Below are positions 1 to 64,000 of a DNA stretch of 64,000 nucleotides, piece by piece. This stretch comes from Propionispira arboris (GTDB lineage Bacteria; Bacillota; Negativicutes; Selenomonadales; Selenomonadaceae): NCBI RefSeq assembly GCF_900109225.1, contig NZ_FNZK01000008.1, positions 1 to 64,000 of the forward strand, in the 5' to 3' direction. A program made the position numbers and the translations under genes. Each line of letters begins with the position of its first letter. The stretch's first letter is position 1. The notes beneath the pieces are model-generated. The model was not told the origin of the DNA. It saw nothing but the letters and a program-made list of their open reading frames with translations, and did no database searches.

Positions 1-2
1 AA

Positions 3-203
3 AGTATTCAAGGAGCGCTTCTTCGTATGAATCGCTCCATTCAATCCGAAGGTACTTTTGGCATCATGAAAAATAACCGCTGGTACAAAAGAATCGTTCG
101 AAAAGGCATGGAACAAGTACGTTTAGAGATTTTCCTGGTTTCTATCGGGCATAATCTTTATAAATACCACAATAAAAGACTACGTTTGAAGAAAGCCGCA
201 TAA
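3..203 (+). CDS. IS1182-like transposase, C-terminal end (cut by window edge)
   Basis: The last 66 codons of a transposase read in from the left edge and end at TAA 201-203. Visible motifs are SIQGALLRMNRSIQSEGTFG near the start, then NNRWYKRIVRKGMEQ and a basic tail YKYHNKRLRLKKAA. The pattern 'RSIQ-EG-FG-K ... G-E-V--E--L---GHN--K-HNK' is typical of the C-terminus of IS1182-family DDE transposases. The 5' part and left inverted repeat lie outside the window, so I cannot tell whether the element is intact. Family assignment rests on recall of the motif. Confidence 0.75.
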   Translation, partial: SIQGALLRMNRSIQSEGTFGIMKNNRWYKRIVRKGMEQVRLEIFLVSIGHNLYKYHNKRLRLKKAA

Positions 204-294
204 ACTGTAGAAAAACAGTTTTTATGGGGAAAGGGGTTGTGTACCCTTTTTAAGGTAATTGCCCGCTTGTTTACTCAATATGCATAGAAAAAGA

Positions 295-340
295 GGATGT
301 GGACAAAATGATTTCTCATTTTGTCACATCCCCTTTTTTT
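295..340. terminator. Hairpin with T-run downstream of transposase
   Basis: Arms 295-311 and 317-332 pair over about 16 bp with one bulged G, and are followed by CCCTTTTTTT. This is either the transposase terminator or part of the IS right end. The AAATGA/TCATTT part of the stem would also suit a terminal inverted repeat. Confidence 0.55.
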
Positions 341-618
341 GAAAAATATAGACGTGAATATATAAATTTTATCTATTGCATGATAGAAAAATTTAATAAA
401 TCAAGTAGGCTTTACTAGCTAGTAATTTTACTGTTTTTATCGTATAATAACATCAATGCATTCGTATGATAACTTATTGCTATTGCTATGCTGCTTAAAT
501 TTGAATAGGATAAAGAGAAGAAATTTATCTTATTACAGTACAGAGTGTTTTGTGAGTTCACGAAATGAAAATTTTTAATGTATATAGTTTATAAAAATTA
601 AAGGCAGGTGTGGGTAAT
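341..618. other. Intergenic stretch without a gene
   Basis: About 280 bp of AT-rich DNA lie between the IS remnant and dctA. I see a perfect palindrome ACTAGCTAGT near 413-422 and no convincing ORF. It presumably carries the dctA promoter, but I could not pick one clear -35/-10 pair. Confidence 0.4.
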
Positions 619-1908
619 TTGAATAAAAGTTTTTTTAAGTCATTGCATTTTCAAGTCTTTGCATCCATTATTATCGGTATTTTATTAGGATACGTATATC
701 CATCTGTAGGCGAAAGTATGAAGCCTTTGGGTGACGCATTTATTAAATTGATTAAAATGATTATTGGTCCAATTATTTTTTGTACGATTGTTTGCGGAAT
801 AGCAGGTATGGGGGATATGAAAAAAGTGGGGCGCGTGGGTGGTAAAGCTTTGCTTTATTTTGAAGCGGTTACAACTTTTTCGTTGTTCTTTGGTATTTTT
901 TTAGTAAACTGGCTCCAGCCAGGTGTTGGCATGAATGTAGATGTAAGCACGTTGGATGCATCATCGGTGGCAATGTATGCGAATGGCGCTCAAAGTCATA
1001 CGGCCGGTGAGTTCTTTATGAATATTATTCCGAATACGGTGGTAGATGGGTTTGCCAAAGGTGAAATTTTGCAGATCCTTTTATTTTCGGTTATGTTTGG
1101 TTGGGCGCTATCAAAGTTTGGTGAAAAAGGGAAAATGCTATTGGGTGTAATCGGCGATGTATCCCATGTGTTTTTTGGTATCGTTGATATCATTATGAAA
1201 TTAGCACCAATTGGTACTTTTGGTGCAATGGCCTTTACAATTGGTAAATATGGCATCGCATCGTTAGGCCCGTTGATGCAATTATTGGGGACTTTTTATC
1301 TTGCCTGTCTCTTATTTATTATATTGATCATTTGGCCGATCGCTAAATGGGCGGGTGTTAGCTTTACGAAATATATTGCTTATTTTAAAGAAGAACTATT
1401 GGTTGTTTTTGGAACGGCATCTTCCGAAAGTGTTTTGCCTAGAATGATGGAAAAACTTGAGCGAGTTGGCTGTTCTAAATCGATTGTCGGGCTCGTTATA
1501 CCAACCGGCTATTCGTTTAATTTAGATGGGACATCTATTTATTTGACAATTGCGGCTATCTTTTTAGCTCAGGCTACGAATACGGATCTTACGGCGATGC
1601 AGCAGTTCACGATTATTGCGGTGCTGCTACTGACATCCAAAGGTGCATCTGGTGTTACCGGCAGTGGCTTTATTGTTTTGGCAGCTACATTGTCCACGAT
1701 ACCGACCATACCAGTTGGAGCACTGGCTCTTATTTTTGGTGTTGATCGCTTTATGACGCAAGGCAGAGCCCTTACGAATTTGATTGGCAACGGCATTGCA
1801 ACTTTTGTAGTTGCGAAATGGGAAAATGAACTTGATGTAAATACAATGAAACGAGAAATGTATGGCATTCAAGAAGAAGAACTGGATCCAGCGAAAATCT
1901 CTATATAG
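619..1908 (+). CDS. dctA: C4-dicarboxylate:cation symporter DctA (DAACS family)
   Basis: A secondary transporter of the glutamate/C4-dicarboxylate symporter family, expected to import succinate, fumarate or malate with protons or sodium across the inner membrane. The C-terminal half carries family hallmarks: the hairpin serine stretch [16 protein letters not shown] and the motif [17 protein letters not shown], followed by the [14 protein letters not shown] loop. The variant is closer to DctA than to GltP. Length (about 430 aa) is normal. A GTG at 610 is in frame, but TTG 619 sits 8 nt after AGGTG and gives an N-terminus ([13 protein letters not shown]) like homologs. Single gene, ended by the hairpin at 1913. 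Confidence 0.9.
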
Positions 1909-1912
1909 AAGC

Positions 1913-1945
1913 AAAAAAGCCTGCGAATTTTCGCAGGCTTTTTTG
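1913..1945. terminator. Bidirectional terminator between dctA and hxlR
   Basis: AAAAAAGCCTGCGAA and TTCGCAGGCTTTTTT form a perfect stem with a short loop. The A-run and T-run on either side let it serve both converging genes. Confidence 0.9.
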
Positions 1946-1951
1946 TTGAGA

Positions 1952-2296
1952 TTATTGTATTAAGGAAACTTCCAGGTGGGGATAATATTTTATTGACCAA
2001 TTTTCCATTTCTTTTAATATTTTAGTAAGATCTCGCCCTTCAGTAGTGAGTGAATACTCAACTTTGGGTGGCACTTCAGCATAAGCTATTTTATGAATTA
2101 AGCCAGCTAGTTCTAATTCTTTTAGTTTTTCATTTAATACTTTTTGGCTAATTCCATTTGTGATACGCTGGAGTTCTAAAAAACGTTTTGGTTTCTTGTA
2201 TAAATGACATAGTATGACAGCTTTCCATTTGCCTCGAATAAAATCCATTGCGAAATCTAAGCGACATACATAGTTTTTGCCATTATAATCAATCAT
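1952..2296 (-). CDS. HxlR-family winged-helix transcriptional regulator
   Basis: A small DNA-binding protein of the HxlR type. The hallmark FIRGKWKAVILCHLY is followed by the recognition region FLELQRITNGISQKVLNEKLKELELAGLI and the wing VEYSLTTEGRDL. The reading frame is open to 2326, but the ATG at 2296 is 8 nt after AAAGGCAGGT, so I place the start there. A Cys lies just before the HTH (NYVCRLDFAMDF), as in redox- or electrophile-sensing members. It diverges from the flavoprotein at 2660, a common HxlR pairing, so it may regulate that gene. Confidence 0.85.
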   Translation of the reverse strand: MIDYNGKNYVCRLDFAMDFIRGKWKAVILCHLYKKPKRFLELQRITNGISQKVLNEKLKELELAGLIHKIAYAEVPPKVEYSLTTEGRDLTKILKEMENWSIKYYPHLEVSLIQ

Positions 2297-2340
2297 TTTA
2301 GTACCTGCCTTTACGTGTAGATTCAATCAGATTTTGTTAT

Positions 2341-2469
2341 TATGTAGAACGCAATAAAGAAATTACATCCAGTCTGTCAGGAATGGGGTAAGGGCATCGT
2401 TTGCTTCCTGGGTAACGCCATACCCATTCCTGACGATTGCTATATAAAATGTTTAATGCCATATATATG
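2341..2469. repeat. Palindromic intergenic repeat, copy 1 of 6
   Basis: About 129 bp. The left end TATGTAGAACGCAATAAAG and right end GTTTAATGCCATATATATG are imperfect inverted repeats. The core reads CAGGAATGGGGTAAGGGCAT, then CGTTTGCTTCCTGGGTAACG, then TACCCATTCCTG, so the flanks of the core pair as a hairpin. The same sequence recurs near 27.5, 31.4, 45.7, 51.9 and 61.6 kb. Confidence 0.9.
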
Positions 2470-2551
2470 TCTGAAATAGTGCTGTCTTAAATTGAATCGA
2501 TATTTTTATCATAACAGATTGAAGGCATAAGATATAGTGATTTCAATAAAT

Positions 2552-2592
2552 CTTACCTAAAAGTAAGGCAGCTAACTAAAAAGTGCGTACTT
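2552..2592. promoter_or_regulatory. Possible regulator sites upstream of flavoprotein
   Basis: An inverted repeat CTTAC-N6-GTAAG (2552-2567) is followed by a second small one, AAGT-N4-ACTT (2581-2592), in the gap between divergent hxlR and the flavoprotein gene. HxlR proteins bind as dimers to such symmetric sites, but the match to any known operator is only by position. Confidence 0.35.
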
Positions 2593-2659
2593 GTTAATTA
2601 ATTGCTGGAGTTCTATACTAAGGATAAGTTGGAACTTAGTATTTGGGGAGGTTGAGCAG

Positions 2660-3295
2660 ATGAAAGTTGTTGCTTTTAATGGAAGTCCGAATAAAAATGG
2701 AAATACCTGTGAAGCGATTAAAACGGTGGCAATGGAGTTAGAAAAAGATAATATTGAAGTGGAAATTGTGCATGTTGGCAATAAAGTTATTCGCGGTTGT
2801 TTAGCTTGTGGCGGATGCCGTCGTAATATGAATGAAAAATGTGTAATAGATAAAGATGAAGTCAATGAATGGATTCAAAAAATGAAAGAGGCCGATGGCA
2901 TAATTTTAGGTTCACCAGTACATTATGCAGCAATTGCTGGTACCATGAAGTCGTTTTTAGATCGTGCTTTTTTGGTAACATCGGTAAACGGCGGAATGCT
3001 GCGACATAAAGTTGGTGCAAGTGTTGTGGCCGTCAGACGGGCAGGCGGAATTCCAACATTTGACCAGCTGAATAATTATCTGAACTACTCAGAAATGGTG
3101 ATGCCAACATCAAATTACTGGAATGTAGTCTTTGGCACAGCGCAAGGTGAGGCTAAACAAGACGACGAAGGGCAGCAAATCATGCATGTCCTTGGTGAAA
3201 ATATGGCTTGGCTCATGAAATTAGTTGAATATGGCAAAGATCATGTAAAAGCTAAGGAAAGAAAAGATAAAATATATATGAATTTTATTCGATAA
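2660..3295 (+). CDS. Flavodoxin-fold NAD(P)H:FMN reductase / iron-sulfur flavoprotein-like
   Basis: About 211 aa. Starts MKVVAFNGSPNKNGNT, the FMN-phosphate-binding loop (GSP-K-GNT) of the NADPH-dependent FMN reductase family. A compact cysteine cluster CLACGGC plus a later Cys (NEKCVIDKD) follows at about residues 47-63. This pattern is shared with Isf-type and related multimeric flavoproteins that accept electrons from ferredoxin or reduce quinones and nitro-compounds. The substrate-entry motif GSPVHYAAIAGTMKSFLDR is present. The start is fixed by GGGAGGT 7 nt before ATG 2660; the upstream in-frame extension has no ribosome site. It lies opposite the HxlR gene. Confidence 0.85.
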   Translation: MKVVAFNGSPNKNGNTCEAIKTVAMELEKDNIEVEIVHVGNKVIRGCLACGGCRRNMNEKCVIDKDEVNEWIQKMKEADGIILGSPVHYAAIAGTMKSFLDRAFLVTSVNGGMLRHKVGASVVAVRRAGGIPTFDQLNNYLNYSEMVMPTSNYWNVVFGTAQGEAKQDDEGQQIMHVLGENMAWLMKLVEYGKDHVKAKERKDKIYMNFIR

Positions 3296-3298
3296 GTA

Positions 3299-3345
3299 AT
3301 AAAATAACCGTCAGTATAGTAATATACGGGCGGTTATTTTATTTA
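3299..3345 (+). terminator. Terminator after flavoprotein gene
   Basis: AAAATAACCG and CGGTTATTTT pair around a loop of about 22 nt, followed by a T-rich stretch. Confidence 0.65.
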
Positions 3346-3435
3346 GTTTTTAAATAATAAAAATTAAGCAGGAAATGTTATTCATTTCTAGAAATTGTAT
3401 TAAGAAATACAGAAATATTATAAAGGTGGGATATC

Positions 3436-5103
3436 ATGTATAATATTTTGCTTGGTGGAGCAGCTGGACAAGGTGTAGATACAACAGGAACAATTTTAGA
3501 AAAGCTATTGAAACAGGCGGGTTATCAGATATTTTCCATGAAAGATGTAATGTCACGTGTACGGGGTGGACATAATTTCACATTGATTCGTTTTGGCCCT
3601 GAAAAAATCGATTCACATAGTTATAAGCTGGATGGGATTGTAGCATTTAATGAAGAAACAATTGAAGTGCATAAAAAGCAACTTAAACCGGGCGGTTTTA
3701 TTCTTTGTGATGCATCCTTTGCCGCAGAAGGTAAAAATATTACTAAAATTGCCATGAATGAAATGGCAAAAACAATCGGAAATCCAAAAGTAGTTGGTAG
3801 TATTGCTATTGGTGCAATTTTAAAAAGTTTTGGTGAAACCTTGGAGCATATTGAAACAGTCTATAAACACGCTGTGAAATCAGAATATTTAGACCAAAAT
3901 CTTCAAGCAGTCAAACAAGGCTTTGACAGTGTTAAAAAACATCATGAACATAAAGATGGTGCTTATGCAAAGTGGATGCTTTTGACAGGGAATCAGGCGA
4001 TTTCTCTAGGGGCTATTGCAGCTGGATTGAAATTTTATTCAGCTTATCCAATGTCGCCGTCCACTTCAATTATGGAATATTTAGCTGGGAAAATGACCGA
4101 AGCTGGAATCGTGGTCGAACAGGCTGAAGATGAAATTGCGGCCATTAATATGGCAATTGGTGCTTCATTTGCGGGAGCAAAAGCGATGACTGGAACATCT
4201 GGCGGTGGGTTTTCTCTAATGGTTGAAGCGCTTGGTTTATCAGGCATTGCCGAAATACCAATTGTGGTTGCCAACATCCAACGACCGGGACCAGCGACGG
4301 GGTTACCGACTCGGACCGAACAAAGTGATTTAAACTTCATGATTTCGGCATCGCAGGGAGAATTCCCCCGGATGGTTATTGCTGTTAAAAATCATGAAGA
4401 TGCTTTTTATCAAACGATTCGTGCTTTTAACATGGCCGAAAAATATCAGATTCCGGTGATGCTGTTGAGTGATCAATATTTGGCGGATTCATCAGCAGTC
4501 GTAGAGCCGTTTGATTTTGCTAAAATAAAAGTTTATCAGGCACCTGAACCGATATTTGAAGGTGAGTATCTGCGGTATAAACTTACGAAAGATGGCATTT
4601 CGCCACGTCTAATTCCCGGGACGAAGCGTGGTTTTGTCGCAGCAGATAGTGACGAACATGATGAAGCTGGCAAGATTATCGAATGTGCGGAAATGCGGAT
4701 AAAACAAGTGGATAAAAGATTTTTGAAATTGAAAAAACTTGCCATGGAAATACAAGAACCAGAGTTTATTGGTTCCGATACGTATGATACTCTATTAATT
4801 GGGTGGGGATCAACGTATGGTCCAATTAAAGAAGCGGTTCAATACTTAAATAATACGTCAGGGAAAAAATTTGCAGCTTTACTGTTTGGTGATGTATATC
4901 CATTGCCGACGAAACTTTTGGCGGAAAAAGTGAAAGCGGCAAAAAACATTGTTAATGTTGAACAAAATGCAACAGGACAGTTGGCGAGACTTATCCGCGA
5001 AACAACCAGTATTACATGTACTGCCAGTATACTGAAATACGATGGCCGGCAAATATCAGGTGAGGAAATCATTGCCGCAGTGTTGAAGGAGGTAGCAAAA
5101 TGA
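3436..5103 (+). CDS. korA: 2-oxoacid:ferredoxin oxidoreductase, fused gamma-alpha subunit
   Basis: Large subunit of a two-subunit 2-oxoacid oxidoreductase, which decarboxylates a 2-oxoacid to acyl-CoA and reduces ferredoxin. The N-terminal gamma domain (about 1-190) opens with ILLGGAAGQGVDTTG. The alpha (pyrimidine-binding) domain begins near residue 195 (GNQAISLGAIAAGLKFYSAYPMSPST) and contains the conserved TGTSGGGFSLMVEALGL and RPGPATGLPTRTEQSDL segments. The architecture matches KorA-type 2-oxoglutarate or branched-chain enzymes rather than the single-chain pyruvate enzyme. The stop overlaps the start of korB by 4 nt. Substrate cannot be fixed from sequence alone. Confidence 0.88.
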   Translation: MYNILLGGAAGQGVDTTGTILEKLLKQAGYQIFSMKDVMSRVRGGHNFTLIRFGPEKIDSHSYKLDGIVAFNEETIEVHKKQLKPGGFILCDASFAAEGKNITKIAMNEMAKTIGNPKVVGSIAIGAILKSFGETLEHIETVYKHAVKSEYLDQNLQAVKQGFDSVKKHHEHKDGAYAKWMLLTGNQAISLGAIAAGLKFYSAYPMSPSTSIMEYLAGKMTEAGIVVEQAEDEIAAINMAIGASFAGAKAMTGTSGGGFSLMVEALGLSGIAEIPIVVANIQRPGPATGLPTRTEQSDLNFMISASQGEFPRMVIAVKNHEDAFYQTIRAFNMAEKYQIPVMLLSDQYLADSSAVVEPFDFAKIKVYQAPEPIFEGEYLRYKLTKDGISPRLIPGTKRGFVAADSDEHDEAGKIIECAEMRIKQVDKRFLKLKKLAMEIQEPEFIGSDTYDTLLIGWGSTYGPIKEAVQYLNNTSGKKFAALLFGDVYPLPTKLLAEKVKAAKNIVNVEQNATGQLARLIRETTSITCTASILKYDGRQISGEEIIAAVLKEVAK

Positions 5104-5957
5104 GTGACACTTCTAAGGAATTTTGCATGTATGAAACCGCTTGGTGCCCAGGGTGTGGGAATTTTGGTATTATTAAATGTTTAAAACAAGCACTGGAAGA
5201 GTTAAATAAAGATCCGCATGAAGTTCTTTTGATGGCTGGAATCGGGCAAGCAGCCAAAACACCACAGTATCTTAAAACCAATAGTTTTTCAGGTCTTCAT
5301 GGTAGATCCTTGCCAGCAGCTATTGCAGCAAAAATTGCCAATAACAATCTGACGATTGTGGTGAATACCGGTGAAGGTGATTCCTATGGTGAAGGTGGAA
5401 ACCATTTTATTCACAATATCAGAAGAAATGTTGATATTTCACATTTCGTTCATGACAATCAAGTTTATGGCTTAACGAAGGGGCAGGCTTCGCCAACATC
5501 ATCAGAAGGTTTCGTGACTGGGGTACAGACAGAAGGCAGCATGAATACACCGTTTAATCCACTGATGATGGCCATTGCAGCTGGGGCTGGATTTGTGGCC
5601 AGGTCTTTTAGTGGTGATCCGGTACAGCTTGTTGAGCTTATGAAAAAAGCTATTTTGTATAAAGGGTATGCTTTAGTAGATATATTACAGCCGTGTGTTA
5701 CCTTTAATAAAATCAATACATTTGCTTATTACAAAAAGCGGGTTTATCATTTAGATGAAAGTTATGATCCACATGATAAAATGGCGGCCATTCAAAAAGC
5801 CTTGGAATTTGGCGACAAAATTCCTACGGGCATTATTTATCAGGAACAAAAACAGACTTTTTATGATAAAAATAAAGTTTTATCTACGGCTATCCCATTA
5901 TGTGAGCAAAAACTCGATCCCTCTTTGCTTGAAAAATATAGTCAGGAATTTATTTGA
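5100..5957 (+). CDS. korB: 2-oxoacid:ferredoxin oxidoreductase beta subunit (TPP-binding)
   Basis: Partner of the preceding gene, translationally coupled by an ATGA overlap. The N-terminal TAWCPGCGNFGI supplies cluster-proximal cysteines, and the thiamine-diphosphate/Mg site is seen as GEGDSYGEGGNH and HDNQVYGLTKGQASPTS. The C-terminus holds another conserved Cys (LQPCVTFN). Length of 285 aa is normal for KorB. No separate delta ferredoxin subunit is encoded nearby, so electrons probably go to soluble ferredoxin. A terminator follows at 6001. Confidence 0.9.
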   Translation: MSDTSKEFCMYETAWCPGCGNFGIIKCLKQALEELNKDPHEVLLMAGIGQAAKTPQYLKTNSFSGLHGRSLPAAIAAKIANNNLTIVVNTGEGDSYGEGGNHFIHNIRRNVDISHFVHDNQVYGLTKGQASPTSSEGFVTGVQTEGSMNTPFNPLMMAIAAGAGFVARSFSGDPVQLVELMKKAILYKGYALVDILQPCVTFNKINTFAYYKKRVYHLDESYDPHDKMAAIQKALEFGDKIPTGIIYQEQKQTFYDKNKVLSTAIPLCEQKLDPSLLEKYSQEFI

Positions 5958-6000
5958 AAAACAAAATACTCAATCTGATTTTCAATCAATTTATATAAAA

Positions 6001-6038
6001 AAGATGAATTCCATTGGCGCTGGAATTCATCTTTTTTT
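6001..6038. terminator. Terminator between korB and deoR-like gene
   Basis: AAGATGAATTCCA and TGGAATTCATCTT pair perfectly around a 7-nt loop with a following T-run. It serves the + strand gene korB. Confidence 0.9.
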
Positions 6039-6045
6039 ATGATAA

Positions 6046-6807
6046 TTAAACAAGAAAAACTTCAATGCCCAGTTTTTTGATTTTTTCAATCATCTCTGGA
6101 TCGGCATCTTTATCGGTTACAATTGTATCGATTTCGCGAGGTGCGGCTATTGTCATAAAAGAACTTTCACCTAGTTTTGTATGGTCAACGACCAGAACGA
6201 CTCTCGTAGCCTGTTTCACCAGAATCCGTTTTGTTTCCGTATCATCAATATCTGGATTTGTTGCGCCGCGACTGATATCAAATGCTGCCGAACCGAGGAA
6301 TAATACATCAATTTTAAATTCGCGCATAAATCGGCTGGTCATTTGTCCAGAAAACCCCTGTGTTTTTTCTTTGAAAATTCCAGGGACTGTAATCAGTTTG
6401 ATGTCTTTTACGGTACTTAGTATATTAATAACAGGCAAAGAATTTGTCATGACAACAATATTTTTCTTTTGTGAAAGCGCTTCGGCAAGTTCTTTTGTTG
6501 TAGAGCCACAGTCGATAAAAACGGCAGAGCCCTCACTAATTAAATTCACACAAAAATTGGCGATTCGATTTTTTTCTTTTTGTAAGTGTTCTTCTTTAAA
6601 AGACAAATTATGTATAAATATAGAGCCTCGATTGAAAGTAGCACCGCCATGGATTAATGTTACACTGCCCTGATCAGAAAAAAATTTTAAATCTCGACGA
6701 ATTGTCATGGAAGAAACATTATATAATGCAGCTAGTTCGAGTATATTGACGGAACCGTTTGTTTTTAAACATTCTAAAATTTCTTTACGGCGGGTATTTG
6801 TTTTCAT
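6046..6807 (-). CDS. DeoR/GlpR-family transcriptional repressor
   Basis: 253 aa. The N-terminal DeoR helix-turn-helix (RRKEILECLKTNGSVNILEL, then VSSMTIRRDLKFF and the signature IHGGATF) is followed by the DeoR sensor domain with FIDCGSTTKELAEAL and FLGSAAFDISRGATNPD. That domain binds a sugar phosphate and resembles ribose-5-phosphate isomerase. The only divergent neighbour is the EIIA-like gene at 7097, whose leader carries repeated GTAACAAAAAA motifs typical of DeoR operators. The regulator therefore probably controls that gene and itself. Sugar specificity is not evident. Confidence 0.88.
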   Translation of the reverse strand: MKTNTRRKEILECLKTNGSVNILELAALYNVSSMTIRRDLKFFSDQGSVTLIHGGATFNRGSIFIHNLSFKEEHLQKEKNRIANFCVNLISEGSAVFIDCGSTTKELAEALSQKKNIVVMTNSLPVINILSTVKDIKLITVPGIFKEKTQGFSGQMTSRFMREFKIDVLFLGSAAFDISRGATNPDIDDTETKRILVKQATRVVLVVDHTKLGESSFMTIAAPREIDTIVTDKDADPEMIEKIKKLGIEVFLV

Positions 6808-6969
6808 ATAATTTCTCCATTTTCTATTTAGTACTTATAATATAAAGTTTTTCACTACTTTTGTCAATTTAAAATGTTAATATTTTGTTATTTTAACTAC
6901 TTTATCCTATTTATTGTAACAAAAAAACAGATAAAATCATCTTAAATAACATTTTTACATAAAATAGTG

Positions 6970-6999
6970 TTGACTTGTTATTGCATTGCTAGCTATAAT
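6970..6999 (+). promoter_or_regulatory. Sigma-70 promoter for the EIIA-like gene
   Basis: TTGACT (6970-6975), an 18-nt spacer and TATAAT (6994-6999) lie about 100 nt upstream of ATG 7097. Confidence 0.7.
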
Positions 7000-7017
7000 T
7001 GATTTTATAGAAATAAA

Positions 7018-7066
7018 GTAACAAAAAATGTTAAAACAATTTTACGGGAGAAACATTTTTTGTTGC
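7018..7066. promoter_or_regulatory. Inverted repeat in leader of EIIA-like gene (probable DeoR operator)
   Basis: GTAACAAAAAATGTT (7018-7032) and AACATTTTTTGTTGC (7052-7066) pair at 14 of 15 positions, just downstream of the promoter. A further GTAACAAAAAA occurs near 6916. Repeats of this kind suit binding by the divergent DeoR protein. A role as an RNA hairpin is also possible. Confidence 0.55.
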
Positions 7067-7096
7067 TTACATCAATAGGGTGAGGAGTGGAAATTT

Positions 7097-7531
7097 ATGA
7101 AATTACTACTTGTATCAAATGGAAGTTTAGCTCAGGGCTTGTATATGGCGATGGAACATTTTTATTATAAACCGGATATTGATTATACTATTTTGCGCGA
7201 TTCTGATAAAAAAGAATATATTGCGGAGATAGAAGCCTATATGAAGAAAAATTGTATGGAGGATATCTTGGTTTTGTGTGATGCATATGGAAGTACTGCT
7301 TTTAATGAGATTGTTGTTTTAATAAACAAGCTAGAACGAACGAAATCGGTAGGTGTGATTTGCGGGATGAATTTGCCGATGGTGTTTAAGATTTATGGAT
7401 TAAAAGATATGTGGAGTTTGACTAGTATCAAATCTTTTTACAAAAATTCCGAAAAACAGGGCGTTATTGTTTATGCACCGAAAGTAAAAAAGGATTGTAA
7501 ATTTCTTTTTAAAATAAATGTACCAATTTAA
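7097..7531 (+). CDS. PTS EIIA (mannose-family)-like protein lacking the active-site His
   Basis: 144 aa. The order of motifs follows the mannose/sorbose-type EIIA domain: LLLVSNGSLAQGL at the N-terminus (family: VSHG-LA-GL), LVLCDAYGSTAFNE (family: D-GG-TP-N) and VICGMNLPMVFKI (family: GVNLPML). The histidine that takes the phosphate from HPr in this family is Asn8 here (codon AAT). The following Gly-Thr-Pro is also degenerate (GSTAF). No EIIB, EIIC or EIID of this family is nearby. It is therefore likely a non-phosphorylatable sensor or regulator, or a decaying orphan. Expression probably answers to the divergent DeoR repressor. Confidence 0.7.
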   Translation: MKLLLVSNGSLAQGLYMAMEHFYYKPDIDYTILRDSDKKEYIAEIEAYMKKNCMEDILVLCDAYGSTAFNEIVVLINKLERTKSVGVICGMNLPMVFKIYGLKDMWSLTSIKSFYKNSEKQGVIVYAPKVKKDCKFLFKINVPI

Positions 7532-7661
7532 TGGTTGCAACTGGAAAAATTTATTTGTTTATAGACCCTGTAGTACAATAAGGAAAAAAGATATTGCATG
7601 ATACAAAACTGTATTGATACGACTTGCAAAGTCACAGCCATTTAAAGGATGATAATACTGC

Positions 7662-7708
7662 AAAAAACTCCCAGTTCAATAGGGTAAGCCTATTGCTGGG
7701 AGTTTTTT
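7662..7708. terminator. Bidirectional terminator
   Basis: AAAAAACTCCCAG and CTGGGAGTTTTTT flank an inner CAATAG/CTATTG pair. It is strong in both directions and serves the EIIA-like gene and perhaps the MFS gene. Confidence 0.9.
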
Positions 7709-7768
7709 GTCAGAGGTATTCTGTTTATAGAATATGAGGCTTTTAAAAATTAATATTTGGTCTGTCGT

Positions 7769-9115
7769 TTAAGTAGTTGGAAGTTCCACGGTTGTTTGTT
7801 CAGGTTGCTTTTTTGTAGTTGCATCAATTTTAATGAGCTTTTGGGGAATGAGTATAGTTAATACTCCCGCTAGAATTGCAAAACCAGCTAATACATACAT
7901 GCTGCAGTCGATGGACCCAGTTAAGTCCTTTAAATAACCAACGGCATAAGGTCCAACGAAGCCACCAAGATTTCCGACAGAATTAATTAAAGCAATACCA
8001 ACAGCGGCGGTTGCTTCTGATAAAAATGAACTTGGCAATGTCCAAAAACTGCCAGCAAAGCCGTAAATACCGGCGGTTGTAAATGTAATCTAAAATAAAC
8101 TCCAGACTATATTATGTGTCATTGTTAACGCAAAAAGTCCAATCGCAGAAATTGCAATAGGCAAGCCTATATGGTAACGCCGTTCCATTGTTTTATCTGA
8201 ATGACGAGCAACTACAATCATTGAAATTACACCAATAAAGTATGGAATTGTTGAAATTAGACCAACACTTGTATTGGATAAGGATTGTCCCAAGGATTTT
8301 ATCAACTGTGGCATCCACATACTTAATCCATACATTGCACAAACATAACCAAACCATATGATAGAAAGATGCCATACCCGGCCATTTTTTAAGACTTCCC
8401 ACATCGATGAATTTGTTTTTGTTTCTTTGGCTTCACGTTCAATGCGTAATTGATTGATGAGCCAATTTTTTTCTGCAATGGTTAAAAACTTTGCTTGCTC
8501 AGGACGATCAACAAGATAAAATAATGTTGCGATGCCACAAATTATAGCAGGAATACCTTCGATGATAAATAACCACCGCCATCCTTCTAAACCCCAAAGC
8601 TGGAAGTTATCCATAATCCAAGTCGAAAGTGGTGCAGTAATAATATTATTTAATGCCATACCAGTCATAAAAAAAGCGAGGGTTTTTCCCATATACTTAG
8701 CGGGAAACCATAAGGTTAGATATAAAATCATACCCGGATAAAAACCGGCTTCTGCTATACCTAATAAGACACGCATAACACCTAATTGTGTTGCTGTCTG
8801 AATGAAGCCCGTTGCAACGGTAACAAGTCCCCAAGTCATTAGAATTCGAGCAATCCAAAGGCGACATCCGACTTTATGCATCATTACATTACTCGGAATT
8901 TCAAAAAAGAAATAAGCAATAAAAAACACACCAGCAATCAGACCAAAGGTAGTGGAAGAGATATTTAAGGCTTGATTCATTTCTAAAGCAGCGAAACTAA
9001 TATTTACTCGGTCCATCATTGAGATTACATATAAGATAAAGAGAAAGGGAATAAGGCGTAACCGTAATTTTTGGATTACCAGGTTTTCGTTAACAAAAGC
9101 TTCTTTTTCTAACAT
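7769..9115 (-). pseudogene. MFS anion:cation symporter (ACS family) interrupted by an in-frame amber codon
   Basis: Reading leftward from ATG 9115 (AAGGAGAT upstream), the protein begins with a cytosolic segment and TM1 LIPFLFILYVISMMDRVNISFA, the ACS-family start. It then runs through GIAEAGFYPGMILYLTLWFP to residue 341, where a TAG occupies 8090-8092. The same frame continues without further stops to 7769, giving GIALINSVGNLGGFVGPYAV, the typical ACS C-terminal motif. The total would be 448 residues, normal for the family. The gene is thus full length except for one nonsense codon within a TM segment. ACS members import organic acid anions such as tartrate, galactonate or phthalate. It diverges from the transketolase operon and was probably its carrier. 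Confidence 0.85.
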
Positions 9116-9202
9116 AATTAAATCTCCTTCACATAATGAAAATTACAAAAATTCAGATAATAATCAAGACAAATAAAATAAAGGTTGTTAGACAATAGCA
9201 CT

Positions 9203-9223
9203 AAACATTAGACATCAGACGTT
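9203..9223. promoter_or_regulatory. Putative FadR-type regulator site (MFS side)
   Basis: A 21-bp motif beginning AAACATTAGACATCAGACG is nearly repeated at 9390-9410 (18 of 21 identical). Within it ACAT/ACGT recurs every 7 bp. It lies about 90 bp before the MFS start codon. Confidence 0.5.
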
Positions 9224-9354
9224 AAACTTATTTCAGTATATTTTATTAAAAACGAGATGTCAATATAAATTTATTGAATATTTACTGTATTTGGCTTTCC
9301 GAAAAAAACGTCTAAATAATTAACAGAAAATTATTTTATTTCAGATACAAGCTA

Positions 9355-9383
9355 TTGCATATTCTGAAAAGTCGTGCTATCAT
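9355..9383 (+). promoter_or_regulatory. Promoter of transketolase operon
   Basis: TTGCAT (9355-9360), 17-nt spacer, TATCAT (9378-9383). The second copy of the 21-bp motif starts 7 nt downstream. The regulator gene at 12213 has a very similar promoter. Confidence 0.65.
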
Positions 9384-9389
9384 AACATC

Positions 9390-9410
9390 AAACATTAAAC
9401 ATCATACGTT
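9390..9410. promoter_or_regulatory. Putative FadR-type regulator site (transketolase side)
   Basis: Begins AAACATTAAACATCATACG, with ACAT(T/C)A units at 7-bp steps. It sits over the expected transcription start, the position expected for repression. The likely binder is the GntR/FCD protein encoded at 12213. Confidence 0.55.
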
Positions 9411-9453
9411 TACCTATTAGGACAAAGTAATAGAAAGATTGGAGTGTTATGTT

Positions 9454-10281
9454 ATGAATGTAGAGAATGACATAAAAAAATTGCAGACCATATCGGATCA
9501 TATACGATTGGATATTATGAAAATGGTTTATGAAGCAAAAGATGGACATCCGGGGCCAGCTTTTTCCATAGCTGATCTAATTACAACACTATATTTTAAA
9601 GAAATGAAGATTGATCCGCAAAATCCTCGCTGGGAAGATAGAGATCGCTTTATTTTGTCAAAAGGACACGCTTGCCCGGCACTCTATTCAGCTTTGGCGC
9701 GTAAAGGATATTTTTCAATGGATGAATTGCATGGTTTACGCAAATTGGGATCTATGCTGCAAGGGCATCCTGATATGAATAAAACGCCGGGGATTGATAT
9801 TACCTCAGGATCATTAGGTAATGGCTTATCAATGGCTGTTGGAATGGCTATTGCTGCTAAATATCGCAAAAAATCCTATTATACTTATGTTGCTATGGGG
9901 GATGGTGAAATTCAAGAAGGATTAGTTTGGGAAGCGGCTATGTGTGCCAGTAAATATAAGCTGAATAATCTTATTGCCTTTGTGGATCATAATGGATGGC
10001 AAAGTGGCGGCAGCATTCATGATGTTAGTGGTTTATTACCAGTACTGCCAAAGTGGCAAGCTTTTAATTGGGATTGTCAGGTAATAGATGGTCATGATTT
10101 TGAACAGATTATTCAGGCGATTGCGCAGGCAAAAAAAAGTACGGATAAGCCGTCAATGATTATTTTAAAAACAATTAAAGGCAAAGGGTTATCGTTTATG
10201 GAAAATGATAATTCTTGGCATAAACGAGTTCCTACAGCGGAACAAATGGAACAAGCAATAACCGTATTGGGAGGAGAGTAA
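9454..10281 (+). CDS. Split transketolase, N-terminal (TPP-binding) subunit
   Basis: About 275 aa, equal to the first third of a standard transketolase. It has HIRLDIMKMVYEAKDGHPGPAFS, then SKGHACPALY and GHPDMNKTPGIDITSGSLGN, and the TPP/Mg motif GDGEIQEGLVWEAAM. It forms an active enzyme only with the next gene, as in TktA/B or AptA/B pairs. Transketolases move a two-carbon ketol unit from a ketose to an aldose phosphate. The ATG at 9454 has GGAG 9 nt upstream; the alternative TTG at 9439 is less likely. Neighbours suggest a dedicated catabolic role rather than the pentose-phosphate pathway. Confidence 0.9.
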   Translation: MNVENDIKKLQTISDHIRLDIMKMVYEAKDGHPGPAFSIADLITTLYFKEMKIDPQNPRWEDRDRFILSKGHACPALYSALARKGYFSMDELHGLRKLGSMLQGHPDMNKTPGIDITSGSLGNGLSMAVGMAIAAKYRKKSYYTYVAMGDGEIQEGLVWEAAMCASKYKLNNLIAFVDHNGWQSGGSIHDVSGLLPVLPKWQAFNWDCQVIDGHDFEQIIQAIAQAKKSTDKPSMIILKTIKGKGLSFMENDNSWHKRVPTAEQMEQAITVLGGE

Positions 10282-10282
10282 G

Positions 10283-11236
10283 ATGGTGGAATATAAAGGA
10301 ACGCGAGAAGCTTTTACACAAGCGATTACAGAATTAGCTGCTGAAAATGAACAAGTCGTTTTTGTGTCGGCGGATTCATTAAAAGCCATGCGCGCAACTT
10401 CTTTTGCTGAAAAATATCCAGATCGTTATATTGAAGTTGGTATTGCAGAACAAAATTCAGTGGGAGTGTCAGCTGGTTTAGCAAGCGCGGGGCTCATGCC
10501 TTTTATTGGTACTTATGCTGGGTTTATCACTATGCGTGCCTGTGAGCAGGTTCGTACTTTTGTAGCGTATCCGCACTTAAATGTAAAGCTTGTAGGCATT
10601 AATGGTGGTATTTTTTCAGGGGAGCGAGAAGGCGTCACTCATCAATTTTTTGAAGATTTGGCAATTATGCGGGCTATGCCAGATGTGACGATTTTAGTTC
10701 CTGCCGATGCTCATCAGATGTATCATGCTGTTAAAGCCGCAGCTTTGATTGACGGTCCTGTGTATATTCGGGCTGGCAGTGGTCGTGAGCATCTTGTATA
10801 TGAGGCAGATACACCTTTTGAAGTGGGAAAAATTCGTGTATTAAAAAAATATGGTAATGATGTTGCCTTGTTTGCAAATGGATTTATTTTAAATCGTGCA
10901 GTTGAAGCGGCACGGATTTTAAATGAATCCAATATCAGAGTCACGTTAGTTGATGTCCCAACTTTAAAACCGTTAGATGAATCTGGTATTCAAGCAATTT
11001 TAGCAGATTGTAAGGCTGCTGTAACGGTGGAAGACCATAATGTTATTGGTGGTTTGGGGGATGTGATTTCGATGGTAAGTACAAAATCCTATCCAGTATT
11101 TATGGAACGAGTCGGATTACAAGATGTTTTTCCTAGCAGCGGAGGTCCGGAAGAGGTCTTAGATCGTTATGGTATTTCTATTCAAGATATTGTTAATGCC
11201 GTAAAAAATGTATGTAAAATGAAAAGGGGTATTTAG
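10283..11236 (+). CDS. Split transketolase, C-terminal (pyrimidine-binding) subunit
   Basis: 317 aa. Carries the pyrimidine-binding domain with the catalytic glutamate in RYIEVGIAEQNSVGVSAGLA, followed by AYPHLNVKLVGINGGIFSGEREGVTHQ and the C-terminal transketolase domain (LVDVPTLKPLDESG, VTVEDHNVIGGLG). It starts 1 nt after the N-subunit stop with a GGAGGAG ribosome site. Sequence style (GINGGIFSGEREGVTHQFFEDLAIMR) is that of two-gene transketolases such as the apulose-4-phosphate enzyme. Donor specificity is not readable directly. Confidence 0.9.
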   Translation: MVEYKGTREAFTQAITELAAENEQVVFVSADSLKAMRATSFAEKYPDRYIEVGIAEQNSVGVSAGLASAGLMPFIGTYAGFITMRACEQVRTFVAYPHLNVKLVGINGGIFSGEREGVTHQFFEDLAIMRAMPDVTILVPADAHQMYHAVKAAALIDGPVYIRAGSGREHLVYEADTPFEVGKIRVLKKYGNDVALFANGFILNRAVEAARILNESNIRVTLVDVPTLKPLDESGIQAILADCKAAVTVEDHNVIGGLGDVISMVSTKSYPVFMERVGLQDVFPSSGGPEEVLDRYGISIQDIVNAVKNVCKMKRGI

Positions 11237-11238
11237 TA

Positions 11239-12093
11239 ATGCGTGAAAAAATTATAGTAAGTGTAATTGGTGCAGGCGGAAAAATGGGAACGCGTGTCAG
11301 TAATAATTTGGCAAAACATACAGACGATATTACGATGTATTTGTGTGAAAATTCACCACAAGGTGTTGATGGCATTCAGAAACGCGGCTTTGAGGTTATT
11401 GCATCTCAAGAAGCTGTGCCTAAAAGTGATGTTATTATTTTAGCTGTACCAGATACTTTGATAAATATTGTTTCACAAGATATCGTGAAAATGATGAGAC
11501 CGGATACGACATTGATGATACTTGATCCAGCAGCCGCTGTGGCCAAAGAACTGGCTTTACGCGATGACTGTACATTTGCTGTAGCACATCCATGTCATCC
11601 ATCTTATTTCCTAGATCAAGATACACCAGAAGCGAGACAAGATTATTTTGGTGGTGTTGCCGGTAAACAGGATATTGTTATGGCTAAAATTCAAGGTTCT
11701 GATGATAATTTTGCTAAAGCCAGAAAAATTGGTGAAATTATGTTTGCACCGGTTATGCATAGTTATGTAATGGGGGTCCGGGATATTGCTTTCTTAGAAC
11801 CAACTCTTGTAGAAATTTTAGGTGCTACCACACTTTATGCGATGGCAGAAACAGTAAAAGAGGCAGAAAGACGCGGAATTCCAAGAGCGGCTGCAGAATC
11901 ATTTTTATCAGGACATATCTATAATTTAAGTGCTAACTTCCTCGGTAAATTGAATGCAAAAGTATCGGATGCCTGTATGGTAGCAATTGAATTGGGGAAT
12001 CAATTGGTTTTGAGAGAGGATTGGAAAAGAATTTGGGATGATGATGTATTAGATAAAAGTATACAAACAATGCTTCATCCTACTAAGAAATAA
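11239..12093 (+). CDS. ApnO-like NAD-dependent oxidoreductase (phosphogluconate dehydrogenase C-terminal family)
   Basis: 284 aa. A Rossmann start VSVIGAGGKMGTRVSNNL is followed by ILAVPDTLI, AVAHPCHPSYF and DYFGGVAGKQDIVMAKIQG, then a helical C-terminus (FLEPTLVEILGATTLYAMAE, RRGIPRAAAESFLSGH). The HPCHP and FGG-A-KQ-IV signature is, from memory, that of D-apionate oxidoisomerase (ApnO) and relatives, which oxidise a branched sugar acid to 3-oxo-isoapionate with rearrangement. It follows the transketolase by 2 nt and is surely in the operon. Family membership is fairly firm; the exact substrate is inference from gene context. Confidence 0.75.
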   Translation: MREKIIVSVIGAGGKMGTRVSNNLAKHTDDITMYLCENSPQGVDGIQKRGFEVIASQEAVPKSDVIILAVPDTLINIVSQDIVKMMRPDTTLMILDPAAAVAKELALRDDCTFAVAHPCHPSYFLDQDTPEARQDYFGGVAGKQDIVMAKIQGSDDNFAKARKIGEIMFAPVMHSYVMGVRDIAFLEPTLVEILGATTLYAMAETVKEAERRGIPRAAAESFLSGHIYNLSANFLGKLNAKVSDACMVAIELGNQLVLREDWKRIWDDDVLDKSIQTMLHPTKK

Positions 12094-12139
12094 TAAAATT
12101 TAAATTTTTTCATAGACTATGTACACCTATATGAATTGA

Positions 12140-12168
12140 TTGCATGCTGAAAATGTTGATGTTATAAT
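12140..12168 (+). promoter_or_regulatory. Promoter of gntR/fadR-like gene
   Basis: TTGCAT (12140-12145), 17-nt spacer, TATAAT (12163-12168), about 45 nt before ATG 12213. Confidence 0.65.
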
Positions 12169-12212
12169 GGAATATTAGTATATGCAGAAAAATCAATGAG
12201 GGAGCACTATCT

Positions 12213-12962
12213 ATGGGATTAGAAGATAAAAATGCGAGTCTAGCTAATATATTTGAACCTAAGGAACGGGAATCTTCCGTAAATTATGTGATCAATAATA
12301 TAAAGGATTCATTATTGTCACAACAAATCATGCCAGGAGATAAATTACCTTCTGAAATGGAATTAGGAAAATTGCTGTCTGTAAGCAGAGGTTCTATTCG
12401 TGAGGCTATGAAAATTTTAGCAGCATTTGGTATCATTGAAATAAGGCGTGGTGATGGTACCTATGTTACTAAAGATTTTGAAGGAAAAGTTATTTTTGAT
12501 CCTTTGTTATTTAGTTTTATATTATCGCAGCCAGCATTTGATGATCTTAAAGAATTACGCCTTATGCTAGAAAAGTATATTGTTCGCCTTGCGATCAAAA
12601 ATGAAACGGATGAAGATTTGGCTAACTTAAAAACGTGTAATCTTGAATTGAAAAATTTAAAACACAATCAAAACGATATGAATAATGAAGAAGTAAATGA
12701 GTTATTAGAGTGTGATCTAAAATTTCATTATATGTTGGCAAAAATGGCTAAAAACAAATTGATTGAAAGAATTTACTTATTTGTTTTAGAATATTTCAAA
12801 CCATATATCAAAAAGAGTATGCAAAATCATGTATATTTTACATTTAAATCAAGTGCTCCGCATGAGCAGATTTTAAGTGCTATGGAAAAACGAGATGTTG
12901 CGCTGGCAGAGATTGCAATTGAAGATTCCGTTGAAATTTGGGGAAAACTTATGTTCAAATAG
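12213..12962 (+). CDS. GntR-family (FadR/FCD) transcriptional regulator
   Basis: 249 aa. The N-terminal GntR winged helix reads MPGDKLPSEMELGKLLSVSR, then SIREAMKILAAFGIIEIRRGDGTYV. The C-terminal FCD ligand domain has LRLMLEKYIVRLAIK and FHYMLAKMAKN, plus a late HEQI-AM segment, the places that usually hold metal ligands and bind small organic acids. It sits inside the sugar-acid cluster, so it likely represses the divergent promoters at 9.1-9.4 kb until the substrate or an intermediate binds. GAGGGA precedes ATG 12213. Confidence 0.88.
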   Translation: MGLEDKNASLANIFEPKERESSVNYVINNIKDSLLSQQIMPGDKLPSEMELGKLLSVSRGSIREAMKILAAFGIIEIRRGDGTYVTKDFEGKVIFDPLLFSFILSQPAFDDLKELRLMLEKYIVRLAIKNETDEDLANLKTCNLELKNLKHNQNDMNNEEVNELLECDLKFHYMLAKMAKNKLIERIYLFVLEYFKPYIKKSMQNHVYFTFKSSAPHEQILSAMEKRDVALAEIAIEDSVEIWGKLMFK

Positions 12963-12974
12963 ATTTTAATTTGA

Positions 12975-13031
12975 CGATACTTTAGCGTACTTGCGATAGA
13001 AGGTTCTTTTTCTATCGCAAGGGAAGTATCG
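12975..13031. repeat. Nested perfect hairpin between gntR and dehydrogenase gene
   Basis: The outer arms CGATACTT and AAGTATCG enclose the inner arms CTTGCGATAGAA and TTCTATCGCAAG, all perfectly paired. A 7-nt bulge lies on the left side, a 1-2 nt bulge on the right, and the loop is 8 nt. No T-run follows, so it is not a standard terminator. It could be an mRNA processing or stabilising element between gntR and the two downstream genes. Confidence 0.6.
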
Positions 13032-13092
13032 AAACAGCCATCAACAAAAATAATATTATCGGAATATTCTAAATTTATAAGGGGGACTATAA

Positions 13093-14064
13093 ATGAAAGC
13101 CGTTGTTTTAGATGGGTATTCTTTAAATCCAGGAGATTTAAGCTGGAAAGCTTTAGAGGATATATGTGAAACAGTGATCTATGATAGAACATGTTACGAT
13201 ACAGCTAATTTAGAACTCATTACGCAAAGAATTGGTGATGCTGAAATAGTATATACAAATAAGACACCTTTGCCACAAGCGGTCATTAATGCAGCACCAA
13301 AGTTGAAATTTATTGGCGTTTTGGCAACTGGTTATAATGTGGTGGACATTGCTGCGGCACAAAAACGAAAAATTACGGTTACAAATATCCCAACCTATGG
13401 TACGGATTCTGTGGCGCAAATGGCAATCGCTTTATTATTGGAAATGTGTCATCACATTGGAGAGCATAATCGCTCTGTGCAAACGGGCGAATGGGAACAT
13501 AATGCGGATTGGTGTTTTTGGAATTATCCATTGATTGAGTTAGCTGGAAAAACAATCGGAATTATAGGTTTTGGGCGGATCGGACAAACGGTAGGGCGAA
13601 TCGCTCAATCTTTGGGCATGAAGGTGCTGGCCTTCGATAAATATAAGATGCTCGAATTGGAAAGCGATACATTAAAATACGCTGCGTTAGATGAAATTTT
13701 TGCCGCAGCGGATGTGATCAGTCTGCATTGTCCTTTATTTAAAGAAACGGAAGGTATGATTAATACAATAAATATCAATAAAATGAAACATGGTGTAATG
13801 ATTATTAACAATTCGCGTGGAGGTTTAATTGTAGAACAAGATTTGGCACAGGCATTAGAAAATGACCAAGTCGCTGGTGCTGCTCTTGATGTAGTTTCTA
13901 CAGAGCCGATTCGCCATGATAATCCATTGCTTGGTGCAAAAAATTGTATTATTACGCCGCACATATCATGGGCACCAAAAGAATCGAGACAAAGACTGCT
14001 GAATATCGCAATTGATAATTTACGTCACTTTATCGATGAAAAGCCAATCAATGTTGTAAGTTAA
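13093..14064 (+). CDS. D-isomer 2-hydroxyacid dehydrogenase, hydroxypyruvate/glyoxylate reductase type
   Basis: 323 aa. The dinucleotide site TIGIIGFGRIGQTVGRIAQS and the catalytic set are visible: Arg in NNSRGGLIVEQDL, Glu in DVVSTEPI and His in ITPHISWAPKESR. The Trp in HISWAP and the LATGYNVVDIAAA segment are usual in glycerate dehydrogenase/hydroxypyruvate reductase members. It is followed after 19 nt by a glycerate kinase, which makes reduction of hydroxypyruvate to D-glycerate the most economical role. Other 2-oxoacids remain possible. Confidence 0.85.
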   Translation: MKAVVLDGYSLNPGDLSWKALEDICETVIYDRTCYDTANLELITQRIGDAEIVYTNKTPLPQAVINAAPKLKFIGVLATGYNVVDIAAAQKRKITVTNIPTYGTDSVAQMAIALLLEMCHHIGEHNRSVQTGEWEHNADWCFWNYPLIELAGKTIGIIGFGRIGQTVGRIAQSLGMKVLAFDKYKMLELESDTLKYAALDEIFAAADVISLHCPLFKETEGMINTININKMKHGVMIINNSRGGLIVEQDLAQALENDQVAGAALDVVSTEPIRHDNPLLGAKNCIITPHISWAPKESRQRLLNIAIDNLRHFIDEKPINVVS

Positions 14065-14083
14065 TACTGAAAGAGGTGTTGAA

Positions 14084-15250
14084 ATGCATATTGTTATAGC
14101 ACCAGATTCATATAAAGGCAGTTTAACGGCTATTGAAGCAGCCCGGGCCATTCAAAAAGGAATAAAAGAAGTCTTTCCCACTGCAAAAATTACTTCTTTA
14201 CCGATTGCGGATGGTGGAGAAGGAACTGTTAAGGCCTTAGTTTACTCAATGAAGGGTGAATTACAGCACAATCATGTTCTTGATCCATTAGGAAAGACCG
14301 TGTTGGCTGAATGGGGAATTCTTGATACAAAAACAGCTGTCATTGAGATGGCTGAAGCATCAGGTTTATTGTTGGTTCCATTAAGTAAAAGAAATCCCCT
14401 GATTACAAGTACCTATGGTACAGGGCAGCTGATCAAAGCTGCTCTCGACCAAGGTATGCGGAAAATCATCATCGGTTTGGGCGGGAGTGCTACCAATGAT
14501 GGTGGTGCTGGTATGGCGCAAGCACTAGGGGTTCGTTTTCTTGATCGAAGCAGAAAAGAATTGCCGAATGGTGGTGGCTATTTACAGGATTTAGCTTCGA
14601 TTGATTTGACTAATTTAGATAAACGCATAAAAGATACGGAATTTATTCTTGCTAGTGATGTGAAAAATCCATTATGTGGTAAAACAGGAGCAAGTGTTGT
14701 TTATGGACCGCAAAAAGGGGCGGATGCTTCGATGGTTGATCAGTTGGATAAAGCTTTATTGCATTATGCAGCCATTGCCGAAAAAGCAACTGGCCAGATT
14801 GTAGCAAATACAAATGGGGCAGGAGCTGCCGGTGGATTAGGGGCTGGGTTGATGCTTTTTTGTAATGCAACATTTAGACAAGGAATACAAATGGTTTTAG
14901 AATTGGTGCAGGCTGAACGCTTATTTTCTGAGGCGAACCTTATTTTTACGGGTGAAGGGTCGACGGATTTTCAAACTGTTTATGGGAAAGCACCAGTTGG
15001 CATTGGCAGTATCGCTAAAAAATATAATGTACCAGTCATATGTGTATCGGGAAGTTTGGGTAAAGCGTATGATGAAATATTTAAATATGGCATAACAGCT
15101 GCAGAAAGTATTGTTTCTAGTCCTGAGAGCCTGGCCTATTGCATGGAAAATGCTGCATCGTTACTGCAGGATACGGCAAAAAGAATTTGCTTAATCTTAA
15201 AAATAGGGGCTACATTAAAATGTGAGGGGATAAGAGTTATTCCAGTATAG
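14084..15250 (+). CDS. Glycerate kinase (GarK/GlxK family, 2-phosphoglycerate-forming)
   Basis: 388 aa, full length for the type-1 family. It opens with IVIAPDSYKGSLTAIEAARA, has the LPIADGGEGTV segment, then the glycine-rich IIGLGGSATNDGGAGMAQAL and a C-terminal GEGSTDFQTVYGKAP motif. These enzymes phosphorylate D-glycerate with ATP, feeding 2-phosphoglycerate to enolase. It directly follows the hydroxypyruvate reductase-like gene and closes the cluster before a strong terminator at 15286. Confidence 0.93.
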   Translation: MHIVIAPDSYKGSLTAIEAARAIQKGIKEVFPTAKITSLPIADGGEGTVKALVYSMKGELQHNHVLDPLGKTVLAEWGILDTKTAVIEMAEASGLLLVPLSKRNPLITSTYGTGQLIKAALDQGMRKIIIGLGGSATNDGGAGMAQALGVRFLDRSRKELPNGGGYLQDLASIDLTNLDKRIKDTEFILASDVKNPLCGKTGASVVYGPQKGADASMVDQLDKALLHYAAIAEKATGQIVANTNGAGAAGGLGAGLMLFCNATFRQGIQMVLELVQAERLFSEANLIFTGEGSTDFQTVYGKAPVGIGSIAKKYNVPVICVSGSLGKAYDEIFKYGITAAESIVSSPESLAYCMENAASLLQDTAKRICLILKIGATLKCEGIRVIPV

Positions 15251-15285
15251 GTGTGATAGTTTTATAAAATAAAATGATTCAATAT

Positions 15286-15338
15286 AAAAATAGCTTTCTT
15301 ATGATACAATACATATCATAAGAAAAGCTATTTTTTTA
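15286..15338 (+). terminator. Terminator after glycerate kinase
   Basis: The stem AAATAGCTTTCTTATGAT / ATCATAAGAAAAGCTATTT (with one bulge) is followed by a T-run. It ends the 9-15 kb cluster. Confidence 0.85.
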
Positions 15339-15409
15339 ATACGCTGAAGTTATCGATTTGTAAGCAGTAGTATTTATATATAAGAGAATATTGAAGAATG
15401 GAGCACGTG

Positions 15410-16231
15410 ATGGAAACGGTAATAAGTATCATTGTTTTAAGTGTAATGGAATTGGTTTATCTTTTTGGGACTATAATTATCATAGGTTTTTTGCTGGGCT
15501 GGTTGGAGACTATAGCTGCTCAATGGGCCTATAAAGCATTTGGGAAAACGGGTATTTTATTGACGTCATGTATTGGAACCTCCATACATGAAACAGGGCA
15601 TGCTTTGATGTGCCTTTTGTTTGGTCATAAAATTATCGCTATCAAGTTTTTTGATTTGAATCCGCAAAATGAAACGTTAGGTTATGTCCAGCATAGTTTT
15701 GATAAACATAACTTGTATCAAAACATGGGAAATTTTTTTATCAGTTTAGGTCCTATATTTAGCGGCAGTGCCGCAATTTTATTCTTTATGTATTGGCTTG
15801 AACCATATACTTTTTCTGCACTGCGGCAAATGTCAGTATCCGTGCCTGCTGTCCATACAGTAACAGATCTTTTAATCTGGTCGGGACATTCTATGTCGAT
15901 TGTATATTATGGATTGTGGCATAGTCCAAGTTTTGGTTCTTTAAAATATTGTGTGTTTTTAGTGCTGGCAATCTGCATATCTTCCCATATTGCTTTAAGT
16001 AAGATAGATATTAAAAATGCAATGGCGGGTTTGAGTGTGACTTTTTTGTGTGTGGTAGTCGGCAATTTTATTGCAGCTTTTTTTGGTATTGATACATTAT
16101 ATTATGTGTTGGAAGCGGCAAATTATAATGTTTATTTACTATCAATCTTATCGGTATCGTTGTTGTTTTCGCTATTTACAGCAATGGTTATGGGCGTGTG
16201 TGCAGGTTTTTTCAAAATACATAGAACTTGA
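15410..16231 (+). CDS. Membrane protein with HExGH zinc motif, M50 metallopeptidase-like
   Basis: About 273 aa with five or six hydrophobic segments. Residues around 60-64 read SIHETGHALMCLLFGHKI, the HExxH zinc motif placed in a membrane helix as in M50/site-2 proteases. A later segment NFFISLGPIFSGSAAI occupies the place of the usual second motif (N-P-DG) but lacks its Asp, so catalysis is uncertain. ATG 15410 follows TGGAG by 6 nt; an ATG at 15398 is also in frame but has no ribosome site. It is monocistronic. A substrate cannot be named. Confidence 0.6.
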   Translation: METVISIIVLSVMELVYLFGTIIIIGFLLGWLETIAAQWAYKAFGKTGILLTSCIGTSIHETGHALMCLLFGHKIIAIKFFDLNPQNETLGYVQHSFDKHNLYQNMGNFFISLGPIFSGSAAILFFMYWLEPYTFSALRQMSVSVPAVHTVTDLLIWSGHSMSIVYYGLWHSPSFGSLKYCVFLVLAICISSHIALSKIDIKNAMAGLSVTFLCVVVGNFIAAFFGIDTLYYVLEAANYNVYLLSILSVSLLFSLFTAMVMGVCAGFFKIHRT

Positions 16232-16387
16232 TTTTTGGGTTTATTTTCTAAAATGTGATGGAAAAACAATACAAATAGATTGACCTTCTGATTTGGGGGA
16301 TATAAACTAAAATAGTGAAATGAATTGTGTGAATGAACCTATTCAATAGTTGGTGAATATTCTGTCTAGCTGGAAGGAGAAAATTTT

Positions 16388-16933
16388 ATGAAATTAATCG
16401 ATAATATTCAAGATTGGATTTGCAGTTTAGCGCTTTCTCTAGCGATTGCGTTATTCATCAATATCTTTCTTGTACAGCATATGGTGGTTGAGGGGCATTC
16501 GATGGATCCGACCTTACATGATCATCAGCATTTAATTATATCCAAGTTTTCGCATAGCATTAAGAAAATGCCGGATTATGGGGATATTGTTACAATCGAT
16601 AGCCGAGTTTCGCGGGAACGAAGCTTAAAAGACGATTTGTCTGAGCCGATAACGAACTTGGTTAATCAGCAGCAATATGTTTTTGTTAAACGGGTTATTG
16701 GTAAACCGGGGGATGTTCTTGAATTTAAAGACAGTCAGGTGTATCGAAATGGTACAAAACTCGATGAATCTTATATTTTGGAAACTATGCGTGTGATGGT
16801 GGATCAGAAAATCACGGTTCCGGCCGATTCAATATTTGTTATGGGTGATAATCGCAATAACAGTATGGATAGTCGTATGATTGGAGCGGTCCCGCTTAAT
16901 CATGTATTAGGTGTTATGGTTGCTAAAATATAA
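16388..16933 (+). CDS. lepB: Signal peptidase I
   Basis: 181 aa, single N-terminal membrane anchor (about residues 12-29), then the S26 catalytic domain. The nucleophile Ser38 is in GHSMDPTL, the general base Lys101 in YVFVKRVIGKPGD, and the box MGDNRNNSMDSRMIG follows. It removes signal peptides on the outer face of the inner membrane. The strong ribosome site GGAAGGAG precedes the ATG. The short form is like Gram-positive SipS rather than proteobacterial LepB. It may be one of several paralogs. Confidence 0.95.
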   Translation: MKLIDNIQDWICSLALSLAIALFINIFLVQHMVVEGHSMDPTLHDHQHLIISKFSHSIKKMPDYGDIVTIDSRVSRERSLKDDLSEPITNLVNQQQYVFVKRVIGKPGDVLEFKDSQVYRNGTKLDESYILETMRVMVDQKITVPADSIFVMGDNRNNSMDSRMIGAVPLNHVLGVMVAKI

Positions 16934-17044
16934 AATAAAGGGTGTGGCAGGCTTTTTTTGCTTAAGGATTATGAAACTGGTATAGTGTGGCGCACCGGGG
17001 CTTTGCCTAATTAAAATATTAAACAAGAGAAAGAGGGATTTTGA

Positions 17045-17362
17045 GTGGATATATTCGAGAATGTTTCTATCGTAAAAAAAGCCAATGTATATTTTGATGG
17101 AAAAGTAACAAGTCGTACGGTTCTTTTTGATAATGGAGAAAAGAAGACTTTGGGGATCATGATGCCTGGTGAATATGAATTTGCCACGGCGGATAAGGAA
17201 CATATGGAAATTTTAGCGGGAACTATGGAGGTTTTATTGCCAAACCGTGAAGATTGGATTAGCATTGAAGCAGGGCAAACATTTGAAGTGCAAGCACATT
17301 CAAAATTTAAGTTAGTCGTCCAGGATATAGCAGATTATTGCTGTTCTTATATCAAAGAATAA
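17045..17362 (+). CDS. ppnP: Pyrimidine/purine nucleoside phosphorylase PpnP (DUF1255, cupin fold)
   Basis: 105 aa beta-barrel (cupin) protein that phosphorolyses several nucleosides to base and ribose-1-phosphate. Family marks are the N-terminal [20 protein letters not shown], the central [20 protein letters not shown] and [13 protein letters not shown], and the C-terminal [13 protein letters not shown]. It starts at GTG 17045 behind AGAGGGA. Length equals that of E. coli PpnP. It stands alone. Confidence 0.92.
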
Positions 17363-17434
17363 ATATATTGTTTTTAGCATATATATATGTTTATTTATGC
17401 TGAAGTTATGTATTATAAATATAGTTGAAATAAC

Positions 17435-17476
17435 GAAAAACCTTGTATTACTTTACTGAGTAATGCAGGTTTTTTC
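17435..17476 (+). terminator. Terminator after ppnP
   Basis: AAAAACCTTGTATTAC and GTAATGCAGGTTTTTT pair with one mismatch around a short loop. Confidence 0.75.
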
Positions 17477-17601
17477 TTCTTCTGCGAGAAGAATTATAGA
17501 TAAAGGTTTAAATAAAAATAGTTCAACGGAAAATGGTTTTGCAAAATGATAGCAAAAGACTATTAAACAAATAAAAGTAGTATAATTCTGGAGGTTTATG
17601 A

Positions 17602-18177
17602 ATGGATTTTTCAGGTAAGAAACAGGCAGCAGTATTTCTTGATCGGGATGGCACGATTAATCTGGACAAAGGGTATTTTTATTTGCCGGAAGAGTTTGAG
17701 TTTGAGCAAGGTTCAGTTGAAGCGATTCGTTTGCTTAATCAGGCTGGTTATAAAGTGTTTGTCATTTCCAATCAATCTGGTATTGCAAGAGGCTGTTTTA
17801 CCGAAGCACAGGTGGATCATTTGCATCAATGGATGAATGAGGAACTAGCAAAATCGGATGCACATATTGATGCTTTTTATTATTGTCCGCATCATGCCGA
17901 ACTGGGGGTTGGTTCTTATAAGAAAATTTGCGATTGTCGAAAACCAGCACCAGGATTACTGCTGAAGGCGGGACGAGAATGGAATATAGATATGAAACAT
18001 TCCTATATGGTGGGAGACCATAATAGTGATATTGGTGCGGGTACTGCCGCAGGCGTTCAACCTTTTTTTGTTCGTACAGGACATGGAAAACAAGAAGAAA
18101 AATTACTTGCATCTAATGTTTTGCGAGCCAATAATTTGTATGAAGTTGTAAAAAAGTATATACTTTTTTCAAATTAA
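17602..18177 (+). CDS. gmhB: D-glycero-D-manno-heptose 1,7-bisphosphate phosphatase-like HAD enzyme
   Basis: 191 aa HAD phosphatase. The nucleophile motif FLDRDGTIN sits at the N-terminus, motif II is VISNQSGIARG, and the zinc-binding loop runs from YYCPHHAELG to ICDCRKPAPGLL, with late acidic motif VGDHNSDIGAGTAAG. The zinc loop and CRKP define the GmhB/HisB-N group. In diderm bacteria GmhB makes heptose for lipopolysaccharide, which fits an outer-membrane-bearing host. No other heptose genes are adjacent. Confidence 0.88.
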   Translation: MDFSGKKQAAVFLDRDGTINLDKGYFYLPEEFEFEQGSVEAIRLLNQAGYKVFVISNQSGIARGCFTEAQVDHLHQWMNEELAKSDAHIDAFYYCPHHAELGVGSYKKICDCRKPAPGLLLKAGREWNIDMKHSYMVGDHNSDIGAGTAAGVQPFFVRTGHGKQEEKLLASNVLRANNLYEVVKKYILFSN

Positions 18178-18218
18178 ATTTGCCTGTCAGCAGACAGACG
18201 TTATAAAACTTGGTATTT

Positions 18219-18255
18219 AAAAATCACTCTTATTGGAAAAAGAGTGATTTTTTTA
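18219..18255 (+). terminator. Terminator after gmhB
   Basis: AAAAATCACTCTT and AAGAGTGATTTTTTT form a stem with a short loop. It separates gmhB from the marR operator region. Confidence 0.85.
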
Positions 18256-18258
18256 GTT

Positions 18259-18298
18259 ATATCATATTTTTGTTTACGTGGAAACAAAAATATGATAT
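18259..18298. promoter_or_regulatory. Perfect 17-bp inverted repeat, MarR operator 1
   Basis: ATATCATATTTTTGTTT (18259-18275) and AAACAAAAATATGATAT (18282-18298) are exact reverse complements around 6 nt. The core TTGTTT-N6-AAACAA recurs at 18306. It lies where the marR promoter must be, so it is probably an autoregulatory operator. Confidence 0.75.
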
Positions 18299-18305
18299 TC
18301 TAATA

Positions 18306-18323
18306 TTGTTTCCATGTAAACAA
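18306..18323. promoter_or_regulatory. MarR operator 2
   Basis: TTGTTTCCATGTAAACAA is an imperfect palindrome nearly identical to the reverse complement of the core of operator 1 (17 of 18). Centre-to-centre spacing is 36 bp. It overlaps the marR ribosome binding site. Confidence 0.7.
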
Positions 18324-18335
18324 AGGAGGTGCGAT

Positions 18336-18788
18336 ATGAGCAATGCAATAAACATTATCCATTCGTTTACTAGAATACAAGAACGGGCGGATATCTTTAA
18401 ACATCATCGGGAAGAGATTTTTGCAGGACTTAATTTGGCTGAAGTACATTGTATTGCTAAAATTGGTTCGATGGAATATGCCAATGTAACAAAAGTAGCC
18501 CATGCAATGCATATGACAAGAGGTGCTATAAGCAAAATAAGTAAAAAATTACTAAATAAGCAGCTAGTTGAGAGTTATCAAAAACCGGAGAATAATAAAG
18601 AAGTTTATTTTTGCCTGACTACGAGCGGTAAATTGATTTATGATGAACATAAAGTATGCCATGAACAGGCAAAATTAAGGAAACTAAAACTTTTGTCTAA
18701 CTATAGTGAAGCCGAGCAGATCGTGATTTTACGATTTTTAGAAGATATTAATCAACAGCAAGAACAGGGTTTACGTGAGGAAGCTTGA
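18336..18788 (+). CDS. MarR-family transcriptional regulator
   Basis: 150 aa. The winged helix is visible as NLAEVHCIAKIGSMEYANVT, then MHMTRGAISKISKKLLNKQL and the wing KEVYFCLTTSGKLIYDEH. The reading frame is open upstream to 18210, but AAAGGAGGT lies 5 nt before ATG 18336, which fixes the start. It precedes the exporter at 18809 by 20 nt in one operon, with two operators in front. It should repress both genes until an effector, perhaps the exported compound, binds. Confidence 0.9.
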   Translation: MSNAINIIHSFTRIQERADIFKHHREEIFAGLNLAEVHCIAKIGSMEYANVTKVAHAMHMTRGAISKISKKLLNKQLVESYQKPENNKEVYFCLTTSGKLIYDEHKVCHEQAKLRKLKLLSNYSEAEQIVILRFLEDINQQQEQGLREEA

Positions 18789-18808
18789 GGGTATAGGGGG
18801 TTAAGGAC

Positions 18809-19984
18809 TTGAATCGAAAATATGTATATGTCTTAGCGCTAGGACATTTTTTTTGTGATATTGGCATGGGCGCGCTGCCAGCTATTTTACCATTTTTTAT
18901 TTTACAATATGGTATGGATTATCAATCGGCTGCAGGTTTGATGTTTGCGTCATGTTTTTTGTCTTCCGTTGTACAGCCGGCTTTTGGCTATTTGGCGGAT
19001 CGGACTTCGAAAATATGGTTTATGCCATTGGGGGTTTTTGTGTCAGGCGCGGCAATGGGACTGGCTGGACTTTTTGAAAATTATTGGGCCATTTTTGCCG
19101 TTGTTACACTCAGTGGGATCGGTAGTGCGATCTTTCACCCGGAAGCAGCGCGGATGATCCATAAGATTTCCGGTACAAAAAAAGGGACAGCCTTGAGCAT
19201 TTTTTCGGTCGGAGGTAATAGTGGATTTGCTGTTGGACCGATGATTGCTGTAGCGACTATTACCGCGTTCGGGATGAAGGGAACGGCGATATTTTGCTTT
19301 TTGGCATTGATCATGTCATTTGTTTTATTGATGATTGTTCCAAAAATAAAAGCAGCGATTGTTGAAAAATATTCTTTATCGGCAGCAACTAATATAGAAT
19401 CTAAAGTGAAAAAAGTTGGTGCAAAGAATGACTGGTCATCTTTTTCCCGTCTAACTATGCTGATAATTTTCAGTTCTATTGTAATTTGCGGTCTGCGCAG
19501 CTTTATTCCTCTATACTGGGTACAGGTAATGGGGCTTTCGACTGCGGCAGCAGGTTCGGCACTAACTTTATTATTTACTCTCGGGATTGTGACTACCTTT
19601 ATCGGTGGATTGCTTGCGGATAAGCTTGGCTATTTAAAAGTGGTACAGTTCAGTTATGTACTTTTAGTGCCAATGGTAGCAATGCTTTCACAGACAACGA
19701 ATCCGGTTATGGCATATTTGTTGATGATTCCAATTGGGTTTGCGATGTTTGCCCCGTTTAGTTCTATTGTAGTTTTGGGGCAAAGTTATTTGGCACGCAG
19801 TATTGGTTTCGCTTCTGGCGTCACGTTAGGTCTTTCTTTTAGTGTGGGCGGTGTCATTGTTCCCTTTATTGGTCGATTTGCCGATACATATGGCTTGAAT
19901 GCAACGATGGAGCTTTTGGCAGTGGTGGCAATCTTCGCCGCTATATTTGCTTTCTTCTTACCAAAACCAGTAAAAGTAGTTTGA
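18809..19984 (+). CDS. MFS exporter, fosmidomycin-resistance (Fsr) family
   Basis: 391 aa, 12 predicted TM segments. The opening LALGHFFCDIGMGALPAILPF and the stretch FHPEAARMIHKISGTKKGTA, with SIFSVGGNSGFAVGPM, are the Fsr-family signatures. Members pump out fosmidomycin and unrelated compounds; true substrates vary. It starts at TTG 18809 (AAGGAC upstream). It is co-transcribed with marR, which supports a drug- or metabolite-inducible efflux role. Confidence 0.88.
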   Translation: MNRKYVYVLALGHFFCDIGMGALPAILPFFILQYGMDYQSAAGLMFASCFLSSVVQPAFGYLADRTSKIWFMPLGVFVSGAAMGLAGLFENYWAIFAVVTLSGIGSAIFHPEAARMIHKISGTKKGTALSIFSVGGNSGFAVGPMIAVATITAFGMKGTAIFCFLALIMSFVLLMIVPKIKAAIVEKYSLSAATNIESKVKKVGAKNDWSSFSRLTMLIIFSSIVICGLRSFIPLYWVQVMGLSTAAAGSALTLLFTLGIVTTFIGGLLADKLGYLKVVQFSYVLLVPMVAMLSQTTNPVMAYLLMIPIGFAMFAPFSSIVVLGQSYLARSIGFASGVTLGLSFSVGGVIVPFIGRFADTYGLNATMELLAVVAIFAAIFAFFLPKPVKVV

Positions 19985-20335
19985 AATATTGTAGTTTATT
20001 GTTGTAAGCCTGATGGCAAGTGGAATTTTTGGATAAGACTGGTTGAAAATTTAATAAGATTTTAATGAGAAAAATCGGGAGCAGATAGATGTTCCCGATT
20101 TTTTATGTGGCAAAATGAATTGGCTCTCATAAAGTAGACAGATGCTTTGCGAGCAGGTATGATCAAGGAATATATATATAGTTTTTTGAAAATTCAGTAT
20201 TCTAAAAATAAATAAACGGTTGTGGTAAATTTAGTATACTAAAAGGGGGTTGGTATTGTGGTAAAGTTTTGGTCTTTTGGGACTAACGCAAGGGTGTTAT
20301 GATGAATTTGTAAATAGAAACGGGAGGAAATTCAA
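19985..20335. other. Intergenic region: terminator plus palindrome before PRD regulator
   Basis: A hairpin AAAATCGGGA/TCCCGATTTT with T-run (20070-20105) ends the exporter operon. A perfect 14-bp palindrome TTTAGTATACTAAA lies at 20230-20243, about 95 bp before the regulator gene, and could be an operator. No gene is seen. Confidence 0.6.
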
Positions 20336-22132
20336 ATGAAAGATTTACAACAACGGCAAAAACAACTTTTGAAGCATTTGTTGGATGTAGAAGATTTTGA
20401 ACCTGTTAAAAAATTTGCCGCTGTCTTAGATTGTTCGACTAAGACTGTGAGAAATGATTTGATGATGTTAGAAGAATGTGGCGTAGCTTTGGAAAAAATC
20501 GCTGGACGAGGTGTAAGGCTCTCATTATTAAGTAGAAATCAGGCAGAAATATTTTTGCACAAAAATAATATTCTGTATGGTTTATCTATAGAACATAGGC
20601 GGATGAAAATACTTTTTGAATTACTGGAAGGAACAAAAGATAAATTATCAATTCAATCTTTATCAAATAAATATTTTGTCAGTAAAACTTCTATTGTTAA
20701 TGACCTAAAAGTGATTGAAGAAAAATTAATTGAGTATAATTTACATCTTAAAAAAGATACACAAGGAACACAATTAGTCGGTTCTGAGTTGGATATTCGC
20801 AAGGCGATGGTTGATATGTTAAATACACTTGTAAGTTCAAAAAACGGAACACTTTATGAAAATAATTACAGAATTGACCGAGAAACTTTATTAGAACTGG
20901 AAGACCATTTTGGACACGATCATGTTTCACAAGTAAAAGAGTTAATTGAAGAGGCAGAACGATTTTTAAACTATAAAATTACAGAACCTTATTATATCAA
21001 TCTTGTGACGCATTTGTTAATTCTTGTGCATAGAACTAAACATGGGAAGACTATCTATGCAGAATTGAAACAAGAAAATAGAGATTGTGATCCCTCGTTT
21101 TATGCAGTGTCAGAAAAAATAGCGAATCAATTGGAAGAAAAATTTTCAATTCAGATCAACAAGGAAGAAATTTTTTACATTTACCGCTATTTGATGTCTT
21201 CTGGTGGTATTGCTGTTCAGGCGGAACTGCTAAAAGAAGATAATACAATGGATGAGTTTTTGCATAGTATGGCAACGGAAATGATTCGTTTAAGTTCGGA
21301 AGTCTTCCCCATTAAATTTACCTTTAGTCCTTCCTTGTATAATGATTTAATCCTTCATTTAAGACCTATGATGAATCGCATTGATTATAAAATTTCGATT
21401 AAAAATCCATTGTTAATTGAAATTAAAGATGAATTTCCTGAATTAATGATTTTATTAAAATTAATTATTTTTAAAATAAGGCTAAAATATCAATTAGCAC
21501 ATATTAGTGAAGACGAAATCAGTTATCTTGCTGTGTACTTTCAAGCTGCGATTGAAGAGGTCATTAGCAAAAAACGCGTCATGATTGTTTGTTCCACAGG
21601 CGTAGGAACATCACATTTACTAGAAAAACGAGTGAAAAATCATTTTCCCGAATGGCATATTGTTGATGTTGTTTCTGCTAAATATTTGGAGAATATGGTA
21701 GATTTATCGGCTGTTGACTTAATTATATCAACGGTTAAGCTGCATGTTTCACTAAGTAAACCAGTTGCCTACGTGAGTGCTTTATTTAATAAAGCAGATG
21801 AAAAAAGAGTTCGCGCATCTTTTGTAAATGAAGAAAAAAAGACAAACGTATTGGGGGATTTTTTGAGGGAAAATGAAAGTGAAAAGACAGGGATTTATCG
21901 TGAAATTTTACAGGCAAAAGGCATTGACCGTATCAATATCAATTCGTGGCTGGATGTATTTATATATGAAAAAGAAGGCTTAAGCAATGAGGTGTTGAGT
22001 GGACAGGTTATCGGACAAGATCACGGTAAAAATAAAATAAAAATCATTGTTTTATTAAAAGAAAATGCAGAATTTCCCGAATCTATGCTTAAGGATTTGT
22101 ACCAGCTTTTAATAAGTGGAATTGAAAATTAG
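20336..22132 (+). CDS. BglG/MtlR-type PTS-regulated transcriptional activator (HTH, PRD, EIIB-like)
   Basis: 598 aa. The N-terminal DeoR-like HTH (FAAVLDCSTKTVRNDLMMLEE) is followed by a second Mga-like HTH (SIQSLSNKYFVSKTSIVNDLK). Next come PRD-type regions (about 180-400, with histidines such as HLLILVHRTKHGK and NDLILHLRPMM), then an EIIB-like domain at about 416 (VMIVCSTGVGTSHLLEKR). The C-terminus shows only a short remnant where longer relatives have an EIIA domain. Phosphorylation by PTS proteins on PRD histidines and the EIIB cysteine sets its activity. It heads the fructose-type PTS operon and should activate it. Confidence 0.88.
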   Translation: MKDLQQRQKQLLKHLLDVEDFEPVKKFAAVLDCSTKTVRNDLMMLEECGVALEKIAGRGVRLSLLSRNQAEIFLHKNNILYGLSIEHRRMKILFELLEGTKDKLSIQSLSNKYFVSKTSIVNDLKVIEEKLIEYNLHLKKDTQGTQLVGSELDIRKAMVDMLNTLVSSKNGTLYENNYRIDRETLLELEDHFGHDHVSQVKELIEEAERFLNYKITEPYYINLVTHLLILVHRTKHGKTIYAELKQENRDCDPSFYAVSEKIANQLEEKFSIQINKEEIFYIYRYLMSSGGIAVQAELLKEDNTMDEFLHSMATEMIRLSSEVFPIKFTFSPSLYNDLILHLRPMMNRIDYKISIKNPLLIEIKDEFPELMILLKLIIFKIRLKYQLAHISEDEISYLAVYFQAAIEEVISKKRVMIVCSTGVGTSHLLEKRVKNHFPEWHIVDVVSAKYLENMVDLSAVDLIISTVKLHVSLSKPVAYVSALFNKADEKRVRASFVNEEKKTNVLGDFLRENESEKTGIYREILQAKGIDRININSWLDVFIYEKEGLSNEVLSGQVIGQDHGKNKIKIIVLLKENAEFPESMLKDLYQLLISGIEN

Positions 22133-22145
22133 GGGGATACTAAAA

Positions 22146-22601
22146 ATGGATTTATCAACTGTAATTGATAAAAATAGAATTAATTTGGCAGTAGATGCAA
22201 ACAATAAGGAAGAAGCACTTAATATTTTGATAGATATGCTGGTAAAATCGGGATCAATCGTATCAAAGGAGGTGTTCATCAAAGACGTTTATTTGCGGGA
22301 AGCTGAAGGGAAAACTGGTATAGGGGGTGGCATTGCGATTCCACACGGGAAATCAAAGACGGTAGTGCAGACATCATTAGCGATTGGCAGAACTAAAAAA
22401 CCTATTTTCTGGGAATCATTGGATGATGAACCAGTACAATTCATTATTTTATTTGCGGTACGCGATGTCGATAGTACAACGGTACATGTGCGGTTACTGG
22501 GTGAGATTGCTGGTAAATTAGCAGATGAAGAGATTGTTGAACAATTACTTACTAGTAAAAAAGCCGAAGACGTTATTTCTATTTTCAGTCAAGATAATTA
22601 A
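22146..22601 (+). CDS. PTS EIIA, fructose/nitrogen (FruA/PtsN) family
   Basis: 151 aa single-domain EIIA. The phosphorylated His67 is in GGGIAIPHGKSKTV, with the upstream ...REAEGKTGIGGG segment usual in the family. It starts at ATG 22146 after AGGGGGAT; the upstream in-frame extension overlaps the regulator stop and has no ribosome site. It accepts phosphate from HPr and passes it to the EIIB at 22619. Confidence 0.93.
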   Translation: MDLSTVIDKNRINLAVDANNKEEALNILIDMLVKSGSIVSKEVFIKDVYLREAEGKTGIGGGIAIPHGKSKTVVQTSLAIGRTKKPIFWESLDDEPVQFIILFAVRDVDSTTVHVRLLGEIAGKLADEEIVEQLLTSKKAEDVISIFSQDN

Positions 22602-22618
22602 GATGTGGAGGGATGAAA

Positions 22619-22930
22619 ATGAATATTGTAGGAATTGCAGCTTGTACATCGGGAATTGCTCATACGTATATTGCGAAAGAAAAACTGATGAAGGCTGGTC
22701 AGGCATTGAACCATACGATTCATATTGAAACGCAAGGGACAATCGGAACGGAAAATGAACTTTTACCGCAAGATATTGCAGCAGCGGATGTTGTCATTAT
22801 CGCAGCTGATATAAAAGTTGGTGGTAGAGATCGTTTTGCAGGGAAAAAAATTGTCGATATACCTACCCATATTGCTATTAAATCTCCAAAAGCATTATTG
22901 AATAAAATTCAGGCAGAACTGGGAATTTGA
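22619..22930 (+). CDS. PTS EIIB, fructose family
   Basis: About 103 aa. The phosphocysteine Cys9 lies in GIAACTSGIAHTYIAKEKL, the classic fructose EIIB motif, and ETQGTIGTENEL and GGRDRFAGKK follow. The ATG at 22619 is 7 nt after GGAGG; the ATG at 22613 is too close to it. It stands between EIIA and EIIC as a free domain, so the system is a three-polypeptide fructose-type PTS. Confidence 0.93.
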   Translation: MNIVGIAACTSGIAHTYIAKEKLMKAGQALNHTIHIETQGTIGTENELLPQDIAAADVVIIAADIKVGGRDRFAGKKIVDIPTHIAIKSPKALLNKIQAELGI

Positions 22931-22958
22931 ATTTTTACGATTGAAAGGAAGTGCCCTT

Positions 22959-24041
22959 ATGTTAAAAGAACTGGAACTAAAAAGGCATGCTATGACAGGA
23001 ATTTCGTATATGATTCCATTGGTGGTTGCATCGGGCTTGTTGATTGCTATTGGCAATATAGCTGGTGGGAATCCGGCATTAATTTCAGATTACAAGAGTT
23101 CTTATACTTTATGGGAAGCCGCGGTTACTTTAGGTGTATATGGAATGGGTTTGATTCCGGCGGTTATGTCAGCGGCAATTGCTTATTCAATTGCTGACCG
23201 ACCGGGGATTGCCCCGGGGCTTTTAATGGGGATGATTGCCAATGCTATGGGGGCAGGATTCTTTGGCGGCATGTTAGGCGGTTATATGTCCGGTTGGTGT
23301 GTTAATTTTTTGAAAAAAAATATTAAAGTGCCAATTTGGGCACAGGGTCTAATGCCAATGATGATTATTCCGTTATTATCCTCTATCATTGTAGCTTTTA
23401 TTATGTTTTTTGTTATTGGCAGGCCGATTGCAGTTGCATCTTTTGCTTTAACTGATATGCTCATTAATATGCAAGGTGGTTCAAAAGCGGTGTTTGGTGC
23501 AGTAATGGGGGCGATGGCAGCTTTTGATTTCGGCGGACCTGTCAATAAAGTTGCTTCTTTGTTTGCGGATGGTCTTTTAATCAATGGAGTTTATGGACCG
23601 GAAGCAATTAAGATTTGTGCATCGATGGTTCCTCCATTTGGTGTGGCATTATCATGGCTTATTCGAAAATCCAGATACAGCAAAAGTGAAGCTGATAATA
23701 TAAAAATTGCGTTTCCAATGGGAATTTGTATGATCACGGAAGGCGTTATTCCGATTGCCGCCGTTGATCCGCTTCGGGTAGTGTTTTCCTGTTCTTTTGG
23801 AGCAGCGGTCGGTGGTAGTTTAATTATGTTATTAGATGTAGCATCTCCGGTGCCGTCGGGTGGTTTGTTTATTGTTCCAGCAATGCAAAATCCGATTGGA
23901 TTTCTGATTTCTTTAGGTGTTGGTAGTATTGTTACAGCATTATTACTGGTTGTGTTAAAAAAAGATGCCGTTGAAAAACAAAATGATGGAGAAGATGATG
24001 AAGAGGAAGATGTTGATTTATCTGGTATCAATATCAAATAA
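22959..24041 (+). CDS. PTS EIIC, fructose family permease
   Basis: About 360 aa, with roughly nine or ten hydrophobic segments. Family landmarks are RHAMTGISYMIPLVVASGLL, IADRPGIAPGLLMG, GGPVNKVASLFADGL, ITEGVIPIAAVDPLR and a C-terminal PVPSGGLFIVPAM. It forms the sugar channel; the sugar is phosphorylated on entry, usually at C1 or C6. The C-terminal tail is unusually acidic (NDGEDDEEEDVDLSG). ATG 22959 follows AAAGGAAG. Confidence 0.92.
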   Translation: MLKELELKRHAMTGISYMIPLVVASGLLIAIGNIAGGNPALISDYKSSYTLWEAAVTLGVYGMGLIPAVMSAAIAYSIADRPGIAPGLLMGMIANAMGAGFFGGMLGGYMSGWCVNFLKKNIKVPIWAQGLMPMMIIPLLSSIIVAFIMFFVIGRPIAVASFALTDMLINMQGGSKAVFGAVMGAMAAFDFGGPVNKVASLFADGLLINGVYGPEAIKICASMVPPFGVALSWLIRKSRYSKSEADNIKIAFPMGICMITEGVIPIAAVDPLRVVFSCSFGAAVGGSLIMLLDVASPVPSGGLFIVPAMQNPIGFLISLGVGSIVTALLLVVLKKDAVEKQNDGEDDEEEDVDLSGINIK

Positions 24042-24062
24042 ATAAAGAAAGGCGTGTGTTTT

Positions 24063-24914
24063 ATGTATGTTTCAATGTTAGATATGTTAAAACGAGCTAA
24101 CGCCGGAAACTATGCAGTTATGGCAATTAATTGTTTTAACCTGGAGACGGCAAGAAGTGTAATTCGAGCCGCTGAAAAAGAACAGGCACCAATTATTATT
24201 AATCTTTTTCAAGATCATTTGCTGTATCATTGTGACAGCCAGCTCATTACTCCGATTGTTAAGGTATTAGCAAATCGAACCGACATTCAGGTTGCATTGA
24301 ATTTTGATCACGGGCAAGATGTTTTGTTTTTGAAAAAAGCAATTGACGATGGTTTTTCATCGGTTATGGTGGATGCTTCAAGATTTGGTCTGGCGGGAAA
24401 TATTGCGATGACAAAAGAAATCGTGGAGTACGCTCATCCGAAAGGTGTCAGTGTAGAAGGCGAAATTGGCTGTATCGGTGGTACGGAAGGAGCTGAATTT
24501 ACGAAAGACTCTATGTATACAGACCCTTTTGAAGCAGTTCAATTTGTCGAGAAAACGGGAATTGATGCCTTGGCAATTTCTATTGGGTCTTCACATGGAA
24601 ATTATCCAGAAAACATGGTTCCTGAATTTGATTTTGATCGATTGAAAAATATAAAGAATTTAACGCAAATGCCACTGGTGCTTCATGGCGGGTCAGGTTC
24701 AGGTGAAAAAAATATTATCCAGGCAGTCAAGTATGGCATTAATAAGATAAATGTCGGTTGTGATTTTATGAATGCGAATATTCATGCATTAAAAGATAAA
24801 CTGCAACAAAATCCAGACATAAATTATTACGATTTGGTTGATCATGTTGAACAAGCAAGTATGGAAATAGTAAGACATTATATTCAGTTATCAGGCTCAA
24901 GTAATCAAAATTAA
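24063..24914 (+). CDS. Class II ketose-bisphosphate aldolase, copy A (GatY/KbaY-like)
   Basis: About 283 aa. Zinc and catalytic residues are in place: Asp-His in ALNFDHGQD, His in SIGSSHGNYPEN and His in LVLHGGSGSG. The phosphate-binding stretch reads KINVGCDF, unlike the usual N-(A/S)-T(E/D). It splits a ketose phosphate into dihydroxyacetone phosphate and an aldehyde. ATG 24063 fits AAAGAAAGG; GTG 24054 is less likely. It is the fifth gene of the PTS operon and is followed 14 nt later by a second aldolase. Confidence 0.88.
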   Translation: MYVSMLDMLKRANAGNYAVMAINCFNLETARSVIRAAEKEQAPIIINLFQDHLLYHCDSQLITPIVKVLANRTDIQVALNFDHGQDVLFLKKAIDDGFSSVMVDASRFGLAGNIAMTKEIVEYAHPKGVSVEGEIGCIGGTEGAEFTKDSMYTDPFEAVQFVEKTGIDALAISIGSSHGNYPENMVPEFDFDRLKNIKNLTQMPLVLHGGSGSGEKNIIQAVKYGINKINVGCDFMNANIHALKDKLQQNPDINYYDLVDHVEQASMEIVRHYIQLSGSSNQN

Positions 24915-24928
24915 AGGGGATAAAAAAT

Positions 24929-25795
24929 ATGTTAATGAATATGAAAGATTTACTCGTTGTGGCACAAAAAAACAAGTTTGCTGTACCTGCATTTAATACC
25001 AGCAGTAGTATGATTTTAAAAGGTGTTATGGAAGGCTGTAGAGAAAAAAAATCGCCAGTAATTATTGCCATTCATCCCGATGAATTATCTTTTTTGGAAG
25101 ATAGCTTTATAGCTACAGTACGAGAAGAAATCATGAATAGCAATATACCTGGTGTCATCCATTTGGATCACGGCGGCACATTTGCTCAGGTGATGCGAGC
25201 GATTCACTGCGGTTTTACTTCGGTAATGATTGATGCTTCGTTACTATCTTTCGAAGAAAATATTGCCATTACGAAGAAAGTTATTGAAGCGGCACATCCG
25301 GTGAACGTTTCTGTTGAAGCAGAACTGGGAACGATAGGAACAACAGGTAATGGTGGTGGTGAAGCAGGGACAGAACAAATTATTTATACGCAGCCAGATA
25401 CCGTAAAAGAATTTGTGGAAAGAACTGGCGTGGATACGTTAGCAATTGCTATTGGCACATCACATGGAATTTATCCTAAAAATATGAAACCAAAGTTAAA
25501 ACTTGACTTATTGAAAGAAATCAGAGGTATTGTTGATATCCCGCTCGTATTACATGGTGGTTCTTCGAATACAGATAGTGAAATTGCTGAAGCGGTTCGA
25601 TTGGGAATATCTAAAATCAATATATCAAGTGATATCAAAGATGCATTTTATAAAAAATGCCGTGAAGTCTTACAAGATCCGGACATTCGTGAACCGAATG
25701 CAATCTATCCACCTTGTATTGAAGCAATGAAAGAGGTTGTTTATGCTAAACTTGAATTGTTTAATGACATTGATAAAGTGAAATATTATAAATAA
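24929..25795 (+). CDS. Class II ketose-bisphosphate aldolase, copy B (GatY/KbaY-like)
   Basis: 288 aa. It has the same fold and metal set as copy A: VIHLDHGGTFAQ, AIGTSHGIYPKN, LVLHGGSSNTD, then the standard phosphate loop KINISSDI. The insertion GTIGTTGNGGGEAGTEQIIY matches tagatose-bisphosphate aldolases. Copies A and B are clearly homologous but diverged throughout, so this is not a recent duplication. Together they imply two substrates, a stereochemical pair, or a hetero-oligomer. A weak hairpin follows near 25837-25873. Confidence 0.88.
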   Translation: MLMNMKDLLVVAQKNKFAVPAFNTSSSMILKGVMEGCREKKSPVIIAIHPDELSFLEDSFIATVREEIMNSNIPGVIHLDHGGTFAQVMRAIHCGFTSVMIDASLLSFEENIAITKKVIEAAHPVNVSVEAELGTIGTTGNGGGEAGTEQIIYTQPDTVKEFVERTGVDTLAIAIGTSHGIYPKNMKPKLKLDLLKEIRGIVDIPLVLHGGSSNTDSEIAEAVRLGISKINISSDIKDAFYKKCREVLQDPDIREPNAIYPPCIEAMKEVVYAKLELFNDIDKVKYYK

Positions 25796-25925
25796 TTCAG
25801 CGGTATTTCATTCGTAATCAAATCCTAAATAGATAAAAATTACTCATGTTTTTATAATGTGGGTAATTTTTTTTGTTCTAGGAGTGTCATAGCAGATTTA
25901 ATAATATATGAATAACATCATCTTA

Positions 25926-25986
25926 ATAATATTAATTATTTATAAATTAATATTATCTTGACAAGAAACATAATATTGTTTATTGT
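25926..25986 (+). promoter_or_regulatory. Inverted repeat and promoter for the NiCoT gene
   Basis: Perfect 12-bp arms ATAATATTAATT (25926-25937) and AATTAATATTAT (25945-25956) end one base before a promoter TTGACA (25958-25963), N17, TATTGT (25981-25986). The site placement fits a metal-responsive regulator. It does not match the NikR consensus I know. Confidence 0.6.
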
Positions 25987-26107
25987 TAAGTTAAAGAAAA
26001 ATAACAGCTTAAAAGAGAAGATATGGAATGGATTTTCATACGTTTATACTATAATGCAATGAATGCAAGGTTGATTTTTAAATAAAAATAAAAATTTTGT
26101 TTATTTA

Positions 26108-26142
26108 GTAGTTCTTGCATAAGTTGATGCAAGAACTTTTTT
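26108..26142 (+). terminator. Terminator-like hairpin in the leader of the NiCoT gene (possible attenuator)
   Basis: AGTTCTTGCAT and ATGCAAGAACT pair perfectly around 6 nt and are followed by TTTTTTT, about 30 nt before ATG 26173 and about 125 nt after the promoter. No other gene lies upstream for it to end. An upstream segment near 26055-26071 (ATGCAATGAATGCAAGG) resembles one arm and could compete for pairing. Confidence 0.6.
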
Positions 26143-26172
26143 TGTAGAATATATATCGGGGGATGGTCTTTC

Positions 26173-27192
26173 ATGGATCAAGTACAAAGTAAAAAATCAA
26201 ACTGGGTAGGTTATGGCATTGCGGTGTTATTCCTGCATAGCATAGCACTTGGTTGTTTATTATCGGCCAATACGGAAAGTGGAACAATTTTGGGTCTTGG
26301 GTTTTTAGCATATACGCTGGGGCTGCGGCATGCATTTGATGCAGATCATATTGCCGCAATTGATAATACGGTGCGAAAATTGCTGCAACAAGAGAAAAAT
26401 CCAATGGGAGTTGGTTTTTATTTTTCACTCGGACATTCTACCGTTGTCATTTTGATGGCAATGGGAACAGCTTTTGCGGCTCAGTGGGCAACAACAGTAG
26501 TGCCTGAGTTTAAAGATGTTGGGAGCCTTATCAGCACAAGTGTATCCGGTGTGTTTCTGATTTTAATTGGGTTACTAAATTTAGTTGTTTTGCTTGATAT
26601 TTTTAAAATTTTCAAAGATATGCGTCAGGATTCTTATAATGAAGAACAATTGGAAGATTCTCTACAAAATAGAGGTTTTATGTCACGTTTTTTGAAACCA
26701 TTGTTTAAATTTGTTAATAAAAGCTGGCATGTATATCCAATTGGTTTTTTGTTTGGGTTTGGTTTTGATACGGCTAGTGAAGTTGCATTGCTCGCAATAT
26801 CGGCGGGAGCTGCCAACAGTGGAATTAGCTTGTTGGGTATCATGGCGTTGCCGCTTTTGTTTACAGCTGGTATGAGCCTATTGGATACAAGTGATGGTAT
26901 ATTTATGACAACGGCTTATAACTGGGCATTTCGCACACCGCTCCGTAAGTTATATTATAATTTAACCATTACGAGTTTGTCAGTCATTGCGGCACTCTTT
27001 ATTGGGCTTATTGAATTGGCACAGGTCATTACGCCGCGGCTAGGCTTAACAAATGGTTTCTGGAGTTGGTTGCAAAATTTGGACTTTGGCACACTGGGCT
27101 ATATATTGGTTGGTTTATTTGTCCTTACCTGGCTGATTTCGTATAGTATTTGGAAATTCGGTAAAATTGAAGAACGAATGACTTCACAGTAA
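26173..27192 (+). CDS. Nickel/cobalt transporter, NiCoT (HoxN/NixA) family
   Basis: 339 aa, eight predicted TM segments. The family signature in TM2 reads LGLRHAFDADHIAAIDNT, followed by GFYFSLGHSTVV and, after a cytosolic loop, FLFGFGFDTASEVALL and the segment GMSLLDTSDGIFM. It imports Ni2+ and/or Co2+ at high affinity for enzymes such as hydrogenase, urease or B12 synthesis. It is monocistronic with a long leader carrying a possible attenuator, and ends at a strong hairpin at 27195. Confidence 0.94.
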   Translation: MDQVQSKKSNWVGYGIAVLFLHSIALGCLLSANTESGTILGLGFLAYTLGLRHAFDADHIAAIDNTVRKLLQQEKNPMGVGFYFSLGHSTVVILMAMGTAFAAQWATTVVPEFKDVGSLISTSVSGVFLILIGLLNLVVLLDIFKIFKDMRQDSYNEEQLEDSLQNRGFMSRFLKPLFKFVNKSWHVYPIGFLFGFGFDTASEVALLAISAGAANSGISLLGIMALPLLFTAGMSLLDTSDGIFMTTAYNWAFRTPLRKLYYNLTITSLSVIAALFIGLIELAQVITPRLGLTNGFWSWLQNLDFGTLGYILVGLFVLTWLISYSIWKFGKIEERMTSQ

Positions 27193-27194
27193 TA

Positions 27195-27243
27195 GCAAAT
27201 CTAAAAACAGCTGTCTCGTAAGAGATAGCTGTTTTTAGATTTG
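27195..27243. terminator. Long bidirectional terminator between NiCoT and tautomerase
   Basis: GCAAATCTAAAAACAGCT and AGCTGTTTTTAGATTTGC, plus inner GTCTC/GAGAT, form a stem of more than 20 bp. It serves both converging genes. Confidence 0.9.
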
Positions 27244-27245
27244 CT

Positions 27246-27446
27246 TTATTTGTTTTTGCGTAAAGACGTAACGGTTTGGCCACCGATACCCCAATTGTCG
27301 GTTTCTACTTCATCAATTACTACGACTGCTGTCTTTGGGTTTTTACCGAGTACATCAACAAGCAGCTGCGTAGCACCTTTGATCAATAATGCTTTTTGCT
27401 CTGGGGTAGCACCGTCTTTGGTTATTTTAATATTTATATAAGGCAT
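27246..27446 (-). CDS. 4-oxalocrotonate tautomerase family protein
   Basis: 66 aa. It starts MPYINIKITKDGATPEQKALLIKG; after Met removal Pro1 is the catalytic base, so the ATG at 27446 must be the start even though the frame is open to a GTG at 27455. The rest (VDVLGKNPKTAVVVIDEV, WGIGG) is typical of 4-OT/DmpI homohexamers. The physiological substrate of such orphan tautomerases is usually unknown. Confidence 0.9.
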   Translation of the reverse strand: MPYINIKITKDGATPEQKALLIKGATQLLVDVLGKNPKTAVVVIDEVETDNWGIGGQTVTSLRKNK

Positions 27447-27467
27447 TTCTATCACAAACCTTTCTGC

Positions 27468-27616
27468 TATATAAACGCATTAAAGAAATTACATTCAGTC
27501 TATCAGTCTGTCAGGAATGGGGTAAGGGTATCGTTTGCTTCCTACGTAACGCCACGGAGCCCTATACTCCATTCCTGACGATTGCCATATAAAATGTTTA
27601 ATGCCATATATATATG
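27468..27616. repeat. Palindromic intergenic repeat, copy 2 of 6
   Basis: Bounded by TATATAAACGCATTAAAG and GTTTAATGCCATATATATG. The core stem is CAGGAATGGGGTAAGGG with a partner CCCTATACTCCATTCCTG. The loop keeps ATCGTTTGCTTCCTACGTAA. It fills the gap between the tautomerase ribosome site and the gpmA upstream region. Confidence 0.9.
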
Positions 27617-27746
27617 ATTTTATTGTAACATTTAAGATATTATATCACAAAATTTGAATATAGATAATCTTTTATTAATTAATATTTACTATCCATTATT
27701 TAGGGTTTATAATAATGGTAAAGCAACGAAGAGAGAAGGCATTATG

Positions 27747-29997
<2,251 letters not shown>

Positions 29998-30032
29998 CCT
30001 GAGTCAAACGATAAAGCGTGGAGGGGATATTC

Positions 30033-31358
30033 ATGAAAGACGGATTTCTTGAACGGTTTAGTGTTTTTGCCCAAAAAATAGGTGCGCAGATTCATTTGCG
30101 AAGTCTGCGGGATTCTTTTGCTACGATTATGCCGCTTTATATTTTGGCGGGTCTGGCGACATTACTCAATAATGTGTTTTTTACACCAGATGGTTTTTTA
30201 GCAAGTATCTTTTTAGCGAGTACAATAGAAAAATGGCGGTTGTGGGGTAATTTGATTACGAATGGGACGCTCAATATATCAGCTGTTTTAGTTGCGGTGG
30301 CGTTAGCGTATCATCTATCCAGTAATCGTCGTGTGAAAAATCTCATCGCACCGATCATTGTGGCTGTTTCTTGCTTGATTGTTTTACTGCCGGCGCTGGA
30401 CAGCGTCGTTGTACCAGGGACAAAAGAAACTTTAATGGTATCCAATGTGATTCTTTTTTCTAAGATTGGCACAATGGGAATGTTTGCCGGCATTTTTGTG
30501 GGACTTTTTGCGACCGAGTTATTTTTGAAGCTTTCAAAAAATAAAAGGTTGCAAATCAATATTGGACAAGGGGTACCACCTGCGGTAGGGCAGTCATTTA
30601 ATATTATGATACCGGCATTTATTGTAATTGGGCTCTTCAGTTTCATGTCATTTATTTTGCAGGCATTTTTGGATACCAATTGCATTACCTTGATCAGCAC
30701 CTTAATCCAAGAACCTTTAAAAACAATCAATACAAGTTTGCCAGGTTATATTCTGATTTATAGTTTTGGTAATTTTTTCTTTACCATGGGAATACATCAA
30801 GCTGTAATTAATGGACCGCTGCTTGATCCTATTTTGTTATCGAATATCAGTGAAAATATGATTGCCTATTCCCAAGGAGCACCCATACCAAACATCATTA
30901 ATTATTCATTTCAAAGTGTGTATGGTTTGACGGGCGGGACAGGCAATACGATTGGTTTATTAATTGCGATCTTTCTGTTTAGTAAATATAAAGTATATCG
31001 TGATATTGGTAAATTGGCACTGGCGCCGGGTTTGTTTAATATTAATGAGCCAGTTATTTTTGGTATCCCGATTGTCTTTAATATTTCGTTGATTATTCCA
31101 TTCGTTTTATCACCAGCAATTTGTTTGATCATTGCTTACTTTGCCACAGCCTGGGGCTTTATCAGTCCTTGCGTGGTTTTAATTCCCTGGACGACACCAC
31201 CGATCTTATCCGCTTTTTTGGCAACGGGTGGTGATTGGCGGGCTGTTGTATTGCAAATTCTACTAATCAGCGGGACGGCTCTTTTTTATTTGCCATTTTT
31301 AAAAATGAGTGAACGAATCGTGAAAGCTGAAATGGAAGGAAAAGAGCTCGGAAAATAA
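30033..31358 (+). CDS. celB: PTS EIIC, lactose/cellobiose family
   Basis: About 441 aa with ten or so TM segments. Family traits include SLRDSFATIMPLYILAGLA near the N-terminus, the conserved NFFFTMGIHQAVINGPLLDPI, and the C-terminal NINEPVIFGIPIVFNISLIIPF segment that contains the substrate-binding NEP motif. It carries beta-glucosides such as cellobiose inward while EIIB phosphorylates them. ATG 30033 follows GGAGGGG. A palindromic repeat separates it from the EIIB gene. Confidence 0.93.
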   Translation: MKDGFLERFSVFAQKIGAQIHLRSLRDSFATIMPLYILAGLATLLNNVFFTPDGFLASIFLASTIEKWRLWGNLITNGTLNISAVLVAVALAYHLSSNRRVKNLIAPIIVAVSCLIVLLPALDSVVVPGTKETLMVSNVILFSKIGTMGMFAGIFVGLFATELFLKLSKNKRLQINIGQGVPPAVGQSFNIMIPAFIVIGLFSFMSFILQAFLDTNCITLISTLIQEPLKTINTSLPGYILIYSFGNFFFTMGIHQAVINGPLLDPILLSNISENMIAYSQGAPIPNIINYSFQSVYGLTGGTGNTIGLLIAIFLFSKYKVYRDIGKLALAPGLFNINEPVIFGIPIVFNISLIIPFVLSPAICLIIAYFATAWGFISPCVVLIPWTTPPILSAFLATGGDWRAVVLQILLISGTALFYLPFLKMSERIVKAEMEGKELGK

Positions 31359-31366
31359 TGTGGTTT

Positions 31367-31503
31367 TATATAAGTTGCATCTAGCCTATTAGGCTGCCAG
31401 GAATGGGGTATAGGGCATCGTTTGCTTCCTATGTAACGCACACTTAACCCTATACCCCATTTCTGACGATTGCCATATAAAATATTTAATAACTTATATA
31501 GGT
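31367..31503. repeat. Palindromic intergenic repeat, copy 3 of 6 (inside the PTS operon)
   Basis: The ends TATATAAGTT and AACTTATATA are exact inverted repeats. The stem GGAATGGGGTATAGGG pairs with CCCTATACCCCATTTC, and the loop contains CATCGTTTGCTTCCTATGTA. It lies between the EIIC and EIIB genes of one operon, so the transcript must carry the hairpin. Confidence 0.92.
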
Positions 31504-31532
31504 AAAGAGTAAAAGAAGGGATGATGGTGGTT

Positions 31533-31844
31533 ATGATTCGAATTTTATTAGCTTGTAATGCGGGAATGAGTACGAGTTTATTAGTGAAAAAAATGCAAGA
31601 AGCAGCAAAGCAGCAGCATCTGGAAGCAGAAATATGGGCTGTGCCCGAGGCTGAATTGTTTGACGAATGGGCACGGGCGGATTTTGTTTTGCTCGGACCG
31701 CAAATCGGTTATATGAAAGATGAAATTGAAGAGGTTATTCAAGGGAAAATACCAGTGCAGGTTATCGATATGAAAGATTATGGACGAATGGATGGCGCGA
31801 AAGTTTTGCTTACGGTTGTTGAGAAGATAGGAAGTGCATCATGA
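31533..31844 (+). CDS. celA: PTS EIIB, lactose/cellobiose family
   Basis: About 103 aa. The phosphocysteine is Cys8 in IRILLACNAGMSTSLLVKKM, followed by VPEAELFDEW and LLGPQIGYM, all typical of cellobiose EIIB. Three in-frame ATGs (31521, 31524, 31533) and a GTG (31527) lie near the ribosome site AGAAGGG. I prefer 31533 by comparison with relatives, but the site spacing is long. The 3' end overlaps the EIIA start by 4 nt. Confidence 0.92.
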   Translation: MIRILLACNAGMSTSLLVKKMQEAAKQQHLEAEIWAVPEAELFDEWARADFVLLGPQIGYMKDEIEEVIQGKIPVQVIDMKDYGRMDGAKVLLTVVEKIGSAS

Positions 31845-32191
31845 CAGGGAGCGAACAAGATTTATTTGAAATTTTGAGCAATGCGGGAGCTGCTAAAAGT
31901 GAATACATGAAGGCCATACAATCTGTGAAAAAACAAAATTTTGCGGAGGTAGAATCCTTATTTAAGACTGGGGACGAATATCTATTAGCTGCTCATAAAG
32001 TTCATACCAAAATGATTCAGGAAGAAGCGGGTGGCAGCGAACCGAAAATATCATTGCTTTTAGTTCATGTTGAAGATCAGTTGATGGGGTGTGAATCAAT
32101 TAAAATCATGGCAAAAGAATTTATTCATGTCTATGCACAACTACAAGATTTAAAGAAAGAACAGACAGTAATCTTAAATAAAATCACATAA
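31841..32191 (+). CDS. celC: PTS EIIA, lactose/cellobiose family
   Basis: 116 aa, all-helical. The phosphorylated His76 sits in LLLVHVEDQLMGCES, matching the H-EDHLM motif of LacF/CelC. The N-terminal FEILSNAGAAKSEYMKAI is also typical. It is translationally coupled to celA. It passes phosphate from HPr to CelA during beta-glucoside uptake. Confidence 0.94.
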   Translation: MTGSEQDLFEILSNAGAAKSEYMKAIQSVKKQNFAEVESLFKTGDEYLLAAHKVHTKMIQEEAGGSEPKISLLLVHVEDQLMGCESIKIMAKEFIHVYAQLQDLKKEQTVILNKIT

Positions 32192-32255
32192 AAGATGATA
32201 TAATATAGGTGCTCTAAGGGATTGGAGCATCTTTATTGTATAGGTGGGTTATGAA

Positions 32256-32984
32256 ATGAAAACACAAAATAGAAGTTATCGTGAAATTGCTGAAGTGATA
32301 AAAAAGCGTATAGAAAATAATGAATATCCAATAAATGCTTTGATTCCAAAACAGGTGGCGTTAGCGGAAGAATTTTCAGTGAGTCGTACAACAATTGCCA
32401 AAGCCCTGGATATTTTGATTTCAAGAGGATTTTTATACACGCGGCGTGGTGCTGGCACTTTTGTAACGAAAAGCATGGTACTGTCCAAACAGGATTTTTA
32501 TGTACAGGACTACATAGGCTTAACGAATCAATTTCCTGACGATACAGTTACAAGCAAGATTATTTTATTTGAAATTGTTTTTCCCGATGAAAAAGTTCAG
32601 AGTGCTTTAAATTTGAAAGCAGAGGTGCCTGTTTATAATGTTATTCGTCTTCGGTTATTGAATGGTCAAAATTATATGCTTGAACATACACGAATGCCAG
32701 TACATTTGATAAAAGGTCTTCATTCGGAAATTTTGCAAAAATCAATTTATAAGTATATCAAAGAAACATTGAAGCTGACAATGAGTGGTGCTTGGCGCAA
32801 GATTTTTGCTGATAAACCGAATGAACAGGATAAAGAATATTTAGGCTGCACCGAAACGGATCCAGTGATGCGAGTTGAGCAAATCGTTTGTTTGACAGAT
32901 GGTGAACCCTTTGAATATTCAATTACGACACGTAAATACGATCAGGGCAGCTTTATTGTGATTGATCAAAAAAGTCGGTTCTGA
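32256..32984 (+). CDS. GntR-family (HutC/UTRA) transcriptional regulator
   Basis: About 242 aa. The N-terminal GntR winged helix reads YREIAEVIKKRIENNEYPIN, then ALAEEFSVSRTTIAKALDIL and RRGAGTFVTKS. The C-terminal UTRA domain follows (EVPVYNVIRLRLLNGQNYMLEHT, FEYSITTRKYDQGSFIV), which binds sugar phosphates. AGGTGGG fixes ATG 32256. It ends the beta-glucoside operon and likely senses the 6-phospho-beta-glucoside. The small hairpin GGTGCTC/GAGCATC just upstream (about 32210-32233) may partly separate its expression. Confidence 0.9.
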   Translation: MKTQNRSYREIAEVIKKRIENNEYPINALIPKQVALAEEFSVSRTTIAKALDILISRGFLYTRRGAGTFVTKSMVLSKQDFYVQDYIGLTNQFPDDTVTSKIILFEIVFPDEKVQSALNLKAEVPVYNVIRLRLLNGQNYMLEHTRMPVHLIKGLHSEILQKSIYKYIKETLKLTMSGAWRKIFADKPNEQDKEYLGCTETDPVMRVEQIVCLTDGEPFEYSITTRKYDQGSFIVIDQKSRF

Positions 32985-33204
32985 TATAATATGGAGCGAC
33001 ACTCTTTCCTATAACTCTCTTGAGTAGGACTATTATCTTATTTTTATTTTTGCTGCAAATATAAAAGGAATTAATAAATCCAAACAGAACGAATAACTGT
33101 AGAGATTCTATTTATATTTTATGAGTATTTAGGAGGTGGAATAATAGTTTTTTACGGATCAATCAATTTCAAGAAATACTATAAATATGGAGATGACAAC
33201 TTAT

Positions 33205-33984
33205 ATGAAATCATTAAATCGCATTCTTGTTTTATTTATTGGGTTATTATTTTTTAACACCGTGGTCAGTGCGCAGACATCAAATTCCTTATATCAAGTT
33301 TCGACAATTAATGCGGTGCTGCAAGGCGTCTATGATGGACAGATGAATATGAAAGAGTTAAAGCAGCATGGTAACTTTGGTATTGGTACCTTTGAAGGCT
33401 TAGATGGAGAAATGATTGCACTGGATGGGCAGTTCTATCAAGTAAAATCTACAGGGAACGTTGTTTTAGTGTCGGATCAAGTCAAAACACCTTTTGCTGA
33501 TGTTATGGATTTTAAATCTGAGAAAACGGCAGAAATTCCGGATGTTTTAACCTTTAACGAATTGGAAAAGGCATTGGATGGAATTATTCAAGATAAAAAT
33601 TATATATATGCAATCCGTATTGATGGTGTGTTTAGCGGAACTACACGTAGTATTCCTGGTAAAACAAAACCGTATCCGTCTTTAACAGATGCAGCTAAAA
33701 CACAATCTGTGTTTGATATTCAAAATACAAAAGGTACGATCGTTGGCTTTTTGTGCCCACAATATATTAATGGAATTAACGTAACCGGATATCATCTGCA
33801 TTTTATTTCAGATGACCGCAAGAGTGGCGGGCACATCTTAAGTGGTGGAATAAAATCGGGGGTTGTTAAAATTGAACGAATTACTGATTTTAGAATGATT
33901 TTACCGAATAGTGATGCTTTTCAACAAGCGGTTTTAAATAAAGATTATAGTAAAGAACTGAATGGTGTTGAAAAATCGAAATAG
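33205..33984 (+). CDS. budA: Acetolactate decarboxylase with signal peptide
   Basis: About 260 aa. It converts 2-acetolactate to acetoin. The zinc ligands are visible in NVTGYHLHFISDDRKSGGHIL, and the N-domain LYQVSTINAVLQGVYDG is typical. The protein starts MKSLNRILVLFIGLLFFNTVVSAQTS, a clear Sec signal peptide, so it is exported, as known for the Brevibacillus enzyme. Starts at 33187, 33193 or 33205 are possible. A strong AGGAGGTGG at 33131 has no start codon behind it. No acetolactate synthase is adjacent. Confidence 0.9.
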   Translation: MKSLNRILVLFIGLLFFNTVVSAQTSNSLYQVSTINAVLQGVYDGQMNMKELKQHGNFGIGTFEGLDGEMIALDGQFYQVKSTGNVVLVSDQVKTPFADVMDFKSEKTAEIPDVLTFNELEKALDGIIQDKNYIYAIRIDGVFSGTTRSIPGKTKPYPSLTDAAKTQSVFDIQNTKGTIVGFLCPQYINGINVTGYHLHFISDDRKSGGHILSGGIKSGVVKIERITDFRMILPNSDAFQQAVLNKDYSKELNGVEKSK

Positions 33985-34029
33985 ATTACAGTGCTTTTGG
34001 CACTATTGTTTAAATAGGGAGGCGTTTGA

Positions 34030-36030
34030 ATGAAGAGTCTGCGTATGCAGTTATTAGTGCCAATCATTAGTACGATTGCGATAATTTTACTTTGTGTAAT
34101 GGCTATTTCGTACTGGAAGACATCAAGTATCCTTCAGACAAATTTGGTAGAACGGTTTCAAATTCAAACACAAGAACTGGCCAATGCTTTTGATATCAGG
34201 ATGCAGCGCGAAAAGCTCGTTATGGATTCGTTCGGGAAACAGGGAACGTTTCAATTTTCGCAGTTACAGGCGGATCGTCAGCTGCAATTTTCTTTTTTGA
34301 AACGTATGCATGATGATTATTCGCAGTGGAATCCGGTTAGTTTTTTACCTGATTTGTCAGGTAAAAATGTAGCGACTAGTGCCGGAAAACTGGTGGATGC
34401 CTCTAGTTTAGCGTATGTAAAGAGAATTCCTGAAGGTAAAACTTTTATGGATAATCCGATTGTTTCGGTAACGACTGGTAAAACGATTGTGGTAGGCGTA
34501 GCACCTGTATCAGTCAATAACAAAGTTATTGGTGCAGTGGTTGGCGGAATTCCGCTTGAGGAATTCACAAAAGGCTTTAGTGAAACCAAAATTGGTCAGG
34601 CTGGATATAGTATCTTAGCAGCTCCTGATGGTATGATTGTGAGCCATCCCAATTCGGATCTTATTATGAAGAGTAACATCAAGGACTTAGGCAATGAACA
34701 ATTATCCCAAGCGATAGAGACAATCAAACAAGGTAACAAAGGCTTTATGATTACACAGATTGATGGCGTTGAATCTATTGTGGCTTTTGTTCCGACACAA
34801 GATAAATGGGGTGTCTTTACCATTGCTCCGACTGCTCAGGAATTTGCGCCAGTAAGACAACTTATGTGGTGGTTTTTGGCATTGTTTTTGATTGGATTGG
34901 CTTTGGCCGGATTTATTGTTAATTTAATTGCAAGCCGTATTGTACGTCCAATTAAGGAAATGTCACAATATGCAAGTGCCATTGCTCAAGGTGATTTAAC
35001 AAAATCTACACTTGACACAACGGATCATTCTCATTATGAATCGAAAAATGAAGTTGGTGTTTTACATTCAGCGATGCTTCAAATGCGCGAAAAATTATGG
35101 ACTTTGATTACACAGGTCAGCGATTCAGCGAGCCATACAGCAGCGTCTTCATTACAACTAAAAGAGAGTGCGAATCAGTCAGCGCAAACTGCAACACAGG
35201 TCGCTGAAGCGGTTGTAAAAGTAGCGACAGAAACAATGAATGGACAAAAAAGTATGGGGAAAGTCCATTCAACGTTTGATGGCTTTATGAAAGAATTAAA
35301 TACGATGAAGAGTAATACAGAAGATGTCAATAATTCGGCAAATCTTGCTGTGGAACGTACGATTCAAGGGACCAAAACAGCGCAGGCAGCTCGAATTCAG
35401 ATGGAAAATATCAATACAAGTACGAAAAATGTTAGTGCAACGGTTGTTAAATTGTCAGAAGGAACTACACAAATCAGTGAAATTGTTAATATGATTTCAG
35501 GGATTGCTGCCCAGACAAATTTATTGGCTTTAAATGCAGCGATTGAAGCAGCGCGGGCTGGTGAACAGGGGCGTGGTTTTGCTGTGGTCGCTGATGAAGT
35601 TCGGAAACTGGCGGAACAGTCTCATAACTCAGCTAGTCAAATTATCAGCTTGATTGAAGAAATCAAACAGTATGTAAGTAATGCTGTTTCGGCTGTCGAC
35701 AAATCGTCGAACGATGTAGCAGCGGGAATGAAAAATGTCAATGAAGCTGAAGTGCATTTTCTGGAAATATCTGATTTAATAAAAAGTGTTCAGGAAAAAG
35801 CATCCCAAGTTTTGTCGCAAACTGATACATTATCGAATAATGGTCATACCGTGGAAGATGCTTCGACGGAAATCAATCATTCAATGAATGAAACTGCAGC
35901 ACATACGCAAACCGTTTCAGCGGCAACGGAAGAACAATCCGCATCGATGCAGCAGATTGCTGCATCAAGTGATGATTTGGCACGTGCAGCAACGGAACTA
36001 AAAACGGTTTTGAATCAATTCCGCATTTAG
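34030..36030 (+). CDS. Methyl-accepting chemotaxis protein (dCache-HAMP-MA)
   Basis: 666 aa. TM1 lies at about 8-28, and a periplasmic double-Cache sensor at about 30-275 ([37 protein letters not shown]). TM2 is at about 278-298, HAMP begins at [20 protein letters not shown], and a long coiled-coil signalling domain carries the tip motif [20 protein letters not shown]. It couples an extracellular small ligand, often an organic or amino acid, to CheA. The ligand cannot be read off. It sits 45 nt behind the acetolactate decarboxylase with its own GGGAGG site. Confidence 0.95.
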
Positions 36031-36117
36031 TTAAAATATAATACTGAAACAATAAAAAGAGATATGCATCCGAATTAATGGCGGAGCATGTCTCTTTTAT
36101 ATTGGTAAATTTAAAAC

Positions 36118-37521
36118 TTAGTCTTCACAAACTTTATGTGGATTTAAGATGTTATTTGGATCAAATACATGTTTGATTCCTTGCATCAGACCAATGATTT
36201 CAGGCTGGATGGATTCATTGAGATAAGATCTTTTCGCAAAACCAATGCCATGTTCACCGGATACCTGACCGTCAAGTTCATGGGCTTTTGCATACATCTT
36301 TTCCATGGCCAGGCTTAAGCGTTCTTGCCAAATTGTATCACTTAAATCATCTTTTAAGATATAGGCATGGAGATTTCCATCGCCTGCATGTCCAAAACTT
36401 TTGATACGCAGACCAATTTCTTTTTGCAAAGAATGTGTGTATTCAACAAAAGCATTGATACGATTTCGTGGTACAACGATATCCACTTCATCCATATATG
36501 TAGTTGATCCTTTGATTGCCTCTAAAAAGGAACCTCTGGCTTTCCAAATGGATTCATTGCGTTCATCCGTATCGGCAATCAATATATCAAGGGCACCTTG
36601 CTCCAGACAGATTTTAGCAACACTATCATAAGTGTTTTCAATTTCTTCTGTCGAATTTCCATCGAATTTTAATAATAAGTAAGCATCAGATTGGTTGTCG
36701 GGAAATTTTTTGCCTAAATATTCTTCTGAATCCATAATGACTTCTCGTTCCATGAATTCAATTGCGGTTGGGATAGCTCGTGATTTAATAATGAGTGGTG
36801 CGGTGCCAATTGCTTGTCGTAATGTTGGAAATGGTATGAGCAGACTGATGGTTTTTTTCGGCAACGGCAGAAGCTTTAAAATAGCTTTTGTGACAATGCC
36901 AAGAGTTCCTTCTGAACCTACCATCAAATCTTTCATGGCATAACCAGAACTATTTTTTACAATTTTACCACCAAAATCAACAATTTCACCAGTCGGTAAA
37001 ATCACTTCCAACCCCCGGACAAAATCACGGGTCACTCCATATTTTACGGCACGCATACCCCCGGCATTGGTGCTTATATTACCCCCAATCGTTGCTGATT
37101 TTTCACCTGGGTCTGGTGGATAGAAAAGACCTTTTGGTTCAACATAAGCAGCGAGATCCATCAGTAAAACGCCTGGCTCCAGAGTAAGTGTAAGGTTTTC
37201 TTCATCTAATTCAAGAAAGTGATTCATCAGGGTTGTATCAATCATAATTCCATGCTCAATGGCTACAGCAGCACCGACGAGTCCGGTTCCAGCACCACGA
37301 GGCGTCACAGAAATTTTTTCTTGATTGGCATACTTCAAGATTTGTGAAGCTTCTTGGGCAGAGCGGATTTTCACTACGACATCGGGATAAGATTCAGTAC
37401 CGCTAAGTTCATCATGACTAAATTCTTCATTAATTTGCGTGCCGTATAAAATACGTTCACTATCGTTGATTATTGATTCGAGAACTTTTAAGTCAGCTTG
37501 GTCAATCCGTTTGTATATCAT
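36118..37521 (-). CDS. lctD: Lactate dehydrogenase (GlcD/LctD family FAD flavoprotein)
   Basis: 467 aa. FAD_binding_4 domain: [20 protein letters not shown] and [20 protein letters not shown]. The C-terminal FAD-oxidase domain holds [14 protein letters not shown] and [10 protein letters not shown] with the metal/substrate histidines. Third gene of etfB-etfA-glcD, the arrangement of the electron-confurcating LctBCD lactate dehydrogenase of Acetobacterium woodii. That complex drives NAD reduction by lactate with co-oxidation of reduced ferredoxin. The start codon overlaps the etfA stop by 4 nt. Confidence 0.88.
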
Positions 37522-38714
37522 GCGGAGACCCCCTTGGCAATTTTTATTTTTTCAATCAGTTTTGGAATAATGTCGTAAATATCACCGACGAGTCCATAAT
37601 TAGCAACATGGAATATATTTGCTTTCGGATCTTTGTTAATGGACATGATCACATCAGAATGGTTCATTCCAGCTACAAACTGAACGGACCCGGATACACC
37701 ACAGGTAATGATGAGTTTTGGTCTAACTGTACGTCCACTGAGACCGACTTGATGTTTGGCATCAAGCCATCCAGCTTCTGTAATTGGACGAGTTGCGGCA
37801 ACTTGCCCTCCTAACAGGTCGGCAAGTTCTTTCAGCATTTCTAGATCAGCTTGCTTTTTGACACCACGACCAGCCACAATGAGTACTTCAGCAGAATCAA
37901 TAAACTTTTCTTTTTCTTTAGGAACAACATTTAAGACTTGGACATTACAGCGTAATTTTGCTTCATTAATAGGACAAGCAATAATTTCACCAGTTTCGAT
38001 GGGTTCTCTTTTTGGTATATTCATAACCTTATACCGTACTGTGGCGATTTGCGGACGATGATTTGGCGTAAGAATCTGTGCCATGATATTGCCACCAAAC
38101 GCTGGTCTGATTTGAACTAAATCGGTGTTTTCACTTATTTCCAGTACTGTGCAGTCAGCGGTTAATCCTGTGCCAAAACGGGCGGCAATTCGTGGGGCTA
38201 GCTGCCTTCCGATCGTTGTTGCGCCAACTAAAATCGCTGTTGGCTTAATGTGTTGGATAAAATCTTCAAATGCAGCGGCGTAAGGTTCAATTTTAAAATG
38301 TTCCAGACTCGGTGTATCGTAGATATAAGCCTTATCAACGCCGTAATGTAAAAGCTCATGGCTTTTTGTGGTGATCTTGCTGCCGATAAAAAGTGCATAT
38401 ACCGGTTGGTTAATTTTGTCAGCCAATTCACGGGCTTTGCCTAGTAATTCATAAGTTACAGGGTGGATTACACCATCAACATGGTCCACATATACCGCAA
38501 CGCCCTGCCACTGGGTTTTATCTATTTGTTTTACAGTATCTGTTACATATTCAACGGCACCACTTGGTCCTTTTTTTACACAAATCTGACACATTTTACA
38601 GGCAGAATTTATTTTTACTTGTCCGTTTTCTTCTTCTAGTGCGCTAAAGGGGCAGAGGGCTAAAAGTTCTTGAATATTGCCAATTTTTTCTTGATGAACA
38701 ATAAGTTTTGCCAT
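37518..38714 (-). CDS. lctC: Electron transfer flavoprotein alpha subunit with N-terminal ferredoxin-like domain
   Basis: 398 aa. The first about 60 residues hold four cysteines (Cys21 before Pro, then Cys39, Cys42, Cys45 in [12 protein letters not shown]). These are enough for a single [4Fe-4S] cluster with ferredoxin topology, in which CxxCxxC of one half joins the CP of the other. The EtfA body follows, with the FAD domain near the C-terminus ([23 protein letters not shown] and [17 protein letters not shown]). This fused form is that of LctC/CarE in bifurcating Etf complexes. It lies between etfB and the lactate dehydrogenase gene. Confidence 0.9.
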
Positions 38715-38763
38715 AGAGAAAACCTCCTAAATTTGAAATTGTTATGTTCAATCGAAACGGTGC

Positions 38764-39555
38764 TTATTCCATAAATTTTAACTCTTTAATTTTATCAAAC
38801 ATTTTATCGGTAAGAACAAGGTTGGAATTTTGCCAAAGTTCGCGATCTTTTTTTATGGTAGGCGGAAAGATTCGTTGTACTTGAGTCGGAGATCCACTTA
38901 AACCATATTTTTTTTCATCTTGATCATCAAAATCAAGCAAAGCAAGTATTTGTATATTTTGTTTTTTTGAAGCCATTTTTTTTATATAGGAGGGCAGTCT
39001 TGGTTGGAAAATATCTTTTTCAACGGTCAAAAGGCAGGGAAAATCGACTTGTAAAGTTTCAACATGATGAGGCATGTCCATCTCTACGATAATTGAGGTT
39101 TCATTTACCGAAATAATTTTTATAACATTGCAGACACTGGGGATTTTTAGATATTCGGAAATTTCCGGACCAACCTGTGCCGTATCGCCATCTGTTGTTT
39201 GCTTGCCGCAGATAATCAAATCAAATTTCCTAAATTTTGTAATTCCCTGTGACAGTGTATAACTTGTAGCTAAAACATCGGACCCACCGAATTTTCGATC
39301 TGAGACCAAAGCACCATCATCTGCTCCCATCGCATAGGCTTCATAAATTATAGCTTGTGCTTGTGGAGGACCCATACTGATGACATTAACGGTGCCACCG
39401 TATTTTTCTTTTAGGCGCAGAGCAGTTTCTAAAGCATAAAGATCATAAGGATTCATTTTACTATCAACCCCGTTTCGGTTTAAAACACCGGTTGCCGGAT
39501 CGATTTTTACTTCATTGGTTCCGGGAACTTGCTTAATACAAACTAAAATTTCCAT
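38764..39555 (-). CDS. lctB: Electron transfer flavoprotein beta subunit
   Basis: About 263 aa. It starts MEILVCIKQVPGTNEVKIDP, then MNPYDLYALETALRLKEK, GADDGALVSDRKFGGSD and FDLIICGKQTTDGDTAQVGP. The last is the nucleotide-binding loop, which in bifurcating EtfB binds the central FAD. The ATG at 39555 stands 8 nt after AGGAGGAGA; the ATG at 39561 is too close. First gene of the lactate operon, behind a strong promoter and an operator. Confidence 0.92.
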   Translation of the reverse strand: MEILVCIKQVPGTNEVKIDPATGVLNRNGVDSKMNPYDLYALETALRLKEKYGGTVNVISMGPPQAQAIIYEAYAMGADDGALVSDRKFGGSDVLATSYTLSQGITKFRKFDLIICGKQTTDGDTAQVGPEISEYLKIPSVCNVIKIISVNETSIIVEMDMPHHVETLQVDFPCLLTVEKDIFQPRLPSYIKKMASKKQNIQILALLDFDDQDEKKYGLSGSPTQVQRIFPPTIKKDRELWQNSNLVLTDKMFDKIKELKFME

Positions 39556-39689
39556 ATGCATTCTCCTCCTGGTTTGGTGTAGCCGTTTAAAATATAAGTA
39601 AGTGTGTTACACATAAGTAATGTTTATTCAAAATACTTTTTATATTTCAAATATTTATAATAAGATAAAACAATTGAAAACAATCTATA

Positions 39690-39706
39690 AATTGGTCACA
39701 CCAATT
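39690..39706. promoter_or_regulatory. LldR-like operator of the lct operon
   Basis: AATTGGTCACACCAATT is a perfect palindrome around 3 nt and contains TNGTNNNACNA, the site recognised by FadR/LldR-type GntR regulators. It lies just downstream of the lct promoter start region on the minus strand. No LldR gene is adjacent; the only FCD-type GntR gene in the window is at 12213. Confidence 0.75.
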
Positions 39707-39716
39707 TTATATTCCC

Positions 39717-39745
39717 AGTATAGTGCTTCTTTAAAACCCTGTCAA
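39717..39745 (-). promoter_or_regulatory. Promoter of lctBCD
   Basis: Reading leftward: TTGACA (39745-39740), exactly 17 nt, TATACT (39722-39717). It is near consensus, with the operator 10-27 bp downstream. Confidence 0.8.
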
Positions 39746-40012
39746 TAACTAAATGGTATAAAAAAGTATGTGAATTATTTACTATATTTATAGTATGTGA
39801 ATAAAATATCTTTCTTCAAATTTATCCTGTAAATACAGGTGTTGAATTAAATATTATTAGTTTTTGAATGAGCATGATCGGATAAATTATTTTCAGGTTT
39901 ACAAAGTTAATGATTGTTTGTAGAATAGATGAAGATAAGAACTTATGAAAAAATTGAAATAATAATTCGTGTAATTTTACGTCAAGTATTGATAAAAAGG
40001 AGTGACACTGCT

Positions 40013-40876
40013 ATGAAGTTAATTAATTTTAAACTAGATGAAGAAATTCGTTTAGGCATTAAGGCAGAGTCTGGAATTATCGATGTTACAAGTTCTGTTG
40101 ATGATACTTTATTTGCCGCACCGACTACAATGGAACAGGTAATAGTAAGCGGGCAAGCAGGGCTGTCACAGTTAACACAATTGATGAAGCAAAAAGTTCG
40201 AATTCTTAGCGAAGAACATTTGATTTATGCACCTTGTCTGATAAAGCCTGAGAAAATTCTTTGTGTTGGTTTGAATTATGTAAGCCATGCGGCTGAATCT
40301 AAAATAGATATTCCAGTAGAACCCATCTTATTTAGTAAATTCAATAATGCATTAGCAGCACATCGACAAATCATAAACCTTCCTAAAGTGGCGCAAAAAT
40401 TTGATTATGAAGCTGAACTTGTTATTGTGATTGGCAAAGAAGCTTCAAATGTTTCAAAGGAAGAAGCTTTATCCTATGTTTTCGGGTATACGACAGGGAA
40501 CGATTTAAGTGCAAGGGATTTGCAATTTCGGTCAGGTCAATGGTTATTAGGAAAAACATGTGATTATTTTGCTCCCATTGGCCCTTACTTAATAACCGCC
40601 GATGGTTTAAATCCAAATAATCTCAATATTACATGTGAAGTAAATGGAGTCGTGCGTCAGGCTGCTAATACACGTGATATGATTTTTGATTGTGCAACGA
40701 TTATCAGTTATGCATCACAATATATGACATTACAGCCCGGTGATATTATTTTTACGGGGACACCAAGCGGCGTGATATTGGGGTATCCAGAAGCAGGACA
40801 AAAATGGCTAAAAGCTGGCGATGAAATCAAAGTTTCGATTGAACGGATTGGAACGTTGCAAAATGTATTAGCTTAA
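40013..40876 (+). CDS. Fumarylacetoacetate hydrolase (FAH) family protein
   Basis: 287 aa. The C-terminal FAH domain has metal-binding acidic residues in KFDYEAELVIVIGKEA and NDLSARDLQFRSGQWLLGK. Other family sequences are VGLNYVSHAAESKIDIP and the late GDIIFTGTPSGV. Members hydrolyse or decarboxylate acylpyruvates, oxaloacetate or related 2-oxo/enol acids. An earlier in-frame start at 39929 lacks a ribosome site; AAGGAG lies 10 nt before ATG 40013. It diverges from the lactate operon, so a link with pyruvate-like acids is possible but unproven. Confidence 0.88.
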   Translation: MKLINFKLDEEIRLGIKAESGIIDVTSSVDDTLFAAPTTMEQVIVSGQAGLSQLTQLMKQKVRILSEEHLIYAPCLIKPEKILCVGLNYVSHAAESKIDIPVEPILFSKFNNALAAHRQIINLPKVAQKFDYEAELVIVIGKEASNVSKEEALSYVFGYTTGNDLSARDLQFRSGQWLLGKTCDYFAPIGPYLITADGLNPNNLNITCEVNGVVRQAANTRDMIFDCATIISYASQYMTLQPGDIIFTGTPSGVILGYPEAGQKWLKAGDEIKVSIERIGTLQNVLA

Positions 40877-40895
40877 GTAATACAGTGTAGGTTTA

Positions 40896-40925
40896 AAAGA
40901 GAGGCACTTCAGTGCTTCTTTTTGC
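40896..40925 (+). terminator. Terminator after FAH gene
   Basis: AAAGAGAGGCAC and GTGCTTCTTTTT pair around 4 nt with a T-run. Confidence 0.65.
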
Positions 40926-41058
40926 TTACAAAGATCTTGCACTCAGTATGCTATAAAAATATTTCTGAATTTTTGATTAAATTAAAGGGTTTTGGTTCTT
41001 ATATGGGAATATAATTCAGTAACAAAGAAAATTGATAATTGAAAGGAGTCTGGCTGTT

Positions 41059-41517
41059 ATGGATTTACATGTAAGAATTACTGAGGGCTCGAATGATGAT
41101 TTTATCAGACTGGTTAGACTGTTAGATGAAGAATGTCTTGAAATGATTGGGAATGATAAGCTGCAGCATAAACAATTCAAGCAAGCCGATGATGACAGCA
41201 CAACCGTTGTTGTGGTCTATGACGGAATGACACCAATTGCTTGTGGAAGCTTTAGGAATTATAGTGAGGATACTGTTGAAATGAAGCGGGTCTTTGTCCG
41301 AAAAGTATATCGAAATAAAGGGTTAGCGACGAAAGTGATGCATAATTTAGAGAAACTTGCTTTGGCGCAGGGGCGTGCCTATGCTATTTTAGAAACAGGC
41401 GGGAAGATTCAAGCAACGGTTGATTTATATAAGCATCTACAGTATGATACAATACATAATTATGGACCATACGAAACGGATATGAATTGTATTTGCATGA
41501 AGAAAAAATTGGGATAA
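41059..41517 (+). CDS. GNAT-family N-acetyltransferase
   Basis: 152 aa. The acetyl-CoA pyrophosphate-binding motif is VEMKRVFVRKVYRNKGLATKV (Q/R-x-x-G-x-A type), followed by AILETGGKIQATVDLYKHLQYD, as in single-domain GNAT enzymes. The substrate is unknown. ATG 41059 follows AAGGAG; the in-frame ATG at 41032 has no site. It is monocistronic and ends at the hairpin at 41567. Confidence 0.85.
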   Translation: MDLHVRITEGSNDDFIRLVRLLDEECLEMIGNDKLQHKQFKQADDDSTTVVVVYDGMTPIACGSFRNYSEDTVEMKRVFVRKVYRNKGLATKVMHNLEKLALAQGRAYAILETGGKIQATVDLYKHLQYDTIHNYGPYETDMNCICMKKKLG

Positions 41518-41566
41518 AAGCATTTTATAGTTGAGAGAGCATTGTGCTTCAAAGATGAACATGAAT

Positions 41567-41626
41567 AAAAAAGCAGCGATCTCAAGATAACGTTTGAAAA
41601 TGTTATCTTGAAATCGCTGCTTTTTG
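41567..41626. terminator. Bidirectional terminator
   Basis: AAAAAGCAGCGAT..CAAGATAAC pairs with GTTATCTTG..ATCGCTGCTTTTT. It lies between the converging acetyltransferase and exporter genes. Confidence 0.9.
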
Positions 41627-41633
41627 TATGAGT

Positions 41634-42848
41634 TTAAGAATGCGGCAGGGCATGTTCAAATTCAAGGCTCGCTTTTTTATATACATTATGGTGTACCCAA
41701 AGCCCATTTACAAATAAAAGGATACTAGTCATGAAAAATACATAACGAATTCCCAAATGAGCGGCGATTTGTCCGCCAAAAACTGCACCAAAAAACATCC
41801 CCAGAAACTGGGCTGTTTGGTTATAACTAAAGATCCGTCCCGCAATATCAGATGAAATACTTTGTTTTAACATCGTATTGATAGATGGCAACAGGGCACC
41901 GGTTGCAATGCCGACTAAAAAACGCAGTCCCATTAGCTGCCATTCATTGGATACAAAAGCTTGTGGAATAAATAAAAAGCTGGCAGCAAACAAAGCAATT
42001 AAAATGACTTTGTGGGCGCCGACTTTATCGGCTAATTTTCCAAGACGCGGTGCGACCAACATACTTGAAAGACCAGATGAGGCAAATACAAGACCGGAAA
42101 TAAAGGCTAGATGAGCCGTATTTGGCGATAAAGTGCTAATGTAAATGGTGATGACCGGTTCAATCGAAAATAATGCCAGTTGTAAGGTAAATGTAGTAAT
42201 AAACATAGCGAAAATAAGTTGTTTATCTGGCAGAGTATGACAGATCTCACGAAAACTTAACAGCGGTTTTGTGGTGCGGGTAAAATTTTCTTGAACAAAA
42301 AAGAACGTAAGCAGAAAAGCTATTAATAAGAGTGACCCCATCGATAAAAACACAGCCCGGAAGCCGAACATTTCGACTAAGTAACCACCAATTAGCGGTC
42401 CTAACAAGGTACCGCCTACGGCTCCGGTTGAAAGTGTTCCAAGTGCCCACCCAGCTTTTTCTTTTGAAGCTTGCGTAGCAATTAATGTGATGGCTCCTGA
42501 GTTGAAACCGGAAATGGTACCCATCAACATTCGTAGACCAACAAGCTGATAAACACTTTGGACAAATCCCATGGAAGCCAGAACAATTGACATTCCGAAG
42601 CTGGCTCGGAGCAGCATGGGTTTACGGCCATACTTGTCAGCAATCTTCCCCCAGAAGGGTGAAAAAATCGAGGCAATTAAAGTGGTACTCCCAAAAGCAA
42701 TTCCTGACCACATTTCAATATCGGCTAAGTTATGCATACCAAGCTTATCAATATATAAAGGTAATACCGGTGCGATTTGACTTAAAGCAGCTGAGGTAGC
42801 AAACGAGCCAAGCCAACAGATCCATAAATTCCGTTTCCAAATTTCCAT
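41634..42848 (-). CDS. MFS multidrug exporter (DHA1-type)
   Basis: About 404 aa, 12 TM segments. The antiporter motif A is GKIADKYGRKPMLLRASFG, and motif C-like glycine/proline-rich GTLLGPLIGGYLVEMFGFRA is in TM5, as in drug:H+ antiporters related to MdtG/TetA. It starts at ATG 42848 (AGGTG upstream), about 10 nt after the TetR stop. The preceding TetR gene is co-transcribed, which suggests efflux induced by its own substrate. Confidence 0.9.
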   Translation of the reverse strand: MEIWKRNLWICWLGSFATSAALSQIAPVLPLYIDKLGMHNLADIEMWSGIAFGSTTLIASIFSPFWGKIADKYGRKPMLLRASFGMSIVLASMGFVQSVYQLVGLRMLMGTISGFNSGAITLIATQASKEKAGWALGTLSTGAVGGTLLGPLIGGYLVEMFGFRAVFLSMGSLLLIAFLLTFFFVQENFTRTTKPLLSFREICHTLPDKQLIFAMFITTFTLQLALFSIEPVITIYISTLSPNTAHLAFISGLVFASSGLSSMLVAPRLGKLADKVGAHKVILIALFAASFLFIPQAFVSNEWQLMGLRFLVGIATGALLPSINTMLKQSISSDIAGRIFSYNQTAQFLGMFFGAVFGGQIAAHLGIRYVFFMTSILLFVNGLWVHHNVYKKASLEFEHALPHS

Positions 42849-42857
42849 ATAATTCAC

Positions 42858-43445
42858 CTATTTCTTTGCTGGGGATGTGTGTTCAAGTATTTCAACGCCA
42901 CTGATAAAGGTGTGGATCAGCTGTAAATAACTATCTTCACGTCCGGCTGGTTTCGTGAACCAGCCGGACGCTTCGAGCGAAACAAATCCGTGCATGATAC
43001 TGCGCAATCCGCGAACTGCATGGGTTAAATCATCGTCATGAAGATCGTAATGAGATAAAACCGTTCGCAGGATGCCCATTAATTCTTTGGTTACTGCTTT
43101 GAAACGTGGGCTTTCTTTATATTCCCAAGCGGATGACATAATTGACTGATATTGTCCAGGATGCTCGTGCGAAAATTGCCTGTAGACAATAGCAATTTCT
43201 AAAATGGCATCTTTTTTTGACTTTCCGATAGCGGCAGCTGCCAGTTTTTCTTTTAACTGCATACTAGCAAAAATAACGAGTTCACAGCGTAACTCATCTA
43301 AGCTTTCTATATGATTATATAAAGAGGGCTTTTTTATACCGAAATTTTCGGCAATAGCCGTCAACGTTACGGCATCAAAGCCTTTTTCATCAGCAATTGC
43401 CGCTGCCATCTCAATGATACGCTGTATATTTAATTTTAAACGCAT
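42858..43445 (-). CDS. TetR/AcrR-family transcriptional repressor
   Basis: 195 aa. The N-terminal TetR HTH reads IIEMAAAIADEKGFDAVTLT, then FGIKKPSLYNHIESLDELR. The C-terminal ligand domain resembles the WHG/TetR_C_33 type (FRQ-like YRQFSHEHPGQYQSIM, LRSIMHGFVSLEASGWF). It lies directly upstream of, and almost overlaps, the exporter gene. Its own promoter is overlaid by a palindrome at 43515, as expected for autorepression. Confidence 0.9.
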   Translation of the reverse strand: MRLKLNIQRIIEMAAAIADEKGFDAVTLTAIAENFGIKKPSLYNHIESLDELRCELVIFASMQLKEKLAAAAIGKSKKDAILEIAIVYRQFSHEHPGQYQSIMSSAWEYKESPRFKAVTKELMGILRTVLSHYDLHDDDLTHAVRGLRSIMHGFVSLEASGWFTKPAGREDSYLQLIHTFISGVEILEHTSPAKK

Positions 43446-43507
43446 AGTTCTTTTAGATCCTTTCTAAGGATTAATATATAATGTGTACTAATAAACTAAC
43501 TATTTAT

Positions 43508-43536
43508 ATATTAAAACTAATGATGTTAGTTGTCAA
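43508..43536 (-). promoter_or_regulatory. tetR promoter with operator in the spacer
   Basis: Reading leftward: TTGACA (43536-43531), 17 nt, TAATAT (43513-43508). The spacer contains the palindrome AACTAA-N5-TTAGTT (43515-43531). A related half-site pair (ACTAATAAACTAAC) lies near 43487-43500, just downstream. Confidence 0.75.
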
Positions 43537-43646
43537 GTTGCTGCGAAAGGGCAGAGGTCTTTTATTTTGATATATAGTGATTTTTTGCTGTTCGGGAAAA
43601 GAATGATATAATATAGTAGTATATTATATCAAAAAGGTCGGATTTT

Positions 43647-44324
43647 ATGTCATTAAAAAAACGTTATTTTCTTTTTATTTGTGGTTTATTTTTTATGTCA
43701 TTAGGAATTTGTCTGATTTTGAAAAGTTCATTAGGAACATCTCCAATATCGAGTATTCCATATATATTAAGTTTGCAGTATTCGTTATCGTTAGGTGAAT
43801 TTACGTTTATTGTAAATATGGTATTTTTACTTATGCAGCTTTTAATTTTACAGCAGCGTTTTCCTTATATTCAATTTTTACAAATTCCTATGACCATTGT
43901 TTTTAGTTGTTTCATTGATTTTGTTATGTTTCTATTAAATAGTTTTATTCCAGAAGTGTATTTCATGAAAATTATTACGTTGATTTTAGGCTGTTTTGCT
44001 TTAGCCATGGGGGTTGCTTTACAAATTATTGGTAATGTTGTAATGCTGGCAGGAGAAGGTCTGGTTTATGCTTTTATTACAAGGTGGAATCTTACATTAG
44101 GAAAAACTAAAACTTTTTTTGATAGCAGCCTTGTTATTATTGCGGCAGGCTTGTCTTTGTTTTATTTTAAAGAAATTCAAGGTATTCGTGAAGGTACTTT
44201 AATTTCTGCGCTGGTTGTTGGCACAATTGCCCGTTTTTATATTCGTAAACTTAGTGTTCCCGATAAGAATGGTCGACTTGTTTTTAGTTTGTCATTTCAT
44301 AAAAAAGAAAAATGCATAAAATAA
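43647..44324 (+). CDS. YczE/YyaS/YitT-family membrane protein
   Basis: 225 aa with five or six TM segments. The N-terminal signature GLFFMSLGICLILKSSLGTS (G-x-(A/C)-L-x-x-(A/S)-x-LG-(T/S)-x-P) and SLGEFTFIVNMVFLL are typical of the YczE group. The segment ALQIIGNVVMLAGEGLVYAF matches the second half. Function is not known; members often sit beside regulators. It stands alone here. Confidence 0.8.
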   Translation: MSLKKRYFLFICGLFFMSLGICLILKSSLGTSPISSIPYILSLQYSLSLGEFTFIVNMVFLLMQLLILQQRFPYIQFLQIPMTIVFSCFIDFVMFLLNSFIPEVYFMKIITLILGCFALAMGVALQIIGNVVMLAGEGLVYAFITRWNLTLGKTKTFFDSSLVIIAAGLSLFYFKEIQGIREGTLISALVVGTIARFYIRKLSVPDKNGRLVFSLSFHKKEKCIK

Positions 44325-44330
44325 ATTGTA

Positions 44331-44388
44331 TCAAAACAGACATCTGCCAGAAACTTTTATTTAAGTTTCTGGCAGATGTCTGTTTTGA
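44331..44388. terminator. Perfect 26-bp bidirectional terminator
   Basis: TCAAAACAGACATCTGCCAG..AAACTT pairs without mismatch to AAGTTT..CTGGCAGATGTCTGTTTTGA around a 6-nt loop. It lies between two converging genes. Confidence 0.9.
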
Positions 44389-44403
44389 TCTTGGTAAATG
44401 ATT

Positions 44404-45297
44404 TTATGGCATATCTTTTTTATAGTATAGATTTCGATATTCAGAGGGAGTCATATGCATATTTTTTTTGAATTGTTTAGAAAAATATGCATTATCTGTG
44501 AAACCGATTGTAGTGGCTATAGTATTAACAGGGTCCGTTGTATTAGCGAGTAATTGTTTTGCTTTGCTTAGGCGGATTGATAATAAAAGCTGGAGGGGTG
44601 TAATGCCATATTTTCGATTGACGCAGCGAATGATATGTGCTGGATGAAAGGCATATTTTTTGGCGATATCTTTTAGGTGAAATGGTTCTTGATAATGAAT
44701 AACAAGGTATTCAAAAATTTCTTTACCGAGATCTTGATACGTGTTTTTTATATTGGAATCGCAAATGAAAGTTAGAATGGTATAGAAAATTTGTTGATAT
44801 TTAAGTTCGGAAATTGTTGATGTGATAATTTTAGTGTTTTGATAGCGGTCAATTTTAACCTGAGCTAGTCTTTTCATATAATCTAAAAATTGGTTTTGTA
44901 ATTCTTCATTTATTAAGCCATATTGTGGAATGGAAATTTGAAAGTCATCAATTTCATAACATTTTCCATGGCAGTATTCTTTGTTACCAGAATAAACCGT
45001 CGTGTCTGAATAATAAAAATCTCTGGTTGAATAGAAATGAATCCAGTAAAATTTTGTTTCTACATCACAGTGTTTATAACCACGATGTAGTCTTTTGGGC
45101 GGTAAAATTAAAAATTGTCCCGGCAATACGGTAAAGTGTATTTTATTTTCTTCCATATATAATTTTCCACTTATAACATAAATCAGATCAAAGGTGTGGT
45201 CAAGTGTACGACGAGAGTGCGTATCACCTGCTCTAAAGGTAGCTACACCGCCAACAATTAAGTGAGGCAGCGGCGGACAGTTAAAAATAATATACAT
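44404..45297 (-). CDS. AraC-family transcriptional regulator (cupin sensor)
   Basis: 297 aa. The N-terminal cupin (VGGVATFRAGDTHSRRTLDH, FLILPPKRLHRGYKH) binds the effector sugar. The C-terminal double HTH reads LKDIAKKYAFHPAHIIRCVN and ATTIGFTDNAYFSKQFKKNM, then MTPSEYR. It diverges from the GPH symporter and GH127 genes, so it most likely activates them in response to an arabinose-containing oligosaccharide or product. The 325 bp upstream of it show no clear further feature apart from repeat copy 4. Confidence 0.9.
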   Translation of the reverse strand: MYIIFNCPPLPHLIVGGVATFRAGDTHSRRTLDHTFDLIYVISGKLYMEENKIHFTVLPGQFLILPPKRLHRGYKHCDVETKFYWIHFYSTRDFYYSDTTVYSGNKEYCHGKCYEIDDFQISIPQYGLINEELQNQFLDYMKRLAQVKIDRYQNTKIITSTISELKYQQIFYTILTFICDSNIKNTYQDLGKEIFEYLVIHYQEPFHLKDIAKKYAFHPAHIIRCVNRKYGITPLQLLLSIRLSKAKQLLANTTDPVNTIATTIGFTDNAYFSKQFKKNMHMTPSEYRNLYYKKDMP

Positions 45298-45622
45298 TTT
45301 AGTCCCTCCGGTTAGTTCATTTTGTTATATTAACTAGAATCTCTCAGACTTTATAAAACAGTGTTTGTAAAATTTAGACTATTCAAATTAGTTAGTTATT
45401 GGTGAATCACAATACATAAATGTTAATTTTATTATATCAATTATGTCAATATAATTATAGACTATATTGGTATTTTCCATTATGCTGTAACTTTTTATAG
45501 GGTATGATTTACATATAATATGGATGCGGCATTATTTTTTAGATATGTATAACGAATGCTTTTTATAATTTGCAAAGTATTGTGAAAAATTCAAAAGAAT
45601 ATGCCGAGTATTCATTACTATC

Positions 45623-45771
45623 TATATAGAATGCATTAAACATTTTATATGGCAATCATCAGAATGGGGTATAAGGGCACCGTGGCGTTACGTAGGAAGC
45701 AAATGATGCCCTATACCCCATTTCTGGCAGACTGATAGACTGAATGTAATTTCTTTAATGCGTTCTATATA
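45623..45771. repeat. Palindromic intergenic repeat, copy 4 of 6 (inverted orientation)
   Basis: Best-preserved ends: TATATAGAATGCATTAAA and TTTAATGCGTTCTATATA are inverted repeats with one mismatch in 18. The core is reversed relative to the other copies (GGAAGCAAATGATGCCCTAT). The element is 149 bp and ends 32 bp before the GPH symporter start. Confidence 0.92.
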
Positions 45772-45802
45772 AAATTTGAGTTAATAAGGGAGTGGAGATA
45801 CC

Positions 45803-47140
45803 ATGGCGGAGAAAAAAATTTCGTTTATTAAGGTTCCTCTAAGAGGCCGGCTGGGTTATGCTTTAACAGATGCTAGTGGGAATTTATTGTATTGTATTAT
45901 TGGTGCCTATTTGTTGTATTTTTTAACGGACGTATATGGTTTATCAATTGCTGTTACCGGAACACTATTATTGGCAACTCGACTATTAGATGCTGTGGAT
46001 GCACCTGTTTGGGGATTTATCGTAGATCATACAAAATCAAAATATGGTCAAAGCAGACCATATTTTATGTGGTTAGCTATACCTTTTGCACTTTTTATGT
46101 GGTTAACGTTTACAACCCCGGGCTTTTCGGGAACGGCAAAAGTAGTTTACATAGCGGTGGTTTATATTTTGGCAGGGATTTTTTATACGGGAATTCAGAC
46201 TGCGATTACTTCGGTGTTGCCTAATTTAACGAATGATCCAAACGAAAGAGTTATATTGAATACGTTTCGTATGGTAGGTGGTAATATGGGGGCTTTTGTA
46301 GCAACAGCTTTTACTTTGCCATTAGTTGCTTTCTTTGGGAATGGCAATGATCAAAAAGGGTTTTCTTTGACTTTAGCTGTTTATGGAATCATCGCAATTG
46401 TTTTCTTTTTCATTGCATTTATGAATTTACGAGAAATTAACATCGAAAAAATAAAAAAAATTCCAATCAAACAAAGTATTTTGGCAATCAAAGGGAATTG
46501 GCCCTGGATTCTGCTTGTAACCGCGAATTTGATTTTCTGGATCGCTTTAACGATTCGTCAGTCGACATTAGTTTATTATTTACAATATTTCATCGGCAAT
46601 AAAGATTTAGTTCCGCTGGTGAATGGCTTGACTGTTTTGCAGATTGCCGGAATGGTGTCAATACCTTTTATGGTTAAATTCTCCAATAAATATGGAACAA
46701 TGATCATTGGATTGATTTTAGCAGCTTTAGGGCATGTGATTATGTTTTTGGCGGGTAATGTTGTTTCTGCATTGGCTGCTGGTTGGATTGTTGCCTCGAT
46801 TGGCTCTGGGATTGCTTGTTCAATGCCATTTGCGATGCTTTCGGATACGGTAGATTATGGTGAATGGAAAAACGGTATTCGGGCGAGTGGATTTTTAACG
46901 GCAATTGGCAGTGCCTTTTGTATTAAGGCTGGTTCCGGCATTGGTGGTTTTATTCCAGCCATGGTTATGGATGCATTTGGATATATACCAAATGTAATAC
47001 AATCAGCGCAGTCGTTAATGGGGATTCAAATTGTTTTTATCTGGCTGCCGATTTTTATTTTTTTGTTAGGGATTATTCCAATGTGTTTTTATCGTAAATA
47101 TGAAAAAAATGAAGCACAGATTATTCGTGAGATTGCATAG
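45803..47140 (+). CDS. Glycoside-pentoside-hexuronide (GPH):cation symporter
   Basis: 445 aa, 12 TM segments. The family marks are GRLGYALTDASGNLLYCIIG at the start, RLLDAVDAPVWGFIVDHTKSKYGQSRPY (the D-(P)-x-x-G-x-x-x-D-T-x-x-x-x-G-x-x-RP motif, about 65-95), and late SDTVDYGEWKNGIRASGF. It imports a glycoside with H+ or Na+ without modifying it. It is followed 66 nt later by the GH127 gene, so the substrate is probably an L-arabinofuranoside. Confidence 0.92.
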   Translation: MAEKKISFIKVPLRGRLGYALTDASGNLLYCIIGAYLLYFLTDVYGLSIAVTGTLLLATRLLDAVDAPVWGFIVDHTKSKYGQSRPYFMWLAIPFALFMWLTFTTPGFSGTAKVVYIAVVYILAGIFYTGIQTAITSVLPNLTNDPNERVILNTFRMVGGNMGAFVATAFTLPLVAFFGNGNDQKGFSLTLAVYGIIAIVFFFIAFMNLREINIEKIKKIPIKQSILAIKGNWPWILLVTANLIFWIALTIRQSTLVYYLQYFIGNKDLVPLVNGLTVLQIAGMVSIPFMVKFSNKYGTMIIGLILAALGHVIMFLAGNVVSALAAGWIVASIGSGIACSMPFAMLSDTVDYGEWKNGIRASGFLTAIGSAFCIKAGSGIGGFIPAMVMDAFGYIPNVIQSAQSLMGIQIVFIWLPIFIFLLGIIPMCFYRKYEKNEAQIIREIA

Positions 47141-47206
47141 TAAAGAAGATATCGACAGATCGAGAGAGTTTGTATTTATAGAAATTTATGGAAATGGGTG
47201 AATAAA

Positions 47207-49180
47207 ATGAGTTCTATGCATTTAAATCATGTAAAAATAACAGATCCATTTTGGTTGCATTATATGGATTTGATTCGTACTGAAATGATTCCTTATCAAT
47301 GGTCGGTGCTAAATGACAAAGCAGATATTATCATTGAAAAAGAAAGAGATGCAGACTATATCCCCTCTGATAAAAGTCATGCAATTGAAAATTTCAAAAT
47401 TGCTGCCGGACTTAAAAAAGGGCATCATTACGGAATGGTATTTCAAGATAGTGATGTTTATAAATGGCTGGAGGCTGTAGCGTATTCTTTGCAGCAGGTG
47501 CCTGACGATGCGTTGCAAAAAATTGCGGATAGCGTAATTGATTTATTGGCACAAGCACAAGAAACGGATGGATATTTGAACACCTATTTTACAATTGAAG
47601 ATCCAAAACGCAGATTTAAAAGACTCTATCAAAGTCATGAACTTTATTGTGCTGGGCATTATATCGAAGCTGGTGTGGCATATTATAGTGCAACGAAAAG
47701 TCAAAAAGCTTTAGACATTGCTTGTAAATTGGCAGATTGTATTCGTGCTGCGTTTGGTGATGGAAAAGGGCAAATTCAAGGTTATGATGGGCATGAAGAA
47801 ATTGAAATAGCATTGCTTCGTTTATATGAAGTGACAGGTAACAAGAATTATTTAGAGCTTAGTAAATTTTTCTTATATGAACGAGGCAAAAATCCAGATT
47901 TTTTCAAAGACCAAGTCAAGGCAGATCCAAATAAAAAACCATTAATTGAGGGGATGGATCAGTTTAAAGCCAGTTATTATCAGGTTCATAAACCTGTTCT
48001 AGAGCAGGATACTGCAGAGGGACATGCTGTCAGGGTAACGTATCTGTGTACAGCGATGGCGAATCTGGCATACTTAAATCAGGATGAAAAAATGTTGGAA
48101 GTTTGTCATCGCTTATGGGATAATATCGTTCATAAACGTATGTATATTACGGGTGCTATCGGTTCGACTGTTATTGGCGAGGCTTTTACAGCCGATTATG
48201 ATTTACCAAATGATACGATGTATGGTGAAACTTGCGCCTCAGTTGGAATGATTTTTTTTGCGACGAATATGTTAAAAAATGAGCGCAAAGCGGAATATGC
48301 AGATGTGATGGAACGAGAATTATATAATATCGCGCTTAGCGGGATGGCGCTCGATGGAAAACATTTCTTTTATGTTAACCCATTAGAAGTTGTACCTGAA
48401 TATAGCAAAAAAGATCCTGGTAAGAGTCATGTGAAATTGACTCGTCCAGCATGGTTTGGTTGTGCTTGCTGTCCGACGAATCTGGCAAGATTATTGACAT
48501 CACTAGATCGGTATGCATATACAATTCATGATCAGAGTATTTACACCAATCTGTATTTGACGAATCAATCGAATATTGATATTGATGGACAAAAAATAAG
48601 GATTGAGCAAATTACAAACTATCCATGGGAAGGCACGGTACAATTTTCAATCCATACGAATCAGGCGGTACGGTTCTCTTTTGCTCTCCGAATTCCAAAT
48701 TGGTCCAAGACATATTCCATTTTCATTAATGGGGAACGGCATACAGGAAAGATCGTGAATGGTTATGTAAGTCTGGATCGCCAATGGAATGATGGTGATA
48801 CCATCGTGCTGGAATTGGATATGAAAATTCATTTATGGACAGCTAATCCCCATGTGAGATCAGATTTAAATAAAGTCGCTGTGCAGCGGGGACCTATTGT
48901 ATATTGTGCAGAAGGTAAAGATAATGGTTCTGATTTGCAGCTTATTCATTTTACAGAGCAGACAAAATTCCAATACCAATTTGCAGCAAATCAATTTAAT
49001 GGTGTTGGCATCATCACGGCGAATGCAGAAAAAATGAAAATTGATTCACAGTGGGAACAAACACTGTATCGTGAAGCTGTAAAACAGGAATTTTCTCCGA
49101 TAACACTTACGTTAATTCCATATTACTGCTGGGCGAATCGGGGCGAAAATGAAATGTTGATTTGGTTTCATAAGAAATAA
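47207..49180 (+). CDS. Beta-L-arabinofuranosidase, glycoside hydrolase family 127
   Basis: 657 aa, no signal peptide. In GH127 a zinc-bound cysteine is the nucleophile. Here Glu341 and Cys343 lie in MYGETCASVG and Cys421-Cys422 in FGCACCPTN, matching in order and spacing the four ligands of Bifidobacterium HypBA1. An (alpha/alpha)6 barrel (about 1-430) is followed by beta-sandwiches. It should release L-arabinose from imported disaccharides in the cytosol. ATG 47207 (GGGTG upstream) is preferred over GTG 47198. No arabinose catabolic genes are seen in the window. Confidence 0.92.
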   Translation: MSSMHLNHVKITDPFWLHYMDLIRTEMIPYQWSVLNDKADIIIEKERDADYIPSDKSHAIENFKIAAGLKKGHHYGMVFQDSDVYKWLEAVAYSLQQVPDDALQKIADSVIDLLAQAQETDGYLNTYFTIEDPKRRFKRLYQSHELYCAGHYIEAGVAYYSATKSQKALDIACKLADCIRAAFGDGKGQIQGYDGHEEIEIALLRLYEVTGNKNYLELSKFFLYERGKNPDFFKDQVKADPNKKPLIEGMDQFKASYYQVHKPVLEQDTAEGHAVRVTYLCTAMANLAYLNQDEKMLEVCHRLWDNIVHKRMYITGAIGSTVIGEAFTADYDLPNDTMYGETCASVGMIFFATNMLKNERKAEYADVMERELYNIALSGMALDGKHFFYVNPLEVVPEYSKKDPGKSHVKLTRPAWFGCACCPTNLARLLTSLDRYAYTIHDQSIYTNLYLTNQSNIDIDGQKIRIEQITNYPWEGTVQFSIHTNQAVRFSFALRIPNWSKTYSIFINGERHTGKIVNGYVSLDRQWNDGDTIVLELDMKIHLWTANPHVRSDLNKVAVQRGPIVYCAEGKDNGSDLQLIHFTEQTKFQYQFAANQFNGVGIITANAEKMKIDSQWEQTLYREAVKQEFSPITLTLIPYYCWANRGENEMLIWFHKK

Positions 49181-49210
49181 AAATAGATTTAATTTTATAA
49201 GCAGCGCAAG

Positions 49211-49251
49211 TATCAGCCGCATTTTAAAGTGCGGCTGATTTCTTTTTTTAG
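49211..49251 (+). terminator. Terminator after GH127 gene
   Basis: ATCAGCCGCA and TGCGGCTGAT pair around 8 nt and are followed by TTTCTTTTTTT. The next 240 bp up to 49489 show no other feature I can support. Confidence 0.85.
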
Positions 49252-49489
49252 ATAAAACAATACTTTGTGGCTTGCCTTTGCGAAACTTTTTTGCTGTGAG
49301 CTATAGTGTATGTTTAAATTTTTATACTGCATGCACAAGTCATAATAATTTTCGCATTTTTGCTGACAAATTTACAAATTTAGATGTAAAATGGTAGAGA
49401 GTCAGGGATGATATCGGTAAAGGTCAAAATATAGAGGATTATATGATTTTTAATGACTATATTATATAGAGAATCGAGTGTAATGAATT

Positions 49490-50728
49490 GTGCAGCGTGG
49501 CAAGTTTTGTTCTTGGGAAAAATATATAGGAGTGATTGGCACCATCGGGTTCTTTTGGCTCAGCTTCGGTTTAAGTGGAAGAACTATAGCAGCGATTGAT
49601 CTTGAACCGGATACTAGTGCTTTTACTGCTACAGTAGAGAATCGGGTGCCTTCGTTGGTTGCCAAAGATGGATTGGTTTTACAAGTTAAGCTGCGGGAAG
49701 GTAAGCGCCCTTATAATTTTTTATTGGATACAGGGGCGGAAATTAGTGTACTTGACAGTGCCATCGTTCAGGATTTAGCCTTGAATAGGCTTTTGGATTT
49801 AGAAAGTCATGATTTTGCCGGAAACAGTAAAAAGGTAACACTTTATCAGTCAAAATCATTGACGGTAGGCAGTGCGACGATTTACAATGTGCCAATTTTA
49901 AGTGTAGATATGAAATTTTTACAAACTACTTATGGTATACCAATTGATGGACTTTTGGGGTATGATTTTCTCAAACATTTTGTCGTAAACCTTGACTATA
50001 AAAATCACCAGGTGATTTTTAGTAGAACAAATCATGTGTCGATACCAAGTGATGTGCTGAGGGCAACGATGCATAAAAATTATTTTGCTGTAACTTTGCC
50101 AATTACAATTGATCATATGCCGATGGATGTTTTGCTTGATACAGGAGCGATGGGGGAAGCGTTTGCAGCCCCAAATGATCTGCTTGAAAAATGCAAGGTC
50201 AAGATTTATAGTAAGGGTGGTATTGTTGCTGGTGCCTTCGGTTATTCAGCGCGCGATATTATGGCGAAGGCAGAGGTTCGCGTGGGCAAATACACTTTTA
50301 AGAATACGAGTATTATGTCCTCACAGCTGCCGCTGGCAGGTCATAAATTTTTAGCAAAATTTAATGTGATTTTGGATTATCCTGAACAAAAAGCGTGGCT
50401 TATTCCAAATGGTAAAGTTTTACTGCCGAAAGATTCATATCATACGGGTTTGGGCCTCGTGTCTGATGCGAACGGATTTTTAGTCGTTCGTGGTATATGG
50501 GAAGGGTCGCCGGCTGATGTTGCTGCTATTGGTGTTGGCGATCGAATTTTAGCCATCAATGGAATTAAAACGCCAGCCCAAACGGAAGCGTATTGGCGGA
50601 TCATCCTACATGACGATAAAATAAAAACGTTAGAAATGGTAATTCAAAATTCAGCAGGGATACGGACCATAACGTTGAAAAAATGTAATTTGTTTGCAGT
50701 TCATCGAGTAAAAACGCTAAAACGATAG
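49490..50728 (+). CDS. Double retropepsin-like aspartic protease with C-terminal PDZ domain
   Basis: 412 aa. An N-terminal hydrophobic stretch (about 12-35) is a signal peptide or anchor, so the rest should lie outside the inner membrane. Two retropepsin-type domains follow. The first has FLLDTGAEISVLDSAIV and, later, IDGLLGYDFLKHFVVNLDY. The second has VLLDTGAMGEAFAAP and a matching FNVILDYPEQKAWL. Each has its own Asp-Thr-Gly, so the chain can form an intramolecular pair. A PDZ domain ends the protein (GFLVVRGIWEGSPADVAAIG, then DRILAINGIKTP). The GTG start at 49490 has no good ribosome site. Substrates are unknown. Confidence 0.75.
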   Translation: MQRGKFCSWEKYIGVIGTIGFFWLSFGLSGRTIAAIDLEPDTSAFTATVENRVPSLVAKDGLVLQVKLREGKRPYNFLLDTGAEISVLDSAIVQDLALNRLLDLESHDFAGNSKKVTLYQSKSLTVGSATIYNVPILSVDMKFLQTTYGIPIDGLLGYDFLKHFVVNLDYKNHQVIFSRTNHVSIPSDVLRATMHKNYFAVTLPITIDHMPMDVLLDTGAMGEAFAAPNDLLEKCKVKIYSKGGIVAGAFGYSARDIMAKAEVRVGKYTFKNTSIMSSQLPLAGHKFLAKFNVILDYPEQKAWLIPNGKVLLPKDSYHTGLGLVSDANGFLVVRGIWEGSPADVAAIGVGDRILAINGIKTPAQTEAYWRIILHDDKIKTLEMVIQNSAGIRTITLKKCNLFAVHRVKTLKR

Positions 50729-50841
50729 ATATATCTTGTATATAGCAATATAGGGCAGGCTTTTGCCAATGATTCGCTTAAATAGAGGTATTTCCGATAG
50801 CGTCGGCGAAAACATAAAATATAGGAATGATTTTAGGGAGA

Positions 50842-50904
50842 GGATCTTCATTGCTTTGTCTGCCAATTCTAAGAATTGGTATAGAGCAGTTAGAAGATCC
50901 TTCT
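50842..50904. repeat. Long interrupted hairpin upstream of dapB-like gene
   Basis: GGATCTTC and GAAGATCC are the outer arms; inside, CCAATTCT and AGAATTGG form a perfect stem, with TGCT/AGCA between them. The whole spans about 63 nt in the 285-nt gap before the reductase gene. The short TTCTTT after it makes a weak terminator. A structured leader is equally possible. It does not resemble the lysine riboswitch. Confidence 0.55.
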
Positions 50905-51013
50905 TTATCATGTTTATGCACTCGAATATAAATAGTGTAAAAAATTTTTTATTTTCATGCAGAATGAGGGTGGTAAAAAACTGATACATTACAGCAATAA
51001 CAGGAGGATTAGA

Positions 51014-51778
51014 ATGGAAAAAATAAGAGTTGGGTTTTTTGGCTTTGGTAAAACAGGAAAAGTGGTTGCGAATGAATTTTTAAGTGATCCTTTGTTTACA
51101 CTAACGTGGGTGGTTCGTCGAAGTCAAGTCGATCATCAGAAATATGCCAGTCATATGCTGGGGCATGAATTTGCTGCTGGCGAAATTTTTGCGGCAACGG
51201 ATGTTAATGAAGACTTTTTTTTAGCGCGCCCGGTAGACATCATTGTAGATTTTTCCGATTCTACAGGAGTACGTTTATACAAAAAAGCCGCACAGATGGG
51301 AATTCCGATTATATCGGCTATTTCTAAATATGAACCACAAGATTTAGAACTTTTACAGTCGTATATAAAATTGACACCAGTACTTTATTCGCCCAATATT
51401 ACATTAGGTATTAATGTCGTAATGGTAGCTGCGCAAATTTTACAGAAAATAGCCCCACATGCGGATATTGAAATCGTTGAAGAACATTTTAAAGGTAAAA
51501 CAGAAATATCGGGGACGGCTCAAAAAATTGCCAGTGTGCTTAACCTGGAACCGGAGCATGTCAATTCTATTCGTGTAGGTGGAATTGTGGGGCATCATGA
51601 AATTATTTTTGGTATGCCTTATCAAATCATTCGTCTATCACATCAAAGTATAAATCGGGCGGCTTTTGGGCAAGGGGCTATTTTTGGTGCAAAATTTCTT
51701 ATTGGAAAACCTCCGGGCATGTATACAATGGAAACAATTATCGCGGAAATGTTTAGACAAAATATTCCAGTGTATTGA
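51014..51778 (+). CDS. dapB: Dihydrodipicolinate reductase (DapB)-family protein
   Basis: 254 aa. N-terminal Rossmann domain: VGFFGFGKTGKVVANEFL, then FSDSTGVRLYKKAAQMGIP. The catalytic region reads EEHFKGKTEISGTAQKIA; DapB normally has H-H-x-x-K-x-DAPSGTA, so one His, a Lys and SGTA are kept while the DAP triplet is replaced by EI. The C-terminus (VGGIVGHHEIIFGMPYQIIRLSH, GAKFLIGKPPGMYTM) follows the family. It probably reduces hydroxy-tetrahydrodipicolinate in lysine synthesis, but its isolation and altered motif leave room for another role. AGGAGG fixes ATG 51014. Confidence 0.78.
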   Translation: MEKIRVGFFGFGKTGKVVANEFLSDPLFTLTWVVRRSQVDHQKYASHMLGHEFAAGEIFAATDVNEDFFLARPVDIIVDFSDSTGVRLYKKAAQMGIPIISAISKYEPQDLELLQSYIKLTPVLYSPNITLGINVVMVAAQILQKIAPHADIEIVEEHFKGKTEISGTAQKIASVLNLEPEHVNSIRVGGIVGHHEIIFGMPYQIIRLSHQSINRAAFGQGAIFGAKFLIGKPPGMYTMETIIAEMFRQNIPVY

Positions 51779-51876
51779 AGCTGCAGTGGCTTTTGTTTTA
51801 TGAACTGGTATTGCAGGGATAAAAAAGTTATAATGAGGAAAAGAGACTTTTATAAATACATATCATTTTAGTGAAA

Positions 51877-52021
51877 TATATATAATGCATTAAAGAAATT
51901 GCATCTAGCTAGGCTGCCAGGAAAGGGGTATAGGGCATCGTTTGCTTCCTCCGTAACGCCACTCAACCCTATACCCCTTTTCTGACGATTGCCATATAAA
52001 ATATTTAATGCAACTTATACA
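51877..52021. repeat. Palindromic intergenic repeat, copy 5 of 6
   Basis: Ends are TATATATAATGCATTAAAG and TTTAATGCAACTTATACA. The stem is GGAAAGGGGTATAGGG with CCCTATACCCCTTTTC. Compared with copy 3, A24 of 51924 replaces T and T51978 replaces its partner A, so pairing is kept. The loop again has CATCGTTTGCTTCCTCCGTA. Confidence 0.92.
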
Positions 52022-52082
52022 GGTGATTTATTTATACAGTTTAGACGTACAGGTCTAACAGATTCGATGAGGAAGTGTTTTT

Positions 52083-52643
52083 ATGCCAGTAGCTGCTCCA
52101 ACCCCACCAACAAAACCAGCACCGCTTGAGCTGATGCCATCTCATTCAATGTCATCGAGCAATTCTGATGCGAATACGACTCCTTCCAAGCAAGTTAATA
52201 CTCCGGTGAATCCTGAAATTGCCGGAGCGGTTAAAAAAATAGAATCAGTGCAAAAAGCACTGCAGGGTGGTCCGGTCGTAAAAAGTAAAGATGGCGCAAA
52301 GGTAAATACAGAGGAAGCAGTGCCGGCTAAAACAAATAAAATACAGGCATTTTTAACGGATTCTGATGCTGATACCACACAGACGACCACGCAAGCGACG
52401 ATGGAAAAAACACCTGTGTCTAGTAAACCGACGGCGCTGAATTATTCACCTTTTGTGGCGATTGTTGTCTTGGTTGCTGTTTTTCTAACTGGCTTACGGC
52501 TAGTGAAAAATCAGCAGAAGAAAAAAACGGTGCCTGCACCGCTTTCGCAGCAGCATCTGGAGGCAGAACCTGTGCCGCAGAGTCTGATGGCGGCGAAACT
52601 TCCGTTACCGAAGAAACGCAAGAAATTTGAAGTTAAAATCTAA
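52083..52643 (+). CDS. Pro/Thr/Ser-rich single-pass membrane protein, unknown function
   Basis: 186 aa; I do not recognise it. Residues 1-118 are low-complexity, rich in Pro, Thr, Ser, Ala and Lys (VAAPTPPTKPAPLELMPSHS). One TM segment at about 121-140 (SPFVAIVVLVAVFLTGLRLV) is followed by a basic tail ending LPLPKKRKKFEVKI. With no signal peptide and positive charge after the TM, the long N-terminal part is likely outside the inner membrane. GAGGAAG precedes ATG 52083. A terminator follows, so it is monocistronic. Codon usage looks like that of its neighbours. Confidence 0.7.
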   Translation: MPVAAPTPPTKPAPLELMPSHSMSSSNSDANTTPSKQVNTPVNPEIAGAVKKIESVQKALQGGPVVKSKDGAKVNTEEAVPAKTNKIQAFLTDSDADTTQTTTQATMEKTPVSSKPTALNYSPFVAIVVLVAVFLTGLRLVKNQQKKKTVPAPLSQQHLEAEPVPQSLMAAKLPLPKKRKKFEVKI

Positions 52644-52690
52644 AAAAATCTCCATTCACCGAAATATTGTGAATGGAGATTTTTTTAGAT
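52643..52690 (+). terminator. Terminator after membrane protein gene
   Basis: AAAAAAATCTCCATTCAC and GTGAATGGAGATTTTTTT pair perfectly around about 10 nt. Confidence 0.92.
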
Positions 52691-52796
52691 TTATGTTTGA
52701 GCAAGTGTTATGTTTGATTAAATTTGTTGTCAGTGTTACGATGCATATAAGAATTAAAAAATAAAAAAGTAGATTTATTTTTTTAGGAGGATTCGT

Positions 52797-53534
52797 ATGA
52801 ATCAGGTTATGGAATTATTAAAAAAACATGCTTCGGTTCGAAAATTTAAAGACCAGGTCGTCGATGAAAGTTTGCTGGCGGATATAATCCAATCGAGCCA
52901 ATATGCATCAACGTCAAATCATATTCAAGCTTATACGGTGATTCATATTAAGGATCAAGCAAAGAAGACGAAACTAGCTTCTTTAGCAGGTGAACAAAGT
53001 TATGTAGAAGAATGTCCGGTTTTTCTCGTTTTTTGTGCAGATTTAAATCGTTTGGGAAAAGCTTGCAGTATGAATCATGAAACGATTGAAAGTAGTTTAA
53101 CGGAACTGTTTATTATGGCAACAGTCGACGTGGCGCTACTTGCGCAAAATGTCATGATTGCTTCTGAATCAGCAGGTTTAGGCGGAGTATATATCGGAGG
53201 AATACGGAATAATCCGCAGGAAGTTTGTGATTTGCTTAAAATTCCCCAGCTTGTATATCCTGTATTCGGCATGTGCCTTGGGTATCCGAAAAAAGTAAAT
53301 AACACAAAACCTCGTCTGCCCCTATCACTTGTTTTAAAAGAAGATGAATATTCAACGCAGGAAGATATGGTTAAATTGCAAGAATATGATGAAGTTATTC
53401 GCCAGTATTATCGAGATCGAACCAACAATGAACGCAGTAATAGCTGGACTGAAGGGATTGCGGCATTCCTCAAACAAAAACAGCGCCCGCATATGAAGGG
53501 GTTTTTAGAAAAACGTGGGTTTGAAATGAAATAA
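52797..53534 (+). CDS. NfsA/NfrA-type nitroreductase (FMN-dependent NADPH oxidoreductase)
   Basis: 245 aa. The start reads MNQVMELLKKHASVRKFKDQ, the FMN-phosphate site of the family, followed by QYASTSNHIQAYTVI and VALLAQNVMIASESAGLGGVYIGGIRNNP. The C-terminal arm (YRDRTNNERSNSWTEGIAAF) with the late segment RPHMKGFLEKRGFEMK is typical of NfsA/Frp enzymes that reduce nitroaromatics, quinones or flavins with two electrons. AGGAGG precedes the ATG. It is a single gene. Confidence 0.93.
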   Translation: MNQVMELLKKHASVRKFKDQVVDESLLADIIQSSQYASTSNHIQAYTVIHIKDQAKKTKLASLAGEQSYVEECPVFLVFCADLNRLGKACSMNHETIESSLTELFIMATVDVALLAQNVMIASESAGLGGVYIGGIRNNPQEVCDLLKIPQLVYPVFGMCLGYPKKVNNTKPRLPLSLVLKEDEYSTQEDMVKLQEYDEVIRQYYRDRTNNERSNSWTEGIAAFLKQKQRPHMKGFLEKRGFEMK

Positions 53535-53549
53535 ACATTCGTTTGTGTA

Positions 53550-53912
53550 TTACGTTGATTGCAATTTACTTTTGTAAATTGCAATTTTTTCTTCAAGATT
53601 GCCAAGATTTGTTTCCCATTTTTCTTTTTCAACGGTTGCTTTTAGCTTTTGCTTTTCAAGAATTTCCAGTCTTTGTGCTATGCTAGAATCACCTTGATAG
53701 CGTAATAATGCGTATTTTGTGATATCTTTAATGGACATTCCCGTATTTTTTAGCTTTTTGATAAACAATATCCAGGCAATATCATCTGTTGTATAAAACC
53801 GCCGACCAGATTTATCACGGTGTACAATTAATAAATTTTCTTTTTCATAGTAACGTAATGTCGGGGCACTTAAGTCGATTAATTTAGAAAATTGTCCGAT
53901 AGAATAATTCAT
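53550..53912 (-). CDS. MerR-family transcriptional regulator
   Basis: 120 aa. The MerR HTH and wing are clear: YSIGQFSKLIDLSAPTLRYY, EKENLLIVHRDKSGRRFYT, DDIAWILFIKKLKNTGMSI. A dimerising coiled coil follows, without the metal-binding cysteines of MerR/CueR types. The effector is therefore probably organic. It diverges from the carboxymuconolactone decarboxylase-like gene, whose promoter has the stretched 19-bp spacer that MerR proteins act on. Confidence 0.92.
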   Translation of the reverse strand: MNYSIGQFSKLIDLSAPTLRYYEKENLLIVHRDKSGRRFYTTDDIAWILFIKKLKNTGMSIKDITKYALLRYQGDSSIAQRLEILEKQKLKATVEKEKWETNLGNLEEKIAIYKSKLQST

Positions 53913-53924
53913 ATAAAATACCTC

Positions 53925-53955
53925 TTGACTTAAAGTTAACTTTAAGAGTTACAAT
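53925..53955 (+). promoter_or_regulatory. MerR-type promoter with 19-bp spacer and palindromic operator
   Basis: TTGACT (53925-53930), 19-nt spacer, TACAAT (53950-53955). The spacer is filled by the perfect palindrome CTTAAAGTTAACTTTAAG (53929-53946). The over-long spacer and central operator are the classic MerR activation layout. Confidence 0.88.
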
Positions 53956-53986
53956 TTGATTATAACAAATACAGGAGGTTTTAACA

Positions 53987-54385
53987 ATGGAATTAAATCG
54001 TTTTGAAAAAGGGTTAAACAAATTGGCTGAGGTAGATGGTAATGCAGGAGAGCAGGTTATTGCAGCGCTCGATGATATCGCTCCAGATTTAGGAAAATAC
54101 ATCGTAGAATTTGCTTTTGGTGATATTTACTGCCGGGAAACTTTGGATTTAAAAGAACGAGAAATGATTACTTTAGCGAGTTTATTGACACTCGGGGGCT
54201 GTGAAGCACAGCTTAATGTTCATATTAATGGTGCATTAAATGTAGGTATTGCACCGGAGAAAATCATTGAAATCTTCATTCAGTGCATTCCCTATACAGG
54301 TTTTCCCCGAGTTTTAAATGCGGTTGGTGTTGCAAGAAAAGTGTTTGTCGATCGAAACATCCGTGTGGCGAAAATTAATTCGTAA
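53987..54385 (+). CDS. Carboxymuconolactone decarboxylase (AhpD-like) family protein
   Basis: 132 aa, all-helical. The family core is IYCRETLDLKEREMITLASLLTLGGCEAQLNVHINGALNVG; a Cys (GGCEAQL) precedes the conserved H(I/V)NGA histidine, and a further Cys lies at FIQCIPYTGFP. This matches the gamma-carboxymuconolactone decarboxylase/TdsD-like subgroup, which lacks the AhpD CxxC pair. Reactions vary and some are thiol peroxidase-like. It is driven by the MerR-type promoter, so it is probably induced by a xenobiotic or redox signal. Confidence 0.88.
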   Translation: MELNRFEKGLNKLAEVDGNAGEQVIAALDDIAPDLGKYIVEFAFGDIYCRETLDLKEREMITLASLLTLGGCEAQLNVHINGALNVGIAPEKIIEIFIQCIPYTGFPRVLNAVGVARKVFVDRNIRVAKINS

Positions 54386-54448
54386 GTTATAATAATATTT
54401 TGCAGTTTACCATACACAAATATTCAAATTATTCTACATCATATATTG

Positions 54449-54490
54449 GACCTGTTAGAAAATATGTAAGTTTTCTGACAGGTCATTTTT
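54449..54490 (+). terminator. Terminator after CMD-family gene
   Basis: GACCTGTTAGAAAA and TTTTCTGACAGGTC pair with one mismatch around 7-8 nt, and TTTTT follows. Confidence 0.85.
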
Positions 54491-54638
54491 GCTTTTATCA
54501 TATCTCGTGCCGATAATGGTATTTAATGGTATAATAAACAGGATATATGAAATTATAATTTTATACGGTATAGACTTTGAGATTTAAATTAGGTATGGTT
54601 GGAATATTAATTTTGATAGCAAAAGTAGGGGATTGAAT

Positions 54639-55409
54639 ATGAATTTAGAAGAGCTGATTAACAAACATAAAAGTTCTTTAAATCAGACGGATATGGTGAT
54701 TTGGAAATATATTTTTAATCATAAGCAAAAATGTCGGCATATGTCAATTCATGATTTGGCAAAGGAATGCTGTGTGTCGAGTACGACGGTTGTGCGGTTT
54801 GCCAAGAAGCTTTCGCTCGATGGGTTCAGTGATCTAAAGGCTGTATTGAAAATGGAAGAAGAAGGTTTTTTGAATGATGAAAAAGATGTTTTAGAAGCGA
54901 TTGCAACTTTTTATCATCATAGCTGGCGTGAATTGGTGAAACGTAATTTTGATGATGCCAGTAAACTGATGTATCGTGCTAAACGTGTTTTTGCCTATGC
55001 ATCAGGATACGTACAAAGCAACGTTGTTCAAGAAATAAAGCGTTTATTTTTTTATGATGATGTATTGGTTTACGAAGTTAAAGGAAAAGAAGAGTTTCAT
55101 TCTTTAAATCGAATTTTGACACCGGATGACTTGGTAATCATTGTTTCTTTGAGTGGCGAGACACCCTTGGCTGTTGAATTTGCGCAGACCTTGCAGCTTA
55201 AAGAAGTTCCCCTCATATCGATTACGCGTTTGCATGATAATTCACTAGCGAGTTTGAGTACCGAAAATTTATACATTACACCGGCAATTTTCCAACTTTA
55301 TGAAGTCGGTGAAAATAAAAAACCATATCAATCGATGATGCCTTATTTTTTGTTAATTGAGATATGGTATGTGAAATACAAATTGTATCGAAAAAATAAA
55401 ATCAAATGA
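54639..55409 (+). CDS. RpiR-family (HTH-SIS) transcriptional regulator
   Basis: 256 aa. The N-terminal RpiR HTH reads MSIHDLAKECCVSSTTVVRF and AKKLSLDGFSDLKAVL. The SIS domain (about 105-240) has FAYASGYVQSNVVQEIKRLF and VIIVSLSGETPLAVEFAQTL, which binds a phosphosugar. ATG 54639 follows AGGGGATT; TTG 54633 is less likely. It precedes the alpha-glucoside PTS operon and should control it, as MalR/GlvR-type RpiR regulators do. Confidence 0.9.
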   Translation: MNLEELINKHKSSLNQTDMVIWKYIFNHKQKCRHMSIHDLAKECCVSSTTVVRFAKKLSLDGFSDLKAVLKMEEEGFLNDEKDVLEAIATFYHHSWRELVKRNFDDASKLMYRAKRVFAYASGYVQSNVVQEIKRLFFYDDVLVYEVKGKEEFHSLNRILTPDDLVIIVSLSGETPLAVEFAQTLQLKEVPLISITRLHDNSLASLSTENLYITPAIFQLYEVGENKKPYQSMMPYFLLIEIWYVKYKLYRKNKIK

Positions 55410-55417
55410 CATAAAAT

Positions 55418-55453
55418 GAAAACTGCTTTCGCTGCTGTCGAGAGCAGTTTTTA
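55418..55453 (+). terminator. Terminator after rpiR-like gene
   Basis: AAAACTGCT and AGCAGTTTTT pair around a GC-containing loop. It separates the regulator from the PTS operon. Confidence 0.75.
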
Positions 55454-55469
55454 TGTTTTTTATCCGGAT

Positions 55470-55500
55470 GTACCAAAGTACATAAAATGTACTTTGGTAC
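55470..55500. promoter_or_regulatory. Perfect 14-bp inverted repeat, candidate RpiR operator
   Basis: GTACCAAAGTACAT (55470-55483) and ATGTACTTTGGTAC (55487-55500) are exact reverse complements around AAA. No T-run follows, so it is not a terminator. It lies 235 bp upstream of the PTS gene in the regulator/PTS gap. The 230 bp that follow carry no gene. Confidence 0.6.
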
Positions 55501-55734
55501 GGTTTTGTGTCAACAAGCCATAATGCCTTGAATCTATTGAATGCAACAACATAAGAGGTTATTATAAAAACCAAGATATCTTAACACGGTTTCCTGTGTT
55601 GGTTTGGTTTTGTGTCATGACAAAATTATTTTATTGAATTTATCAGAATTGGAGCGCTGCAGCAATTAAAAATTCACAAAATTCTCATTATGCAACGTGA
55701 GTCTGTCAGCTATGAAATTGGAGGAGGTATGGTT

Positions 55735-57825
55735 ATGGTAATCAATAAGGACGTTGTCATGCAAAATGTACAGTGTTTTGGCGGAGCGATGTTTACGCCT
55801 GTTATATTATTTTCATTCTTTGGTATTATGGTCTCGTTATCGATTATTTTTAAAAATCCCGATATTGTGGGTTCCCTGGCCGATAAGGGAAGTCTCTGGT
55901 ATGCAGTTTGGTATGTAATTGAACAAGGTGCCTGGACTGTTTTTGCGCAGATGCCATTGTTATTTGCACTTTCTCTGCCTATTGGGTTAGCTAAAAAAAA
56001 TCAGGCTAGAGCCTGTATGGAAGCTTTTGTAATCTATGTAGTATTCAATTATTTTGTCTCAGGAATACTGACATTAGCGGGTCCATTTTTTGGTGTCGAT
56101 TATAGTCTGAACGCCGGCGGTGGAACGGGATTGGCAATGATTGCTAATATTAAAACACTTGATATTGGGATGCTGGGAGCAATTTTGATTTCAGGGATCA
56201 CAGTGTGGCTGCATAATAGACTTTTTGATGTTGATCTTCCTGATTACTTAGGTATTTTTAAAGGATCGTCACTCGTCGTTGCCGCAGGATTTTTTTTGAT
56301 GTTGCCCGTAGCTTATTTTTTCTGCCTGATTTGGCCAGGGATCCAGCATGCGATTGGCACATTTCAGGAATTCTTAAAAGCGAGTGATGCCATTGGAGTC
56401 TGGCTCTATACATTTTGTGAACGAATTTTGATTCCGACAGGGCTTCATCACTTTATTTATACGCCATTTATTTTTGGCCCAGCCATCGTTGATGGTGGCA
56501 TACAACAATATTGGTTGCAGCATTTACAAGATTTTGCAACTTCGTCGCATTCGTTAAAAGAAATGTTCCCAGGAGCAGGGTTTTCGCTGCATGGATCTTC
56601 AAAAATATTTGGTATTCCAGGGATTGCCCTGGCGATTTACGCGACAGCTAAACCAGCAAAAAAGAAAGCCGTTGCAGGTCTTTTAATACCAGCAACGATT
56701 ACAGCTGTTGTCTGCGGGATTACCGAACCACTTGAATTTACCTTTTTGTTTGTAGCACCAGTACTGTTTCTGGTACATGCTTTGCTGGCCGCAACACTGG
56801 CCGCAACACTGTTTATGTTTGGTGTAGTTGGATCGTTTGGCGGGGGCCTGATTGATGCTGTTGTGCAAAACTGGGTACCGTTATTTAAATATCATTCCAC
56901 AACTTATATTATACAAATAGTAGTGGGGTTAAGTTTCACGGCAATCTACTTTTTTGTATTTCGTTATCTTATTTTAAAAAATGATTATAAAACTCCAGGT
57001 CGTACCGATGAGGATGAAAAATTGTATTCCAAGGCGGAGTACAAAGCAAAAAAAGCCTTGGAAGGGAAAATGGGCGAAAATGTCAAGATCGATGAACGTG
57101 ATCTTAAAGCAGCCGTTTTTCTTGAAGCACTAGGCGGTAAAAATAATATTAAAGATGTCACAAATTGTGCAACGCGTCTACGAGTGACTGTTGTTGATGA
57201 TGCTTTAGTTAAAAGTGTCAGCACTTTTACCAAAGCAGGTGCCCATGGTTTAGTGAAAAATGGACATGCCATTCAGGTCATTGTAGGATTGTCCGTTCCA
57301 CAAATCAGAGAACGTTTTGAGGCATTGTTGCAAGATAAGATGGCCGAAGATGTCATTTCCGGTACAGAAAAATCGACGATGTTAAAAGCGTTTGTCAGTG
57401 GCAAAGTTATACCTATCACACAGGTTCCCGATGAAATGTTTTCCCAAAAAATGATGGGTGACGGTGTTGCTGTATATCCACAAACTGAACTTGTAACAGC
57501 GCCAGCTGATGGTGAAATCACAATGGTTATGGAAGGTTCAGGCCATGCAGTTGGAATGCGACTGGAAAGTGGTGTGGAGCTTTTGATCCATATTGGGCTT
57601 GATACAGTCAAGATGGAAGGCCGCGGTTTTCAGGTTAAGGTTAAAGCCGGACAAAAAGTTAAAGCTGGAGAAGAATTGGTTAAATTTGATAAAAATCTTA
57701 TTGAGCAGGAAGGATATTCGTCGCTTGTTATTTTAGCGGTTACAAATTCTACAGAATATCCATTTATGAAATTATCAGCGGGTATGACGGCAAAAGTGAA
57801 TGAAACCGTTATAGCTACATTTTAA
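55735..57825 (+). CDS. PTS EIICBA, alpha-glucoside (maltose-type) transporter
   Basis: About 696 aa with three domains. EIIC (about 1-410) is of the glucose superfamily, with WTVFAQMPLLFALSLPIGLA, TGLHHFIYTPFIFGP and the conserved VVCGITEPLEFTFLFVAPVL. EIIB has phosphocysteine Cys478 in DVTNCATRLRVTV. EIIA is of the glucose type with phosphohistidine His619 in VELLIHIGLDTVKMEG. The EIIC sequence fits AglA/MalP-like permeases that bring in maltose or other alpha-glucosides as 6-phosphates. The ATG at 55735 is 7 nt after GAGGAGG; earlier ATGs (55690, 55729) are poorly placed. It is followed 15 nt later by a GH13 glucosidase. Confidence 0.9.
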   Translation: MVINKDVVMQNVQCFGGAMFTPVILFSFFGIMVSLSIIFKNPDIVGSLADKGSLWYAVWYVIEQGAWTVFAQMPLLFALSLPIGLAKKNQARACMEAFVIYVVFNYFVSGILTLAGPFFGVDYSLNAGGGTGLAMIANIKTLDIGMLGAILISGITVWLHNRLFDVDLPDYLGIFKGSSLVVAAGFFLMLPVAYFFCLIWPGIQHAIGTFQEFLKASDAIGVWLYTFCERILIPTGLHHFIYTPFIFGPAIVDGGIQQYWLQHLQDFATSSHSLKEMFPGAGFSLHGSSKIFGIPGIALAIYATAKPAKKKAVAGLLIPATITAVVCGITEPLEFTFLFVAPVLFLVHALLAATLAATLFMFGVVGSFGGGLIDAVVQNWVPLFKYHSTTYIIQIVVGLSFTAIYFFVFRYLILKNDYKTPGRTDEDEKLYSKAEYKAKKALEGKMGENVKIDERDLKAAVFLEALGGKNNIKDVTNCATRLRVTVVDDALVKSVSTFTKAGAHGLVKNGHAIQVIVGLSVPQIRERFEALLQDKMAEDVISGTEKSTMLKAFVSGKVIPITQVPDEMFSQKMMGDGVAVYPQTELVTAPADGEITMVMEGSGHAVGMRLESGVELLIHIGLDTVKMEGRGFQVKVKAGQKVKAGEELVKFDKNLIEQEGYSSLVILAVTNSTEYPFMKLSAGMTAKVNETVIATF

Positions 57826-57840
57826 AAGGAGGGAAGCGCG

Positions 57841-59520
57841 ATGGATAAATTAAAATGGTGGCAGAAGACGATGGTATATCAAATTTATCCGAAGAGCTTC
57901 TATGACAGTAATGGTGATGGAATCGGTGACTTGACGGGTATTACTCAAAAATTAAGCTATATCCATAATTTGGGCGCTGGCGCAATTTGGCTGACACCGA
58001 TGTATAGTTCCTCCATGATTGATAATGGCTATGATGTTTCTGATTACAGGAATATTGCACCGGAATATGGCACGATGGCTGATATGGAAGCGCTGATTCA
58101 TGAAGCAAAAAAATATGATATTCGTATTTTGCTGGATTTGGTGTTTAATCATACCTCGGATGAACATGTCTGGTTTCAGGAATCTCGTAAGAGTCTCGAA
58201 AATGACAAACGTGACTGGTATATCTGGCGTGATGCTAAACCGGACGGTTCACCACCAACAAATTGGCGTGGTATTTTCGGTGGATCAGCCTGGACTTTGG
58301 ATGAATGTACCGGACAATATTATTTGCATACGTTTGCGGCAAAGCAGCCGGATCTCAACTGGGAAAACGTGAAGGTGCGCCAAGCAATGTATGATATAGC
58401 TGAATTTTGGCTCGACAAGGGCGTTGGCGGGTTCCGCATTGATGCGATAACCTATATAAAAAAGCCGGCTGTGTATGATGACTTACCAATCGATGGACCT
58501 GACCGTATGGGAAATGTGCATCAGGCAACAGCAAATCAGTCAGGTATTTTGGACTTTTTACAGGAATTTAAACAAGCGGTTTTTACTGGCAAAGATATTG
58601 TAACGGTAGCAGAGGCCAATGGTGTCAAAGCTGAGGAATTAAAGTATTGGGTTGGTGAAACAGGTATATTTGATATGTTGTTTGAGTTCAGTCACATTTC
58701 TTTAGATATGGAAGAGTCCAGCTTATGGTATCAACCAATTCCCTGGAAACTCACACAATTGAAACGGGCCTTGTCGGAAAGCCAGCGGGCGACGTCAAAT
58801 AATGGCTGGTATCCAGCATTTTTTGAAAATCATGATCAGCCGCGTTCGATCAATCACTTTTTCCCTGAGGCGGTTGATGCAGAGTTGGCAGCTAAAGTGT
58901 TAGCTACCGTTTTACTCACATTAAAAGGAACGCCGTTTATTTATGAAGGACAAGAATTGGGGATGACGAATACGGCCTGGCCATCGATCCAATGCTATGA
59001 TGACATTTCATCGCATGGACAATATCAACTTGCGCGGCAAGCGGGTTTGTCGGATCAAGAGGCATTGAGGTTTATTCAAAAATACAGTCGCGATAATGCT
59101 CGGACACCTATGCAATGGAACAATCAAAAAAATGCTGGTTTTACCACAGGGAAACCATGGCTGCCAGTAAATGAAAACTATCGAAACATCAATGTTGCGT
59201 GTGAACAAATGAAAGAAAATTCTGTTTTTAATTATTATAAAAAATTGGCGGAGCTTCGTAAAAACTATGAAGCTTTATTACAAGGCAGATATCAGGAACT
59301 ATTGAAAAGCAATGAAGCAATTTATGCTTATTTGAGGATACTGTCAGAGCAAACGATATTAATAATTTGTAATTTTTCGGACAAGCAGACCGCGTATGAA
59401 TTGCCAAGAGATCTCATCATAAATAAATTGTTGATGGGTACCTATGACGATGCACCAGAAAATAGACTGCGTTCTTATGAAGCGAGGATCTATCTCTGTG
59501 AAGGGAGCGATGTCCTTTGA
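57841..59520 (+). CDS. Alpha-glucosidase, GH13 (oligo-1,6-glucosidase / trehalose-6-phosphate hydrolase group)
   Basis: 559 aa, cytosolic. It opens WWQKTMVYQIYPKSFYDSNG. The catalytic triad is Asp201 in GFRIDAITYI, Glu258 in VAEANG and Asp332 in FFENHDQPRS; region I is LDLVFNHTSDEHVWF. Domain architecture and length match GH13_31 enzymes (MalL, TreC, DexB). Next to an alpha-glucoside PTS it probably hydrolyses phosphorylated or free maltose/isomaltose units. It overlaps the next start by 4 nt. Confidence 0.92.
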   Translation: MDKLKWWQKTMVYQIYPKSFYDSNGDGIGDLTGITQKLSYIHNLGAGAIWLTPMYSSSMIDNGYDVSDYRNIAPEYGTMADMEALIHEAKKYDIRILLDLVFNHTSDEHVWFQESRKSLENDKRDWYIWRDAKPDGSPPTNWRGIFGGSAWTLDECTGQYYLHTFAAKQPDLNWENVKVRQAMYDIAEFWLDKGVGGFRIDAITYIKKPAVYDDLPIDGPDRMGNVHQATANQSGILDFLQEFKQAVFTGKDIVTVAEANGVKAEELKYWVGETGIFDMLFEFSHISLDMEESSLWYQPIPWKLTQLKRALSESQRATSNNGWYPAFFENHDQPRSINHFFPEAVDAELAAKVLATVLLTLKGTPFIYEGQELGMTNTAWPSIQCYDDISSHGQYQLARQAGLSDQEALRFIQKYSRDNARTPMQWNNQKNAGFTTGKPWLPVNENYRNINVACEQMKENSVFNYYKKLAELRKNYEALLQGRYQELLKSNEAIYAYLRILSEQTILIICNFSDKQTAYELPRDLIINKLLMGTYDDAPENRLRSYEARIYLCEGSDVL

Positions 59521-60275
59521 AACTGGCAGCAAGTGATTTTGATGGGACGCTTTTTATTGAGCATGAAATTGCGAAAGAAACGGTTGAAGCGATTCTTTCG
59601 TGGCGTCAAGCAGGTCATAAATTTGGCGTAATAACTGGTCGTGATTATGGGATGTTATTACCACAACTCAAATTTTTTGGTGTTGAAGCAGATTTTTCCA
59701 TATGTAATAATGGGGCAATTATCTTTTCGAAAAATGGTACGGTTTTGTATCAGGCGAAAATACAACCATCGATATTATATGATTTAGCCACGCATCAATG
59801 TTTGGCCGACAGCTTGCATGTTGCATTTTCACAAGCAGATCGAACCTTCGTGTATCAAGCGAAAGCCGGTTCCTGGATTGTCCGCGAAGGCCGACAATGG
59901 AATTTTCCTGTACAAATGATAGAGGCTGATAAAATTTCTTCGTTGCGGGATGTTCAACAGATTTCTTTAGGTTTTTCGCAGCTAGAGCAGGCCGCACAGG
60001 CTGTTTTACAGTTGAACTTGTTGTTTGGAGACAAAGTACAAGCCTGCCAAAATCGTGGCAGTGTTGATATTACGCCGTTGGGGATTGACAAGAGTACCGG
60101 GATTGAAATGCTTTTGCAAATGAAACAATGGGAGCAGGCCGATGTGTATGTTATTGGTGATGAAAGCAATGATTTATCGATGATTTGTAAGTTTGGCGGG
60201 TATGCAATGGCATCCGCACGTGAGCTTATTCAACGGCAAGCAAAAAAAGTTTTATTTCTGTGGGAAGTATGTTGA
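59517..60275 (+). CDS. Cof-type HAD-family sugar phosphatase
   Basis: 252 aa. HAD motif I is LAASDFDGTLF, motif II GVITGRDYG, and motifs III/IV are DKSTGIEMLL and VIGDESNDLSMI, with a C2B cap between (about 80-180), as in the Cof/YidA group. It starts at TTG 59517 overlapping the glucosidase stop. Co-transcription suggests it dephosphorylates glucose-6-phosphate or a maltose phosphate formed by the preceding genes, but Cof enzymes are promiscuous. Confidence 0.85.
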   Translation: MKLAASDFDGTLFIEHEIAKETVEAILSWRQAGHKFGVITGRDYGMLLPQLKFFGVEADFSICNNGAIIFSKNGTVLYQAKIQPSILYDLATHQCLADSLHVAFSQADRTFVYQAKAGSWIVREGRQWNFPVQMIEADKISSLRDVQQISLGFSQLEQAAQAVLQLNLLFGDKVQACQNRGSVDITPLGIDKSTGIEMLLQMKQWEQADVYVIGDESNDLSMICKFGGYAMASARELIQRQAKKVLFLWEVC

Positions 60276-60350
60276 GAGAATATAGGTAAATAGGATAAAT
60301 CTTGATCATGAGTTGTAACACAAATAAAAATAAAGGACGTTGATTATAGC

Positions 60351-61595
60351 ATGAAAATGAAAAAAGGCTTATTGGTATGGATGATTACGTTAACATTGGG
60401 GGCAACGACAAGCGCATTTGCGGCATCGGCAAGTAGCTTCAATGATGTACCGAAGGATCATTGGAGTTATGCGGCACTGGACGAATTAGCAAAAGATGGA
60501 ATTATTGAAGGCTATGCTGATGGATCATTTCAGGGGAATCGAACAATGAGCCGTTATGAAATGGCAACAATTATTGCTAAAGCAATGGATAAATCCAAGA
60601 CAGGTTCATTGGGCGATCAAGCCTTAGTGGAAAAACTAGAAAAAGAGTATGGTAGTGAACTGGAAGCTTTGGATAAAAAAATTGATGCTGTAAATGCGCG
60701 GGTTGATAATGTGAAAATAACAGGATTTGTTCGAACCCAGTGGGATAGTGATAAATCGGCAGGAGCCAATAACAATGGCAATAAAAGATTCTATATGGAT
60801 TTGGAAGGCCAAATGAAAGTTTCCGATCAATGGACAGCAAAATTTCAGTCAGAAACAAATCGTCATTATTCACATAATGATAGTACGAATAAAACGCATA
60901 AGGGGCAAGATGATAGTGATACAGGAACATTTCAAAGAATTTGGGTCGATGGAACGATTGCGAATAATTGGTATGTAAACATTGGACGTAAATGGAGCGG
61001 AATTGGCTATCAGAATATGCTTCAAGGCAGCGAAACAGATGGCGTGCAATTCTGGCATCCAATTTCGAAAGATTTGACACTGAGTGGTTGGTATTTTGCA
61101 CCAACCTGGGATGGTGCGGATTATGATCTTTATGGTGTTAACGTTTTTGGTAAGATTGCAAAAAATCTTGAAGCCAATGTTGCGTATGGCCAGGCGAATA
61201 AAGAAAAATGGTTTGGTGATAAATATGCCGCCGTTGATTTGCGGACGCAGTTTACACCTACGGTGAAATTGACGGGGACTTATGTATGGACTGGTGCAGA
61301 TAAAGATAATACGGATAAGGCGGTACGATTAGATTATAAAGGAGCAGATATGAAGCATGTTGGATCATTTGGTGCCTATACTCGGTATGTAAATTATGGC
61401 GCGAATGGCGATATTGGGCATGATGATGAATGGGGTTCTTTGCCAAGTAATATGAAAGGCTGGATTTGGGGCGTAAAATATGTGCCATGGCAAAATGTAG
61501 AATGGGAAACATTATATTCTAAACAAAAAATAAATGCGAATAGTACAAATGATGATAGAAAATTGTTCCGGACAGAATTGGATTTTCATTTCTAA
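60351..61595 (+). CDS. SLH-domain outer-membrane porin (OmpM-type)
   Basis: 414 aa. A signal peptide (KKGLLVWMITLTLGATTSAFA, written here without its first residues) ends at AFA-AS. One SLH domain follows (FNDVPKDHWSYAALDELAKD, RTMSRYEMATIIAKAM), then a short coiled coil (LEKEYGSELEALDKKIDAVN), and a beta-barrel from about residue 120 to the C-terminal LFRTELDFHF with terminal Phe. In Negativicutes such proteins tether the outer membrane to polyamine-modified peptidoglycan and form pores. Its place between glucoside PTS and amylase genes suggests a maltodextrin channel. Confidence 0.92.
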   Translation: MKMKKGLLVWMITLTLGATTSAFAASASSFNDVPKDHWSYAALDELAKDGIIEGYADGSFQGNRTMSRYEMATIIAKAMDKSKTGSLGDQALVEKLEKEYGSELEALDKKIDAVNARVDNVKITGFVRTQWDSDKSAGANNNGNKRFYMDLEGQMKVSDQWTAKFQSETNRHYSHNDSTNKTHKGQDDSDTGTFQRIWVDGTIANNWYVNIGRKWSGIGYQNMLQGSETDGVQFWHPISKDLTLSGWYFAPTWDGADYDLYGVNVFGKIAKNLEANVAYGQANKEKWFGDKYAAVDLRTQFTPTVKLTGTYVWTGADKDNTDKAVRLDYKGADMKHVGSFGAYTRYVNYGANGDIGHDDEWGSLPSNMKGWIWGVKYVPWQNVEWETLYSKQKINANSTNDDRKLFRTELDFHF

Positions 61596-61607
61596 ATAAC
61601 AGGGATC

Positions 61608-61724
61608 TATATATCATCATTAAAAAAAATTACATCTAGCCTATCAGTCTGCCAGGGATGGTACATAGGGAATATCTCATTCCTGACGATTGCCATATAG
61701 AATATTTAATGCAACTTATATAGG
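61608..61724. repeat. Palindromic intergenic repeat, copy 6 of 6 (internally deleted)
   Basis: About 115 bp. The ends TATATATCATCATTAAA and ATATTTAATGCAACTTATATA and the flanks TGCCAGGGATGG and CATTCCTGACGATTGCCATA match the other copies. The loop with GCATCGTTTGCTTCC is missing. It lies between the porin and amylase genes. Confidence 0.85.
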
Positions 61725-61750
61725 TAAAAATTTGTAGAGGAGCGAAATCT

Positions 61751-64000
61751 ATGGCACATAGAAAGAATGGAATGCGTGCTATTGTTTTAGCAGTTACACT
61801 TGGTTTGTTTGCAGCTCCACTGATTGAATTACCCCAAGTGGATATCAACTTTATTACAAAAGCAGAAGCATCACAGTCAGAGGAACAAATGGTTATACTT
61901 GCTGGTAGTTTGCAAGGTGAACTGGGAGGCAGCAAAGTCTGGAATCCGAATGATCAAAAAACGCGGATGAAATATATTGGAAATGGAAAATATGAACTTC
62001 AAGGCAAACTCCCTGCCGGCGATTATGAATTTAAAATTGCGATTGGTGGTAGTTGGAGCGAAAACTACGGTGATAAAGGGCAGCCTGATGGAGCAAATAT
62101 AACACTACATCTTAAATCTGCACAAAACGTGACATTTGATTATGATGGGATTACACATATTGTTACGTATAGCTATGCTGGGATGGCTGAGCCACCAGCC
62201 GGAAAAAAAGAAACTACTGTAGTTGAGCAGCAAAGAAAAATAATGGTTGCAGGAAATTTGCAGCGTCAGCTTGGTGCAGCTAAGGATTGGGATCCCGGCG
62301 ATATGAAAACGCAGATGAAAGATTTGGGGCATGGCTTTTACAGCTATACGACAAATTTGCTTGCAGGGTCTTACAGCTATAAAATTGCCGTCAATGGAAG
62401 CTGGAATGAAAACTATGGTTTGAATGGCAATGCGGATGGTTCTAATATCCAGATGACTTTGACTAAGCCGCAGACAGTGACATTTTACTACAATGATACA
62501 ACACACAAAATAAAAGACAGCAACAGTTACAAGTTGTTACCGGATCAGGATTTACCTATCGTCAGCGGCGATTTTGCAAAGATGGCCAAAGGTGATCTTT
62601 TGATGCGAGATACAATTCTTGATGAATTTTATACGACAAGTCTTGAGGCAAAAGCCGGAACCTATCATGTGACGATCAGGCAAAAAGGCAAGCAGCTGGC
62701 AGAGCAGCCCGTTATCGTAACGAAAGACAGTAAGCTGACACTTTATTTTGATGCAAAAAGTGGCAAACTGCTGGTTGACGATGGCAGTATTCATGAAGAT
62801 AAACTTTATCATAATACTTGGGAACTTTCGAGTCGGCAGCCATTTGAAGCAATTAAAGCGGGTGATAGTGTGACTTTGGCTATCAGAGGACAAAAAGGCG
62901 ATATCAAAAAAGCACAGCTCATGTTATTCAAATCAAGAATTGTAGCCAGAGGTGGCGATGAATATAATATTGACTACAGTGCTGGTACGAGGACGGTTTA
63001 TGATCTGGATTTTGTTGGCAGTCAAAACAATCAAGATATTTGGTCCAAAAAAATTCAAATTAACGATAATGGAGTTTATGGCTATAAATTTATTCTTAAT
63101 GGAATTAAAGAATATGGTGATGATGCAAAACCAGGACAGACGGGAATGGTTACATTGCGGGATGCAAAACCATTTCAACTGACTGTTTACCGAGCCGATT
63201 ATAAGACACCGAATTGGGCGAAAGAAGCGGTAACTTACCAGATTTTCCCGGATCGTTTCTTTAATGGTGATCCGAGTAATGATAATGCGAAGACAACTGC
63301 TCGAGGTCTGCAGCCGATTCAACATAAAAACTGGAATGAATTACCAACAAATCATTCCAGAACACCACAACTTGATGGGGATTCCTATGAATGTAATGAT
63401 TTTTTTGGTGGTGATCTAGTCGGGATTACGAAAAAATTAGATTATTTACAAGATCTTGGCATTACTGCAATCTATGTGAATCCAATCATGGAAGCAGCAT
63501 CAAACCATCGTTACGATACAGTGAATTATGAAAAGATTGATCCCTTCCTTGGCACACAAAAAGATTTTGATAATTTGATTAAAGAGATGGACAAACGTGG
63601 GATGCACTTAATTATGGATGGTGTGTTCAATCATGTCGGCGATGATTCAATCTATTTTGACCGCTATGGTAAGTATAAAACGGTGGGTGCCTATGAATAC
63701 TGGTCAAGAGTTTATGATTTTATGAATACGAAACATATGAAACAGTCTCAAGCTGAAGCGGCTGCAAAAAAATCTTTGGTGGCGGAAGGTCAAGTGTTCA
63801 GTTCCTACAATTGGCAGAATTGGTTTGACATATCAAATGAAAAAACTATCGATGAAATGGGAACGACATATAAATATCATTCATGGCAGGGTTATTCAAA
63901 TCTTGTTCCGTTTAAAGATTTTCCGCCAACCGCGGATTCACCTGTGAAAGATGAGCCAAATCAGCTAAACAATATCGACCTTGATAAATATTTTATCGAT
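61751..64000 (+). CDS. Secreted GH13 amylase/neopullulanase with two N-terminal X25 modules (3' end beyond window)
   Basis: 750 codons, open to the window edge. It starts MAHRKNGMRAIVLAVTLGLF, a signal peptide. Two related modules of about 100 aa follow (about 47-140 and 155-250), each with the pattern G-LQ-(E/Q)LG, W-P-D-KT-M, L-AG-Y-(F/Y)KIA, G-W-ENYG and D-(A/S)NI. This is the X25 module of pullulanases and amylases. A linker domain precedes the catalytic GH13 barrel, which begins near residue 488 (EAVTYQIFPDRFFNGDPSND). Region I (MDGVFNHVGDDS) is visible; the catalytic Asp/Glu/Asp lie beyond 64000. GAGGAG precedes ATG 61751. It should degrade starch or pullulan outside the inner membrane. 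Confidence 0.9.
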   Translation, partial: MAHRKNGMRAIVLAVTLGLFAAPLIELPQVDINFITKAEASQSEEQMVILAGSLQGELGGSKVWNPNDQKTRMKYIGNGKYELQGKLPAGDYEFKIAIGGSWSENYGDKGQPDGANITLHLKSAQNVTFDYDGITHIVTYSYAGMAEPPAGKKETTVVEQQRKIMVAGNLQRQLGAAKDWDPGDMKTQMKDLGHGFYSYTTNLLAGSYSYKIAVNGSWNENYGLNGNADGSNIQMTLTKPQTVTFYYNDTTHKIKDSNSYKLLPDQDLPIVSGDFAKMAKGDLLMRDTILDEFYTTSLEAKAGTYHVTIRQKGKQLAEQPVIVTKDSKLTLYFDAKSGKLLVDDGSIHEDKLYHNTWELSSRQPFEAIKAGDSVTLAIRGQKGDIKKAQLMLFKSRIVARGGDEYNIDYSAGTRTVYDLDFVGSQNNQDIWSKKIQINDNGVYGYKFILNGIKEYGDDAKPGQTGMVTLRDAKPFQLTVYRADYKTPNWAKEAVTYQIFPDRFFNGDPSNDNAKTTARGLQPIQHKNWNELPTNHSRTPQLDGDSYECNDFFGGDLVGITKKLDYLQDLGITAIYVNPIMEAASNHRYDTVNYEKIDPFLGTQKDFDNLIKEMDKRGMHLIMDGVFNHVGDDSIYFDRYGKYKTVGAYEYWSRVYDFMNTKHMKQSQAEAAAKKSLVAEGQVFSSYNWQNWFDISNEKTIDEMGTTYKYHSWQGYSNLVPFKDFPPTADSPVKDEPNQLNNIDLDKYFID

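Follow-up and report, generated by a model that had tools for sequence, protein, structure and literature searches.

Introduction

Apiose is found in the plant cell wall (RG-II) and in many plant glycosides (PMC11747546). Routes for the degradation of its oxidised form, D-apionate, have been described. In one route, ApnO acts first and is probably followed by OiaC, a decarboxylase of the xylose-isomerase family, with erythrulose kinase and isomerases likely to act further on (Carter et al. 2018). In another route, ApnO is followed by OiaK and the RuBisCO-like OiaX/OiaT. The activities of the RuBisCO-like proteins are cited in PMC6302742, and the pathway genes are reported in PMC11747546. A split transketolase, AptAB, is known for D-apulose-4-phosphate, and its genes in E. 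coli SE15 are named in PMC13001218. The closest solved two-chain transketolase is that of Carboxydothermus hydrogenoformans (6yaj/6yak).

We analysed a stretch of 64,000 nucleotides from Propionispira arboris (contig NZ_FNZK01000008.1, positions 1 to 64,000), hereafter the window. It carries a gene set with an ApnO-like oxidoreductase and a split transketolase. The initial annotation proposed that the transketolase cuts 3-oxo-isoapionate and leaves hydroxypyruvate, which is converted to D-glycerate and 2-phosphoglycerate. We investigated whether the gene set is conserved and whether sequence evidence supports this route. No paper on a transketolase route for apionate was found, nor a description of how fermenting gut and sediment bacteria use the oxidised form of apiose, in literature searches in which most subscription papers could not be covered.

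Results

Gene content of the cluster

Profile searches of the open reading frames confirmed the gene order and the families. TktN (9454-10281, + strand) matched Transketolase_N (PF00456, 1.2e-64), and a TTG start at 9439 is also possible. TktC (10283-11236, +) matched Transket_pyr and Transketolase_C (PF02779/PF02780). The oxidoreductase (11239-12093, +) showed KARI_N plus PGDH_C (PF16896, E 1.7e-57). It was followed by an FCD-family GntR regulator (12213-12962, +; PF00392, PF07729), for which the best NCBIfam hit was PRK03837 NanR with 104.9 bits, below cut-off. It is probably the regulator of the cluster. The D-2-hydroxyacid dehydrogenase (13093-14064, +) matched PF02826/PF00389, and its nearest solved chain was 5tx7. 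This is the proposed hydroxypyruvate reductase, although no NCBIfam equivalog passed its cut-off. The last gene was a glycerate kinase of the GlxK/GarK type (14084-15250, +; PF02595, 7.1e-149, 496 bits), with TIGR00045 above cut-off.

A divergent gene for an MFS organic-anion carrier (7769-9115, - strand; D-galactonate/HpaX-like) lies just outside the span 9116-15250 of the initial annotation. Its best NCBIfam hit was the D-galactonate transporter TIGR00893 (5.7e-79, below cut-off), and PF07690 was also matched. The initial annotation counted this carrier as part of the cluster. However, the gene has an in-frame stop at 8090 after 341 codons, and the frame is otherwise open to 7769. The matching frames of three relatives (loci L067, L002 and L003) stayed open for 465, 456 and 430 codons, respectively. 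In the divergent MFS/tkt promoter region, two copies of an operator-like direct repeat were found at 9199-9228 and 9384-9413. Two copies were present in 7 of 7 divergent regions examined, counted with up to three mismatches and without a shuffle control. The FCD regulator probably acts on these paired operators.

Conservation of the module

The gene order is not due to chance. TktN and tktC (at least 45% identity, same strand, within 8 kb) lie beside the ApnO-like gene in 41 of 47 loci, whose record names span three phyla. The gap was under 400 bp in 38 of the 41. The module occurs in records named as Lachnospiraceae, Oscillospiraceae, Negativicutes and spirochaetes. A hydroxyacid dehydrogenase lies near 28 of 41 modules, and a glycerate kinase of either of two unrelated families near 10 of 41. 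The two families fit a conversion of hydroxypyruvate to D-glycerate. However, the dehydrogenase is absent near 13 of 41 modules, and near 8 of the 32 with at least 5 kb on both sides, and a glycerate kinase is absent near 31 of 41. Those genomes would need these steps from elsewhere. In some loci, Pfam showed ABC transporter parts and an amidohydrolase-family protein.

The 41 pairs of the transketolase tree were gathered through ApnO, and the tree alone cannot show that the clade never occurs without ApnO. An independent search of 200 genomes of the class was performed as a control. PF16896 matched 13 genomes, and tktC at E <= 1e-80 matched the same 13, in each with the main match next to ApnO. 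The threshold was chosen to lie between module-type matches and the paralogues seen in a previous search. One of the 13 genomes had a second, partial tktC match of 62% on another contig, away from ApnO. The phylum sample gave only the own genome (1 of 398).

The split transketolase forms a separate clade

The 41 pairs formed one clade (SH-aLRT 100), apart from the AptAB/FGGY clade and from the paralogues of the own genome, which has two full-length and six split transketolases. The initial annotation compared the pair with AptAB. However, the pair is not AptAB by descent. In addition, no match to the FGGY apulose kinase AptK was found in the strips of the window (3001-20000) or of loci L002-L040, where matches under 60 bits were not shown. 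The proposed donor, an unphosphorylated keto acid, also differs from that of AptAB. In both cases, the split transketolase would cut at a tertiary carbon and leave a ketone.

The active site of TktC was altered at the positions equivalent to human H416 (Asn107), D424 (Glu116 plus a one-residue insert) and R474 (Ser166). Residues at these three positions were changed in 41 of 41 module proteins. AptAB has also changed the residues at the human H416 and D424 positions. In contrast, the C. hydrogenoformans enzyme has His, Asp and Arg at the three positions. A35 of TktC (human S345) was not taken as a specificity change, because other split transketolases also carry Ala there.

The oxidoreductase is predicted to be of the ApnO type

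The structure model of the oxidoreductase (pLDDT 84) matched C. necator 5t57, with TM 0.88/0.90 and 41% identity. The next matches were 3c24 and then ketol-acid reductoisomerase-type enzymes. The chain 5t57 is most likely ApnO, and the TIM-barrel protein of the Pantoea ApnO locus is most likely OiaC (Carter et al. 2018), but no NCBIfam model names either. Based on fold and sequence, the ApnO assignment appeared to hold. In an alignment of 25 ApnOs from the three context types, 33 positions were invariant, including H117, H120, E187, E192, H226 and D244. One locus (L099) was left out because its contig cuts the gene.

Proposed exchange of the second enzyme

Three proteobacterial homologues (70-72%; loci L009, L011 and L033) nested among the transketolase-linked ApnOs with support 95 and 99. 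They sit beside an OiaC-like gene and lack the module transketolase. Their OiaC-like proteins were 50-52% identical to the TIM-barrel protein of the Pantoea locus. The best-scoring tktC matches of their genomes were 37-41% identical, against 53-58% in the six other genomes searched. In plasmid loci, a split transketolase lay beside ApnO in 0 of 12 loci read, and 11 of 12 showed OiaC, OiaK or OiaX in the stretch. These 12 were picked by hand from 251 records for annotation and variety of organism, not at random. No match to OiaK or OiaX above 50 bits was found in L002-L040, in strips where matches under 55 bits were not shown, except the tetronate-type kinases of L009, L011 and L033. These results suggested that the transketolase replaces the known enzymes acting on 3-oxo-isoapionate.

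In addition, a sugar-binding protein is shared with OiaK/OiaX- or OiaC-type loci at 47-50% (L055, L099 and L102), with L055 and L102 at 47-48% for the OiaK/OiaX route. A NanR-like FCD regulator is also common to that route. A lactonase-like protein is shared at 54-59% (L098 and L101). However, L014 (68% ApnO) showed no tkt, OiaC or OiaK, and L037 has a split pair of another lineage.

The initial annotation counted no step as missing. However, no clear apiose dehydrogenase or lactonase was found in this genome. The best match to a rhizobial ApsD-like protein was 29% over part of its length, and the best match to the clostridial lactonase-like protein had E 1.5e-4.

Discussion

Based on the above results, the route proposed in the initial annotation was supported. 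In the sequence tests that could be run, we found no different proven substrate for the clade of the oxidoreductase and no conserved pairing with a different sugar pathway. We consider the cluster a probable D-apionate catabolic operon, with a transketolase step that was not described in what we could read. The chemistry is inferred. In the proposed route, ApnO oxidises D-apionate with NAD+ and shifts a hydroxymethyl group, giving 3-oxo-isoapionate. TktN/TktC cuts the bond between the keto carbon and the tertiary carbon, moves the HOCH2-CO unit to an aldose, and releases hydroxypyruvate. The aldose is probably an aldose phosphate, although TktC has lost phosphate-site residues and it is unclear how such an acceptor would bind. 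The D-2-hydroxyacid dehydrogenase reduces hydroxypyruvate to D-glycerate, using up the NADH from the first step, and glycerate kinase makes 2-phosphoglycerate. The proposed route is redox-neutral.

It is more likely than not that this is a further route of D-apionate catabolism, found here mainly in genomes of anaerobes, in which a new transketolase family acts directly on the unphosphorylated branched keto acid. It would need neither a decarboxylase nor a RuBisCO-like protein, in contrast to what the known routes probably require. In comparison with the OiaC route, a split transketolase appears to take the place of OiaC, and a hydroxyacid dehydrogenase and glycerate kinase appear in place of the probable erythrulose kinase and isomerases. 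If right, this explains a conserved operon and gives an enzyme that makes hydroxypyruvate from a C5 acid. It would also add a transketolase family with a changed donor site, and show the same first enzyme feeding three different second steps.

It is possible, but unlikely, that the true substrate is another branched or unusual sugar acid, such as an apionate stereoisomer or a related acid, with the same chemistry. The ApnO of the window was at most about 42% identical to the plasmid ApnOs. Transporters varied between MFS, TRAP and two kinds of ABC, and three loci carry a GH78-type rhamnosidase gene. However, the swap with the OiaC-like gene within the clade, the shared lactonase-like and sugar-binding proteins, and the 33 invariant positions were against this.

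Degradation of a linear C4 acid is similarly doubtful. In this case, the oxidoreductase would make a 3-oxo-tetronate, the transketolase would leave glyoxylate, and the dehydrogenase would reduce it to glycolate. The dehydrogenase family covers glyoxylate as well as hydroxypyruvate reductases. The three proteobacterial loci also carry tetronate-type genes, which allow another substrate class there. These are a 3-oxo-tetronate kinase above cut-off in L009 and relatives of proteins tentatively labelled LtnD and OtnC. However, in L009, L011 and L033 the OiaC-like gene directly follows ApnO, and the tetronate genes lie further off. The glycerate kinases of two unrelated families near the modules and the resemblance of the oxidoreductase model to KARI-type enzymes, after its own family, were also against this reading.

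An ordinary pentose-phosphate transketolase that happens to be co-transcribed is very unlikely, although transketolases may commonly accompany sugar operons and conserved histidines of the family are kept, because the 41 pairs form a separate clade, tktC marked the same 13 of 200 genomes as ApnO, the genome already has two full-length transketolases, and the three active-site positions are changed in 41 of 41.

Gene organization and conservation of the module

The window was located in a 4.26 Mb genome in 40 contigs. The gene order was an MFS carrier on the minus strand from 9115, followed on the plus strand by tktN, tktC, a PGDH_C/KARI_N oxidoreductase, an FCD-GntR regulator, a D-2-hydroxyacid dehydrogenase and a PF02595 glycerate kinase. 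The gene list of the initial annotation, which had described a split transketolase, an ApnO-like oxidoreductase, a regulator, a dehydrogenase, a glycerate kinase and an MFS carrier, was right. The MFS frame (7769-9115, minus strand) had a single in-frame stop at 8090 and was otherwise open to 7769. In contrast, the matching frames of three related loci (L067, L002 and L003) were uninterrupted. Either the uptake gene of the strain is broken or the assembly has an error. A sequencing error cannot be excluded.

A scan of genome contigs was performed to determine whether the gene set was conserved. It gave 39 loci with relatives of 59-80% identity. A search of 200 genomes of the class showed that 13, including the genome of the window, contained the PF16896 family. 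Together with the window and seven non-duplicate loci from this search, 47 loci were obtained. tktN and tktC (at least 45% identity) were found on the same strand within 8 kb of ApnO in 41 of the 47 loci, and the gap was under 400 bp in 38 of the 41. These results showed that the gene set is a conserved module. Of the six other loci, L009, L011 and L033 had an OiaC-like gene instead, L014 had neither, L030 was a 3.2 kb contig, and L037 had a split pair of another lineage. L014 was a betaproteobacterial record with a 68% ApnO-like gene (8001-8846) but no tkt, OiaC or OiaK match, and its context was unexplained.

Relatives of the hydroxyacid dehydrogenase (at least 50% identity) were found near 28 of the 41 modules. 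A glycerate kinase was found near 10 of 41, with relatives of the PF02595 kinase in six and of the MOFRL/DUF4147 kinase in four. Pfam was run on one of each, and the rest were assigned by similarity. The carriers varied between MFS, TRAP, a ribose-type ABC system and a second ABC system. In three loci (L015, L020 and L029), the module was followed by a GH78-type alpha-L-rhamnosidase gene and a sugar ABC binding protein, which perhaps links it to plant glycans or glycosides. The PF16896 family was rare in the other samples. It was found in 1 of 398 genomes in the phylum sample, which was the genome of the window itself, in 6 of 391 in the class of the genome carrying L026, two of them loci already obtained, and in 3 of 274 in the class of the genome carrying L033, one already obtained.

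Association of the transketolase with ApnO

Since the transketolase pairs had been gathered through ApnO, the 200 class genomes were searched with TktC alone. At E <= 1e-80, TktC matched 13 of 200 genomes, and these were the same 13 genomes that contained the PF16896 family. In each of them, the main match was located just beside the PF16896 match, at 50-82% identity outside the genome of the window. However, one genome of 73% completeness (G033) had a further partial tktC match of 62% on another contig, away from ApnO (C95:35877-36485).

A tree of 54 concatenated split transketolases was constructed to examine the relationship of the pairs. The 41 ApnO-linked pairs were placed in one clade with SH-aLRT 100. 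E. coli AptAB, a Rhizobium pair and a pair from the genome of the window (L082), each with an FGGY kinase in its locus, formed another clade (support 95). The AptAB genes of E. coli SE15 were located from PMC13001218. The four other split pairs of the same genome were placed outside the module clade. The tree was made by a quick method without bootstrap, and several of the outside rows were long-branched. The genome had nine matches to TktN, of which six were split, two were in full-length transketolases and one was weak. None of the five other split pairs (L079-L083) had a hydroxyacid-dehydrogenase or glycerate-kinase match in the stretch read. The pair in L082 (4643-7867, contig C39) was located beside an FGGY kinase 40% identical to E. 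coli AptK and a ribose-type ABC system, and it may be an apulose-type locus. In addition, a second lineage of split transketolase was observed next to the module in three Selenomonadales-type loci, L034 (308-2064), L036 (4352-6096) and L037 (6123-7879). In the case of L037, it was the only pair.

Active site of the transketolase

TktC was aligned with human transketolase to compare the active-site residues. R318 was kept in TktC (Arg8, 41 of 41). However, H416 was replaced by Asn107 (41 of 41), D424 by Glu116 with a one-residue Arg/Lys insert (41 of 41), and R474 by Ser166 (40 of 41, Asn in one). R318, S345, H416, D424 and R474 are listed among the active-site residues modelled for the human enzyme with xylulose-5-phosphate (PMC8016368), and R318, S345, H416 and R474 probably hold the phosphate. 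The three AptB-type sequences also had changes at H416 (N, S, S) and D424 (L, L, L). Both families would cut beside a tertiary carbon, so the shared loss might be consistent with this chemistry, although it also leaves open how a phosphorylated acceptor would bind.

Structure and conservation of the oxidoreductase

The nearest solved chain by sequence was 5t57 of Cupriavidus necator, followed by 3c24. The predicted model (pLDDT 84) matched 5t57 at TM 0.88/0.90 and 41% identity, then 3c24, and then BurG and ketol-acid reductoisomerases at query TM 0.56-0.68 in the rows listed. 5t57 is probably ApnO. A plasmid locus of C. necator N-1 (L084) carried an ApnO 73% identical to a rhizobial one, beside OiaX- and OiaK-like genes. 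Over 25 ApnO rows from transketolase, OiaC and OiaK/OiaX contexts, 33 positions were invariant, including K15, D96, R108, H117, H120, D135, E187, E192, H226 and D244.

Enzymes found beside ApnO in other loci

Of 251 plasmid records with an ApnO-like match, 12 loci chosen by hand were read (L054, L055, L056, L084 and L104-L111). Eleven showed OiaC, OiaK or OiaX in the stretch of up to 7 kb on each side, and L056 showed none. In the case of L108, the kinase was about 4 kb off, and in L111 only an OiaX end was in the stretch. None of the 12 had a split transketolase, whereas L054 had a full-length transketolase gene about 5.6 kb away. OiaK in L055 and OiaX in L110 and L111 were named in the records, and the others were assigned by similarity. 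Two genome loci (L102 and L103) also carried OiaK- and OiaX-like genes.

The following arrangement was observed in L009, L011 and L033, whose records are named Accumulibacter, 'Proteobacteria bacterium' and Propionivibrio. The ApnO of these loci was 70-72% identical to that of the window and nested inside the transketolase-linked ApnO clade (support 95 and 99). It was followed by a TIM-barrel protein 50-52% identical to that of the Pantoea locus, where ApnO stands with a dihydroxyacetone-kinase-family gene, a triose-phosphate-isomerase-like gene and RpiB. From this setting, this protein is probably OiaC (Carter et al. 2018), although no NCBIfam model names it. The best-scoring tktC matches of the three genomes were 38, 37 and 41%, compared to 53-58% in the six other genomes searched. 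These results suggested that the same first enzyme might feed either a decarboxylase or the transketolase, which is expected if both act on 3-oxo-isoapionate. However, the three loci also had tetronate-type genes further along, which argues against this.

Shared upstream genes

Five module loci (L008, L012, L022, L027 and L031) carried a ribose-type ABC system and an Amidohydro_2 protein, which was taken for a lactonase. Pfam was run on that of L008. Relatives of this protein (54-59%) were found in two (L098 and L101) of four clostridial ApnO plus OiaC-like loci, and L101 also had an ApsD-like dehydrogenase (39%). The sugar-binding protein was 47-50% identical to those of L055, L099 and L102. 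However, the OiaC-like matches in the four clostridial loci (L098-L101) were weak (25-33%), and their ApnOs were only 30-42% identical to that of the window. In the genome of the window, no good ApsD or lactonase match was found, so it more likely takes up apionate than apiose. In another module locus (L028), a Gfo/Idh/MocA-type protein and an SDR were found beside the module (9110-10889), and these are possible apiose oxidation genes.

Proposed route

The structure of 3-oxo-isoapionate should be HOOC-C(OH)(CH2OH)-CO-CH2OH. A transketolase cut beside the ketone, with an acceptor that was not identified, would give HOOC-CO-CH2OH, hydroxypyruvate. A D-specific reductase would give D-glycerate and use the NADH of the first step, and the kinase would make phosphoglycerate. 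In contrast, a linear tetronate would give glyoxylate, which leaves the two kinds of glycerate kinase unexplained. Three apionate routes, by OiaC, OiaX and OiaT, appear to be known. No transketolase route for apionate was found in the literature searched. The route proposed here would differ from these three in its transketolase step.

Regulation

Two copies of an AACATCAAACGTCTAACG-like repeat, with a period of about 7 bases, were found in the divergent MFS/tkt region of the window (9199-9228 and 9384-9413). Two copies were also found in the six other MFS-type loci examined, although two of the seven (L006 and L074) were close relatives and the repeats were counted without a shuffle control. 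These repeats may be the operators of the FCD regulator.
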